This document shows, one piece after another, positions 1-64,000 of a stretch of 64,000 bases of DNA. Source of the stretch: Armigeres subalbatus (lineage: Eukaryota; Arthropoda; Insecta; Diptera; Culicidae); the NCBI RefSeq assembly GCF_024139115.2, contig NC_085140.1, positions 459,575,506 to 459,639,505 of the forward strand, written 5' to 3'. The stretch's first letter is position 1. Every line of letters begins with the position of its first letter. The notes under the pieces were generated by a model. That model did not search any database, was not told where the DNA came from, and saw nothing but the letters and a program-made list of their open reading frames with translations. The position numbers and the translations under genes were made by a program.

Positions 1-244
1 TACCTTTCGACAGTCATTCGCCGCGTGAAGTTTTGTGCAAGTACCCATTTGGGAACACTACAAACGCCGCGCAGTGTATCATATCCAGAAAATCTGACAA
101 TACCTGAGGTCGAAATTACATTTGGGTGAATAAATTTTCCGTTGGGTACTTTTTTAACATGGGAGTAAAGGCAAACTACTTCGACCCTACTTACTCAATT
201 TTGGCTTCCCGTACGGATGTTCGAGGTTGGGTGAATTAAACTCA
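1..244. other. Repetitive-looking flank, unassigned
   Basis: The motif TTGGGTA/ATTTGGG recurs several times next to T runs. The copia frame ends abruptly at about 270, so this is probably the end of another insertion that starts outside the window. No gene is seen. Confidence 0.3.
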
Positions 245-1760
245 CTATTGGGTAGTTTTTTTCTTCCGTGTAGGGGCTGCCAAACCTTTCGTCATGATAT
301 CAGCGATTTGTAGTTCTGTTGGCAGGTACACGATACGCAGTTTATTTTTCTCCACCAACTCTCGAACAAAGAAATTCTGGATGTCCACGTGTTTTACGCA
401 ACTTGTCAGACAGAGGGCCATCAGCTCTGCCTCTATTGTAGAGAGAGCAACCGATGACTGTTTCCGAGTTGCCCACGGCACCACTGATCCATATACACTC
501 AGGAAAATCGACACATACTTTATGGCAAAAATCCATGTATTTTGAAATATGCTTATCATGCGTCTGCATATACTTATTTCCATACAAATTCACACATGGA
601 TACTATGACCCACATGGATAGTATGTGTGAACACCAATAGAATGCATGTGGGCGCATGAAATATATGTGTCGAAAATATGGAATCCATTTCACTACCCCC
701 ATTGCAAAAATCCATGTGTAAACTCATGAATATAATGCGGAGTTTTTTGTAAGTGTAGCTTGATGACGAACCTGGAGACCGAGCGACGATCATTAGGGTC
801 ATTACCCCAATCGGCATCTGCATACGCTGCAAATACAGTTGATGCTTGCTGTTGACAATAAACGAGCTTGTAGTCAACCGAACCTCGAAGATAGCACAGT
901 ATCCGTTTGAGATGAACCCAATGCTCCTCCGTTGCGCAGCACTGGAACGCCGCAAAATAGTTGACCGCCGCACAGATGTCCGGCCTCGAGGTTACCATGA
1001 GATACATAAGGCAACCGATGAGCTCTCTGTATGGGTCACGGTCAAAACTCCTGCTTTGCGATCACGATGTATGTTTAGGCCCAGGAAAGACTTCATCTCC
1101 TCAAGGACTCGCGTTTCAAACTCACTGCACAGCTTTGCATTCAGTTTCCGTATTGCCCCTATTGAATTTCCGACAAGTGTATCGTTCACATAGATCACAA
1201 CTTAAATCACAATTCCACCCGTCGACCAACTGTAAAGGCATGAGTCGTTCTCGCTTCGTTTGAACTGCAACTCGATCATGAACTGGTGAAAACGCTGGTT
1301 CCACTTCCACCTTCTTGAAGCTTGCTTTGATCCGTATATCGCCTTATTCAATTTGTAAACTCGAGAATCTCCCCGCTCAGTAGGGATGAATGACCGCCTG
1401 AGTTAATATCCCTCAAAAACAAACCATCATCATCTCCCCGCTCAAAACCAGACGGCTGGCGCATGTACACTTCTTCATCCAGCACCCCGTGCAGAAATGC
1501 ACATTTTACATCTTACTGGTGCACTTCACAATCCTCCTGATTTGCCAGCAAGGTGGTCATTTTCACCACCGGCGAATAGGTGTCCACATAGTCAAAGGCT
1601 CGCCGCTGCGAGACACCACGTGCCACTAGTATGGCTTTGTACCGTTCTATTTCACCATCACTATTCCGCTTAATTTTAAATCCCCAATTATTGTCCACCA
1701 CTTTGCGTTTTGGCAGTTCAACAAGGATCCAAGTATTGTTCTTGTCCAATGTTGTCTGAC
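245..1760 (-). pseudogene. Ty1/copia-type pol remnant (reverse transcriptase and RNase H), broken
   Basis: In minus-strand order, 1749-1513 encodes the start of the reverse transcriptase (NNTWILVELP, then IERYKAILVARGVSQR). About 1198-1030 holds the catalytic region, reading MIYVNDTLVG where YVDD is usual, followed by FLGLNIHRD. 1007-755 encodes MYLMVTSRPDI and YADADWGNDPNDRRSVS of the RNase H. The piece below 500 continues with SSVALSTIEAELMAL and the QIADIMTKGL end. The pieces lie in different frames and the YVDD variant suggests a dead copy. gag, protease and integrase are not seen, and no LTR is recognised. A 260-bp MITE splits the RNase H part. Confidence 0.85.
496..755. mobile_element. 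260-bp MITE inserted in the copia RNase H region, TA duplication
   Basis: Imperfect terminal inverted repeats (CACTCAGGAAAATCGACACA at the left; CACTTACAAAAAACTCC reading in from the right) are flanked by TA at 494-495 and 756-757. Removing the element plus one TA rejoins the copia reading frame exactly, which fixes the borders. A TA duplication fits the Tc1/mariner superfamily. It has no coding capacity. Confidence 0.85.
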
Positions 1761-1779
1761 TTACTGAAGAGCTGGCGGA

Positions 1780-4700
1780 TTAGAGGCGACGGTGTTAAGA
1801 TCAGAGCGTAAAATATTCATTTTCATGAAGCTACTTCAGTCCGAATTTTGACAAACATCGCATGATTATTCAAAACATAGAATGAAATAGTCAGACGACT
1901 ACTCCACGAACTCATTCAATCGACTGTCACTGAGTGTGTTTACTATGTGCAGAAAAAAATATAATTAGCATTGTTTATATTGATGTTTACCGTTGAAAGT
2001 GCCTCACGGATGTAAATCGGATTCAGTTCTATGTGATAAATTACTTCACTCATTTAAAACGTGTTTAGATTTCAGATAATTTATCAATTTGTAGAATGTG
2101 CATAAATATTCAATGACTAATATTCAATCGAATATTGACAGTCCAGTGCCGACTATGAATGCGTCTGGAAGTGAGCTGACAAATGAAGAAAGGTGGACTT
2201 CACCAAAAAATTTCTATTATTTTACAGTCTGGTTAAGATTAGGCGATTTCAGCAGCTTAGTCGCCATTTATGCAATCTTAGGAAGTACGTCCTCGCTAAT
2301 CGTTTCAATCAAAAGTTAATGGAAAATCACTTCCATGTTGGGCTCCAGGTCAGAAGACCTTCTAATTTACCTAATTTAGAAATCTCGATCCGGCGATGCA
2401 TCTTTTTTGCCTTATCTGCGATATGACAAATTATGGATTGCTGTCGATTTTGCTTGTGATACGTTCTTGGTTTCGTCAATAATTATTCCGAATAGCTTAA
2501 ACTGGGACTCACAAACCATATATCGGGTCATTGTGCCTAAAATCGAGAAGTGCAAGTCCAGCATTTTGTTCTGCCGAAAAATAACAATAAATACCTAAAT
2601 CCACAATTTTAATCAGGCGCTCGAGTGCAACGCTGTATAGCAAATTCGAAATTATTATACTCAGATCCAGACAAAACATACTCAGTAACAGGAAATCTGC
2701 ATTGTTCTAATGCAAAAGAATTTTGTTTTTAATTGTTTTTATGCTCTGCAACTCAATAGTCAGCTTGTAACATCGCCATTCGTTCAAAGGCTAAGCAAAA
2801 TCGAAATTAAAATTAGGTAACCAACCGAACAACGACCTCATCATAATCAACAAATTATTCACGGAATAAAGAAAAATTGAGCCGGATTTAATATTATTTT
2901 CTTTAAATGTTTTTATATGTTCATTCGAGAGTCCTTTATTGTGAAGAAGTGCAATCTAGTTGCGCAATCAAATTAATTGTCAGTGAAATGGGTTTCCGAG
3001 CAGTTAACAAAACCTGCACATAACAAATGGGTCCACACCGAAAGCAAAATTCCGTCGTCGAAACATGTTTAGAGACAATCCCTGTTCTAGCATCTCCTTC
3101 TAGTGGTTCCTTCGAAAGTAGATTTTGCGCTGTTGAAGTTAGAAATACTATTTTCTGTCAATGAATAGAAGTCACTGAAAACACAACCCACCAAGGTAGC
3201 GAAATGCTCACAGAGCATAGTTTTGAAAATGATGATGAATCAATTCTTTTGTTTTTGCTTCAATTGTACAGATATTGGTTCGCAATATTCCTGCATAGTT
3301 TCGAGCATATATACGACTATATGAATATTTTCTGTCACAGACGGAATATTTTTTGTAATAATATAAAAAAGAAAAGACAATGTATTCGATACTGTACCAG
3401 AAAGGTGAACACATATATTTTTATGATAATCTTTTGCAAAATATCTCGTATATATTTGTCATAATTATCCTCTAACTAATGAAAACTTTGTTTTGAACAA
3501 TGATGTTATAAAAAATATGAATAAATTATTGATTTATAATCAACTAATAGCTTCCCCAGTTTACAATTTTTTTTTATAAAACATTGAAGATTCAGAAGAT
3601 AAATATATAAGCTTTGATCAAACTGCTAATAGTTTAACCTATTCTGAGAGTAAAATGATGTAAAGGACATATTCACATTTCGTTCGACTGTTTCATTTCA
3701 TTTCAAACAATTAATTCTTACATCACGTGTGTTTGTAGAAAAGAAGATTACAAGATGCGCGGACATTTTTGTCATGAAAAGTATTCTTTTTGAATATGTA
3801 ACTTTTAGGTCATATTTTGAAAGGCTTATTCCTCGCTTATTGTAGAACATCTCGTGCATTGTTATAGAAATGTTCAACATTGAGGGAGATTTTAGCCTTT
3901 CAACTTTTGGCAGTTTCCCCTACTCACTTCGCTTATCTGACATCATTGAAATATGTCTTCTTCTTATAGGTAAGCATAAGAAGTTCATTCAGAAGTCAAT
4001 TTCGGAGAATCCACCAACTCAATTCCGCTTCATAATAACCATCACGTTTTCCCAATCTGCACGTAGAATGATTTTCATGACCTTTTCGTTTTTTTCACAA
4101 CTTTCGTTCGCCAAGTAATCCCCACATTGCCAATGAAGCGTTGAACCTAACATAAAAACACAATTATTGATGTGCAATACAATAGCAAACCCATAACGCA
4201 AACACAAATTCTTAGTGAGTAAGTTTATGAAGGCTGAATCGGATCTAAACGAATTGCGACTCTGTAATTGTTTTCTTGATCACCCACTAGTTACAGAACT
4301 AATTCGTGCTAGACATTCAATCAATAGCGGTTACTGACGTGTTAAAATGAAACAACCCCGTTCCAGAGAGGAAATTCACATTTTATTAATAGTTTAGCCG
4401 GTTGTAATAAACTTTAATACATTCAAGAGAAAAGTAAAATACAGAAAACTAACATATATTTGTAGCTTCTAGAGTTTAGTTTCCGCTCCACGTGTGAAAT
4501 TACTGCTCTATATATAAAAGAGAGAAGTTTATTTAAACGAAACGAAAGATAACAGATGCAAATATCTATAAACAATAGAAGTGACATGGAGCTAATGTTG
4601 AGATTTAGGATGTGTGATGAAAGCCGATAATATCTTGTATAATGAAAATCGATAGTAAGATAGTAAAAAAAATGCAGGTACATACATATAACTAATGATC

Positions 4701-6308
4701 TACTGCATTGAACGACCGGTATTCACCTGAGAACCAATATCGTATTCCAGTAAATAGGAGATGAAAGCCAAAAGATACGGTCTCAGAAAAAAAATATGGT
4801 GGCATGATTTGCCGAATGGCAGGTGACAACCAAAAGTAGGAAGGTACTACCGTAAAATAAAGTCTTGAATCAAATTGCTTGAAAACGAAAAAAATGGCTT
4901 GTAGATTATTCCGAAAGAAATTTTCTCATCAAATAATCATTGTATGGGCTGGACATGTAGTGCGTATGCCGGAACAGACACAACCAATAGTCATGTTTAG
5001 CAGAGAAACTGGAAGAGGACGTCGGCACCGGAATGGATGTGTGCAATCGAGGAAGAGATGCGCGTGCGGCAGGTATGCAGGAAGACTGGCGGCCCAAGAA
5101 CGAGTAACCTGGAATATGAGATAACATTCGGTTTTGCTCCTATACGACCATCATAGGTGTAGATAGGTAGCTATAATCATTGAACATCAGTGTAGGTAAT
5201 ACCGCAATCTTGCAAATCAACATGCACCCACTTTGGATAACAGCAGCCCTCGTAACGCAACTTCTTTAAGGTGAAGCGTTGTGACACTCAAATTGCAATG
5301 TGATTGTGTCAGAAAAATCATCAACCACGGATTTGTAGTGGTGGACACTTCCAATACCAATTCAGTAAGCATACACGTGGGATTCATTTTTTGTTAACAT
5401 CCAACAACAGTAAACATTGCACGCATTCGGAAGAATTCAGCCCAACTTAGAAGCAGTATTAATCAATACAGTCTAAGCATGGGATTAACTGATGGAATTT
5501 GTCAGAAAAGCATAAGTTTTTCTTTGGTTTAGGTGAATATTTATGAATTATGTTTTCACGATGCTGGCTGTTTATGTTTACATCCTCAACTGTTGTTGCC
5601 AGCTGCTCAAACGCACCAATAACAAGATCATTTTTTGCCCCGATTTTTCAAATTTTAACAATGCACCCCAAAACAAAATCAATAAGGTATTATTATTGCA
5701 TCAATACATAATGCGTTAGGAAAAGAATGACTAATTAAATCGATATTTTACATGTTTCCGCTATGATTTCACAATAGTTCATATCGACATCACTGTTTGC
5801 TGCTGATCAATGATTGCTTGCATACGACGCTACCGACGACGTGCAGAGTGTTGAAACCGGCGACGTCGTTGGCATAGTGCGCTACTGGGGGGAATTTTTT
5901 CACTTTGTTCACTTGCTTATATATCTTCTCTAAATTAGCGCTATGTGATAATATCATCATATCGCCGCATAGATTGAACTTAGAACTAAGTACAGATTTA
6001 CTTTTTTAGTGAGAAGATGGTCAGGTATGTGCAATATATCAATTAAATTTATCTGTGCATATCGGGGTGGGTGGGGTGGTTGATTGTTTGACTGTGTTGG
6101 TAAGCCGCAAGGCAGCCATTCTGAATGACATGTCATGAAGCCTTAATTGGCACTGGCTCCGGGAAGCGACTGAATGAAAGGTGTGTAAAACAGTGTAAAG
6201 TGATTTGACTAATAACGGATTACAAAGTGAATGCGCGATTAGTCAATATATGAACACTCGATTAAGAACAGCTGAATGTGTGCATATTGAAAGAGGAAGC
6301 ATCCACGA
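1780..6308. other. Gene-free AT-rich interval
   Basis: Only short unsupported ORFs occur on either strand. One decayed retrotransposon scrap is listed separately at 4906-5124. I see no splice-supported exons, RNA genes or clear inverted-repeat elements. Confidence 0.6.
4906..5124 (+). pseudogene. Scrap of a non-LTR retrotransposon C-terminus (WAGHVVRM motif)
   Basis: The plus-strand translation contains IVWAGHVVRMPEQ followed by a basic Gly/Arg segment, which resembles the RLRWAGHVARM tail of LINE reverse transcriptases (compare the intact motif at 31990-32050). It is about 70 residues with no neighbouring domains. Family cannot be set. Confidence 0.45.
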
Positions 6309-6531
6309 CAGTGGTCACCAAAGTGCGGCCCGCGGGCCGCATGCGGCCCGATGTTTAGCAGTTACCGTCCGGAAAAAAAATTGCTTTTTTTTTCTTGGTC
6401 TTGTATCGTTTCCAGTGTTTGAGACCGTTCAAGATGTAATAAATATACCATGAATCATTGTATCATCATGATCATCATTTTTAGACGAGTCTGTAAGCGA
6501 ATAGCACACATACGTCGACACAACCGCTATA

Positions 6532-6806
6532 GACCAATGCAAGATCTTGATTTAACCTCACTTATTTGACAGTTCACAGAGCTTGTTTACAAGGTGTTAG
6601 AAGAAAAATCGATGAGGAGAAAATTAAAATTCATATTTTTAGTTTGAAATTGCTGCGATCCGAATATTTCAATGATATTCTTTGCATTCAGCATGAAATC
6701 AATAGCAAAGGACATCTACATGCGAATAAAATGACGAAGCAATTTTATCGGAAGCTCCGCTGAAAAAGCTCTGTGAACTGTCAACCTACGTCATCATGCA
6801 CTGGTC
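6532..6806. mobile_element. MITE, GACCAATGCA family, copy 1 (nested in hAT)
   Basis: Ends are GACCAATGCA and, reading in from the right, GACCAGTGCA, flanked by TA at 6530-6531 and 6807-6808. Further inverted similarity includes TTGACAGTTCACAGAGC near the left and GCTCTGTGAACTGTCAA near the right. A second copy lies at 29057. No coding capacity. Confidence 0.85.
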
Positions 6807-7763
6807 TATTATTTGGAGCTGCGCGGGATGTGACTTTTACAACGCTGTTTCGCTCAGTCGCATAAGTAACATACCTGTCTTTGTGTCGTTTCTTTCCACA
6901 TATGAAAGTGAGCTAGTTCTCGTTTTGCATTGCGTTGCGTGATTCATATGATGTGGTCATTCAATTTTAAATCAACGTTTTGTTCGTTCGTGCGCGTGCT
7001 AACTTCTGCGGATAGAGAGAGGAAAAAATGGCTACGACAAGTGATACAAAGAAAAGGAAAATTACTGAGGAAAAGAGAGTTTTTCAGGAAAAATGGACGG
7101 AGCAGTATTTTTTTGTTTCGGTGAAGGATAAACCAGTGTGTTTGGTGTGCACTGAGACCATATCGGTAATGAAGGAGTTCAACATTAAACGGCATTACGA
7201 CACGAAACATGCAGTGAGGTTTGAATCATTGTCGGGCTCATTGCGTACCGCCAAGCCGAATGAATTGAAGCAACAGTTAGTGCACCAGCAGAGTGTTCAA
7301 AAAACAAACGTCAGAAAATGATTCGTTAGTGAAGGCAAGTTATATAGTTGCTGAAAAAATTGCCCGAGCATCAAAGCCGTTTATTGAAGGGGAATTTGTG
7401 AAAGAGTGTTTGGTGGCGGTTGCTGAAGTAGTGTGCCCACAACAGAAAAAACTTTTTGAAAAAATTAGTCTTTCTGCTTCAACTGTGACGCGCCGAGTTG
7501 AGGAGATTGGTGAAGAAATCGAGCAGTGTTTGAAAGAAAAAATAGCTAAGTTTGTGTACTACTCGATAGCTTTGGATGAAAGCACAGATATCAGTGACAC
7601 AGCTCAGCTTGCAATATTTATCCGTAGTATCGATTGCAACTTCAACATTACCGAAGAACTAGCAACCTTGTTCCCGATGAAAGGAACTACGAGAGGAATC
7701 GATATCTTTACGCTCTGGATGCTACGCTGGACAAACTTGGATTAAAGTTGAATAATCTTGCGG

Positions 7764-7989
7764 GTAAGTTGAAGCTCGAGAAGGACCACTTGGTCAGCAT
7801 TCCTAGTCCTGTCCTGACAATTTATTACTCTGACGTTTTACAACCGAATTACTTGTCAGTAGTTAATTAGTATCTGCAGGTTACAGGTTGTTGAAATGCC
7901 GCCGAGTATTAAAATGTTGAGGTGCTGAGGCCATTCTACCTAAGTAGGCGCGGTTTTCGTTCTTATTTATTTTGTCTTCATTTATACAG
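7764..7989 (+). other. Intron inside the hAT transposase gene
   Basis: GCGG|GTAAGT opens the interval. A pyrimidine-rich tract then TTATACAG|GA closes it. Splicing joins NLAG to AVTDGAPAMV in frame, as the protein family requires. The interval contains in-frame stops, so it cannot be coding. Confidence 0.75.
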
Positions 7990-8448
7990 GAGCCGTGACA
8001 GATGGTGCTCCAGCAATGGTGGGCAGAAATGAGGGCGCAATTGCTTATTTGCGTAAAAAAGCAAAATTGATTGGTAATGGTGATTTTATTCAGTATCACT
8101 GCATTATCCACCAAGAAAATTTGTGTGCAAAAAATATTTCTTTCAAAAATGTCATGGGTGATATTGTTAAAACAGTAAATTACATATACGAGCCCATGGA
8201 CTTAACCACTGAGAATTCCAAGAATTTTTGGACGAAGTTGGAGCCGAGTACAATGATGTGCCATATTTCACCGAAGTGCGTTGGTTGAGCAGAGGAAAAG
8301 TCCTTAAACGTGTGTTTGACTTAAAAGACGAAATCAAACAGTTCATGGAAAAGAAGGGAAAAAAGGTTGACTTTTTTGCAGATAATAAATGGTTTGCATT
8401 TCTCACAGATATATCAAATCATTTGAACGAACTGAACGTCAAACTTCA

Positions 8449-9272
8449 TCTAATCTAATCTAATCTAATCTCATACTTGTGCAGCCAATACTGGAAAGCA
8501 TCCTGGAAAATGACGATTTCTAAATTCCGTCATTTTCTTTTCATACCGCCAGGCTAATTACGCAGTATGTACCGCAGAGATGATTTTTAGATACTGACCG
8601 ACTTCAGAATTTGTAAAACCTTAAAGTCGACCCATACCATAAAATCGAGGGGAAAGGAAGAAAACGTGGACCTCCCGTACCAAACGCTTCCAGTTAGTAT
8701 AAATAGTAATCAAATATTCTATAAATGAGTTTTTCGTTGGGAGCGAAGTTATTTAAAAGTTATGAAATGCTCCATTCGGCAAGTGATGGTTAACGTCGTG
8801 TGCAGAATAACTACGTTCACTATAAATAAGAAAAGAAGAAGAAAATCATCATTAGTAGGCGGTAACTACAGCTTCTTGCCGCGGTTACAGATGTTATGAC
8901 AATTCTGAAAATAAAAGAAGCGCTAGCACAGCATTAGAAGATTGATGACTTTAATTATACTCATGTTATTTTTGAAATGCTTTTCCAGACTGCTATCAGA
9001 AATCAAGGGGGGTTAAATCCTTGATTCCAATCTAAGAAAAACATTACAGGGACATGAGTATTACTATCTGCGGTTGGGAAGCGTCTAGGAAGTTGGAAGG
9101 AAGGATTAGTGTAATATTTACTTAATGACTTACCGACAATGTCATAAGCACTACAGAATTGGAAATTGGGGAAGGTTTTCGTTGGGTCAGGATTTGCCTG
9201 TAGCTGGCAATGTGACCGTGGTAGATCTTACCCCGTAACACACCACGTAAAGGTGTCTACCCAGCATTACGG
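8449..9272 (-). mobile_element. 824-bp retroposed insertion with (TTAGA)n tail and 24-bp duplication
   Basis: The 24-bp target segment beginning GAACGAACTGAACGTC is present at 8425-8448 and again at 9273-9296. On the minus strand the insert ends in a pentamer tail (TCTAA repeats at 8449-8468 on the plus strand), so its 5' end is at 9272. No ORF is seen. Its 5' portion resembles the sequence at about 51240-51290. It behaves like a LINE-driven non-coding retroposon. Removing it and one target copy makes the transposase contiguous. Confidence 0.8.
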
Positions 9273-9993
9273 GAACGAACTGAACGTCAAACTTCAAGGT
9301 AAAAACAATTTGGTTCACGAACTGTTCCAGTATGTGAGAGCTTTTGAGACTAAGTTGCGATTATGGGAAATTCAATTGAAAAATCGCGATTTTTCTCATT
9401 TTTTGCTATGGCTACTTGCTCCATTGGCAACACCGAAATCTACGTTGACATGGTAGTGACACTGAGGGAAGAATTTCACAACAGATTCAATGAAATTAAA
9501 GCGAACGAGCTAAGTTTGAAGATTTTTTCCACGCCATGGTCAGTTGAGGTAGAAAAAGTTCCAGGTAAATTGCAGCTTGAATTGATTGAATTACAAACAA
9601 ACTCAGTTCTTGAAGACATGTTTCGGAAAGTTGATTCACTCGAGTTCTACTCAACATATATTACTGCAGAAAAGTATCCGGAACTACGGAAACACGCATT
9701 ACAGATGCTGTCGTTGTTCGCCACAACATACTGCTGTGAACAATTATTTTCGAATATGAAAAATGTTAAGTCAAAAGCCCGGAATCGATTAACAGATGAT
9801 CATTTGGAAAAATTGCTCAGAATTTCTTCAACCAACATAACTATTGATACTGACAAGCTTACCAAAGCGAAAAGTACTCAGGCAAGTTAAGCAAGTTATT
9901 AAATACCCGAATAATGTACAAGTTTGAATTAAATTTTTAGAGAATACTCGCAGAAATAAAATATCCACTGTATATACAAAACAAATAAATATA

Positions 9994-10209
9994 GGGGAAC
10001 GGTTCGCCACTTCATCTCATAGCTCCTATTTCCATCCCATCAAAAACAAAGTAATGGAATGGAATTTGGTTTGCTTATTATTTTTATGATTTTTTTCAGC
10101 AGTGAGCACGCATATTGACCAAAAGAAGCGACGAATTTGGTGCCGTATTTCTTTGTTTAGCGATGAGATGGATATATGTACAGTGAGATTGAGATCGGAT
10201 CAGTTCCCC
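9994..10209 (+). mobile_element. 216-bp MITE, GGGGAACGGTTCG family, copy 1 (nested in hAT)
   Basis: Begins GGGGAACGGTTCGCC and ends GATCAGTTCCCC, with TA on both sides. Shared internal landmarks with the other copies are CATCCCATCAAAAACAA and GCGACGAATTTGGTGCCG. Three more copies lie at 28574, 32424 (reverse) and 50538. Confidence 0.9.
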
Positions 10210-10383
10210 TAAATAAACTTTTTAGTTATGCTATGTTTCAATTTCTATCGTAATTTATGCCCTTTGAAAATTCTAAATGAAAAGATCAATTTTCTTGAAT
10301 ACATATACTGCGGCCCGTTTTAAGAGTTCAGAACTGCTGTGCGGCGCTTGAGAGCTGGTATGTTGGGGATCACTGATCCACGA

Positions 10384-11164
10384 CATCAATGCTTGTGAAC
10401 GTATACGAAAAACCCAGAATAATCCACTTAGTGGTGTGTATTTCTCCTATATTATAAAATGTTACGAGAAAAGCACATAAGAGAGGTCAAAATTGCACTT
10501 TAGGGAGATAGATTCAGTTATATTCATAAATTCACATTTGAGGGGGTTAGAAGCAGAGGGGTGTGATATTTTGGTCGAAATTGAGTTGACTACAGCAAAA
10601 ATTACTTTGGTTACCAAGCTTTGCGGCAATATGTTCTTTTAACTTCCATACAATTTGTATGAAGCGAAAAAATATTGAAAAACTTTGCACCCAACAACTT
10701 TTTGTCACTCACATTCCTTCGCGTTTGACCCCGTCATTTATTTGCATTCGTTTGAATACGTTGCAGCAGTTTTTGAGAAAATAAAAGAAAAATAAATATG
10801 TTTGATTCAAACATATTGTCAGTTTGCAAATAAACATGTATATTTTTGAAGCAAATGGTTGAAATTTGTATCCGTGAGCTATTGTTTTCGTTCGATGCTC
10901 GACGCATCTGTTTCCAAGTTGTCCTACCAGACAAACATTGACCTACCAACCTACAACACATCGAATGACGGCTTAAACATTATAAATGATGATCCTCGAC
11001 GCTCAGCCCTAATTTTGATATGCCATGAGATGGTCAAAAGCCTTAATACGTTTAGGAAACCATTGGAGGAAAAACAGGCCTTCGTAGTTTTTTAATCCAT
11101 CCGAAAGCATTTCAAGTTTTTGTCTCATTTTAATTTTAGTTACCGTAATCCGGGGGACAATGAT
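10384..11164. other. Gene-free interval
   Basis: AT-rich DNA between the hAT duplication and the SINE fragment. Only short ORFs without recognisable domains occur, and no repeat ends are clear. Confidence 0.6.
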
Positions 11165-11353
11165 CTTCTTCTTCTTTTTCTTCTTATTGGCATTACATCC
11201 CCACACTGGGACAGAGCCGCCTCGCAGCTTAGTGTTCATTAAGCACTTCCACAGTTATTAACTGCGAGGTTTCCAAGCCAAGTCACCATGTTTGCGTTCG
11301 TATATCATGAGGCTAACATGATGATACTTTTATGCCCAGGGAAGTCGAGACAA
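11165..11353 (-). mobile_element. Feilai-type SINE, 3' part only
   Basis: Matches the 3' half of the fuller copy at 54430-54732, including the (GAA)n end (TTC repeats on the plus strand at about 11165), CCCCACACTGGGACAGAGCC and GATGATACTTTTATGCCC. The tRNA-related 5' half is missing. It breaks off after GTCGAGACAA where the RTE 3' flank begins. Confidence 0.8.
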
Positions 11354-13735
11354 ATTATCTTCCTGGATACCTGGTTGGCTGCAGCGTCGATACACCTATG
11401 CCTGGCGTATTGTAGAACTCCATAATCGTCGGTCTTGGGCGATGTTCCTCCAGTTTCCCCGAACGTTCAGGGTCCCCAGGTCCGATTCAACCGCGTGCAG
11501 CCAGCGTGTTCGTGGCCTTATACGAAATCTTGGTAGAGTTAATGGTTAAGCCTATCCTCGCCGTCTCCCTCTTCAGTGGGACAAAAGCCTCCACTACTGC
11601 TCTGCAATCGATTCCAATAAGGTCGATGTCGTCCGCAAAACTCAGGAGCATATGCGACCGTGTGATAATAATGCCGTTCCTCTGCACGCCATGAGGCTAA
11701 GGAGGGCCTCATTTCTCTTCATTGAATCGTACGCTGCTTTGAAATCAATCTTGAGTCTGCAAGTTGTACTCCCGGAATTCACTCGCTGGCTGAACATCTG
11801 ATCCGTCGTTGAAAACTTGCCTGGTATTCGCCGACGAAGGACTCCTCAAGCGGTCTCAGTCTGTTAAACGCGACAGGATTTTGTACGCCGAGTTCAGAAG
11901 GATGATCCCTCTGTAATTGGCACACTCCAGTCTGTGCCCTTTCTTATAGATTGGGCATATGAGGCCATCCAACCAGCCGGCAGGCAGTTCTTCATCCTCC
12001 CATATTTTCTGGATAATGTGGTTGATTGATTGATGCAGCTGCACACTTCAGTGTTTAAGAAGCTCGACCGGGGTCTCGTCCTTCCCAGCAGCTTTACTGT
12101 TTTTCAGCTCGTTTAGAGCCTTCTTAACCTCATCCAGCGTTGGTGGTTCCACAGCTTGACCGTCGCCGATTATGTCCATCTTGCTCCTTAATACACCTTC
12201 ATTTTCACCGTTCAACAAATCTTCGAAGTACTCCTTCCACCTGGCTGCCACCATAGCCTTGTCTGTCAGCAATTTCCCCTCTCGGTCATTGCACTTGGCG
12301 GGCACTGGCGCAGTCTTATGCCGCGCGCCATTGACAGTTGCGTAAAACCTCCGCATTTCGTTTCTATCCATGTTCTCCTGCGCTTTAGCTATCACACTCT
12401 CTTCGCGTTGCCTTTTTTCTGCGATGGATTCGTTTCTCTTCTGCCCTCTGTTGTAGTCACAGCTTCGTGGATATGTTCCCACAATCTGTTGACGTCGCCA
12501 GATCCGGTGGCATCTCCTATCTGCTCGTCCAGCTTCTGGTGGTACTGTTCAGCAACTCCTTCAACTGACAAGCGTTGGATATTGAAACGCATCGTTCTGT
12601 TGTTTCGTGAATTCGTGACGCTGGAGAGTCGCACCCGAATTTTTGCAACTACAAGGTAGTAATCCGAGTCGATGTTCGGACCTCTGAAGCACCTTACATA
12701 TATAACATCCGAGAAATGTGGTCCGTAGACTAGCACGTGGTCTATCTGTGTGCAAGTGTCTCCACTCGGATGTTGCCAGGTGTGTTTGCGGATATTCTTA
12801 CGTGCGAAGTAGGTACTGCTGATTGCCATCCCTCTAGCAGCAGCAAAGGTTACAAGTCGCAGACCATTATCGTTGGTAGCGAAATAAAGGCTTTCTGTAC
12901 CAATGACAGGGCGAAAGAAACTTTCTCTTCTGATCTGCGCATTTGCATCCCCGATGACAATCTTTACATCGAATGTTGGGCTCTCCCCGTAGGCCTTATC
13001 AAGGCTCTCATAGAACTCATTCACGTCATCAGGCTTATCGCTCGTTATAGGGTATAGATGCTGATCAGGCTTTAGTTGAATAATTTGCCCTTCATTCTCA
13101 ACAGGTAAATGCGGTCGCTTATCGGCTTCCACCGGATAACACGCTTCATCTGCTTCCCGATCACCATGAAGCCAACTCCTCGTTCTGCTCTGTCACCGCC
13201 GCTATAGTAGATGCGGTGATTGAATGAAGTGTTCGCGATGGGATCAACCGATCGGAATTCACGTTCTCCAGTTCTGGGCCATCTGGGCCTGGATGGCTGC
13301 CACACTCACGCCGACCTTCTGCAGCTCACGAGCCAGGAGCCCAACACGTGCGGGTTCATTCAAAGTTCTCACGTTCCAAGATCCGACTTTCCAATCGTTG
13401 CCCTTATTTGGTGCAGGGTCTGTTGCCGTTGAATAAATCCGTTTGCTCTCTGTGACCATACTACCACATAACATATAGGCATCTTTCCCTTGGAATGTGG
13501 TTCCTCCATGATTTTGGAACGCTAGCGAACCTAGCGGTGGAAGTCAAGCTTTACTGAACAACGCGCATTAGACAGAGCAGCATCGCATGCTTTGCTGCCT
13601 CTTTCTTTCCCCTTGGATATACGGGAGTGCCGTTCGTCGATTGTTGATACACAAAGAGCCTATTTTGCAGCCTAACTAGAGCCTAAATTTGCAGTTTGTT
13701 CTATGATGTCTATCTGTTTTGTGATACTACCCATA
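11354..13735 (-). mobile_element. RTE-clade LINE (JAM1-like), decayed
   Basis: On the minus strand 13474-13259 begins the apurinic endonuclease domain (GSWNVRTLNEPARVGLLARE). 13132-12392 continues it, with IVIGDANAQI, DHVLVYGPHFSDV and SDYYLVVAK. 12482-12048 is the start of the reverse transcriptase (LKNSKAAGKDETPVELLKH). 12044-11856 holds DGLICPIYKKGHRLECANYRGI. 11687-11487 holds the catalytic FADDIDLIG. Close to 11396-11398 a C-terminal tail ends (LGTLNVRGNW and onward to RQA stop). Several frameshifts are present and the segment between the FADD motif and the tail is largely deleted. The region 13511-13735 recurs at 44284-44503 and probably represents the 5' untranslated part. Confidence 0.85.
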
Positions 13736-13739
13736 ATTG

Positions 13740-14090
13740 TCCCATGCTATCTTTGTAGTTTTTTTACTTTTCATCTCAGAGCAGGCTATTTCTATGCTTT
13801 TTTTAAATCCTAAAAGACAGCAAGTTTTGTTCGAATAATTGTTGGTAAATTTCGAGCCATTTTTGTCTCACGATGAGTATTCACGATTTCTACATTTTAA
13901 ATAATCATTTTATGGAACGACCACGGGAACGACGCTTTCATTGCTATTGTATTTCATGATTAGATCGTCCAAACCAAGCCAAAGTTAGTAGAGGCAACCC
14001 AGAAAAAAATTATTTCTAAGCAATAGCATTTTAGCTCAACCACATAAACAGTTCAATTTAAAAATTATTTGTCAATCGTTACCGTTTTTT
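13740..14090. other. Gene-free interval
   Basis: AT-rich sequence with no recognisable coding or repeat structure. Confidence 0.55.
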
Positions 14091-14161
14091 TTTAGCGGGA
14101 CAATTATGCGAAGAAAACACCAAGCGAATTATGTATTTCTTGGTAGAACAGTCCCGCTAAA
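14091..14161. repeat. 71-bp palindromic mini-element
   Basis: TTTAGCGGGAC at 14091-14101 is matched by its exact reverse complement at 14151-14161, with a second inner pair ACCAAG and CTTGGT. It could form a hairpin. It may be a minimal MITE; no target duplication is evident. Confidence 0.6.
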
Positions 14162-14329
14162 CTATAATTTGAATGACCATGGTCGCAAATTCTATTTCCG
14201 TTTTTTAGTAGCAGCATACTTGATATCCTTGGTTTATGCCTTTCCTTTTCTAACTTTGTTCAATAAATACCAAAACCCAGATGCTTCAGAGAAAGAAAAA
14301 ATGGCTTTAAAATTTTCTCAGCTACGCGT

Positions 14330-14770
14330 TATATTGGGAAGGGAGGGGGTACCAAAAATGTTATTTTTGGTTACGATGGGGAGGGAGGGGGTCGAAAACT
14401 CGGATTTTTGGGTTACGTAATTTGTGAACAGACCCTAATTATTTTTGATAAATTTCCCATGTGCATGTTCGCCAGGCAGCAGGGCAGCAGGGACTATGTC
14501 CAAGGGCTTGACGATCCCTTCCCAGGCCATCTGCGAGTTATGGGGCATGCCTAGGATGTCGTTGGGTTTGACAGTGGGCCCTGTTATATTCCTATAAAAA
14601 GCTCCATGTATCCGCAAGTAGGCCCCACCAAAGCGATCGTGTGCCGCTCAAAGTGCACAAGCCCAAGTCCTGGTGTTAGGTGGGACGCTAAACAGCCCTG
14701 ACACGACGGCCCTCCGACGAGACAGGAGGTTTGCGCAGGCCCAATAAGCGGCAGTGTTTTCTAACCCAGG
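14330..14770 (-). mobile_element. Remnants of unclassified retroelement and MITE sequence
   Basis: 14340-14405 carries two GGGAGGGAGGGGGT-type tracts and ends with CGTAATTTGTGAACAGACCC, typical of a mosquito MITE end. 14450-14765 is GC rich, and a minus-strand reading RIHGAFYRNITGPTVKPND is seen at 14617. I think this is a LINE 3' region but cannot prove it. Confidence 0.35.
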
Positions 14771-15017
14771 AATTCGTAATAGAAAATGTTTTGGCTATGA
14801 AAAGTTGATTTTAGAGGCTCAGTTTCTTTGGAGAAAAGTTTCAGTATGTTAAGCTTCATATTACGGAAAATTTTTTTTTTGGCTTATCCCCCTAAAAGTG
14901 AGATGGAAATTCTCTTTCCTTCAATTATGAAGATACATCATTGGTGTCTTCTAGAAAGTTGTAGAAAAAGTTTCTACGAAAAATTTTGCTATATAAACTT
15001 TATTTCTATCTGCTATA

Positions 15018-16261
15018 GAAGTCAAGATATGGGTCGTTATTTATGAACGACCACCAAAAATCAGGTTTTTCACGATACTTTCGTCAATATATTTTTTAGA
15101 TTTTTCAAATGTTCTACAATGATCTCCGTCGCGATAAAAAAACATGAACCTTTCGAAGACAGTTTCTTCTTATTTTCAATATTGACGAAGTTATTGACGA
15201 TTTTTTGTTCAAAAATGAGCATTTTGACATCTACTGCATACATGTAGGGGCAAAATGGAGCAGAATTTTAATTAGGAGATTGAAAGTATAACTCAAGCAC
15301 TAACGGTTGCATTGCAACATATATGTGACTTAGCTTGCCGTAAGAACCGTATGGATATTTTTTTCTTCTTCAGAAAAAATATTTTAAGCTCTTTTTAGTG
15401 GAATGTATTCAACCGTCTAAGACGAGTTAAGTACTCTCCATTTAATTCCACCAATTATTTCGATATTTTTGCGCGATACGTATTTCGACCACACAGATAT
15501 CGAAATAATTGGTGGAATTAAATGGAGAGTACTTCCCAGGTAACCACTTGCACTTTATTTCGCCTTTTCGGCTATATAGGGCTATAAAAGAGCCAGTATA
15601 AAGTTTGTTAGCTATGTGATAGCATTTTAGTCGCACGTAAGGCTTATTTTAATGCTTACGGTTACCTGGGTTAACTCGTCTTAGACGGTTCTTCTTATTG
15701 TTAGATATAAAAATGAATTGGTCTGTATTCCGCATAACTAAGAAACTGCTGGGTTCAAATTTCTTCATCACAATTTCCGATGGGTTTATATAATATTGTC
15801 TTATATAAAAGTCATGACTTAAACTGAAAAAATATGAAAAACTTAAATTAGAATTTGTATGAGTATTTTGTATAGGCAGATCACAATACGCATTCTCACC
15901 TACTGTGCAAGACAACGTCTGTCGGGTCATCTAGTTCATGATAATAACACTTACGTCAGACCTATGTCTGTCTTTATGTCCAAATTTTGAAAATGATTAT
16001 CGAATCGACGGATATTTTACAGAGAAATGCCAACCCTAAATGTATGCAGTTAATGTCAAAATGATCATTTTTGAACAGAAAATCATCAATACCTTCGTCA
16101 ATATTGAACATAAAATGAAACTATCTTCGAAAGGTTCATGCTTTTCATCGTGACGGACAACTTTGTAGAACATTTGAAAATTAAAAAAAAACATATTGAC
16201 GAATGTATCGTGAAAAACCTAAATTTTGGTGGTCAAAATAACGACCTATATCTCGACTTCT
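15018..16261. repeat. Fold-back element with about 230-bp inverted arms
   Basis: Left arm 15018-15249 and right arm 16034-16261 are imperfect reverse complements. Landmarks are ACCACCAAAAATCAGG against CCTAAATTTTGGTGGT, and GAACCTTTCGAAGAC against ATCTTCGAAAGGTTC. The right arm stops exactly where the RTE fragment begins. A smaller fold-back (15411-15690) sits between the arms. Confidence 0.75.
15411..15690. repeat. Nested palindromic element with perfect 20-, 38- and 11-bp inverted pairs
   Basis: Outer 20-bp ends at 15411-15430 and 15671-15690 are perfect reverse complements. A perfect 38-bp pair lies at 15429-15466 and 15497-15534. An 11-bp pair (CCCAGGTAACC) lies at 15535-15545 and 15660-15670. 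A diverged relative is at about 39848-40012. Absence of mutations between the arms suggests recent origin or repair between arms. Confidence 0.85.
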
Positions 16262-16590
16262 TCGTAACTTTGAGAGGATGGAGGAAGCCTACATCAGACT
16301 GAAAAGCGAAGCTAAACGGATTGGACTAGTCATCAAGTACATGATAGGAAGAGGCTCAAGAGAGGTCAATGTAAGCCACCCACCACGAGTTTCTATCGGT
16401 GGTGACGAAATCGAGGTGGTTGAAGAATTCGTGTACTTGGGCTCACTAGTGACCGCCGATAACGATACCAGCAGAGAAATTCGGAGGCGCATAGTGGCTG
16501 GAAATCGTACGTACTTTGGACTCCGTAAGACGCTCCGATCGAATAGAGTTCGCCGCCGTAGCAAACTGACTACCTACAAAACGCTTATAA
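16262..16590 (+). pseudogene. RTE-clade LINE fragment, left part (split by the 15.2-kb unit)
   Basis: Reads MEEAYIRLKSEAKRIGL, then EVVEEFVYLGSLVTADNDTS and TTYKTLI, the post-catalytic part of RTE reverse transcriptase. It is 5' truncated, as usual for LINEs. The reading stops mid-codon at 16590 and resumes in frame at 31806-31809. Confidence 0.88.
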
Positions 16591-16814
16591 GGGACCATCC
16601 AGAAACCACGTGGTCATATTTTTGAAGATTTTCAACCCCCCTCCCCCCATGTGGCTTATCGTGGTCATTTGGCAGACACCCCCTCCCCCCCCTATGACCA
16701 CGTGGTTTTTTTCAAGTACAAAAAATAATAAAAAAACATTATGTAACTAAAACATATGGTAAATCCGATCAATTTTGAAGATGGACAATTTCAATTGATT
16801 CAAAATCAAACTAA

Positions 16815-16966
16815 GGGGTCTTTCAAAAATGATGTCACAGGTTTTAGGGGGGGAGGGGGTCTAAGATTTTGTGACAGCACATGTATTAGGTATACAACAA
16901 AACGTGACAAAGGGGGGGGGGTCTAGAAATCCCAAAAAGTAGTGGACGTCATATTTGAATCACCCC
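16815..16966. mobile_element. 152-bp Harbinger-like MITE
   Basis: The ends are GGGGTCTTTCAAAAATGATG and, reading inward, GGGGTGATTCAAATATGACG. TAA flanks at 16812-16814 and 16967-16969. Non-coding, with G-rich tracts. Confidence 0.85.
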
Positions 16967-16969
16967 TAA

Positions 16970-18649
16970 ACCCAGCATGGAAATTATAAATTTTCATGTA
17001 AATAGTCGAAAATTTTGAAAATGTTATCATGTTGTAATGTGCATCAGGTATTAGGATATCTAAAACTCGCACACCTTTAATGCATCAGGAGGATACAAAA
17101 AAATGTGGACTCGCGAATATCTTATAAAAATTTCGAGAAAAATTTATAATGGTTTAGAAATTTCCCAAAATATCCCTATATTTTTATTTTTTTTTAATGT
17201 TTTTATTAGTGTTTTCTATAAATAACTATAAAGTTTGTAACCGTTGGTTTCAATTATAGTTTGTTGGCTCCTCCACAAACATCCTCGTCACTTATCACGC
17301 CTGCCAGGGAGATCCCAATACCCACACCCTATTAAAAAAAAGAATAAAACTGACAGCCTCACTGGCGGTTGAATCATTAGCTGTCTAATGCAGAGCAAAT
17401 CGCTATTACGCTAATACCACTCGTTACCTTTCCCTTAGGATAATTTATTTACAGCGGTTTGAGAAAGAACGTAACCTATTTCTCGTATGTAACGTCAGCT
17501 GTCAGGTCCCTGCGCGGAAGGGCAGCCAACCTTTTAAATCTGGGTTGCCAAACTTCGTAAAGTGTCCAACTTCGGAATAATTTCCACGAAGCAAAATTGA
17601 TAAAACTAATTGCAGCAAGACATTGAGCCTCTTTCCGTTCTAGACTATTCAGATAATAGTAGTGCGCGTCGTGTATCTCAAACAGTAGTGTAAATGTTAA
17701 AAAATTAACAATAAGTAAGGTGTATAATAGTGTTATGTGTTTTCTCTTTTAGATTCTATAAAATACTGAAAAAGTTAAGCCTAATAGTACGGAAAGTTTA
17801 AATTAGTACGGTTGTTCGTAGAAAGTACGGTTAGTTTCAAAACCAACAAGAAAAAGTGATTATTAGTGCTAGCATCTTAATCGGTTTCTTTGTTCTATAG
17901 CTTCACAATAGACCCATAAAAAACGGGAATTGTAAAAAACAAACAGAACAGTATAAAGAAAAGGTAACTACTTGTAAGAAAAGTTGAACTGTTAGGGGTG
18001 GCATGAAGAGAGAGATGACAATTAATAGGTGTACTAATTCCGGCATTAGGTCCAGATCTGGGCCTTTTCTTTCCGTTTTCCTTTGGTTTGAAATCCCGGA
18101 GGTATTCTTCTCTGTATCCACAGTTTCCTGGACCAGCCAAGCCGTAAAGAGAGTGAGCAAATACCGTGCGGTAGTGGAACCTACCCCCCCTCCGATACCC
18201 ATCACCCGGCGGCGCCCATTTTGGAAATAAACGTCTTCAGGACCAAGTCGCCACCTACCAGGTCCCCAGCGGCCATTTTGACGACTAAAATCAACCAATT
18301 AAGGGATCGGACACACCACGTTTTGCTCCTCGAGTCTGGATACCGGGCTGGTACCAGTGAAAGCCTTCTCGACGGTGAACCATCGTCACAAACTGGATTT
18401 CGGTTCAAATCGGACTTGCTAGAGGCTCCAGGAACCTCCGAACAACCCTGGCCCAGCGATCGTACACCCAGCTACGCCCTTTGTACCGGTTTGGAATCGG
18501 TGACTGGATGCAAATCACCAGCCTGCCCCCACCACAAGCAAGCCTTCATCTGCAACGCCATCGACCATTCCACGCTGTCGTCCACCGAACCCAGGCTCTC
18601 GCCGGCAACGCCGTCGGCCTATCCACGCCGCCAGCCACAGCAATCAAGC
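16970..18649. other. Unassigned sequence, GC-rich from about 18150
   Basis: 17240-17780 looks like a repeat terminus or LTR but no partner is found. 18150-18660 is Ser/Pro coding-like on the plus strand (for example 18221-18661) and the theme resumes beyond the LINE at 22945-23250. It may be a leader or gag-like part of a retroelement split by the LINE. I do not recognise it. Confidence 0.3.
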
Positions 18650-18999
18650 TTTCGCCATCAAGTAGTAGTAGTAAAATTCTTCTTTATTTAAAACATGTTT
18701 TGTTCTACAATCATTTTTATACATGTACAGTGATCGGCCGGCTTGGCCCTCCAACTTCAATTTCAACTATTGTTATTATTATTATTATTATGCTATTACT
18801 TAATTTTTAAAATATAATGTATCATGACGGCCTTTAGGAGGCGCTGGTGTGTTTTTTAAAATTTGATAACCTAACTACTATGTACACTAATATTTACAAT
18901 AAAAAAATTTGATAACCTAGATTGGAACTAGCGCCCTAATTGGTGCCTGATCCGAATGCAAGCAACGGACCCTAAACTTTTCTTTACACTCACCAAAGC

Positions 19000-21598
19000 G
19001 TTCATGTAAGGTTTTTATTCCGGCCAGACGGTGGACCTCGGATGTTCTTGTCCTGGGAGGGGTGTTGAGGATCATCCTCAGGAATTTGTTTTGGACCCGT
19101 TGAAGTTTGAGGGGGTGGTTTTAGCGCAGCTCTCCCAGACCGGCATGCCATATTCGATCACAGGGAGGATGATTTGCTTGTAGACAGCAAGCTTATTTTT
19201 CAGGGACAATGACGACCGACGGTTGATCAAAGGGTACAGTAGTTTCAACAAGACGTTACACTTTGTCACCGTTTTGTCAACCTGTTGCCTGAAAAATAAG
19301 CTTTGCTGTCGAGGGTCAAGCCAAGGTAGCCGGCCTCATTGGCCCATTCCACAGTCGTGCCATTGAGGATGATTTTACAGTCCCCAGGCGGAACAAGTTT
19401 AGGGGATTTGGAGTGGGGAAAATGATGACCTGGGTCTTCGCCGCGTTGATACAGATCTTCCAGCTGGTGAGGTACTCTGTCAGGGCATCCAGGCCTCGTT
19501 GGAGTTTTGCCACTAGCGCTCTGATCACTCTACCGTTGTAGACGATGGATGTGTCATCTGCGAACAGAGACAGAATGCCGCCTTCTGGAGGTTCTGGCAT
19601 GTCGGAGGTGAACAGATTGAAAAGCAGGGGCCCGAGGATACTGCCCTGGGGAACGCCTGCGACGATGTTGTGCGCATTGGAACTCGCTCCGCTGATTGAG
19701 ACCCGGAATGTCCTTGCCGACAGGTAATTGTTGATGATTTTCACCAGGTAGCTGGGAAGATTGTAGCGTTGTAGTTTGTACACCAGGCCATCATGCCATA
19801 CATTGTCAAATGCCTTCTCGACATCGAGTAAGGCCATGGCGGATGTTTTCGAGACAAACTTGTTCCGTCTGAGGACGTTGGTAACTCGGGTCAGTTGGTG
19901 TACAGTTGACTGACCGCGTCGGAAACCAAACTGTTCCTCGAGCAAGATGTTGAGATTTTCGGCAGACTCAAGTAACCGATGATGAATAGCTTTTTCGAAT
20001 AGCTTGGATAACCCTGAGAGAAGGCTGATGGGTCGATAACTTTGGGGAGGAAGGATCCTTCCAGGCTTCCGGATGGGGATGACTTTCGCTGACTTCCAGG
20101 ACGATGGGAAGTAGCTAAGCCGGAGACACTGATTAAAGATCAGCGAGAGGTGCTTAAAGAACGGAGCACTCATGTGTTTGAGCTCGAGATTCAGGATGCT
20201 GTCGAAGCCTGGGGCCTTCATGTTCTTCGACGATTTGATATAGGCCGTCAATTCGTCAGCTGAGATCTCCAACTCCTCCGAGAAGTCGTTGGGAATCAAA
20301 TGGATGTTGTTAGCATGCTCGTTGACGGCTGCTTCGTGTGGACTGACGATGTTCTGTCCAAGATTGTGTGAGCTGACGAAGTGACGACCTATTTCAGCGA
20401 CCTTCTCTGCAGGAGTTATCAAGCGATCCTTAGAGCCATTATTGTCTGAGTGGGATCAAAGGTGGAATGGGCTGAGGCTTGGATTTTAGAATTTTGGTCA
20501 TTTTCCAGAACGGCTTAGCATAATCTGGGAGAGTGCGGATCTTATTCGAGAAGTCGTTATTTTTGAGGTCCACCATTCTGGCCTTTGATAATTTTGTGAT
20601 TCGATTGCAGCGTGCTTAAGCTCAGGCAGTCCAGTACGCTGAAACTGCCTGCGAGTGACATTCCGCAATCGAATCAAATCTTTAGTGAGTGTATCGATGT
20701 TTAAGGAGTTGCTTACCTGCCGAGCCGTCGGTACGTGTTGCTCTCGGGCCGCCGTGATCGCCTCCTCGATAGCGCACAGCTGGCGGTCGATACTTTCCGG
20801 CGTCTCCGGACGCACCTCGTAGTCGACGGTGTTATCGACGCACTGCTGGAAACGCTGCCAGTTCACTCGGTGGTAGTTCCGCCGTAACTGCTGGTGCCGA
20901 TTGACCGAGGAGCCCAGTTCCGCCACCACCGGATAGTGATCCGAACTGAGCTCCTGGTATACAACCGGCTGCGAGACGTGGTCACTCAGGTTTGTTACGT
21001 AGAGGTCGAGCGTTGCGTGGGCACCGGACCGACTCAGCCGAGTGGGGGAATCCGGGCTCAGGATCGTGTAGTGGCCTTCCTCCATGTCGTTGCTCCAGAT
21101 GGTGCCGTTTCGATTGCCGCGACTGTTGCCCCAGGCTTGATGTTTGGCATTCAAGTCGCCGGCAATGACATACTGGCCTTCCCTCCGCGTCAGCTTGACG
21201 ATGTCCCTCCGAAGGGCAGCCGATGATCCATCGCCGGCTTTGGCTTGCGTTGGACAGTACGCCGCGATGAGCGCGATTGTGCCGACCGAAGTGGTGATTT
21301 CGACACCGATGGCCTCGATGACACTGAGCTGGAAGCTTGGAAGCAGACGACAGTTGATGTTGTAGCGAAGAGCGATGGCCACACCACCTCCCCTGGTCGG
21401 CCGGTCGAGTCGCACGATGCGAAAGTCCGGGATGTTGATGTTCACCTCCGGTTTTAGGTGCGTTTCGGTGATGAACGCCACGTCTATTTCCTTCTCCTCA
21501 AGGAAATCCTTCAGCTCGATTGTTTTGCTCTTTAGCGAGCAAGCGTTCCAGTTGACCAGGCCCACCCTAGCAGCCATTTTCAATGATGAACATGCCAA
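19000..21598 (-). pseudogene. LINE ORF2: endonuclease and reverse transcriptase, frameshifted
   Basis: 21598-20498 is the apurinic endonuclease: VNWNACSLKSKTIEL, FITETHLKP, GDLNAKHQAWG and SSDHYPVVAEL. A frameshift near 20450-20500 leads to 20422-19316, the reverse transcriptase, with YRPISLLSGLSKLFEK, QFGFRRGQST, AGVPQGSILGPLLFNLF and the catalytic SLFADDTSIVY. Another shift near 19290 leads to 19269-19078 (NKLAVYKQIILPVIEYGMPVWE) and a C-terminal tail to about 18940. Motifs are well preserved, so decay is modest. Confidence 0.92.
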
Positions 21599-22805
21599 GT
21601 GTGAAGACCTGGTCGAATCGGGTTTTGCAGCCGCGCAGTCGAGTGGCGAGCTGCGCGAAGATCGGCATCAGTTGCTCCGGAGTGTACAGCGGGCAGATTC
21701 TTCCGGTGGGACGGCTTCGTTCTCCGACCGCCGACGGAACCCAGGAGGAGGAAGCGGGGCCATTCGCTGGGGGATGGTGCCGAAGATGCTGGAGCTTGGA
21801 CCGATGCAGCTGCCGCTGCCAGTCGCTTGTGCGGCTGTAGCGGTGTGGGAGTTTTGGAATCACACGGGGAGCCGGGATGGCTGGAAAGTTCACCTCGTTG
21901 ATTACAGGAACACTGTTCTTCTTCAGGATGGTCCTGGTGGAAGCCTTCTTCCGGATTTCCAGGAACTCGGCTCGCTTTGGGCAGCCCTTTGTGGTGGCCC
22001 GATGTTTGTCGCCACAGTTGGCGCACTTGGGATCGGCCACCTCCATTTTTGTCGCACTCGTCCGTCCGATGGGGTTCGCCACACTTGTTGCAGCGCGGCT
22101 TCATGCGGCAGTTCCTGGTGCCGTGCCCGAAATTGAAGCAGTTGGTGCATTGCGTGACATCGCGGTGCACTGGCCGATATCGCTCCCAGTCAACGACGGT
22201 GTAATTTATAACGCCAACCAGCTTCAGGTCCTTCCAGGTAGTGATGGATCAGGTAAAGCTGGTCGCGATATTTCCTCGCCTTGTCGTGACGAGCGATCTT
22301 GTGGACGGCTACTGGCTTCAGTCCGCAACTTTCAAGCTCTGCTTGGAGCTCTTCCTCCTTCATGTCGTGAAGTCCTCGCAGCAAAGCCTTGAGCGGCTTC
22401 GTGCCGGGGTGGTCATGAGTGTAGTACTCATACTTGTGGACCTCGAGGAACTCCACGACGGATTGATGATGGTCCCTGTTGGCCGGCATCACTTTCACGC
22501 CCTCGCTGCAGAGCCGAAAAGTACATTTCAGCCCCTTGGCGATCAGCTGGCGAATTTTTGGGCGTAAATCCGGCGGATCGCCCTTCACAAACACGGGCGG
22601 GCACTTCTCCTTCCGCTCCGGTTGCACCTGCGGCAGCTGCGATTGCTGCTTCTTCCTCTTCTTCGGCGGATTGCCGGCGTCATCAAGCAGCAACGGCGAG
22701 AACACGTTGCTCTGCAAAAGCTGCTTGGAGGGGTACCCGCGCCTCCAAGAGCAGTGCGCTTAGGCACTTTTCCAGCGACCGAATCGGCCACCGAGTCTCC
22801 CATGA
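21567..22805 (-). pseudogene. LINE ORF1: gag-like RNA-binding protein with zinc knuckles, frameshifted
   Basis: Likely start is MGDSVADSVAGKVPKRT at about 22803. One indel near 22735 shifts the frame to the 22717-22190 segment, which has a basic NPPKKRKKQ stretch and the Jockey gag-associated region (LKALLRGLHDMKEEEL, VHKIARHD). CCHC knuckles follow, read in two frames: CTNCFNFGHGTRNC, CNKCGEPHRTDEC and CANCGDKHRATTKGC. The stop at 21567-21569 overlaps the ORF2 start, the usual arrangement in this clade. Family role: binds element RNA. Confidence 0.85.
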
Positions 22806-22956
22806 CGGGTCCGGGAGAAAATAACGCCAACGCGACAAGCGAAAACTTAAACAGCGAAAGAACGAGAAAAAACACTTCGAAGCGCGAGCAAAAAACACGT
22901 CCGTACGTGTTGCTGTCTCGAACTGGAATGTCGTTCATGGATGATTTCGCCATCAA

Positions 22957-23656
22957 CCGCCGTAATCAAACCCTCGCCAGCATCGCTATCGACCAAACCT
23001 CGTCGTCAACCGTCGCGACCAAGCCCTCGCCAGCAATGCAATCGGGCCATCCTCGCCGTCAGCCGCCGCCATTAAGGACTTGCCGGTAAGCAAAGCCAAC
23101 GACCTCTCCTTGTCGTCGAGCACCGAGGTCAAGCATTCGCCAGCAACGTCAGCCTGTCAGCACTCTCCGAAGATCACCACCCCGCATGCATGCCACCGTC
23201 CACCAAGCTAGCCAACGAACACCACCACCCAGAAAGCGCAAGTACACCTATTCCAATGTATGTCTCTCTCTCTCTAGGGCCCAGTAGAGGCCAAATAAAT
23301 ATAAGTATGTAAAATGTAAATTACGGTGGTCAGTTTCTTTTAGAAAGACACCATAATAGCCTTTATACACCCTTTTGCTATTTTGCTCGCTCTTCCGTGC
23401 CCAAAAGGGGGCAATCAAGCCTCGATCTTTTTAGTCTGCTGGATAAGAGTGAATTCTACCTTGCTTTTCAACACTTTTGCTTCTGGAATTTGGTCGGTTT
23501 TCTCTCCTCGTTCAGAACTGATAGCTGTCGAGTCGATTCCAGCTCCTGCTAAAGGTGAGTTGCCTAGGAAGTTTGTGTAACGGTGTTATTAGCGTAAACG
23601 ACCCCATGCTCAGCAGAATTTCCCCACCCACTGCATCCCGATTGAGCAGCTGAGAG
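22957..23656. other. Unassigned flank of the LINE
   Basis: 22957-23250 is C-rich and resembles 18540-18650 in composition and wording (CGCCAGCAA, GCCGTCAGCC). A CT repeat at 23264-23274 is followed by CAAATAAATATAAG. No gene is identified. Confidence 0.35.
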
Positions 23657-23999
23657 CAGGGATGCCAGATGATATTTTCATATGTCTTCACAGTCGTTTA
23701 AAAATGTCTTCAAATATCTTCAATATTAAAATAATGATTATCAGCGAGAAATTTCAAAATCTAATAGGTTTGTAAATTCTTGTTTTACTGATGTGGAATA
23801 ATGTTTATTTTTTAACATACAAATTGTTAGAATTCAAGAGAATATTCTTTAAAATTCTTTAATTTTTTTATAACGAGTTTCCCTGGATTTTGTACTGAGT
23901 CGGATTTTTAACTGAATTTTCACGTGAAATTCTTCCAAATTTCTTTTTAAAGAATATCCTGTTGGGATTCAAAATTTACTGTGAAATACTTGAAGAAAC

Positions 24000-24860
24000 A
24001 TCCAGAGAATTTTCTGAAGGAACTAGAAAATTCTAGATCAAATTCCGGATAAATTTCTGATGGAGCTTCTTATAACTTATACTAATTTCTTTTGGATGGA
24101 GCTTCTAATTACTTCTGGAAGTCTCCTGAAGAAATTTCCCGAGGAATTCCTGTTGGAACATCCAAAGGATTTACTGAAGAAACTTCCGGAAAAAGTTCAG
24201 AAGGAACTTCCGGAGGAATTCTTGGAGGAACTTAAGAAGGAATTCCTGTAGAAACTTCAAGATGAATTCCGGAGGTTTTTTCTGGAGGAATACCTGTAGG
24301 ATTTTCCTGAAGAATTTCTGAAGGATATTCCTGAGGAATTGCAGAAGCAATTTCCGTTGAAATTTCTGAAGAAACTTCTGGAGAAATTCTTTGAGGTAGT
24401 TCTGGATGAATTCTTGGAGGAGCTTCTTGAGGTATTGCTGCATAAATTTCCCAAAGAAATCCTGGAGGAAATACCAGATAAATTTCATAGTATACTTCCG
24501 GAGGCATTCTTGGAGAGTCATTCGGCAACTTTCTTCCGGAGGGATCCCTTGTGGAGCTTCCGCTGCAATCCCGGGAAAACTTTCGGAAAGAATCCTGGAA
24601 GAACTACTGGAGGAATTCGTGAAGGAACTACCGAAGGAGTTCTGGAGGAATTTCTGGAGGATCTTCCAAATGAATTCCTGGAGGATTCTTCGGAAAACTC
24701 CTGAATTTTTCAGACAATTTCCTGGAGGGATTACAGAAAGAATATCAGGACGATTTTGAAGAAATTCTTAGAAGAATTCGCAGATAAAATACTGGAAGAA
24801 TGTCCAAAGATATTTCTAGAAGAATAATCAAAGGAATTCAAGGGAAAAAATAACGAAAGT
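24000..24860. repeat. Degenerate tandem repeat, strict 12-bp period
   Basis: Units resemble CTGGAGGAATTC. From about 24128 to 24490 some thirty consecutive 12-mers can be laid out with no indel although most differ in several bases. Long Leu/Glu/Phe/Lys-rich readings therefore stay open on both strands (24060-24251 and 24339-24704 plus; 24171-24521 and 24232-24528 minus). I treat these as by-products of the repeat, not genes. Confidence 0.85.
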
Positions 24861-25047
24861 GTGTAGCAACTTAGCAAGCTTCCTCTGAATTTCTTTTAGG
24901 GACATTTTTCTGTAGAAATTTACCTTGAAAATGATGAGAAATATCCATTTAACACCAGCATAATTTCAATTTCTTATCGACATTCGTAAGAATTTTTTAA
25001 TGAAAATTAATTGGAACAATTTTCTTGTGGAAATTAAAAGGGATTTA

Positions 25048-25258
25048 AAGCCTGTCCACGTTAAATTTCGGACACCCATCTTCCAATGCGATTTTTTAAA
25101 ATTTTCACAAACCGCAGAGAAGATCAATTTTCGCATAGCTGAATCTATCCGCTTTATGTGATACATTTAGCACGTTTTCATCTTCGTCCAAATTGATAAA
25201 ATGGCTGAAAAACATTTGGACATTATCTCAGTGTCCGAAATTTAACGTGGACAGGCTT
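25048..25258. mobile_element. 211-bp mariner-like MITE
   Basis: The first 28 bases, starting AAGCCTGTCCACGTTAAATT, are repeated as an exact inverted copy at the right end, with TA at 25046-25047 and 25259-25260. It lies inside the hAT-like element, so it is younger. Non-coding. Confidence 0.92.
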
Positions 25259-26029
25259 TATTGTGGGAGTTGTGGAAATCAAGATGAATTTCTTTCTTGG
25301 AGGATTTCCTTTATATCTTTTTTACGGAAATTATTAATTTTAAATTTTGTACTGAATTTCCAATTTCAATTCTCTTGAATGTAGACAAGAAATTCCTCAA
25401 AATTTTCATCGGAAATTCTATTAAAAATTCACAGAAAATTCAAAGAGTTTCCTGTCGTACATTTAGAGGAAAGTCACATGGAAATACCGAAAAGATCAAA
25501 TGAATTCGTAAGGAATTTAGAAAAAGATCAGGTTCTAGCTCAACGGTTGAATAGATTAAATCAAGTCATAGAAGAGTTCAATATAATTTTGCCGTAAATT
25601 AGATCGGTCATTGGGTTCCGATGTAATGATCAAAATACCTTTTTACATACACGCCATCGGGAATTTTTTAACCAGCGCTCAACTCCAAGTTAAGTTCGTA
25701 TGAGGTCTAAAATGCGTTGCATTTATCAGCCAGCTAGTGTGAATGTATTTTCATGTTTGAGATTCTCAGCCCCAGACAAAGACTATTATAACTTTTGTTT
25801 TTTTGTATTATTTACATTTAGAAGTCGCAGAATTTATATGTAAAAAATAAAATTGTAATTGCCACTCGCTGGCTTATTGATTGTCTTCAGGTGTCTTCAA
25901 ATAAGTAGATAAGTCTTGAAATATTTTGAAAAGTCTTCAAAATGTCTTCACGAAATAAATGTCTTCACAGAGATTCAAAAGTCTTCAAATTGAAGACATG
26001 TCTTCAAATCTGGCATCTCTGGCTGAGAC

Positions 26030-28571
26030 CTACAAGTTCATCACTGAATAGTGAATAGCCCTATAGATTTCTTAGAGTATTTGGGACCTTCGATAGCTCT
26101 GGAGCTACTGGAAATTCTTAAGATATTAACCTCAGCGAAGCATCTGAACTGAACTCCTACAACGAAAAGTTTATCAGAGAATCACAAAGTTAATATGTAA
26201 TCTTAAAATAAATAAAACCTCCTACTGTTGTTTCTTTTCAGTAGCATTCCTGTAGAAATTTCAGTATTGTTTTCACATCATCAATATTAGAAATAAATAA
26301 TTATAATTTTTTTTTTAATTGTTCATTGCTAATACTGATTTATTCATGAAAATTTTGTATTTTTTCGTTGAAATTTTGATTTCTTTATGGACAATTCTCG
26401 CTTAACTTTTTAAAAGGACCTAAGTAACATTTTTTTTTACAAGTGCTAATTTATTATTGTTGTGTGTATTATTGTTCTTTATTGGCAATTTCCTATTTTA
26501 TTATGGAAAATTTCTATTTTTTTCTCTACTAAAAAGATTTTTAATCCAGAGCTGGCTCTCTCAAAATTTCTAATTCTACATGGAAATTTTATTTTGATAT
26601 CGACTCGTGGAAGCCAATGATGCCATACTAAACATATTTTCTCGGTCACTCTGATGGTTCTTTCGAATAATTTCCCAAGGAACTTCAATTACATACCTCG
26701 AATATGCTTCAGTCAATGGTCCTTTCATAAGCGACTCATTGAGGAATGAATGTATTATAGACCAATTATTATTTTGAAGTTCGGATCATTCGATTTATCC
26801 AATTAACCAGCTTATGAATGATGTATGATATAATATCCCAGTAGGCCCATTGGTTTGATATGACTTCAATTATTATTTATACAAGCTACTACAGACTTTA
26901 TAGGTTACACAAAACGTCTTGGAAGTCGTAATGTTTGAAGTACTTGATCATTCAAGTCCGTGAAACCAGTGCTTCTAATGCCCTATAAAAACAGTTTGCA
27001 AACAAACCTCATAGTCATTGCGCAACTTGATGTTGACTCAAGATAATTTTGGGTACCTTGTTTCTTGGATCTCATGTTAATGGAAATTAGGATCATGTGC
27101 TTATTTCATCGGATAGGGTATATACCGAAGATGAGAACATTGCAAATGTCTTGATTGATCTGGTAGATTCGTGGGCTGAACTTGAGAGCATTTTGAAGTA
27201 CCTCGAGCATCTCGTATTCCTGAATATTAATCACTGGCTTAACGTTCAGGATGGCCCATCTTATCTGACCATGGTCAGTCAAATTTGAGCTCCCATATTT
27301 TTTCTGTAAAGCCAATATCTAGATGAACAATTTTTCTGATGAAAATGGTGGCCTAGCTCTCTTTTGTGATTTTATAGAAAATCTAAAACGCTGGGCATAT
27401 ATGACCCATCATTCCTGAAAGGGTTGAGATTTGTTTTGGAATTCAATTTCAATCGTTATTATAACACTATTTTTTAACCTAGATTGTTTTAGGAATTTGA
27501 GTGTTTTTTTTCTGGAACACTGCCACCTTTTTTTCATATCGCAGGAATCTCCTTAGTTCTAAGACCCTTTTATGAATTTAAAAATTTTATTTAGAATTTC
27601 ATGTTGATTTTTTAAATGCAAGCTCTCTATGTCATAACCTTTTTTATACGCACCACTAGAATTTTGTGCATTTAGAACATTTAGGTACATTATTAATTTT
27701 TTCGATCATTAATTATTCAATACCATAAAAACTAGGCTTCTTAAGCCTGCCTAAATTATTGCCTACATTTATTGCTTGGATTAATTTTAAATTCCAAGAT
27801 CTTCTTAATTTTCAAGAATAATTATTCTGGAGTAGCAAGGGAAACCCTTCGGAAAATCTTCAGAATTTCAACGTTATTTTTTTCCGAAATTCTGTGGAAG
27901 AGTTCCGAAAAATGTTCGATAGAAATTTTGAAGAACTAGAAGAATCCGTAGAAGGATCCGAAATGCATATTTACGATGAAAATTCCAATAAACATCAAAT
28001 TCCGAAGAATTTCCAGTATAAATTAGAAAAAAAAAACAGCTTACTTTTTTACAGAATCTCTAAAGATTTTTTTTCAAAATCCTGGGCAACTTTAATGAAT
28101 CTTCAAAGGAAATTCTTTTAAATTTCCAATGGGTTTTTTTTTCGTTTTGCAAAAGAAATTCTTAGAAATTTTCAGCAGTTTTATTTTTAATTTCCAAAAG
28201 AAATTATTCGGAATATGCCAAATTATTTCCGATGGAAATTCCTAAGATTTTCCAGTAGAAAATCGAAAAAAGTTCGTCTGAAACAGATTCGGAAGATCTT
28301 GTCGAAGAAATTCATTAGAATGTTTTTCCACCGAAAATGATATGTATTTCCCACGGGACTGTTTTTAATTTTCAGACAGAATTCACATGGATTTTTTTTC
28401 GGAGTTTTAAGGAAAATTTTTCGGAATTTACACTGGAGATGTTTTGTTTTTTTTTTCATTATCAATTTGTAGCAAAATTTCCAAGCAAAATTTTTCAGAG
28501 AAAATTGTTCAAAAAAAATTCTGAATCAGGATTGTATGAAGTAATGTCAAAGTTTTTACAGCAAATTTATT
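26030..28571. other. Gene-free, AT-rich; partly decayed 12-bp-type repeat
   Basis: 27830-28560 is full of GAAATTCC/GGAATTTCC-like words, similar to the tract at 24000-24860 but more decayed. The rest shows no structure I can name. ORFs here are low complexity. Confidence 0.5.
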
Positions 28572-28573
28572 TA

Positions 28574-28789
28574 GGGGAACGGTTCGCCACTTCATCTCAT
28601 AGCTCCTATTTCCATCCCATCAAAAACAACGCAATGGAAAGGAATTTGGTTTGTTTATTATTTTTGTGATTTTTTTCAGCGGTGAGCACGCATGTTGACA
28701 AAAAGAAGCGACGAATTTGGTGCCGTATTTCTTTGTTTAGCGATGAGATGGATATATGTACAGTGAGATGGAGATCGGAACACTTCCCC
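28574..28789 (+). mobile_element. 216-bp MITE, GGGGAACGGTTCG family, copy 2
   Basis: Same length and landmarks as the copy at 9994, with TA at 28572-28573 and 28790-28791. Confidence 0.92.
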
Positions 28790-29056
28790 TACTTGATTTT
28801 TCCTCCCTGGGCTTTGGATTATAATTCTTCACAAATATTGATATATTTTAGGAGAACTGTAATCTGTGCTGGTAGGAGTCTACGAACTGGGGGTTGGAAT
28901 CTATTTGAATACACATGAAGAAAGTGATATAGATTTTGGGAATTGAATTGTAAGTTCGTATACTACTATTCGGTTTCCTCAATGACCGACAGGGTGCGTG
29001 CTACATGTCGCGGATATAAGCTAAGGGAGGTGTGGTACAATTCGACTGAATTTATA

Positions 29057-29348
29057 GACCAATGCAAGATCTTGACTTAACCTCAATTATTTGACAGTTC
29101 ACAGAGCTTGTTTACAGGGTGTTAGAATTAAAATCGATCAGCTGGAAATGAAAATCCGTAATTTTTGTTCAAAATCGTTTTGATCCGAATATTCTAGTGA
29201 TATGCTTTGATTCCTACCATAAATCCACTACAGCAGACATCAATATTCTTAATTAATCGCAAAACAGTTTTTCCGGAAGCTGCTCCAGAAACTAAGTCCT
29301 TGTAAACAAGCTCTGTGAACTGTCAACCTACGTCATCATGCACTGGTC
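29057..29348. mobile_element. MITE, GACCAATGCA family, copy 2
   Basis: Ends GACCAATGCA and, inward from the right, GACCAGTGCA with TA flanks at 29055-29056 and 29349-29350. Longer than copy 1 (292 against 275 bp) by internal indels. Confidence 0.88.
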
Positions 29349-29350
29349 TA

Positions 29351-31699
29351 TTGAATAAAGAGCCTTTTAATAGTCAGTCAATTGTGCTTAGCCTCCTATT
29401 GTGTTGTAACTGAATAATGTCAAAATAGGTAATCGATACAGACACCTCCTTTCACAACAATCTATAATTCATTTGAATGTATTCAACATTGGCTCCGTAG
29501 CTTAATGTCCTATGCGACATAGTTTTGAAGATACTATTTAGCTGATCCAAGTCTAGCATCCTGTACTAGAGAGTTACTTTAGACTTATCATAATTTTATC
29601 GTAGTCAACGTTTATGTTAAAAATAAGTTATAAAATAAAGTGCTCATTATTTCCTGCTAGATCAGTTACAAGACAACGTGGACCACATTGAGGAAAAATT
29701 ATTCAATAAATCGATATTATCGTCGAAAGGCCCAGCTATGCTGTAACCAAATTAATCACTTATTATATAAATCTCTAACTGAAATTAGAAAAAACAAGCT
29801 ACTTAATTAAATCCGACTGATATTAAATATAACACTACACTAATTTGAGAATCCCATTTAAAAGAACCTCATAAATAATAAAATGACATTTACTAATATC
29901 CATTCTTTTCATTATTTTCCTCACTATCTAACCCGATCTCAACTATAATAAATTATGATGGAGCTTCGAAATTAAGAAGACTCCGAGCCAACACCAAATG
30001 CAGCATGATCCTACTAATATCGTCAGGAATCGGAAGAATCTGAAATCTGGTAAACACTTATTAAAGCTAATAAGTGGTAAGTAGATAGAAAGAATACATA
30101 CATGGTAAGTGCAAATAAATTATAAATTTATCATATTTTTATTCCATTGCGTAAATGTATATATCATATGTGTTTACTTTGTAAATGATAACCGTACTTT
30201 GCTTATATATATGCACATTTGTGAAAAACGTATATATGTTTCTGTGAGTGTGTGTGTATATTATATTAAAACAATAACCAATTGATTTAGGAAATAGGTG
30301 GAAAATTATGCTGAAGTGTTGTTTAGGATGGTTACTGAGAAGTGCAAAATATAGTTGATGTAAAAATTGATATAGCGGTGTTGGCAGTCATGGGTGAAGT
30401 GAATTAAGTGAATCGACTCATCATTAAACACACGACTGCAATTTATGTTCAACAAAATCGTGAGCAGTGACTTATATACTTATTAATACTATGTTTGCAC
30501 TACGGCCTGAATAACATGTTATTCAAATTATCGACAAAAGAAAGCTCATCGAGATAGCCGAATAACATGTTACAAGGCCCTAGTGTGAACATAGTATAAG
30601 TCGTGACGTGAATTTGGAAAGGTTGAACGGAATTATGAACAAAGATGGTGCCGACGATTTAGTAATTTGGTTTGACCATTTGGTGATTTTCGGTGACTCG
30701 TTTCTGAGGCTGGTTTCCTGCTTAAGGGAGTTAAGATAGTGGAGAAGTTGTGAATGTGAAGAAAGAACGATACGGTGATAGTGACCGCAATAATTTTCGG
30801 TGATCATGATGACTATGTTAACATTAACGTAATGATAGTAGGTGAATATGATACGTGATTTCATTGCTTATACTGGGTAAAGAATGATTCGTAGTGGCAG
30901 AAAAACTTATATACTTTTGTAAAGGTAAAGAAGAAGAAAAGAGTGATGTTGATATTAGTGATGGTAGTTTGACAATACTAAGTGCTTATAATGATGGGGG
31001 TGGGCTGTTATACAAATCCTTATTTTCATCAACACGGCCCATAACAGTGACCACATGAGCAACATCGCTCAGGAACGTCTGTGTGATGATGAAAAACGTG
31101 AGGCTCGTAGAAGCCAATATGGGCGGGGTACAGTGTAGATTAATAGCAAGGGACAGCTGCCATTGTAACTACCACAAAAAAAAATAAATAAAAAATTTAT
31201 TTACTTGATTTTTCCTGAATATCCACAAGAAATTCTTTTGAATTTTTTTTTTTAAGATTTTTTCTTGGATTTATTGTAAAAACATGAACATTTTTCAAAA
31301 TTGAAGCTGCAGTCCGCTGATGCAAAAGTGTCGGCGGCGTGATGCAAAAAAACATCCGCGGTGGATTTTTTTAAAAATATTTTTCCATTTTTTCTTTTCC
31401 AATTTTTTTTTTGTGGAAATTGAGACTGAATGGCAACCTGTTTTTTCGTTTATTTTTGTATGAATATAGGATCTTAGGCTAAGATGGTCAAATAATGCAG
31501 ATATGCATCGGCGTTGCGACCGACACTGCGTTATCGTTTTTTCTCGATGCACACCTACGTATTTTTAACGCTGAGTTGTAAAGACGCTACGTAGGCATCG
31601 GCCCTTAGATGCGCTTTGCGTTTAATGATTAAATCATCGAATTTTAATGATTTATATTTTTTACACCGCTATTGTTTTTCACCAAAAGTTTTTCGTGTA
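29351..31699. other. Gene-free AT-rich interval
   Basis: Apart from the 106-bp MITE at 30489 I see nothing nameable. A GT run lies at 30245-30258. No ORF carries a recognisable domain. Confidence 0.5.
30489..30594. mobile_element. 106-bp palindromic MITE
   Basis: CTATGTTTGCACTACGGCC at the left and its near reverse complement (GGCCCTAGTGTGAACATAG) at the right, flanked by TA. Both ends also share the inverted motif ATAACATGTTA. Confidence 0.8.
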
Positions 31700-31805
31700 A
31701 AAAAAACCACGTGGTTCGAGAGCAACACCCCCATGTGGCTTATCGTGGTCATTTTTCCAAACCCCCCTCCCCCCATATATGACCACGTGGTTTCTGGACG
31801 GCCCC

Positions 31806-32260
31806 TAAGACCGGTAGTTCTCTACGGACACGAGACCTGGACGATGCTCGTGGAGGACCAACGCTCCCTGGGAGTTTTTGAAAGGAAAGTGTTGCGTACC
31901 ATCTATGGTGGGGTGCAGATGGCGGACGGTACGTGGAGAAGGCGAATGAACCACGAGTTGCATCAGCTGTTGGGAGAACCATCCATCGTCCACACCGCGA
32001 AAATCGGAAGACTGCGGTGGGCCGGGCACGTAGCCAGAATGTCGGACAGTATTTCAATGAAAATGGTTCTCGACAACGATCCGACGGGCACAAGAAGACG
32101 AGGTGCGCAGCGGGCAAGGTGGATCGATTAGGTGGAAGATGACTTGCGGACCTTCCGTAGACTGCGTGGTTGGCGACGTGTAGCCATGGACCGAGCCGAG
32201 TGGAGAAGACTCTTATATACCGCACAGGCCACTTCGGCCTTAGTCTGAATAAACGAAAAT
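31806..32260 (+). pseudogene. RTE-clade LINE fragment, right part (3' end)
   Basis: Resumes the frame left at 16590: RPVVLYGHETWTMLVEDQRS, then LLGEPSIVHTAKIGRLRWAGHVARM and RRRGAQRARWID. An in-frame TAG follows RWID near 32129. The C-terminal tail then reads VEDDLRTFRRLRGWRRVAMD to about 32248. It is the end of the same 5'-truncated RTE copy as 16262-16590. Confidence 0.88.
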
Positions 32261-32423
32261 GAAATTGTATGGGAGCCCCCCTTTCCAAAGCGGGGAGAGT
32301 TCTCAAACCATCTCAAGCACCTTCCCCGGCCCCAAAAACCTCTGCATACACATTTTCTCGCCGATCGGTTCAGTAGTTTCGGAGTCCATAAGGTTCAGTC
32401 AGACTGAAATTAATTTTTATGAA

Positions 32424-32639
32424 GGGGAACTGTTCCGATCTCCATCTCACTGTACATATATCCATCTCATCGCTAAACAAAGATAAACGGCACCAAATTC
32501 GTCGCTTGTTTTTGACAACATACGTGCTCACCGCTGAAAAAAATCACAAAAATAATAAACAAACCAAATTTCTTTCCATTGCTTTGTTTTTGATGGGACG
32601 GAAATAGGGGCTATGAGATGAAGTGGCGAACCGTTCCTC
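32424..32639 (-). mobile_element. 216-bp MITE, GGGGAACGGTTCG family, copy 3 (reverse)
   Basis: Inverted copy beginning GGGGAACTGTTCCG and ending CGAACCGTTCCTC, same 216-bp length, followed by TA and preceded by AA where TA is expected. Confidence 0.9.
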
Positions 32640-32649
32640 TATATAGATT

Positions 32650-34299
32650 GTGAAGTCTGCAATGTGGTGGTGGCTGGCCTCATGATTACTTCCGGTCTTT
32701 TACTATACTTAGTATAGTAATAGTCAAGTATTCGTTGTACATATGACTAATATGGGGGGCAAGCGTGATGAAATGTTGTAGAATTCAAGAAGAAAACGAA
32801 TGTTAAGACCAAGTGCCACTGGATGACTCCAAACGGGCTAGTATAATGTGAGGTAGTCAGGGCTTAACTAAATTAGCTAATAGTATAACTTATTTTGCCA
32901 CGCACCAATTTCAGTATAATTTGTTTCTACGAATCAAATTCCTAGAAGTTAGGTTTTCACTTTTCAGCACTACTTAGCTCAAGAGAGGGTTTAAACTCTG
33001 CGTTACACTGCATTTTATTCCCCGATTCGGTGCGTTATCATGAGTGATCAGCACTCATGGAACACATTGTTTAACGCGAATGTCAGCCGGGTTCGATCAA
33101 AAGTGTAAGATTTTGTGTAATTAGTTTAATTATTTTTATTTTTTAGGCATCAAATGTTAGGAGCATGTTTTCAGCGTCACACAGCCCAGGAGAGGGTGTA
33201 AGCTCAGCGTTCTAATGGTATAGTGTAGGCCGTCCTCGATTGGGGTCCTGTGGGTCGCATGTAATGGCTGTGCTCGGGGCAGTTGTGTGTTGAAAGCGGT
33301 TTCGGGGCAGTTAGGATTGAGTTTTAATATAAACAGATGTAGGATTGAACAAAGTTATAACCTTCAGGGTTCATATTGTGGAGACTATTGACAGCCAAAG
33401 CGTTGAGGATAAGCTTTTAGTTAGGAACTGAATTAATTTATCCGATTTGGAATCCTAGATTGAATAGTAGGTATATATGGACAATAATAGAAACTATATA
33501 CAGTTATCGTTTTATTAAGTATTGACGATATGTTTTTATTTAAGTTAAACAGCAGATATGCATATAAGAATACATGTAAGAACTGTATTTTTGTGTTTGT
33601 AGCAAGATTAATTACTTATTAATGTTTTCCGGGCCGGCGAGTGAAAGCGGCCCAATTATTTTATCTACCTCTTTCCAGACGACCAATGATGAAGAATTTA
33701 CTTCAAGAAAATCTCATAGTTCCGGTATCAGCAGTGGTATTCATAACTAATACTACCTGCAACCACCGTCAATACAGGAAATCTGTGTTCACAACGTGAT
33801 TACTTCGAGGACAATCCCAACATCCTCTGTGAAATGCAGATAAGTATTGTGTTTATATTTTAATTGCACTGAGCTCGTTCTAATCTGATCGAATAATGAA
33901 TTGACTTGCCACATTATTAATCAATATCATTAGTAAATTTCAATATTCCCATAGATAAGAAAAGCATAAATAAGATGAGTGCATAAATTACTATTTTATG
34001 GCAACATATCACTACGAAACGGGACCCTTGAGTAAGATCTCGGTCCGGTTGTATCTAAGGAGATCTTAGTGCAGTGCACACCGGACGTGTTGCCCGGTAG
34101 GCGTATCGCTCAGCTGTATTTAAATCAACGCACATAGGCTGTGGTCAGAGGGTGCGTTGATAATACTAGATTATAAGATTGCAAGATATTTTGAAGTCAG
34201 CAATGCATTTTTCATTTTTAATAATGTGCGAAGAAGGCGTCACCAGCGCCCGATAGAATAATCCCTTTTTTTGCAATGTTGAATGGTATATCATTGTGA
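32650..34299. other. Gene-free interval with a weak 205-bp duplication
   Basis: TTTTCAGC, then AGCTCAAGAGAGGGTTTAAA at about 32960-33010 recurs in diverged form at about 33168-33215. No gene or element is recognised. Confidence 0.4.
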
Positions 34300-36726
34300 T
34301 ATCGGATTAATCAAAAAGAAACAAAAACATTTTCGATTATGAATCTGTATTTATTATTCTCGTATTCATCTAGCTGCAGTGTTTTCTTTCGTTTATAGTT
34401 GATTTCTTTTCTCACTTATGTACAAAGATTTCTATTAAATCTTACTGCTTCGATATCGAATCATAGAAAAATATAGACAAAAATTAGTTCAACTCACATT
34501 CAACTGTAAAAGTGCTTGTGTGGTTTGTTTCTAGTACATTTTTTTCCATTATCAATGATTCCGTATAATCTGCTTACGAGCTATATTTCACATTGTTGCT
34601 TGTTCAAACCGTTTGCTGATATCAGAAATGAAATTGTTTTCCGCCTGCTTCATTCAGCTTCTGAACTGAAAATTAAGCTATTATTAAGCTTCTAACGCAC
34701 AGACAAATAATATAAAAAAAACTTAAACAATCTGATAGTAATCTCCCTAATTTTCAATGCTTGCGTTGCCTGTGTGTGTATTTGTGTTTTTGGTGCAGGG
34801 CTGAAACAATGTATCTTTCGCTCAGCAATAGGAACATCAATCCGTTTGTTTGATTTATTTCACTAAAATATCTACCTTCGTCTATTATTTTTCGTTTTTT
34901 TTTGTTTTCAATAATGACTATTACTATGTTTGAGTGTTTCGTTTTGCTATTGGCTGGAAGACTGAGATCGACTCTAGTGCTTCCCGTAAAGCGCGGGAAA
35001 CCTAGAATCCTTCTCTGTGTGTTTATGAAATAATTTTTCGTAAACTGTTTTTTTTTATTGAGTACTGTTTGGGGCGGAAACTGAGCCTCTGAAAAATGTG
35101 ATTTGTTTTTTATCTGTTCAAAGATTTACAGAATTAGTTAAGAGTTTTGCTTCTGTTGGGTAGTCTTAATGATTTATGTTAGTAAAGTAAGTTTCTGCTC
35201 TTTGGATATAGTATTTATAATTCTTAAATTTAGGCTCGACAAGATTTCAACTACAATTTTAATTTTTACAGTATTTTTCCTGATTCCAAAAAAGAGACCC
35301 GATTTTATACTTTTTCTACACATCGTTCATCTAAATATCGTTTGTTTGTGTTTTTCGATTACAATTTTTAAGTAGTACAATAGTTTTAGTATACGTGTTT
35401 TATTTTCATTTCATCAAAAGGATTTCCGAATCAATATAACCAGAGAGAAATTAGAAATAAACAAGGGATGTAGAATTGAGAGTGCGTGAGCTATTTATTT
35501 CAATTAACTAATCTTTAACTTATCCTCAATCTATGCTTCATATTGGCATCTGGTGGAGGCAACTAGTTTCCTCGGCGTATGGGAAATGCACAACTAAGAA
35601 AACCGGTATGCAAATTGCACAAAAATTCGATCAGGTCGTTAGGCGTATTAAATATCTATGTAATAGCTTTTTAGAGACTCCCTGCTAACAGCGTGTAGCA
35701 CAATTTTTACAGATTTGTTCAACGAAACATAAACGACAGGTCAATGCCCTTTTTCACATCTAATACGTACAGTTTCATTTCCAATGGAGGTTATGTACAG
35801 GAACTGGAGGGCTATTGAGTAAGATGCAAAGTGGAGTGGTTCCTCGGAGACGAGCCAGCCTCGGGCTGAAAGTCTCTTTAATAAAGACACAAAAAAAAAA
35901 AAAAAAAAGTGGAGTGGTTCTGGGATACTGAAAATGTTCTTCGCAAAGGTTATCGAAAGCTTTCCGAAGAACATTATCGCATCAGTATGAGTTGCTGACA
36001 AGTCTAAAAAATCTAATTGAAACTGAGATAAATATTTAACTAATGGTACATGAAGATACTTTCGTCAATGATTTGTCTCATAAACGGCAAAAAAAAAACT
36101 GAAAAACCACGAACAGTTTTCATCTTACACAATAATTAAGGCATCATACCTGACTTGGGAAATCGGAGGAGAAACATCAAAGTATAATAGAACTAACGCT
36201 ACTCATGCGGAGAAGGAAAATGCTTAAAGCCTTTTTGGAATGATATCGTTTTTTTGTAGTCCCGGCAATAAATCGCTGCTGTGCCAGTTCGTATCTCTAT
36301 TTATACATTTTACACAAACACTAATATTGATTTAATTAAAGATAATTCCACATTTTTTCACATGCTATTTCTGCTTACGGAACACATTCTAACGTAAATA
36401 TCCTTGTTTTCTTTGCTATCTGGTTCTAATAAATAAGAATTGGGGAATTCCCAGGAATGTAGTCGCCTTTAACAAGCGGGGAACAACTTCTCAGAAGTTG
36501 CGTTCTGTCTGCTGCCGGATCACCACGGATCGGTCTGATATGTGCGTTGGAACTCCAAGGGTTGGAACAAGGGGGTTAGGTGCTGGGATTGAAAGGAACG
36601 GGACGGAAACTGATCGCTATCACGCCTGGTTCAAATAAGAAAAGGATGATGCTGCTGGTGCAAGGTGGTAGCAGGACTCAGTGAGGGGGAACCTCTGGTG
36701 TCTGGATCGAAGGATCCATTTCCTAG
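34300..36726 (-). other. Presumed 3' UTR and downstream region of nub/pdm
   Basis: This stretch follows the TGA stop on the minus strand. It is AT rich, has few recognisable repeats, and holds several minus-strand AATAAA hexamers (TTTATT on the plus strand), for example near 35494, 35400, 35050, 34850 and 34350. I cannot choose the polyadenylation site that is used. The only insertion I see is the 64-bp retroposed fragment at 35843. Confidence 0.4.
35843..35906 (+). mobile_element. 64-bp 5'-truncated retroposed fragment with poly(A)
   Basis: A 46-bp segment ending AATAAAGACAC is followed by about 18 A and is flanked by exact 14-bp copies of AAGTGGAGTGGTTC at 35829-35842 and 35907-35920. The tail plus target duplication is the mark of LINE-type target-primed insertion. 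The source element is a retrotransposon or SINE 3' end that I cannot name. It sits in the presumed 3' UTR or downstream flank of nub. Confidence 0.8.
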
Positions 36727-37108
36727 TCATTCCTGCTTGATACCACCGGATGCCATCGGATGGTGCGGCGGGTAATGGGCAGGTAGGTTCCCACTGGACA
36801 TGTTCGGCAGCTGGAACATTTCACTGCTTCCGGACGAGTGCGTGGGGCTTTCCATACCGTTGGGAGGGTTTATCCGCTTTTCTTTCTGGCGCCGATTGCA
36901 GAACCATACCCGTACGACTTCCTTCTCCATGCAGAGGTTGTCGGCTAGGTTGGTGATTTCTTCGCTGGTGGGTTTGCTGTTGACGAGGAAGGCCTTTTCG
37001 AGGGCCACCCGGACGGAGGTTTCGATCGAGGTGCGTTTCTTGCGTCGACGGCCAACCATTTCCGGCGTTGGCGTCGTGCTGGCTATGGTGCTCGGGCTGA
37101 AAATTCGA
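36727..37108 (-). CDS. nub: nub/pdm terminal exon, POU homeodomain and C-terminus
   Basis: The acceptor is CATTACAG at 37109, after a 128-bp intron. A 19-residue linker ([19 protein letters not shown]) precedes the 60-residue homeodomain at 37050-36871. The homeodomain has the basic RRRKKR start and the recognition helix with [12 protein letters not shown]; Cys at homeodomain position 50 marks the POU class. The C-terminal tail of about 47 residues is Ser, Pro and His rich and ends GGIKQE before TGA. The tail is short but in the usual range. No frameshift or stop is present. Confidence 0.97.
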
Positions 37109-40100
37109 CTGTAATGATACAGGAAAGGACAATCGTTAGATATTTGCGTGCAATTCCCGAATCCGTATATGACCCGGTTTTTGAAAAATACAAAAGACTG
37201 ACTGACTATAGTTTGCTTATTGTATAAAACACTCACCCGCCAGGGTTGGAGATGCTGCTGTCGGCGTCCTCGAGCCACTTCTGCAGTAGCGGTTTCAGCT
37301 TGCACATGTTCTTGAAGCTCAGATTCAGCGCCTCGAATCGGGAGATGGTGGTCTGGGAGAAATCGTTTCCGTACAGCTTACCCATCGCCAGCCCGACGTC
37401 GCCCTGCGTAAAGCCGAGCTTTATCCGCCGCTGCTTGAACGTTTTCGCGAACTGTTCCAGCTCTTCCAGGTCGGTGGTTTCCTCGGGCGATGGTTCAAGA
37501 GCACGCGGTGCAGCGTTGTGCTTCTGCAGCTGGGGAGTGTGGGCGTTCGAACCGGGCGTTGATGGGGTGAGAATTCCGCCAACGTTCAACTGGTTTGCGT
37601 TGGGGGGTGTGGTTTGACTCGAGCCCAACAGCGATGAGTGCGCAGATGGATGGTGAAGTCCCGGACTTCCAGATGGACTGTGCAGAGGGGATGAAGACGA
37701 AAGGTTTCCTGGAGTGGGGGTAGAACTGGCTTTCAGCTGTTGCTGTTTTTGTTGGAGAGCTTGCAGTTGGGCAACAGCCTGTTGAACCTGAGAATTTAAG
37801 GATAAAAAAGTTATAGGTAAATAAGGTCTATTAGTTGATACAACTTTAGATTAGGAAGAACCTAACCTGAAGAGACCGTGATCCATCGTGCGTTAATTTA
37901 AGCTTTGTGGTGGAAGCATTACTGGGCACACTGTTTGATATTGTGGAGGGATTTGTGATGTTAGTAGAGACGCTAGTAGCACTGTTAGTGATTGACTGAG
38001 GTGGAGTGGGAAAGCTTGCAGAAAGCTACAATCCAAAAAGAGATCGAATATAGACATATGGAGAAAGAAAAGTGGTTTAGGTGGTTGGTTGTGGTACTAC
38101 AGGATCGATAGGAGCTATAAAATTTGTAATTACCTGATTTTGCATGAGGAATTGGGCGGCAGCTTGAGCGGTAGCCTGGGCTGCGGCATTTCCATTTCCT
38201 CCAACATTGCCTTGAGCTTGCATAAGCATGTAGTTTTGCAACTGTTGCTGGAAAGACGCCTGTTGAGCTTGCAATGCTTGCTGTAGCACATTTAATTCCT
38301 GGCTGGAGAGATTTCCCAATGTGCCCAGTCCCAGTTGATTCTGCAGGAAAAGAGATCCCAGTGGAAGCTGATTCTGGAGGGCGGCCAGTGCAACACCAAT
38401 ACTACTGCTACTAGGACCGCCTACAGACGTTTGCTGAGGTGGGGAGGGTGTTCGCCTGGAGGCGTCAGTTATCTGTGGACGACACGAAGAGAAAATGGTT
38501 AAATTAAATTCCGAAATTTGTTTACCAACCCCGGTAGGAGCAAATATTGACTAACGAAGTCTAAATTGATTCACTCACCAGGTTGAGAGGAGTAACTCGG
38601 TCCGGCCGCTCATGCGGAATCGGACTGCCGAGCTGGTCACGGTCGCTTCCATCCTCGCGATCGCTGTAGTTGTCGTCTGCAAAGGGGAGAAGAAAAAGGA
38701 CAAGGTGTTAAAATCCGACATCTTAAAAAAACGCCCTACAATAGTGAAGGCCACGTGCTGAGAATTTGTCGTTAATGACCTAGTTAAGGAAACATCTCAT
38801 CTATTGAAAGCCATCCAGAATGACTTTCTCCCGCCGGTACAATCGAGAAGTCACTGCCGACAAGGAAAACATTCTTTAGCCGAGTGCATTGTATGCACAA
38901 AAGCTTCAACCCCTTGTGCAGGAGATGCAGCATAACATATGAGAAAAGATGGAATCATTTTTAAAATAGCGAGCTATGCTGCGATGGGAAACCGAATGCA
39001 CCATACACACGACGAGGGGAATTCCGTAAGGGTTTAAAATCAAAACACGCATTTAACCAATCAAACGGCGATTTTCGTGTCGTGGTGGCACAACGTTTCG
39101 GGCGAACGTCGCAGCAGGCGTTGCGAATTTGTTCCCTTTATGTTGCACACGTAGTAGGCATGGAAGCATAGCAGAGGGAACATTTGCTCTATGATGCTGC
39201 TGTTTGGTGATGAAAGAAGGGTTGCTGTAACCGACTTTCATGATGACTGATGATGATGGTGGTGATGATGATGATGAAGATTTTTTTTTGTGTCATTATG
39301 AATTTGATGAAATTTAGCTGGTAAGGGTGCGTTTTTTGGGGTATCGAGAATGAATTCGCCAACACTGTAACGTTTTTTGTTACTTGGTCAACGTGACCTA
39401 GGATAATCTTATTTTCGTAGACTTGCACTATTTTCATTTGTTATTTGCACAAATCTGGGCCGATTGACGTATGCAAACGTGTTTGAAGTTCAAATGTTTA
39501 GCGATATATTTTAGGAAATGCAATGATTAATTTTGGTGTACCAAAAGGAAAGCAATAAAGTGGTGACATATTTTGTTTTCATTGTTTGAAGAGGCAGAGG
39601 CAGAGGCAGTATAAATTATAACAACAAATAGGTCATTTTTTATTATCTTAAAAACGGTTATTAGTTCGAATAAAAAAATGTTTGAGTTCAGAAGCGATGA
39701 ATTGTAGAAAACTCAACATTTTCCTAAATTAAACACCCCAATTTCACAAGAAAATAAGGGAGAATTTCCTCCGGAAAATCAGAAAAAAATCTCGTAGACG
39801 ACTCAAGTACGAAACAGTAATCTCACTAAGAAAATTATTTTGAGATTTTTAGTGGAATGTCTTTACTTGTCATAAGACGAGTTTGTACCTTCCCATTAAA
39901 TTCCACCACTTGATTGTACCTTAACAGATACGCATTTCGTACTTCACTCGACTTACTGTTGAAATTCGCATCTGTGAGGTAACAATCAAAAGGTGGAATT
40001 GAATGGGAAAATATCAACAAAATATCAGATTCCGTTTTCTTTGTAAAAACGATTAATAAAATTATCATATTGGCAGATATGTAATTTAGAAAATCCGTTT

Positions 40101-43100
40101 TAGGTCTACTGCATGCCGAATGACACGATGATACTTTTATGCCCAGGGAAGTCGAGACAATTTCCAATCCGAAAATTTGCCTAGACCGGCACCGGGAATC
40201 GAACCCACCCACCCTCAGCATGGTCTTGCTTTGTAGCCGCGCGTCTTACCGCGCGTCTTACCGCACGGCTAAGGAGGGCCTATCCAATTATAGGTTTGAC
40301 AAGAGCGAAAATTACACCATTCCAAGGATGAAAGTAATAGATATGAAATAGAAATTCGAAATGGGCAACCATTATTGATAAATCGGTGAAATTTGCAACT
40401 TTTTGAAATGAAAATATTTTTAGTTTTGGACAGTGAAACATATTTAAGTCTCTTAAAAAACCGAATCAACAATTTACTCTGGGCAATTGAGCCGAACCAG
40501 AGCCATATCTTTCGATTGGCATGCATCAATAAGATGATTGATCCTGTATTTTAGATTTACAATTTCGAAATGAACTTATTGTGTGCTTTCTGAGATTATC
40601 GGCGAAGTATGCTTGGAAGCGTAACGTACTGTAACATTTGCCTTCTTGAACAAACTGATTTCATTAAAATTTCATCTAAATATCGTTATTTTTGTACAGG
40701 AAACTAGTCAAACAGAACAATATTATTCTCTTGTCGCCAAGTGGGTCCAAAATATGTAGGGTTACAAATCAAGTTGGTTAACCTACTTCTAGAAAAAGGA
40801 GATTCCCTCAAGCGGCCGTCCGACCTTTTAAGCGACCGGATGATTCAACAGAAGCTCCAAAGGAAGACGGAAGGCAAGGTGGTAATTTCTTTCCGTGCGT
40901 TGGGTTAGAATGCCGGTGCAGTTGCGAGGTCGGTTGTCAAAATGGATAACCACATGGTTTGAGGAACCGAAGAATATTGTTCGGAAATTCGGAAATTGTG
41001 CATATTCTCAGTGTATGTATTCGAAATTAACAAATTGATAATAATTATGCGAAAAATACTCTACGAGTCTTTGAGGAACTCGAACCCTTAACATCCCAGA
41101 GAGGTCCTATCTAAAGAGTAGGAGGTTAGGTGTTTTAGTCCCTCCAAGACACGTTGATTCTTTTTCGCAAAATAATATCAATTTGTCCATTTCGAAAACA
41201 TTGTCAATTACTGCAAATACTGCTACGATTTTCTGCTCATAAATTCTCCACCACCACGCTGCCCGGGGTGCTTCAGGCCCGTAAGTACCCACTAAATATT
41301 CTGGGAATCCTTTGAAAAGTTACAATACTGAAATGGTGGGATTCGAAAAACATCTTAGCACGATGAAAATAGATGGAAGAGTTACTCTCCAACAATTTAT
41401 CAGTTTCATTGAAACTCTCGCATATACACGAACACTATTAAAAATTTCAATACTTCAATACTTCGTGCTCGCGTGTCTTTTCTGTTCGAGAATCCACGGT
41501 GGGCACGAAGAGTGGACACGGAGAGCGGAAAGACAAAGAACGATGGCGTCGGTAGCGGCCCCAGCTCCGGTGACGGTGGTTCCTGCATCTGTAGCGTTTC
41601 AGCGGCAAACTATTGAGTGGCTGTCGTTGCGTCAGCAGTACTCCAACGGAAATGTCTCACATGATGCTGGGTCTAGTGTAGTTGCTGTTAGTGGTTGAAC
41701 ATGCTCAGAATAGGACGAGATCAGTGGCATTCTAGCTAAAATTCCGCTTGAGGCCCTTTCAAATCATTTCAACAACACTTGTACACCTGGTGGTATAAAT
41801 TGCGATATTGACACTACCAAGCGAGAGGTGGCGATGCTTCGTTTTTATATCAATGTAATTTTACATATACAGCAGTGACAACTGTCGTTGAATAGCGTAA
41901 GTTTTGAATGTTACTTTTGTACACTCTAGGTGGAGAGCAGTCATAAAGAAATTTGTAGTAAACCGCTTGAGTTTAGTATGGAGCAGTAATCAGATCTCAT
42001 TTATTATTTAAAGTTGCAAAATGCAATAGGGGTATAAAAAATCTGAAAAAAAATTGAAGCTTTTCTACCTACGTCACATATCGCTGTGATGCGTAGTTAG
42101 TGAGAACGGGTGATTTGTCCATACAAGAAAATTCATTTTACTACAAATGTTGTGGCGCCATCTCTTTCAACCAGCACCTTTGGCCCTGTCCTATTACAGC
42201 AGCGCGTGGGAAGGAACATTGCAAAAATTCGCATGGATGGCGTCTGTGGCAACCAACACGTGATCGTGATTTGCACTTTAAACGAAATTTGTCACCGCTA
42301 CAGAAGTGTACTCCATCGCTGCTGCCAAGACTGTCACAGAAACAAATCGGTTCTTTTCAGAACACAATTTTATAGAAGAGAAAGTTGAGTCGAAACAAAT
42401 TTTCCTCAAAGTGTCAAACCTAATCGCTTGATGACGGTAGTAGCAGTCGGTAGCAGAATCATAAGCGCGCAAAGGAGGGAGAAGCTACAAAACTTTGTTC
42501 TCATGGATGGCGTCAGTGGCAGTAAAGAGACAATTTTTATTTAAATATTGATTTGGTTTTAGTTTCGTTGCTGTCAGTAATTGGGAAGGCACATTATTGA
42601 AAATAAATCGTTTTTTTTTTCAGAACCACAATTGTATACTAGGAAAGTTTGAACCGAGACGAATTGTCTTCGAAGTGCAAAGTAAAAATTTATTCCCATG
42701 GACGGCGTCAGTAGCGATCAAGAGGAAATTTCCTTAAAGGGTCCCCCAGAGCTTAACGATTCCATCGTCGCGACGCGATTCTATCGTTGTCGCTGCAGAC
42801 ATGTTTCATTTATGCTTCCATACCAACGGCGACAGAATCGCAGTCGCCAAGCGATATAATCGCGTCGCGATCGCGTGTTGGGTGATTTTGGTGTTGTCGC
42901 CCAAATGCAGGTCAGCGAAACGGCAAGATTTGACAACACATATATTCGGGGTATTTGCCAAATCAGGCGGTTTCCGTCGCTGTTCCGCTGCATTACGCTT
43001 AAGAGATTGGAAATGCGCATGACATGATTGAAAATAAATCAGTTCTTTCCAAGACCATAAGCTAACCACAAAAGAAAACTGATCCGAGATGAAATTTCAT

Positions 43101-46100
43101 TAAAGTCCAAAGCACAAAGCGAGATGGATCAACTAGGTCCGAGCTCTATGGCAGACAAAGAAAAAAAAAGTCCAAAACACAATTTTTGCCTGTGAACTGC
43201 AGTAGAACTTTTGGAAACATGAAAGTTGTTTGAAAGGTTTGCAGTGAATTTGTTTGGAACATGTGCGATGGAAGTTTCTAAGAAGCTATTGAGGAACTTT
43301 GCAGCTGCATAAAAGTGCTTTTGCAGGCCTGGTAGCAGATCACTTTTTAGTGAAGGTCACTTTTTCCGGGCAAGTCACTAAAAAGTCTCTTTTTTCGACC
43401 TCAAGTCACTTTTTTCCGCGAAGAGTCACTATTTTCAACTATTTTGAAACTATTGACTAAGATTTTTGAATGAAGCTTTATGTATCCGTCAGATGATGCT
43501 TTGTTCGAGGCGGAAATTAAATTACGGATCTTGGAAAAATTATCGCTCTGAAACTTTGCCAGCCATTTTACTCTTATTGGCATTTCACCAGTAACTAATG
43601 AGGGACCGACTGTTTACTTCGATGACATTTACCTCCAGGGTGCAGCAGTCGTAAAAGGTGTAGACAACAACCTTCCGTGCACCATGTTTACGTTACTCGT
43701 TCACCATGAGCTCATGGAAAAATGGTAGTTGGAAATCGATAAAATATATGAAAAAATAAGGTATTTTGCGAGTTTATAGAAAATGGTAGTGTTTTAGAAG
43801 AAAGTAGAGCTAAGGAATGAGGTACGAGGTGAAAAGATTATCTCCTGCACTTAGTTTGCACTGATTAGTAGTTTTATAGTGGTGAAATTTCGATTTTACT
43901 ACCATTGAAAAAACGCTATCTCTTGCATTTATAAATTGGTATATGGTCATGCAAGCAGGAGACCTGCCGATTTCGATTTTTCAAACTATCAGACTTTCTA
44001 CAGTAGGGGAAGGTGGGGAGACTTGATTCCTTGGGAGACTTGACCCCTTGGAAGACTTGATCCTCCCCTGTTTTACCCGGAACTAAAGTTGTTGTATTAT
44101 AGCGTATTTTTCTAATAGATCCTTTAGACAAATTATCGTTATTTGGCGAGTTATTTTTTGGATTGACAACTTACTCGGATTTTTTTAGTGACCACGAAAA
44201 ATTTGAACAACTTCTCCCAACAATGACCAAATCACATAACATATGTATATGCATCATTGATGTGAAATGTGGTTCATCTTCGATTTTGGAACACTAGCGA
44301 ACCTACTGGTGGAAGTCAAGCTTTACTGAACAATGAGCATGAGACAGAACAGCAGCGGATGGTTTTCTGTCGTTTTCTTTCACCTTGAGTATGCGGGCCT
44401 TCCCGTTCGTCGGTTGTTAGTACTGTTGATACACAGTGAGTTGATTTTGAATGGTAATTTGGTAATTTGTTCTATGTTGTCTATCTTTTTTGTGACCAAA
44501 TGCTATCATTAGCAGCGCGCTGGGCAAATATGACCAGTCCGTCCTGACAGGGATAAAGAAAATAATTAATACCCTTCTGATTTTTAGCGCGTGATATTTT
44601 GGTAAGGTTTGTTGGAGGGGCTGGGAATCGAACCCATGACCATTCGCTTATAAGGCGAGCGTGTAGCCAACTACGCTTCGGGACCCCCCTCTACTTTGAT
44701 CAATATTTTAGAATTGTCCCAAATATATTATGATGATAATTTATACATTTGAAAATGTAAAAGATTCCAATGTGATTTTGAAGTGATTTTTTTTTTGATT
44801 TTGTTAGATTTGTTAGCTTTTCATAAGTTTTGAATTCGACGACAAGCCCGATGGTCCTGCATTATAAGCAGGCGGTCGAGTTTTCAATCTCTATAATTTT
44901 TGTTTCGTTTTCTATCAAAACGATCCGTACGGTTGTTCCTGTCGCAATAAAAAAATCCAATAACTTCCGTGGCATCTACAGCAAATCTGCATATTTCTTA
45001 AGTAAGTGTTCAGCTAATCCAGTGATCGTAATTTTCACTCATTCTCACGAGAAGAGAATGATTATTCACGCAGATTTTTGCCGAACAATCGTTTTTCAGG
45101 AAAGAAAAACAGGTCTTATGAGTGATAACCATGTTTCGCTCACCTCAATGCTTTTGACTGATATTTAGTAAAATTTCCGTTGAATAAAAAGAAAGGGCAA
45201 TACAATTTTACTTAGTCACTGAGTAGATAAAAGTTAGCGTGCACGATTTTCGTTTCTCTTCTGAGTTCGTTATGAGAGAGTGGTGAGTGAAAGATGTTCT
45301 CCGCCACAAATTACGAAAAAAAAGATTCTCCTTCGACCCAAAAACGCTTGATTTCGTCTAATCGAACTTGCAACTGAAACTGAAAGTCACTAATTGGTCA
45401 CTTTTTCTGCAACTGAAAGTCACTATTTGGTCCCTGTTTTCGTCAGCTTTTGTCACTAAAGTCACTATTTTGAGTGGCATTGGTCGCTACTAGCCCTGTT
45501 TTTGGAACTTCTTTTGAACTTGAAGTTGATTCGCATTGGAATCTTTTTCATTCTTTTTTTATAGAGGGATGAAGACAAATCTGCATACAGACACCTGAAA
45601 TTATCACTCAGGGAGTGGGGTTGAAACACTGACAAAAATCCAATCATATCATATGTGTGGATTTTTATTAGTGCAGAAGGCCGACCCACTAAACCCATCC
45701 AAGTAGCGGAATGTTACATGACTTACCCTCTCTGCTAATACCCTGGTTCCCCCAGGAACTGCCTCCCAGCATTACTTTTGGGGGATAGGCAGTACTTAAC
45801 GTAGTCCCTCATTCACGCTCACACAGGCACTCATCCCGTATGAGGCGTAATTGGGTGCTCTCTCTAACATAGCCAACAATCTTTTATTCTGCCAGCACTG
45901 CTGAACTACTCGGAAGAATAATTTAAGGTGAATATACAACAAAACCATTTTGGAAATCATGTACTAATATTTATGCTGAAAAGGCGACTTTGATTTCATC
46001 ACTGTATTCCGTAGCACAGCAAAATAAATAAATTTACGCGGTTCAAGCACAGACCGTTTGAGAAACATATAATTCAACCACTGATAATCTGTGATTCAAC

Positions 46101-49100
46101 TTTACTAACGGGCGATAGTCTGTAAATTATTGTTGTTATTGTTGCACAATCGATTTTGCGGAGTAGGTACTGTCAAAAAACAAATTTCAAAATATTTAGG
46201 TGGAATTGATCCCTCTCCAAGAATTTTGTTTGTAAAAAATAGGAAAGAAAATTCGACAGTGCATGCAATCTAGAATTTGGGAATACCTAATCCCCTTTCT
46301 ATGATATCTACTTAATGAATACTTATTCAGTTGATCTAATTTGACAAATCTACAAAAAATTAGACAAAAAAAACATATTTTTATCAAATTTTTGTATGAA
46401 TGATTAATGAGGGATCAAGTGTCTCCACATTGAGTTGAGAACTTAAAATTTAAACATCCTTAAATTATGGAGGAATATTGAAATTTTTATCAGTACATAT
46501 GTTGTATATTTATGGCTTTGTGATGTGAAAAAATTGGCATTTGGTCAATGTTAGGAGAAGCTATTCGAATTTCCCTCTGCCACATAAAGGCTGTCCAAAT
46601 ACACAAACCGTCCTGTTACGATTACGATTATCAATCCAAAAAATGAGTCACTACTACATAATGGTTATAAAGGTAGTAAAAATCGAATGTAATAATTGGA
46701 TCCAAGGACTAAAATCTTCTAAATTCTATCAAATTCGACCAAATAAAATTTTGGGTTCTGCCCAAGATGTATTTTCGTATATATGTTATTCAGCTGATAA
46801 GTGGAAACATCCAAAAGAGATTGGAATGGAAATTGAGATGTACAAAGAGCGGAATTTAAAAAAAAAATCCAAATATAATTAAAAATAACAAAATTGAATT
46901 AACTACCCTCAGTTTTTACATTATAGTCAGGATATATAATAATCTCAATACATCTTCAAACCCAATTGTTGTTGGGTACAATTATGGTAAACGAAAAGCA
47001 CATCAATACTATGCAGAACAGACAGTGCAAAAGCCCATTGCGAAGCATCCCACATGCTATTGATTGCTAATTAAAAAACACCTACCGGCTATCCTGTGCC
47101 GTGTACGAAGAAAATTTTCTTGACCAATATACCGCCATAAAACGCAGCTTGATAGCCATTCTTCCCAGACGGTGATGCTCCGCTTCCAAGCGGCGGCATA
47201 ATTACCTCAAATTCGCCCAGACTTCCACGATTTCTTCGGTTTTATTCTCAAATCGTGATTTCCATTTCAATTAGACCGTTTTATTGCTATTAAATTTGAA
47301 ACGGCCTCCAGTTATACGCTGGCCCAAGCCATTTCCCTGCACTCATCGGCTGAGCGTAGTGCGAGGGCGCCAATGTAACCAAATGATAGCGCAGCATCTT
47401 CTTGCTTGCAACGCGACAGGTCTGCCGGGCCGGGTGATGGGAACGCGCCGCAGTATCATTTCAGCGAAGCCACGCCGCGTTTAAAATTTATAACAGAGGG
47501 AAACATAAATCTCAAGATTCCTCCATGCGGCTGATGCTGCGACGCGCATTAAAACCGCATCGTGCTGTCGTCGTTCGCTTCGTCGCCGCTCGTGATTGGT
47601 TCTTCGCGCGCCTGGCCTACTGCCATGCGAGCCCATCAGAATGACACCAACAACAACGGACCGGGGTAGAATGAGAAGGCAATACGGTCGCGTCGCGAGA
47701 TGAGCCAACCAAATCAAATTCAAATTGCGCGACAACGATGGCGACGAACCGCAGCCAGCAGAGAGAGAGTGAGGCATCGCCGTAAAACAAAACTGCCCTT
47801 AATTTATGCACTTTCCGACTGTTTCTCGTTCTTTGGCTCGTTCGTGTGGCGAGGCGGCGGCGGTTGTTGATGGGCTGGTCCCGTATTTGGAACCGCCAAA
47901 GGGTGGAAGAAAGAAACATAAAAAACAGCGCACGCTGGTCGCCAATCAGTGACTGAAGGCGAATAAAAAAAGCTTAGTCGGAAGCCGGCGACGAATTACG
48001 CTAATAACAAAGAGACGTCACTTCATCGCACTCCAATCAAGTATGGGCGCGCTGCTTTACATCCCGGCAGAACGAGGGTCGCTACCGATGCTAAGGGGTT
48101 GATTTAAATATTTAAACGCATATTTGAATCGTTGGGAAAAAAGGGGTGTCGAAAGCGTTCTGTGCTCTTTTTTATTCAAAGTATTAACTGAAGAGGACAT
48201 AGCACAGGAAGCGAACCCCTTTCACCGGAGGTAAAAAAGGGAATAAATGCATATTTAATCAAATCGGGTTGGCTATATCGGCCGGGGATTTGGACAGGTA
48301 GCACTCGGTTTTGTATATTCCGTTCCGATGATGTCGTTTGTGTGTTATTTATTTTAAATAGAGGTGTGACACGCAGTAAATTAACCCGTAAACGTCGATT
48401 ACATTATCTCCGGTTGATAATGATGTTTATCTTGGGAATCGCAATAAAATGGTACAGTTCATGGCTACGGTTGGGTACGGCGTGAAAGGCAGGTGAATTT
48501 TGAATGCAGATTAAAATCAACGTGTTGATCCTTCGAATTGCTGGGGGAATGGCGTGTGAAGTTCAACACTGACAGGATAGGGTTGCATTTGTTTACAAAA
48601 TTATTGATTTACGACCACTCGAGGGCAGTAAATATTCCCATAGCGAGAGACAACATAAATTTCCGATCAAACACGATGGTCCAAAGAATCATATGGCACA
48701 CGCTGCTCAGATGCCATGTCTACTTGGTTAGAAAAAAAGCCCGTATCGTAGGAGCCAAATCAGCGCCATTGTTTTGTCAATTATCGCGGGTCCAAACTAG
48801 CGGAGTGAGATCCAGTTAGCACCGATCGGAACAGCCACTGAAGGGGCGCCACTAATTGAAAATATAATAAAAAGTTTGTGTAAATGTTTAAAACGTGGCT
48901 GCTGGTTTGGAATTAAAAGTCATATTTATCCGTTTTCGAAAGGGGTTTGACATCAGAAAGCGCTGATGAGTTATGGGTTCACGCGCTCGTTGGAAACGAT
49001 TATCGCCTGGAGAGGTTTCGTAATTGATCGCGCGCTCGCCCGGATTAACCCCATCGTCGAGGTTTCGTATCAATTTGTATCACCAAGTAGGCGAATGGAT

Positions 49101-52100
49101 GGTAGTAGGCGCATAAATGCGTGATGATTGATATGTGGCCCGTATCGTGGCCTACCAAGTGGCATCAGCAGTTGCAGGGAAGTCATGCTTGGCGTACTTC
49201 CTTTGTCCTGCCCGTTGCAGCAGGCGGCGGAGAGGGTTGCGCAAGGCGAATTAATTATTGCCGAACCGAGGGGTTATGCGTTGCATGGTTTAAAATTGAA
49301 ATTTATGACGTTTATTGATCAGTGATAGTAGCAATTTTTGCCATTTTGGTCCTATTTATCCGAAACGAAAATCACTGAAACCATTATCTGAAACAGTGAG
49401 CTGCGAGGGAAGGGGTGCATTGGAAATGCAGATGGCCGCTTTGATCGCATAGACGTTTGTACGAATAGCAAATTACACGAAATTTGTTATAGAAAGATGA
49501 TTGATTTTTCCCTTCTTTCGTTGTTTGTGGAACGAGACGGTTTGCAGCCAATCCGGTCGGTCGCACGCACGCACATATCATGTAGCAATATGTTGTAACG
49601 GTTCAATATGCATGAAACGGCGAGGCAAAAAGCGAAGGGTTACCATATTTGTTGCATGTTGGTCGTGCTTTTATCTCTTACCCCATACATCATCTTTTGT
49701 TGCAGCCGTTCGTTCGCTTGGCTGCCACTTTTTAAAATATAAATTTCCAATTCAAAATATAGCTAATTTCAAATCAAACATTACAAATCCAACGGTCATC
49801 TTTTTCCCCCTTTTCCGTGTGGATGATTTCATATTTTCCGATTTTCTCTTTTGTATACGACCTTTTTCACTGGCAGTAGCTAAAGCGGTTGACAGAAGTC
49901 GTTTTATCATCGAAGCAACCGACGACCATATTGACCGCCGCCTTGGTCGTCTCGCCTACTGTACCGTTTGCGTATTTATTTCTATTCAATCTTCCGCTCG
50001 ATTGCATATTCTTGGCTTATCAGCTCGCAACGGACCGAGCCGATCGAGTGGACTTTAAATATTGAAAAGGCGAGCAGTTATCAGTGACGCAGAAATCCAT
50101 ACCGGAGGAAATAAATTATATGTGCCGAAGAAAAAGGCAAAGACCACATATGCAAAGCTGATTGCTAAAAGGAGTGACGATGAATATTTGATATGCTCGT
50201 TTTATTGCCACATTTTGCGGGATTCTGCCAGTTCAGCATTCACAACTGATTGATATTCATCGCTGGTACAGGGACAGTGATTTTGCACCCCCAAACGCCA
50301 AATCTTTTGCATAAATCTTGAATAATAAACACCCAAGCTTGGTCAATGTCCATTCCTATTCTGCTGGTTGAGACTTGACTTGAGAGTTTTTTTTTCTGTC
50401 TGGAATTCTGACTGATGCCAGATTTGACAGGGGTTATCGATTGAGTATAGACACTTTGGTATTTGGCATTCGAATTTCGCCACACCATAATTTTCTCATG
50501 AGCCTGCAGAATGCATTGCCCCATTTCAAGAAAAATAGGGGAACGGTTCGGCACTTCATCCCATAGAGCTCCAATTTCCATCCCTTCAAAAACAAAGCAA
50601 TGAAAAGGAATTTGGTTTGTTTCTTATTAAGGTGATTTTTTTCACCAATGAGCACGCGTGTTAGCAAAAAGAAGCGTCGAGATTGGTGCTGTATTTCTTT
50701 GTTTTGAGATGAGTTGAATATTTGTTCAGTGAGATGAAAAACGGAACAGTTCCCTTACAAAAAGAAATTCTGATCAAAAACTTTTCACAAAAATAGTTCA
50801 ATATACCTAATCTTAGAAACTTGAGTTTTGTTTACTGAAGCTCATTCATTAATTTTGATATGATGTTCATGGAAATACAATTTTTATTTCTCATTATTAT
50901 TTATTGTTGCATTTTTTTCAGAAAGGTATTTTCAACACTAGTGTTCAGAGCTTAGGTCGTCAGCAATGACTTCTTTGACTGATTTCAGGAGAATTACTCA
51001 TCTCATTCTTCATGATAGAAGTTTTCCTCGATATTTTCATTGTATATGAGTGTAATACTGTGCTGCCATTTATGATAGATCAGTGTTCCGTAAAAATAAT
51101 TTACAAATATTTGTCACTTTAAGCAAGTCATGACACAACATACCGCATTACAGGCTCTGTCTTATTATGTGTGTTACGTTTATGATTAATAATTGAACCG
51201 TTCGATATAATAACTAGTAGAGTATTAAGGCCGGTCCGGTCACCTTTTCGTGGTGCATTACGGAGTAAGATCTACCACACTGTGCTCTACTTCTTACTAT
51301 TCTTGCTTATTCTTATCAGTGATGATCGGAAGAGTATGGAACGACTATAATTTGTTTTTAGATGACCCATCTTTTGTGCCTTTTGGGTGAAGTCAAGTAA
51401 ATTATAAAAACGTAACTCGCCGGTCCGGAGACTTAAGTTGGGCCATAGCGTCCTTTTCTACGGTGCCCTTACGTAGGTTCCCAGTCTTTGTTTTTGACAT
51501 TAAAGTCTTCAAATCTTAAAACCATCATTTTTTTTCTTTAGCTTTAAATGTTCAAAGCTTTGAATGTTCAAATCGGCAAATCATCAAATATTTGAGTCAA
51601 TAAATCTTCAAATTTTCAAATCATTAAATCTTTAGGTCTTCAAATTATCAATTTATCAGATTTCAGGGGTCAGCGGGTGGCAAATCGAGTGCCGAAGTCT
51701 GTTTCGGTTCGAGCATAGCGTCTGGTCCAATGGCGTCTCGACGACCTGAGAGCGGTACATCAACGCTTCACGATTTACCCACGATTATTAGTACCAGGCA
51801 GTGGATGAAAATAGGATGAGTTTATTGAAAAAATAGGTTCAAATGGAAAAAAAACCGAACGAGTAATATGAATTGATAAATCAAAACAAAATAAACTCAT
51901 AAGGCACTCAGGGCAAACTATTGGAAAAGTTTGGAAAGTTGAGTGGACTAGGCGAAATGAGCTATTCAATAAATTGGGTGGGCGTTTTGGGGCTTCTGTT
52001 TCTGAAGATTGCTGTTATCTCTTTCGAAGCACTCGTTTGATGATACAATTTCGAGGTGGCTCAAGTCAATTTAGTGTTTTCAGGCTATTTTCAAGTTTGA

Positions 52101-55100
52101 AAAAAAATCTAACAACAGATATAAACGCCGAAAACCAACCTCTATACGGAAGTTTTTGGTGTGCTCTACAGGTCTTGTGAACATTGCAATTCGTTCCGTC
52201 CACGTTTTGACCATGTTAAAGTGATTTTTGTGCTTTTAAGTGCATAAAAACACTGTTTCCCCTAAAAGTCGTTGTTCTACAAAATTCTTGAATTTATTAC
52301 AAATCATTACTAATTTATCTTATTATTATTCCTCATTTTCCCATGGACATTTGAGTAATATAATTGCTTATGTGCGATTTACCGTTAAATTCTTAAAAAT
52401 AAGAAGCTGAACATTTGTCATTTGTTGCGATGGTTTTCGGCGTTCATATCTCTGGTTAGATTTTTTTTTTCAAAATTGAAAATAGCCCAAACACACTTGA
52501 GCCACCTCGAAATTTTATCCGAATTAGGTTAAAACAGGAGGCTTTTTTTTAGCTTAAGAATTGTGATTCGGGGCCGACCGGTTGAATTTTTGATACTTTT
52601 TGAAAACATGAAGAGGTCTAATAATCATGACATTTTTTTTCAAATTAAAACATTTGATTGGGTTCCAAACCAGTCGAAGCAAAAAAAAAAATATCAGCAT
52701 TGGAAAGAGGAACTTCTTTAATTAGCTCCACAAAATTTCGTATTTATTAGATCTGCTCCATTTGATATTACAAAACTTTATCTGGGGACTTTAACACTAT
52801 CCGATAACAAATTTATATAGCCGAAGTAAGCAAACGAAGTACCGTTTTGACTTAAATCCCGAACACTGGCGTTTTAGCGCCCTAAAACTAGAACTTTCAT
52901 TGGTTTTCCGCAGTGAGGATCAAGATTACAAACGAATTCAAGCTCCTGTGCAGAAAATTGCACGAGTAAAGTAAAAATGGCCGTTTAAAAGCGAGTGTTC
53001 GGAATATGAGTCATGTTTGGGATTTGAGTCAAAACGGTACATCTTTTCGGAAAATTTAGTAAGTATCATACTCAGACTCCCTGACGGAGTCAAAGGTGGC
53101 ACCACTCGTCAGAAGCACGATGTAGTTCTCAAAGGCAGCGTTCTTGCTCGCCGCCCGCGATGGTTCGCATCAGAAATTGGAGATTTTTAAGTAAAAATTT
53201 AATAAAAAATAACTCGCCAGTATTTTTTCGCAGACCTTTTCAAAACATACTACAGGATGCCTTTCAGCGGAACCGTCCAGTAGACCCCAAGACCCAGAAC
53301 AAAATTCTGGTCGAATACGCGTGAAATATCAATTTTTGTTATCACGATTTAGTGTTTTAATAGTTTAGTTTTTCTTCGACTTTTTAACCCTTCAAACTTT
53401 TGTCCTTTCGACTTTTTGACCTTCGATCTTATGTCCTACAACCGTAAAAAGTTGAATGCGCTTTCTTTTCCAAAAATAAAGCGTACTCCTGGAATAAGGC
53501 AGGTGTCAGTCCTGTTTGTTGTGTAATTGGAAAGTTTGATTGTTGTGGTTAAAATGAATGCATCTGCCGGAATAATGATTCCATGAATGTTATGGCCCCT
53601 GCTCTCCTCATTTTGACCCCTGATTCCGACCCTGGTCGAAATTTCAGAAGGTCACTTTCAATTGCAAACAGAATTCATTGAGCTCCTGATGTGTTTTCAT
53701 GAAGTTTGAGTAGTCGCATGCCCAGTTTCCTTGTAATTGGTGTTATGGCCCCTGCTCTCCTCATTTTAACCCCTGATTCCGACCTTGGTCGAAATTTTAA
53801 AAGGTCACTTTCAATTTTTTCAAGGCAAACAAAATTCATTGAGCTCCTGATGTGTTTTCATGAAGTTTGAGCAGTCACATGCCCAGTTTCATTGTAATTG
53901 GTGTGATGGCCTGGTCGAAATTTCAGAAGGTCACTTTCAATTGCAAACAGAATTCATTGAGCTCCTGATGTGCTCTCCTCATTTTGACCCCTGATTCCGA
54001 CCCTGGTCGAAATTTCAGAAGGTTACTTTCAATTGCAAACAGAATTCATTGAGCTCCTGATGTGTTTTCTTGAATTTTGAGCAGTCACATACCTAGTTTC
54101 ATTGTAATTGGTGTTATGACCCCTGCTCTCATCATTTTGACCCCTGAATCCGACCCTGGTACAAATTTTTGAGAAAGTCAATGTCAATTGTAAACAGAAC
54201 TAATTGTGCTCCTGATGTGTTTTCTTGAAGTTTGAGCAGTCGCGTGCCCAGTTTTATTGTAATTGGTGTTATGTCCCAGCTTTCCTCATTTTGACTTCTG
54301 AATCCGACCCTGGTCGAAATTTTAGAAACTCAATTTCAATTGCAAACAGAATTCATTGAGCTCCTGATGTGTTTTCATGAAGTTTGAGCAGTCGCATGGC
54401 CAGATTCATTGAAATTGGTGTTATGGCTGCCTTCTTCTTCTTCTTCTTCTTCTTCTTATTGGCATTACATCCCCACACTGGGACAGAGCCGCCTCGCAGC
54501 TTAGTGTTCATTAAGCACTTCCACAGTTATTAACTGCGAGGTTTCTAAGCCAAGTTACCATTTTGCATTCGTATATCATGAGGCTAACACGATGATACTT
54601 TTATGCCCAAGGAAGTCGAGACAATTTCCAATCCGAAAATTGCCTAGACCGGCACCGGGAATCGAACCCAGCCACCCTCAACATGGTCTTGCTTTGTAGC
54701 CGCGCGTCTTACCGCACGGCTAAGGAGGGCCCCAACCATGTCCTATTCAAATGATGAAACTATCGAAATCGACTAGAATTCTTGTCAAATATGTTTTAGA
54801 GATGGTTCGATGGTTGATTTGTAAATTCCAGACATGTTACGTTACGCCAGAACATTGAGTTGATATTCGAATTACAGGGAAAAAGACCCCCGCGCACACT
54901 TATTTTTAGCAATAACTCGGACCTGAGCAGGAATTTCGGTCTTAAAATGTATCAGGGCAAAAATATAGCTACATATTCCCTTTGAGCACAAACGAAACCG
55001 CGAGGAATGGCCGCTGCTGTCTCCCATTTTGACCCCTGAATCCGGCCCTGGTAAGAATTTCAGAAGATCAAATTCAATTAAAAATGGAAATTTAAAAACT

Positions 55101-58100
55101 CCTGATTTGCAAAGCTTGTATAGCTGCATGTCAATTCCCGCAGGCATGTTTCATTGTAATTGGTTTTGTAGCCCACACTATACCATTGTGACCCCTGAAT
55201 GCGGCCCTGAATTTAGTCAACCATGTCCTATGCAAATGATGAAACTATCGGAATCGACTAGAACTCTTGTCAAATATGTTTTAGAGATGGTTTGATGGTT
55301 GATTTGTAAATTCCAGACGTAAACATGGCCAGAACATTGAGTTGATATTCGAATTACAGGGTAAAAGACCCCCGCGCACACCTATTTTTAGCAAATAACT
55401 CGGACCTGAGCAGGAATTTCGGTCTTAAAATGTATCAGGGCCAAAATATAGCTATTCCCATTGAGCACAAACGAAACCGCGAGGAATTCCGACGATCAGG
55501 TCCTGAATGCGAGCCATTTGAAAAAAAAAAAAAAACCGTTCGTCCTGGGTCTTTGAGGGTTAACAAATAAGCGTTTGCTCGAAAAAGGCTCGGTAATGGC
55601 GGCTTCTATGCATCTTCCCGGAATAGTGCAATGGAGGAGTTGATTACTTCCTAAAAAGAATGCATCAGCCCGGAATAAGGCAATGGTAGCATCTGTCCAA
55701 AACAGACATTGATCAATGCATGATAACTTTTTGAACACAATGACCAGAAGTACGCGTTTGCCCGGTATAGTGCAATGGTGAATGTGATTTATTTCTCGGA
55801 AGTGTCCGGAATAAATTGTGGCAGAGGCATTTTAACATCTGAAAAGGCTATGGCAAGTTCGATTTGATTCATGTCCGAGATTCGCGTCTGCTTTTGAGTT
55901 ATCAAGAAAGAATGGCAGATTTTGGATGTGAGTTAAATTTGGTAAATGTAGACAATGTTGGAAAATTGGATAAATAATAAAAAGATGAGAAGGTTTTGGT
56001 AATTTAGGTCGTTTGTGAATTAGAACTACTATTTGATAAAATTATTCGCACTCCATACGCGTAATTGCATTAGTTTGTTTTAACCTCATCTTTGTTAAGC
56101 AATTAAGAATTGATTTGGGCTCTCACTCAGTTACTATTGATGAATCCAAATAGTTTTTGTGGCTAAGAATCAAATTCTGAACTTGTAAAATTTGAATATT
56201 CATTGCAGTGATATTTATTATGTAGTTAAATTTTAGGCGCATTTTTGAAAGCGGTTTTTTTACATGCACGTGTTTTCCGCTGGACTCCAGCTGATTTCGT
56301 AAGTGCGTGAAACCGCAGTTTCTAAGCGGCGTTTTTTTTGCGGAAACTGAAATTTTGACGAAATTTTAAGACCGACTCCAGTGTAAATAATTCAAATTGT
56401 GCAAGGCACATTGGGTGTAGGAGGCAAATCGGACAAATTTAGTGAATTGAGCAAATTTGGAAATGTAGCTAATTTGACGAATTCAGCGAATCGAACGAAT
56501 TGTACAGAAGAGGAAAAATATTCATTTCGACTATTTATGTTAAAAAACTAGGTCTTTTCGTGGAAATCTAATTATTTAAAAAGATTTTCAGCCCAAATAA
56601 ATTAAATAAATAAGACACAAATCTTAACGACCCCAATGAGGATCGAAGTAAGCTTTGCGTGATGTTGGCTGTGTTTGATTTTCTGACAGCGGTTTTTTCT
56701 TCGACATCGTAAAGTTTTTATTTCGGCTGGTGCTACCCCTAGGGTTTGTTCCGGTTTCAGGTTTCTTAAACCTCCGGATAGGTATACCGCAACGTGCGTG
56801 AGTGTTCTGATGAAGAAAGTGCAGTTTTGTGATTTATTCTAAGAAATATACGTGACAAAATGTGTATAATATGGAAGCTTCATAGGAGCTAAGTCTCTCT
56901 CATTTTTTGGAAATGGATTAATTTGGTGAGATTGTTGTATTATGCTCTTACTATAAATTTCCTACGATTATGTTTCCTATATCAAAATTAAATACGCGCT
57001 GGATTGAATAATCCGGAAGCTTGCTTATGGATCCATTATCCAATTGATAATGGTAGCATAAACAGGCGTAAGCAAAAGTGACCTTGGATGGGTCATGAAA
57101 TAACAGGCAGCCTGAAATGGGTCACTGGAGCTGCAGTAGAGCTAGCACTTTCTAACTCTCGGATTAAATTTGACTGTAAAACTGTTTGAAGCAGACAGCT
57201 TTCTTCCATAACATCACTGCCAACCAGTGGGCAGTGTTGTCCTGCATTCAAGGCAAAAAATTCTGCTCTTTGATTTAACTCCATCTAAACGATTTTATAG
57301 TCTCAACTAAGTAAGTTCAACTAATAAAAGGATATTTGGATTTTCTAAATGTCATGGCAAACTGTCAAAAAACTGCACTCCAGAGCCACCGGAGCGCGCG
57401 CTGAGAATACACCCAGTGAAAACATTCCAGTGTATTTTCAGTGCGCGCGCTCCTGTGGCTCTGAGTGCACAGCATATATTTCAGAAATGGACAAATTGAT
57501 ATGAAATTTGCGAAAAAGAGTCCACGTGTCTTGGAGGGACTCGAACGCTCAACCTCCTACTCTCTAGATAGGTGATAACCCCTACACAACAAGACCACTT
57601 AAAGGTCACTTTTGCGGAAAAGCCATCAGAATCCGAGTACCAACCTCCACCGCGGTTAGCTTTTTTTTTGCAAATTGAATATCTTTCGGATGCCTGATTT
57701 GTCCAATCTCGCAATGTGCTTTACTGTTGTATATCCACAGTCATGCGAGTGCACATTGTTTATTTAACGAGAGGATCGCACTCCATGGAAAGATATTCAA
57801 TTTGCAAAAAAGAGAGTTAACCGCGGTGGAGGTTGGTACTCGGATTCTGATGGGTTTTCCGCAAACGTGACTTTTAAGTGGGTTATCACGCCTATCTAGA
57901 GAATAGGAGGTTGAGGTTCGAGTCCCTCCAAGACACGTGGATTACTTTTCGCAAATTTCACATCAATTTGTCCATTTCGAAACATGTGCTATGTATATGC
58001 ACAGCCAAGATATTTAACAAAAATGGTTTTCGTACGGCCGAGTTGCCGAATAATATGCAATTAATTATGATTGGATATCTTGATTCTGCATGTCTTGCAA

Positions 58101-61100
58101 AATACTGAATGTTGCAGTTTTTTATGCTTCCAGAGGATTCCCCGAGGATTTCGGAACTGTTCCGCAGGGTAGCCGATATTCCCTGAATCATAATTGGAAG
58201 TCGTGATTTTCTTTTGACTCCACAAATGCTGAAATTTGACACCCATTTTGCATTGTTTTGTGATTTTTTGAAACAGGTGGATTTTGATGTTTGCGCAGAG
58301 GCATTAAAGGCCTCGGAACAGTTTTCTGGGTGGTCAAAACATTCTTTTCGCCTTGCAAAATACTAAGAATTGATACCTATTTTGCCGTAGTTTGTGTGTT
58401 CTGAAAATGGTCGATTATGAGGCCCAGAATATCTCCATATTGCTAATATGAAACGAACTTTTGAATTGGGATTTTTGGGGACGGTTTTTGGTTCTTGTAT
58501 AATCTTTATAGACAAATAATCTGGAATGGTATAGAGTTCGTCTCTATTTAGTGACATTTTGTTGTGGCCAACTTTACTGTACCTGACTCACATGAATTTT
58601 TTTGCCGATAGGGGGCTTGCATCAGAGATCCTTATTACGAATTCAGTGAACCGTTTGAGCTGAATGACGGTAAAACCAGACCGATACAAGAAATGACGAA
58701 ATTGCAGCAATTTGAATTGTTTTCTTCTACTCAGCCTGATATGGGTTAACCATTCGCTTTCATGGTCCATATTACCACATATAACTACTAATAAATGAAG
58801 TTTTAATTGGGGCTGTTGCTATAATTTAAGAAGCAAGGCATGTTGATGAGAGTTGGAACAAATAACTATGTGTTTGTGATAGAATAAATCAACAAGCCAA
58901 GAACATGGTAGAGAAGAATTTGTGATAATAATTTCAAATAAATTCCATATCTATTTAATGATCATTCTCAGTTTTATTTCCCATTTTCCGAGGAGTTGAT
59001 TCCTGTGAAAACTGTACTAACTCGTTTTATGACGAGGGATGACATTCCGTTGAACATGTCGCTTTTCAATTATTTCTTTTTAAGTAACCGATTTTTTTTG
59101 CGATTTTTCTGAATGCAGCAGAAGAGAAATATAATCAGAACTTGGTTAATCTTGCACTTGTGTAGCGCGTTGCTTTGTTCATATGAATATAAAGGAAGAA
59201 ATTAATTTCTTATCAACAGTAATGCCGTAACCATCTGACGAATTTGCAAAGACTCGCACTCCACACGAGCAACTTTCAACAACATGAGGGTGCCCCTATT
59301 CTAACGTCCATCCCTGTGATCCTGTGAAATAAAAGTGACTGAGGTTGAGAGATAGACACTGCCGAACGAAAAATCTTCACTCGAGCATAAAATTGTATTA
59401 TGTGAATATTGGCATACAAAACTGACCAGTAACAGCTCCGCCTGGAAGTGAGTCCCGAGAAAGATGTCTGCTCCCTACTCGTTCGCTAGAGCAGGGCAGT
59501 GGATTTAAACTCGACCGGAATAGCAAAGGGGCAGCTCGTAAAAAGGATTTTCACGTCGACCGAAAACGATATGCAAACAGAATCGGGGATAGCATCAGCA
59601 AAGAGCAATCCTCGACCTCGTAGAATACGGTCAGTCAGTGGCGGCCAGATGCGCGCTCACCCACAAGAGCCAATCCACCCTCATCGTGCCGAGATGAGAT
59701 CCAATCTTCGATTCTACGATGCCAGTTGTTGAAACGGAATAATTCCGACAAGGGGTTTCCAATGTTTTTAGAATATCAAATGGCCACTGGTAGTGAAGCG
59801 GGAAGTTTGCGTTAGAGATGGGGAAATCCCATTAATTTCTATTTAAAGTGACCGCCATATGGGTTCGCCAAACTCGTTCCGGGGTTGATCGCTCACAGAA
59901 TCCTAAACGAACACCCTCGAAATGGAGTTCCCCCTTTCGTTCGATGCTTGAAAGGGACTTGTACGTGCACTCAATCAAATATGCAAATGTCTTCGGTCCT
60001 TTCAGAACAGCTGGATGTTTACCTGGCGAAGAAGAGAGAGCTTGACACACGTTCAAGATTAACGGCCCGCCGAACGGCCTGACAGGTGGAACAAATCTTC
60101 ATCATCGAATTATTAGACACGTGACCTGGCTGATGTGTGACTACCATTTGAGGCGACAGGATTACCCACTGTAAGAGTCAAATGTTGCACAACACACAAT
60201 ACCATTCGGTTTCGAAGCGGAAGAGGTGAGAAGATTTTATGCCTTTGTTTACCGGTTCGGTCTTTCCCTGTTTTGCGATGTTTATGAACAAAAACCATAC
60301 AACCGAAAAAGGATCACACCACTCTGAATGGGAGTCTCGACGTTTCGAGGAAGCGGCACCCAATGAAATTCAACAAGCCGCGGATTTACACGGATCATTT
60401 GTTCTTTGCCTTGTGCAGTCCGACCCTTTTTGGAGTCGGGCGAATGCTTGGGTGAGACGATCCAAGACGAGGCGAGGTGTAGCGAACGGAGTGCAAAAGT
60501 CAAGGTCTGCTCTGAGAGGTCCCAAAGGGATCCGAATATCCTTTTCTTACAAGGATGAATTGAATGGGAGATAAAAAGTGGTGACGACGGGGTTGAAGGG
60601 TTTCCTGAATCCGATTCATTGGTTGTACAGTTGACTTTTGAAGGTCGGTTGGTGAGAATTGGCACGTGTTGTTAATAGTCAATTGTACCAGGTGTAGAGT
60701 GATTGTAATTAAATAGAAATTAAAGCAAATACTTCTTAACAATCTGAAGCGTTTACGAATCAAATGAGAAATTCATGGAGAGATTTTTCTACATAACAAC
60801 AAGGACACCTTTGGATTAACATGGATGGGTTAATTATAAATTATGTTTTCTTGAATGGAATAACAGATTGATTGAAACACAAATAGCTGAAAGGCAGAGT
60901 ATCACAAACTAGACTAATCGTTCTCTTGCAAGCGTATTTAACACACATGCCTATGAACCCTACCATATGCGAAACTTAAGATGTAGATCTAATGATAATC
61001 AATTACGATTCTGCAATAAAACTGTTCCTCGTGACAGTCGCGTGCCAAATCAGTACTTCCGCTAACCACCCGACCCGAGCCCGAAAGGCTTGAGCCAGGA

Positions 61101-61480
61101 TGAACCCAATCAGAAACTACCGTACCGTTTGTTTTCGTTTTTTACCCTCCCGATCGTGGGATAACAACGTTTGAGTAATAGGAAAAAAAAAATGGTGGGG
61201 TGTCAAGATCTCCCGGAAGAATCTTGCCAGCGGGAAAGGGTTGCGCAAACCGGCGAAATTCCAGACAAGGCCGGAACAAACAGCCAATTGATTACGATGA
61301 TGATTGGTCGATGTAGAAAATCGGCCTCAACCGGTGGCACGTGGCAGATGAACAAAAAACGTTAAAGATGGGGTTTGAATACCATTTAGAGTTGCAATTG
61401 GCGATAATTCTTCGCGTGATCGATCGCTTACTTACCGTGCGACGGAGGCGGGGACGGCGATTTCGAGAGGCGGCTTATAT
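36727..61480 (-). CDS. nub: POU-homeodomain transcription factor, nubbin/pdm type (class 2), 3' six exons; 5' end outside window
   Basis: Nuclear DNA-binding transcription factor of the Oct1/Pdm class. In flies this family acts in neuroblast timing, wing and leg patterning and gut immune gene control; that role is inferred here from family. Six minus-strand exons joined by GT-AG introns give 523 codons ending in TGA at 36729-36727. In this partial protein, residues about 1-210 are Ser/Pro, Gln and Ala rich, a POU-specific domain spans about 315-389, and a POU homeodomain spans 417-476 with the class signature VWFCNRRQ. Every junction keeps phase, which is strong support. The first codon is split, so coding continues upstream of 61480, beyond position 64000. 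The short motif [10 protein letters not shown] at its start resembles the Drosophila Nubbin N-terminal region. The paralogue pdm2 is the main alternative name. No transposon interrupts any exon. Confidence 0.93.
37237..37787 (-). CDS. nub: nub/pdm exon, POU-specific domain
   Basis: The exon is 551 bp, with acceptor AATTCTCAG and donor GGCGG|GTGAGT. It opens with a Gln-rich helix-like stretch ([18 protein letters not shown]), then a Ser/Pro/His linker, and then the complete POU-specific domain at about 37484-37260. The domain starts [20 protein letters not shown] and includes [16 protein letters not shown], the Gln/Thr DNA-contact helix ([10 protein letters not shown]) and the closing [13 protein letters not shown]. 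It ends two bases into a Gly codon that the last exon completes. The domain is intact and essentially textbook for class-2 POU proteins. Confidence 0.97.
37867..38025 (-). CDS. nub: nub/pdm exon, Ser/Thr-rich
   Basis: The exon is 159 bp, 53 whole codons, with acceptor TTGTAG and donor TTCAG|GTTAGG. The translation is Ser/Thr/Asn rich ([20 protein letters not shown] and onward) and ends DGSRSLQ. No fold is recognisable and it is probably disordered. The 108-bp intron before it and the 79-bp intron after it are typical mosquito sizes. Because the exon is a multiple of three with phase 0 on both sides, it could be skipped without frameshift. Confidence 0.8.
38134..38472 (-). CDS. nub: nub/pdm exon, Gln/Ala-rich region
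   Basis: The acceptor is GTCCACAG and the donor is AATCAG|GTAATT. The exon is 339 bp, 113 whole codons, phase 0 on both sides. It begins [14 protein letters not shown], then runs through a Gln-rich segment ([19 protein letters not shown]) and an Ala/Gln run ending [10 protein letters not shown]. The AAQFLMQ motif resembles one I recall from fly Nubbin. It is presumably part of a transactivation region. The reading frame extends past the splice donor, but that extension is intronic. Confidence 0.9.
38579..38676 (-). CDS. nub: nub/pdm exon, acidic-charged linker ending in TPLNL
   Basis: The acceptor is TTTGCAG at the 38677 side and the donor is CTG|GTGAGT at 38578. The 98-bp exon completes a GAC codon and then reads [18 protein letters not shown] and onward, ending in TPLNL. 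It is a highly charged Asp/Arg stretch, consistent with the disordered N-terminal half of Nubbin-like factors. It ends on a codon boundary, matching phase 0 of the next exon. Confidence 0.85.
39053..39437. other. Intron sequence with GAT-rich microsatellite
   Basis: 39241-39278 is a GATGAT/GGT microsatellite. No exon signals are seen. Confidence 0.5.
39848..40012. repeat. Fold-back repeat, relative of 15411-15690
   Basis: Shares TAAGACGAGTT and the ATTAAATTCCACCA core with the element at 15411. Inner arms 39889-39917 and 39983-40011 are imperfect reverse complements. More diverged than its relative. Confidence 0.65.
40123..40280 (-). mobile_element. Feilai-type SINE, 5' tRNA-related part
   Basis: On the minus strand it starts GGCCCTCCTTAGCCGTGCGG and contains the B-box-like GGGTTCGATTCCCGG. 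A 13-bp duplication of the CGCGTCTTACCG segment is present in the A-box neighbourhood. It stops before the 3' half seen at 54430. Confidence 0.8.
41024..41193. repeat. Short fold-back with tRNA-like arms, deletion derivative
   Basis: The left part (GAAATTAACAAATTGAT, then GAGGAACTCGAACCC) and right part (GTCCCTCCAAGACACG, ATCAATTTGTCCATTTC) match the outer arms of the element at 57484-57978, with the centre lost. Confidence 0.7.
41312..41698 (+). other. Isolated ORF, unrecognised
   Basis: From the internal ATG at 41543 the plus-strand reading is [20 protein letters not shown] followed by [13 protein letters not shown], with higher GC than its surroundings. It could be the start of a retrotransposon gag. 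It is on the strand opposite nub and has no supporting neighbours. Confidence 0.25.
41700..43323. repeat. Three diverged copies of a repeat motif
   Basis: Segments at about 42342-42415, 42606-42685 and 43030-43115 share AAATC, GTTCTTT, CAGAAC and ACAATT words followed by a GAAATTT-like end. The first two are followed by CATGGATGGCGTC (42230, 42502) and a diverged form is at 42700. A palindromic CGTCGCGACGCGATTC element at 42748-42880 sits between copies. No gene. Confidence 0.45.
44284..44503 (-). mobile_element. Repeat shared with the 5' region of the RTE LINE
   Basis: Aligns with 13511-13735 through TTTTGGAAC, AGCGAACCTA and GGTGGAAGTCAAGCTTTACTG, to TTTGTTCTATG and TGTCTATC. It stands alone here without coding parts. 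Confidence 0.7.
44614..44689 (-). tRNA. tRNA-like sequence, probable tRNA-derived pseudogene or SINE head
   Basis: On the minus strand an anticodon arm with loop CTTATAA (anticodon TAT, Ile) and a T-arm GGGTTCGATTCCC are clear. The D-arm is irregular and the acceptor stem pairs with mismatches. Location inside a transposon suggests a pseudogene rather than a working tRNA. Confidence 0.45.
45499..47099. other. Intron sequence, no gene
   Basis: AT-rich with short ORFs only. No repeat boundaries are clear. Confidence 0.5.
47100..50250. promoter_or_regulatory. Repeat-poor intron block, candidate regulatory region of nub
   Basis: This 3.1-kb stretch lacks recognisable mobile elements, is more GC rich than its neighbours in 47280-48100, and contains no convincing exon. 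In a gene of this class such a block is a reasonable enhancer or alternative-promoter candidate. That is inference from composition and context only. Confidence 0.3.
50538..50755 (+). mobile_element. MITE, GGGGAACGGTTCG family, copy 4
   Basis: Begins GGGGAACGGTTCGGC and ends GGAACAGTTCCCT between TA dinucleotides. It is the most diverged of the four copies. Confidence 0.88.
50760..52044. other. Intron sequence with diverged repeats
   Basis: 51240-51290 (CACCTTTTCGTGGTGCATTA, AGTAAGATCTACCAC) resembles the 5' part of the insertion at 8449-9272. 51490-51660 is rich in TCAAATC words. No gene. Confidence 0.45.
52046..52515. mobile_element. 470-bp fold-back MITE
   Basis: AATTTCGAGGTGGCTCAAGT occurs at the left and inverted at the right, followed by inner inverted similarity over about 90 bp (GGCTATTTTCAA; AACGCCGAAAAC). 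TA flanks at 52044-52045 and 52516-52517. Confidence 0.82.
52842..53037. mobile_element. 196-bp MITE
   Basis: The ends are CCGTTTTGACTTAAATCCC and, inward, CCGTTTTGACTCAAATCCC, with TA flanks at 52840-52841 and 53038-53039. GAACACT-like motifs follow on both sides. Confidence 0.85.
53064..53170 (-). other. Short coding-like fragment, unrecognised
   Basis: A minus-strand reading [20 protein letters not shown] then [15 protein letters not shown] and stop has balanced composition unlike its AT-rich surroundings. It could be a captured gene or retroelement fragment. No splice sites that fit are obvious. Confidence 0.25.
53588..55490. repeat. 153-bp tandem repeat array with a 485-bp higher-order repeat
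   Basis: Units begin TGTTATGGCCCCTGCTCTCC and recur at 53588, 53741, 53902, 54112, 54267 and 54419, one with an extra partial unit. A Feilai SINE (54430) interrupts. Beyond it a block of about 280 bp (from AACCATGTCCTATTCAAATG at 54734) repeats at 55219, with another 153-bp-type unit between at 55013-55202. Confidence 0.85.
54430..54732 (-). mobile_element. Feilai-type SINE, full length
   Basis: 303 bp. On the minus strand it begins GGCCCTCCTTAGCCGTGCGG with a tRNA-like head (A-box region TAGCCGTGCGGTAAG; B box GGTTCGATTCC), continues through a tRNA-unrelated body, and ends in (GAA)n, written as TTC repeats at 54431-54456. The structure matches the Aedes Feilai family. Confidence 0.85.
55491..57370. 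other. Intron sequence with diffuse repeats
   Basis: 55600-55830 contains CCGGAATA, GTGCAATGG and GCATC words that also occur around 53480-53580. 56660-57240 resembles 62600-63185 (shared GATAATGGTAGCATAAAC and GCCAGTGGG). No gene. Confidence 0.5.
57375..57468. repeat. GC-rich hairpin, about 38-bp arms
   Basis: 57375-57412 and 57430-57468 are near-perfect reverse complements, containing CAGAGCCAC and GGAGCGCGCGCT against AGCGCGCGCTCC-like sequence. Probably a small MITE. Confidence 0.8.
57484..57978. repeat. Inverted pair of tRNA-like sequences, about 200-bp arms
   Basis: The left arm 57484-57687 and right arm 57788-57978 are reverse complements with about 100 bp between. Each arm holds a tRNA-like unit reading (arm-appropriate strand) GGGTTATCAC, then CTATCTAGAGA, then GTTCGAGTCCC, followed by TCCAAGACACG. 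An AGA anticodon can be drawn in the loop. The right arm has a perfect B box (GGTTCGAGTCC). Confidence 0.8.
58000..61435. promoter_or_regulatory. Intron 5' portion, repeat-poor from about 59200; candidate regulatory DNA
   Basis: No mobile element ends or convincing ORFs are seen from about 59200 to the 45-bp exon. One exact POU octamer ATGCAAAT lies at 59981-59988. The block is a candidate for conserved non-coding regulation of nub, by context only. Confidence 0.3.
61436..61480 (-). CDS. nub: nub/pdm exon, 45-bp micro-exon ([14 protein letters not shown])
   Basis: The acceptor is a run of T followed by CAG, just above 61480, and the donor is CACG|GTAAGT at 61435. The exon starts with two bases completing a split codon and ends with one base (G) that pairs with AC of the exon at 38676 to make GAC. 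The 14 whole codons read [14 protein letters not shown], a Ser/Pro motif close to one I recall from fly Nubbin. The splice signals, phase and motif agree, so a 45-bp exon is credible despite its size. It lies 22.8 kb from the next exon. Confidence 0.85.
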
Positions 61481-64000
61481 CTGAAAAAAAAAGACGTGGA
61501 AAATGACAAAAGAAATTAGTAAATTGTAGACACACGTTAATTGTAACGAGGAAATTCCCGCTGTTGCAGACGAATGACAGTGGAACGAATCCCAAATAAT
61601 AAATTACAAATTTGAAAAAATTAAAAACTGCTGAGGATTGAACAGAATAATAAACTACAAAATATGTTAATAAACATTTTGAAAATTATTAAAAAAATGA
61701 ACAATTTTTGGAATACAAAGAAAACAAAGATTTAGATTTTACTAATTATTTTTACTAAATTTTATTAAATTTCAGATTTTCTATTTGTTTGACTTATTGA
61801 TGCTAGTCATTGGCAGCACGCAGCTTCAGCCCTAATGCGTGCAAAGTAGGATAACAGTTAGCCGGGATGGATGGGAAGACAAATTATGCTGACATATTGG
61901 AAAATCAGCTTTGCATATATAGACGACGACTGACGGGGCGAGGAAGAAGTGCAAGAAGAACGAGGCCAACATACGGTAGATGCCTCTATGCAGATGCATC
62001 TGCGCACCTTGTTTCCGTCCGTTTCTTTTGTGGGCAGCACAAACGGGCACAACGGCACAGTAGTAAGCCACAGGGAAAAGAATGCAGTCTCTGCTTTTGG
62101 TAAATGCTCATTTCACGGCAGTCCAGGGAGGCAACCTGCAACGTCGTCGTCGTCGTCGCCATGCAGCGCACACACTTCTCCATTGTCGAGCAGCAGAGAG
62201 AGAGAGCTCTGAGAAATGTTTGAAAGAGGGCCGTGCAACAACACAAAAAAGTGCATAAAATAATATGCCCATTTGCATAGACAAAAGGAAATTCGACTAA
62301 TGTCGGGAACACCTTGTCCTTTCCTAGTAGCGACAGAGGGCTGCCTTTTTAATGAAGGACCCTTGTAGGAAATGAGGTTCGTTCGGCGCGTTTATTGAAT
62401 GAGGCATTCCCCGATAAGTTGCTAGAGTTGAAAATCGATCGTTAATTAGAAAACCTCAGAATATCTATCCTGAATTTGTTGTTCCTTAACAAGTATGGTA
62501 TATATTTGAATATTTGAAACATATTTGAAATGCCCATTCTTTGTTTGGTGATTTTTAATTCAACATAATTTATTAAAAGTTTATTAATAGGAAGTAGGCT
62601 TTGCTCGCAGTCAGTTGTGTTGTGTTTTTGACAGCGTGTTTATTTTGCTGATTTTGTGTATTGGTTTGACTGGTGCTACGCCACGCGGAACCAAAAAAAA
62701 AATCCGGTGTAATGTTTTGGATCTCTTTGGAGTTGAGGCTCAAGATTCTACAAAGTGCGCGAGTGTTTAGGACGTGTTTTGGCCGTAATAGTTTCGGAAT
62801 GTTACAAGTTGGTTCTGTTCTTCCGGATACGCGAATGGGGACCTATCAATATAATGAAGCTTTGTTTTCGTGGTTACTAGAACTGTTTTTTTTAATTCCT
62901 CAGCTCCATTATCCGGAAAATGATTATTTTGGTGAGAGTTTGTCTCAATATGTTTTAACAAACATGTAAAGAAATTTTTGAATTATAAATGCTGGATTGT
63001 AAAATCAGGAAGTTTGATTATAGATACATTATCCAATTAATAATGGTAGCATAAACTGGCGGGGCTTAATGTGAGTAAAGGTGACCTCGGACTGGTCGTG
63101 AGTAAACATCTTCAAACTCTCGAACCAATTCTAACTGCACTACGAACAATTCTTCCATAATAACACTGTCGGCCAGTGGGGGTTAGATTGAATACATATA
63201 TACATACATACATTTAATAAAAAATATTGAAAAAAAAAACTTTATAGAGCCTAAAGAGGTGAACAGGAAACCCAGGATACATTTTTCGTGGTGAATCATT
63301 CACCAAAACGATAATAATCCGACGATAAGCTTTACTGATTCACGTTCGATTACTTGCCGAAACTCATCTATCGGTTTCCTTTGATAAGGCGTTATAGATA
63401 CAGTGGTTTGATAATCCGAAGGTTGCATCTTTGAAAACCTTGTTAGTCACGATCGATAGATAAAACAAGGCTAGACGACGGCGACTTTTTTTTGACGATT
63501 ACATTGAAGTTCGATGCATTATTTGTATCTTGATGGAAGTGCTTATTTCGACCACAATTTATTTTTCCAGGACCCGTATGATCGTGACTCACACACGAAC
63601 TATCGCCTATGTTAAGTAAGTAAAATAAGTGGACTTTTTCGATACTGTTGTACAATGCGATACATCGTTATTTAAAGATCTCTCAAAGATGACAATTTAG
63701 AGTGAAATTTAAGGTTTACGACAGTAGAAGAAACAATCACATCAGTGCGATAGCTCGTGGGTCAGATTAAGTATTTTTGTGCGTCAATCGTTTCGTATGT
63801 GCTGAAATTCAAATTTCGGTCGGCTTTAACCGAACGCATCCAATCGGTTTGACCGGGATTACACTGAAGCCATGCCAGGTGGCAGCGTTTTACGAGTGAA
63901 GTATTTTGATGAGATTTCTGTTTTATTTTGATTGATTGTAGATAAAAATATTAATCTGCATCAGGACTGATTTGAATACAGGGCTGGGGTGATGATGGGT
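61481..64000. other. Upstream intron of nub/pdm, no exon found
   Basis: The exon before 61480 must end one base into a codon; I find no candidate here. 62163-62275 holds, on the minus strand, an octamer ATGCAAAT, a TATTTTATGC motif and a CTCTCTCTCT (GAGA) run in promoter-like order. 62600-63185 is a second copy of the repeat at 56660-57240. Confidence 0.4.

What the first reader, a model, noticed from the sequence alone, without database searches (positions are those of the whole stretch)
16591..31805. 15.2-kb DNA unit with inverted-repeat ends and TAA duplication splits one RTE copy
Seen: 27 of 29 terminal bases match as inverted repeats, TAA flanks both ends, and the RTE reading frame is continuous from 16590 to 31809 once the unit and one TAA are removed. 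Each end also resembles most of a short MITE and the two lie partly in direct orientation, like a composite transposon made of two MITEs. Known: a TAA duplication fits PIF/Harbinger. Inference: either a macro-transposition carried about 15 kb (LINE and hAT-like element included) between two MITE ends, or a MITE dimer grew by nested insertion. About 7.8 kb remains after subtracting recognised insertions and has no recognised transposase.
Basis: partly seen in the sequence, partly recalled or inferred. Interest (0 to 1): 0.75.

Follow-up and report, generated by a model that had tools for sequence, protein, structure and literature searches.

The report
Two-MITE unit inside an RTE copy
A 15-kb block of mosquito DNA, ending on both sides in the same kind of short transposon, jumped as one piece into an older retrotransposon copy; a 4.3-kb retrotransposon inside it looks like a separate later insertion, and how much DNA the original jump carried remains open.

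Summary
At 16591-31805 the outer 29 bases match as inverted repeats in 27 positions, TAA flanks both sides, and removing the unit plus one TAA gives one open RTE frame that aligns gap-free across the junction with all nine homologs I aligned (of 120 listed). The two ends are also MITE-like in direct orientation. New here: both ends lack the same inner ~12 bases; the LINE looks like a discrete nested insertion, 18662-22944, with an exact 12-bp flanking repeat, and over its last ~1.2 kb 390 of 396 aligned codons equal those of one relative, so it is probably young. No transposase domain was seen in six frames of 16591-18660 and 23200-31805. Best reading: the unit entered once through its outermost ends, like a non-autonomous PIF/Harbinger element, and grew by nesting. 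Whether some 7.5 kb of unnamed DNA was carried in (macro-transposition) or came later could not be decided: the host genome was never reachable. 'Aedes' is unproven; the best named RTE match is Armigeres subalbatus (93%). A plausible member of a known kind, moderate interest.

The parts
16262..16590 (+). 5' part of a 5'-truncated RTE-type retrotransposon copy (start approximate)
   Evidence: open frame and homologs; an inverted repeat of 15017-15249 ends at 16261
16588..16590 (.). left TAA target-site duplication
16591..16619 (+). left terminal inverted repeat
   Evidence: 27 of 29 match to right end
16591..16708 (+). left end, MITE-like; lacks the inner ~12 terminal bases
   Evidence: direct alignment to right end, loss of match after 16708, foldback
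16815..16966 (.). nested 152-bp MITE-like element with TAA duplication and imperfect inverted repeats
   Evidence: the scan found 3 such candidates in the window against 0 or 1 in five shuffles
18650..18661 (.). probable 12-bp target duplication of the LINE, low side (second copy at 22945-22956)
   Evidence: only exact shared word of 9 or more bases between the flanks; directly abuts the LINE's 3' tail; 12-base words arose in 3 of 200 shuffles and the flanks are related repeats
18662..22944 (-). Jockey-like LINE (endonuclease and reverse transcriptase), nested
   Evidence: RVT_1 4.9e-37, Exo_endo_phos_2 4.9e-18; homologs; flanking repeat
23657..26021 (.). hAT-like non-autonomous element, 2365 bp, 8-bp duplication matching 7 of 8
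   Evidence: no shuffle control run
25048..25258 (.). 211-bp TA-flanked MITE nested in the hAT-like element, first 28 terminal bases identical
28562..28791 (+). copy of a 230-bp repeat family with three more copies in the window
29053..29352 (.). about 300-bp repeat, 76% identical to 6528-6810
30487..30596 (.). 110-bp inverted-repeat element (TAA or TA flanks)
31704..31805 (+). right end, MITE-like, same orientation as the left; lacks the inner ~12 terminal bases
31777..31805 (-). right terminal inverted repeat
31806..31808 (.). right TAA target-site duplication
31809..32260 (+). 3' part of the same RTE copy (end approximate)

Best explanation
The unit is a non-autonomous composite transposon. 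Two MITE-like copies of one TAA-duplicating, PIF/Harbinger-like family lie in the same orientation; their outermost ends were recognised together once by a transposase supplied from elsewhere and pasted into a 5'-truncated RTE copy with a TAA duplication (shown: ends, duplication, continuous RTE; inferred: transposase in trans). Each copy lacks the same ~12 inner bases, as expected if the pair began as a MITE-TAA-MITE dimer whose central palindrome was lost (inferred). Afterwards the space between them was enlarged by nested insertions: the LINE is supported as a discrete nested insertion; that it came after the jump is inferred from its youth.
For: Outer ends and TAA; read-through RTE homologs across the junction, 9 of 9 aligned; direct similarity of the two ends far above 1000 shuffles; matched inner loss on both sides; LINE with exact 12-bp flanking repeat abutting its 3' tail and 390 of 396 aligned codons identical to P0121, 3 of the 6 differences being the first residues of P0121; the inner copy of the 230-bp family has 3 private substitutions in 226 columns, against 9, 9 and 28 in the three copies outside, so it too looks recent; the RTE copy has 6 private residues of 214 plus a stop and a five-residue gap; no transposase domain in six frames of 16591-18660 and 23200-31805.
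Against: About 7.5 kb of the interior has no named origin, and growth in place needs all of it to be younger than the RTE copy. The hAT-like element has a 7-of-8 duplication and imperfect ends, and the 29053-29352 repeat is only 76% like its other copy, which may mean older DNA. At the inner boundaries I see no direct target duplication of a first insertion (read). The LINE's 12-bp repeat lies among degenerate repeats and words as long arose in 3 of 200 shuffles. P0121 comes from an unnamed contig: if that is the same locus of the same species, near-identity says nothing of age; named LINE relatives are only 63-74% alike, and ORF1 and ORF2 show further frame breaks. No second copy or empty allele was seen. 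The ages compare different yardsticks with few differences.
Confidence: 0.5

Rival explanations
1. Macro-transposition: two MITE-like copies (perhaps partial) lay some kilobases apart at a donor site, and a transposase used the left end of one and the right end of the other to move the DNA between them, several kilobases or more, into the RTE. The LINE was added before or after.
For: Outer ends intact, inner ends incomplete, same orientation, unnamed 7.5-kb interior. Known to work for Ac/Ds: a 28-kb macrotransposon excised in maize (PMC9910405, passages) and as much as 100 kb moved by a Ds-Ac pair (PMC3260210, passage); en bloc movement proposed for an Anopheles P-element MITE (PMC1562414, passage).
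Against: Two independent insertions would be expected to keep their inner ends; losing the same ~12 bases on both would be a coincidence (inference). No donor site or second copy seen. Two dated interior pieces look recent.
Confidence: 0.27
2. A native long non-autonomous element: the 15-kb unit descends from one family with several kilobases of interior and ends that carry inner copies of the ACCACGTGGT motif as subterminal binding sites, later swollen by nested insertions.
For: The motif occurs exactly twice at each end and nowhere else in the window; the two inner copies with their T/A runs match each other in inverted orientation.
Against: A 66-bp stretch shared by the ends lies in direct, not inverted, orientation; beyond the inner ends the best local matches score 31 and 30 and are AT-rich (no shuffle control); no transposase trace in the stretches scanned.
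Confidence: 0.18
3. Assembly artefact or two unrelated RTE copies at the borders.
For: The LINE shows 5 frame shifts against 3 to 6 substitutions versus P0121, which suggests residual indel errors in this assembly.
Against: Exact codon-level continuity with TAA duplication and paired ends, gap-free homologs across the joint.
Confidence: 0.03

Closest known systems
PIF/Harbinger-type MITEs (TWA duplications; PHIS superfamily, PMC4482050, passages); an 'm3bp MITE' class is listed for Aedes aegypti in Table 1 of PMC3422177 (that m3bp means a 3-bp duplication is recalled)
   Same: 3-bp TAA duplication and terminal inverted repeats; ends start GGG (that PIF/Harbinger ends start GG is recalled; the passages say so for ISL2EU and NuwaII)
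   Different: 15.2 kb, two MITE-like copies, one at each end, each lacking inner terminal bases; the transposase was not identified
Ac/Ds macrotransposons of maize (PMC9910405, PMC3260210, passages)
   Same: outer ends of two neighbouring elements act as one transposon around unrelated DNA, one duplication outside
   Different: other superfamily with 8-bp duplications; there excision was observed, here only the static structure
AgaP2-P12 MITE of Anopheles gambiae (PMC1562414, passage)
   Same: ends from two copies, en bloc movement proposed in a mosquito
   Different: P-element derivative with ends of two subfamilies
TIME-COMPs of bacteria (PMC13367494, abstract)
   Same: two MITEs, in direct or inverted orientation, bound and mobilise the DNA between them
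   Different: bacterial Tn3-derived elements

Membership tests
PIF/Harbinger | TWA target duplication | tested here: met
   TAA both sides; TWA rule read in PMC4482050
PIF/Harbinger | terminal inverted repeats | tested here: met
   27 of 29
PIF/Harbinger | own DDE transposase and second ORF (autonomous member) | tested here: not met
   no Pfam match to a transposase in six frames of 16591-18660 and 23200-31805 (18661-23199, mostly the LINE, was scanned only as selected ORFs); so at most a non-autonomous derivative
PIF/Harbinger | mobilised by a PIF/Harbinger transposase | not testable with these tools
   host genome unreachable
NuwaII (PHIS) | C|TNA|G target | tested here: not met
   flanks read A-TAA-G; rule
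Macrotransposon | target duplication outside two element copies | tested here: met
Macrotransposon | pre-existing DNA carried between two elements | not testable with these tools
   needs donor site or other copies
MITE (each end taken alone) | both terminal inverted repeats complete | tested here: not met
   inner ~12 bases missing on both
MITE (each end taken alone) | high copy number | tested here: inconclusive
   no further copy in the 64-kb window at 11 mismatches or fewer that looks like an end; the 18-base exact pattern gave 0 matches in viral contigs; the relaxed pattern gave 1 viral and 15 prokaryote stretches, whose similarity is confined to 30 bases or fewer

The most novel reading that the evidence does not exclude
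A pair of PIF/Harbinger-like MITEs in direct orientation, their inner ends disabled by matching deletions, moved roughly 7 to 15 kb of mosquito DNA in a single transposition: a MITE-bounded macrotransposon in an animal.
Probability: 0.25. Interest if true: 0.55.

Novelty: new member of a known kind. Interest (0 to 1): 0.33.

Why it matters
If MITE pairs can carry kilobases in mosquitoes, their abundant MITEs become potential movers of genes and enhancers. This locus lies about 4.9 kb from POU-homeodomain exons and offers a clean empty-site test, because the target is a coding RTE frame. If it merely grew by nesting, it is an ordinary but well-ordered example of how repeats swell.

Tried and rejected
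Two unrelated RTE copies: rejected. Autonomous element: no transposase domain in 16591-18660 and 23200-31805; two weak matches (DUF445, DUF1661) were below their cut-offs. The LINE has its own RT and endonuclease. A simple TE insertion into the dimer junction: no direct duplication seen at the inner ends. LINE frame shifts as a clock: rejected, since 5 shifts against at most 6 substitutions look like uncorrected sequence errors. Extended homology inside the inner ends: only AT-rich matches (no control). MITE translation as a protein query: 1 candidate, none at E 10 or better. Collection scans: one search gave 0; two searches gave 1 and 15 stretches from viral and prokaryote records, similar over 30 bases or fewer, taken as chance. 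Paper searches; in the listings shown I noticed no eukaryotic two-MITE composite of this size, but the listings were capped and the library is partial, so this is no claim of absence from print. Papers: PMC3422177 parts 1-2 of 4; PMC1562414, PMC9910405, PMC3260210, PMC4482050, PMC3212995 passages; PMC13367494 abstract and outline; all others only in listings.

Full report
What was checked. The finding gives a 15,215-bp unit at 16591-31805. Its first and last 29 bases match as inverted repeats in 27 positions, it is flanked by TAA at 16588-16590 and 31806-31808, and joining the flanks with one TAA gives a continuous reading frame. The joined RTE protein (typed as a query of 214 residues up to its first stop) gave 327 hits at E 0.001 or better, 120 of them listed; the best, from Armigeres subalbatus, covers 100% at 93%. 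I aligned nine of the listed hits; all nine cover the junction and read through it without a gap. So the borders are two halves of one RTE copy. That copy is 5'-truncated, has a five-residue gap relative to homologs and one in-frame stop downstream of the junction, before the end of the homologs.

The ends. The two ends also resemble each other in direct orientation: local score 88 against a maximum of 32 in 1000 dinucleotide-preserving shuffles, while the inverted comparison scores 48 against 27. Both have a C-rich plus strand and a shared central segment. The palindrome ACCACGTGGT occurs exactly twice at each end and nowhere else in the window. On the inner side of each end, similarity to the full terminal repeat stops at the same point: of the 12 outermost bases only 3 match on the left and 1 or 2 on the right. 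The left end still folds on itself over 16 consecutive pairs in the centroid structure; 1 of 200 shuffles folds at least as well.

The interior. A Jockey-like LINE lies on the minus strand with reverse transcriptase and endonuclease domains. A search for exact shared words of 9 or more bases between its flanks found one, a 12-bp repeat at 18650-18661 and 22945-22956, which directly abuts the GTA-repeat tail of the LINE and so fixes it at 18662-22944. Caution: the DNA on the two sides consists of related degenerate repeats (69% over 120 bp; 53-bp tandem units), words with 2 to 4 mismatches recur there, and a 12-base shared word arose in 3 of 200 shuffles. Against P0121, a 401-residue protein from an unnamed 1324-bp contig that covers only the last ~1.2 kb of the LINE, 390 of 396 aligned codons agree; three of the six differences are the first three residues of P0121, and there are five frame-shift steps. 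More frame shifts than substitutions is the pattern of sequence errors rather than age (inference). Other parts of the LINE also show frame breaks and were not aligned this way. Also inside are a 152-bp TAA-flanked MITE-like element, a 2365-bp hAT-like element with a 7-of-8 duplication that itself holds a 211-bp TA element, a 110-bp element, a copy of a 230-bp family and a 300-bp repeat. A window-wide scan for TAA- or TTA-flanked inverted repeats found 3 against 0 or 1 in each of five shuffles; the scan had no control. Tandem repeats of 24 bp lie in the hAT-like element. About 7.5 kb (7552 bp) has no name. Six-frame Pfam scans of 16591-18660 and 23200-31805 gave no transposase; two weak unknown-function matches were below their cut-offs.

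Relative ages. The RTE copy has 6 residues of 214 that none of nine homologs share where most of them agree, plus a stop and a gap. The inner copy of the 230-bp family has 3 private substitutions in 226 columns, the three outside copies 9, 9 and 28. The LINE is close to P0121, but that contig could be the same locus, in which case the comparison says nothing of age. The two interior pieces that could be dated look as young as the RTE copy or younger, which fits later nesting; but the numbers are small, the yardsticks differ, and the hAT-like element and the 300-bp repeat (76% identical to its other copy) may be older.

Mechanism. Shown: one insertion through the outermost ends with a 3-bp duplication. 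Supported: a discrete nested LINE. Inferred: a transposase in trans of the PIF/Harbinger kind, whose duplications are TWA (PMC4482050, passages). The matched loss of inner terminal bases fits a former MITE-TAA-MITE dimer, whose junction would be a near-perfect palindrome prone to central loss; two independent insertions would be expected to keep their inner ends. Macro-transposition remains possible: it is documented for Ac/Ds in maize and was proposed for an Anopheles MITE.

Limits. The host genome could not be searched. Pattern scans of viral and prokaryote contigs gave only chance-like matches. The species is not known: the best named RTE match is Armigeres, and among the 120 listed LINE matches named ones reach 74% in Toxorhynchites, 63% in Uranotaenia and 50% in Aedes albopictus, so Aedes is not supported by these matches; the database holds clusters and listings were capped, so Aedes is not excluded either.

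Noticed in passing
window 36727-37850, minus strand: Complete POU domain (1.1e-38) and homeodomain (1.3e-18) matches of a host gene, nubbin/pdm-like by recall; the unit lies about 4.9 kb beyond their 3' side.
   Followed up: partly
window 19118-20058: Five frame shifts but few substitutions against a relative, near short homopolymers: probable uncorrected assembly errors in a young repeat.
   Followed up: partly
window 9354-9890, plus strand: hAT dimerisation domain (1.3e-9), remnant of a hAT transposase.
   Followed up: no
window 53588-54427: Array of similar segments of about 150 bp or more, with related pieces at 54733-55487.
   Followed up: no
window 9982-10211, 28562-28791, 32423-32649, 50536-50758: Four copies of one 230-bp GGGGAAC-ended repeat, 82-94% alike.
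   Followed up: partly
window 22947-23069 and 18529-18648: The DNA beside the LINE carries 53-bp tandem repeats, and related sequence lies on both sides of the LINE.
   Followed up: partly
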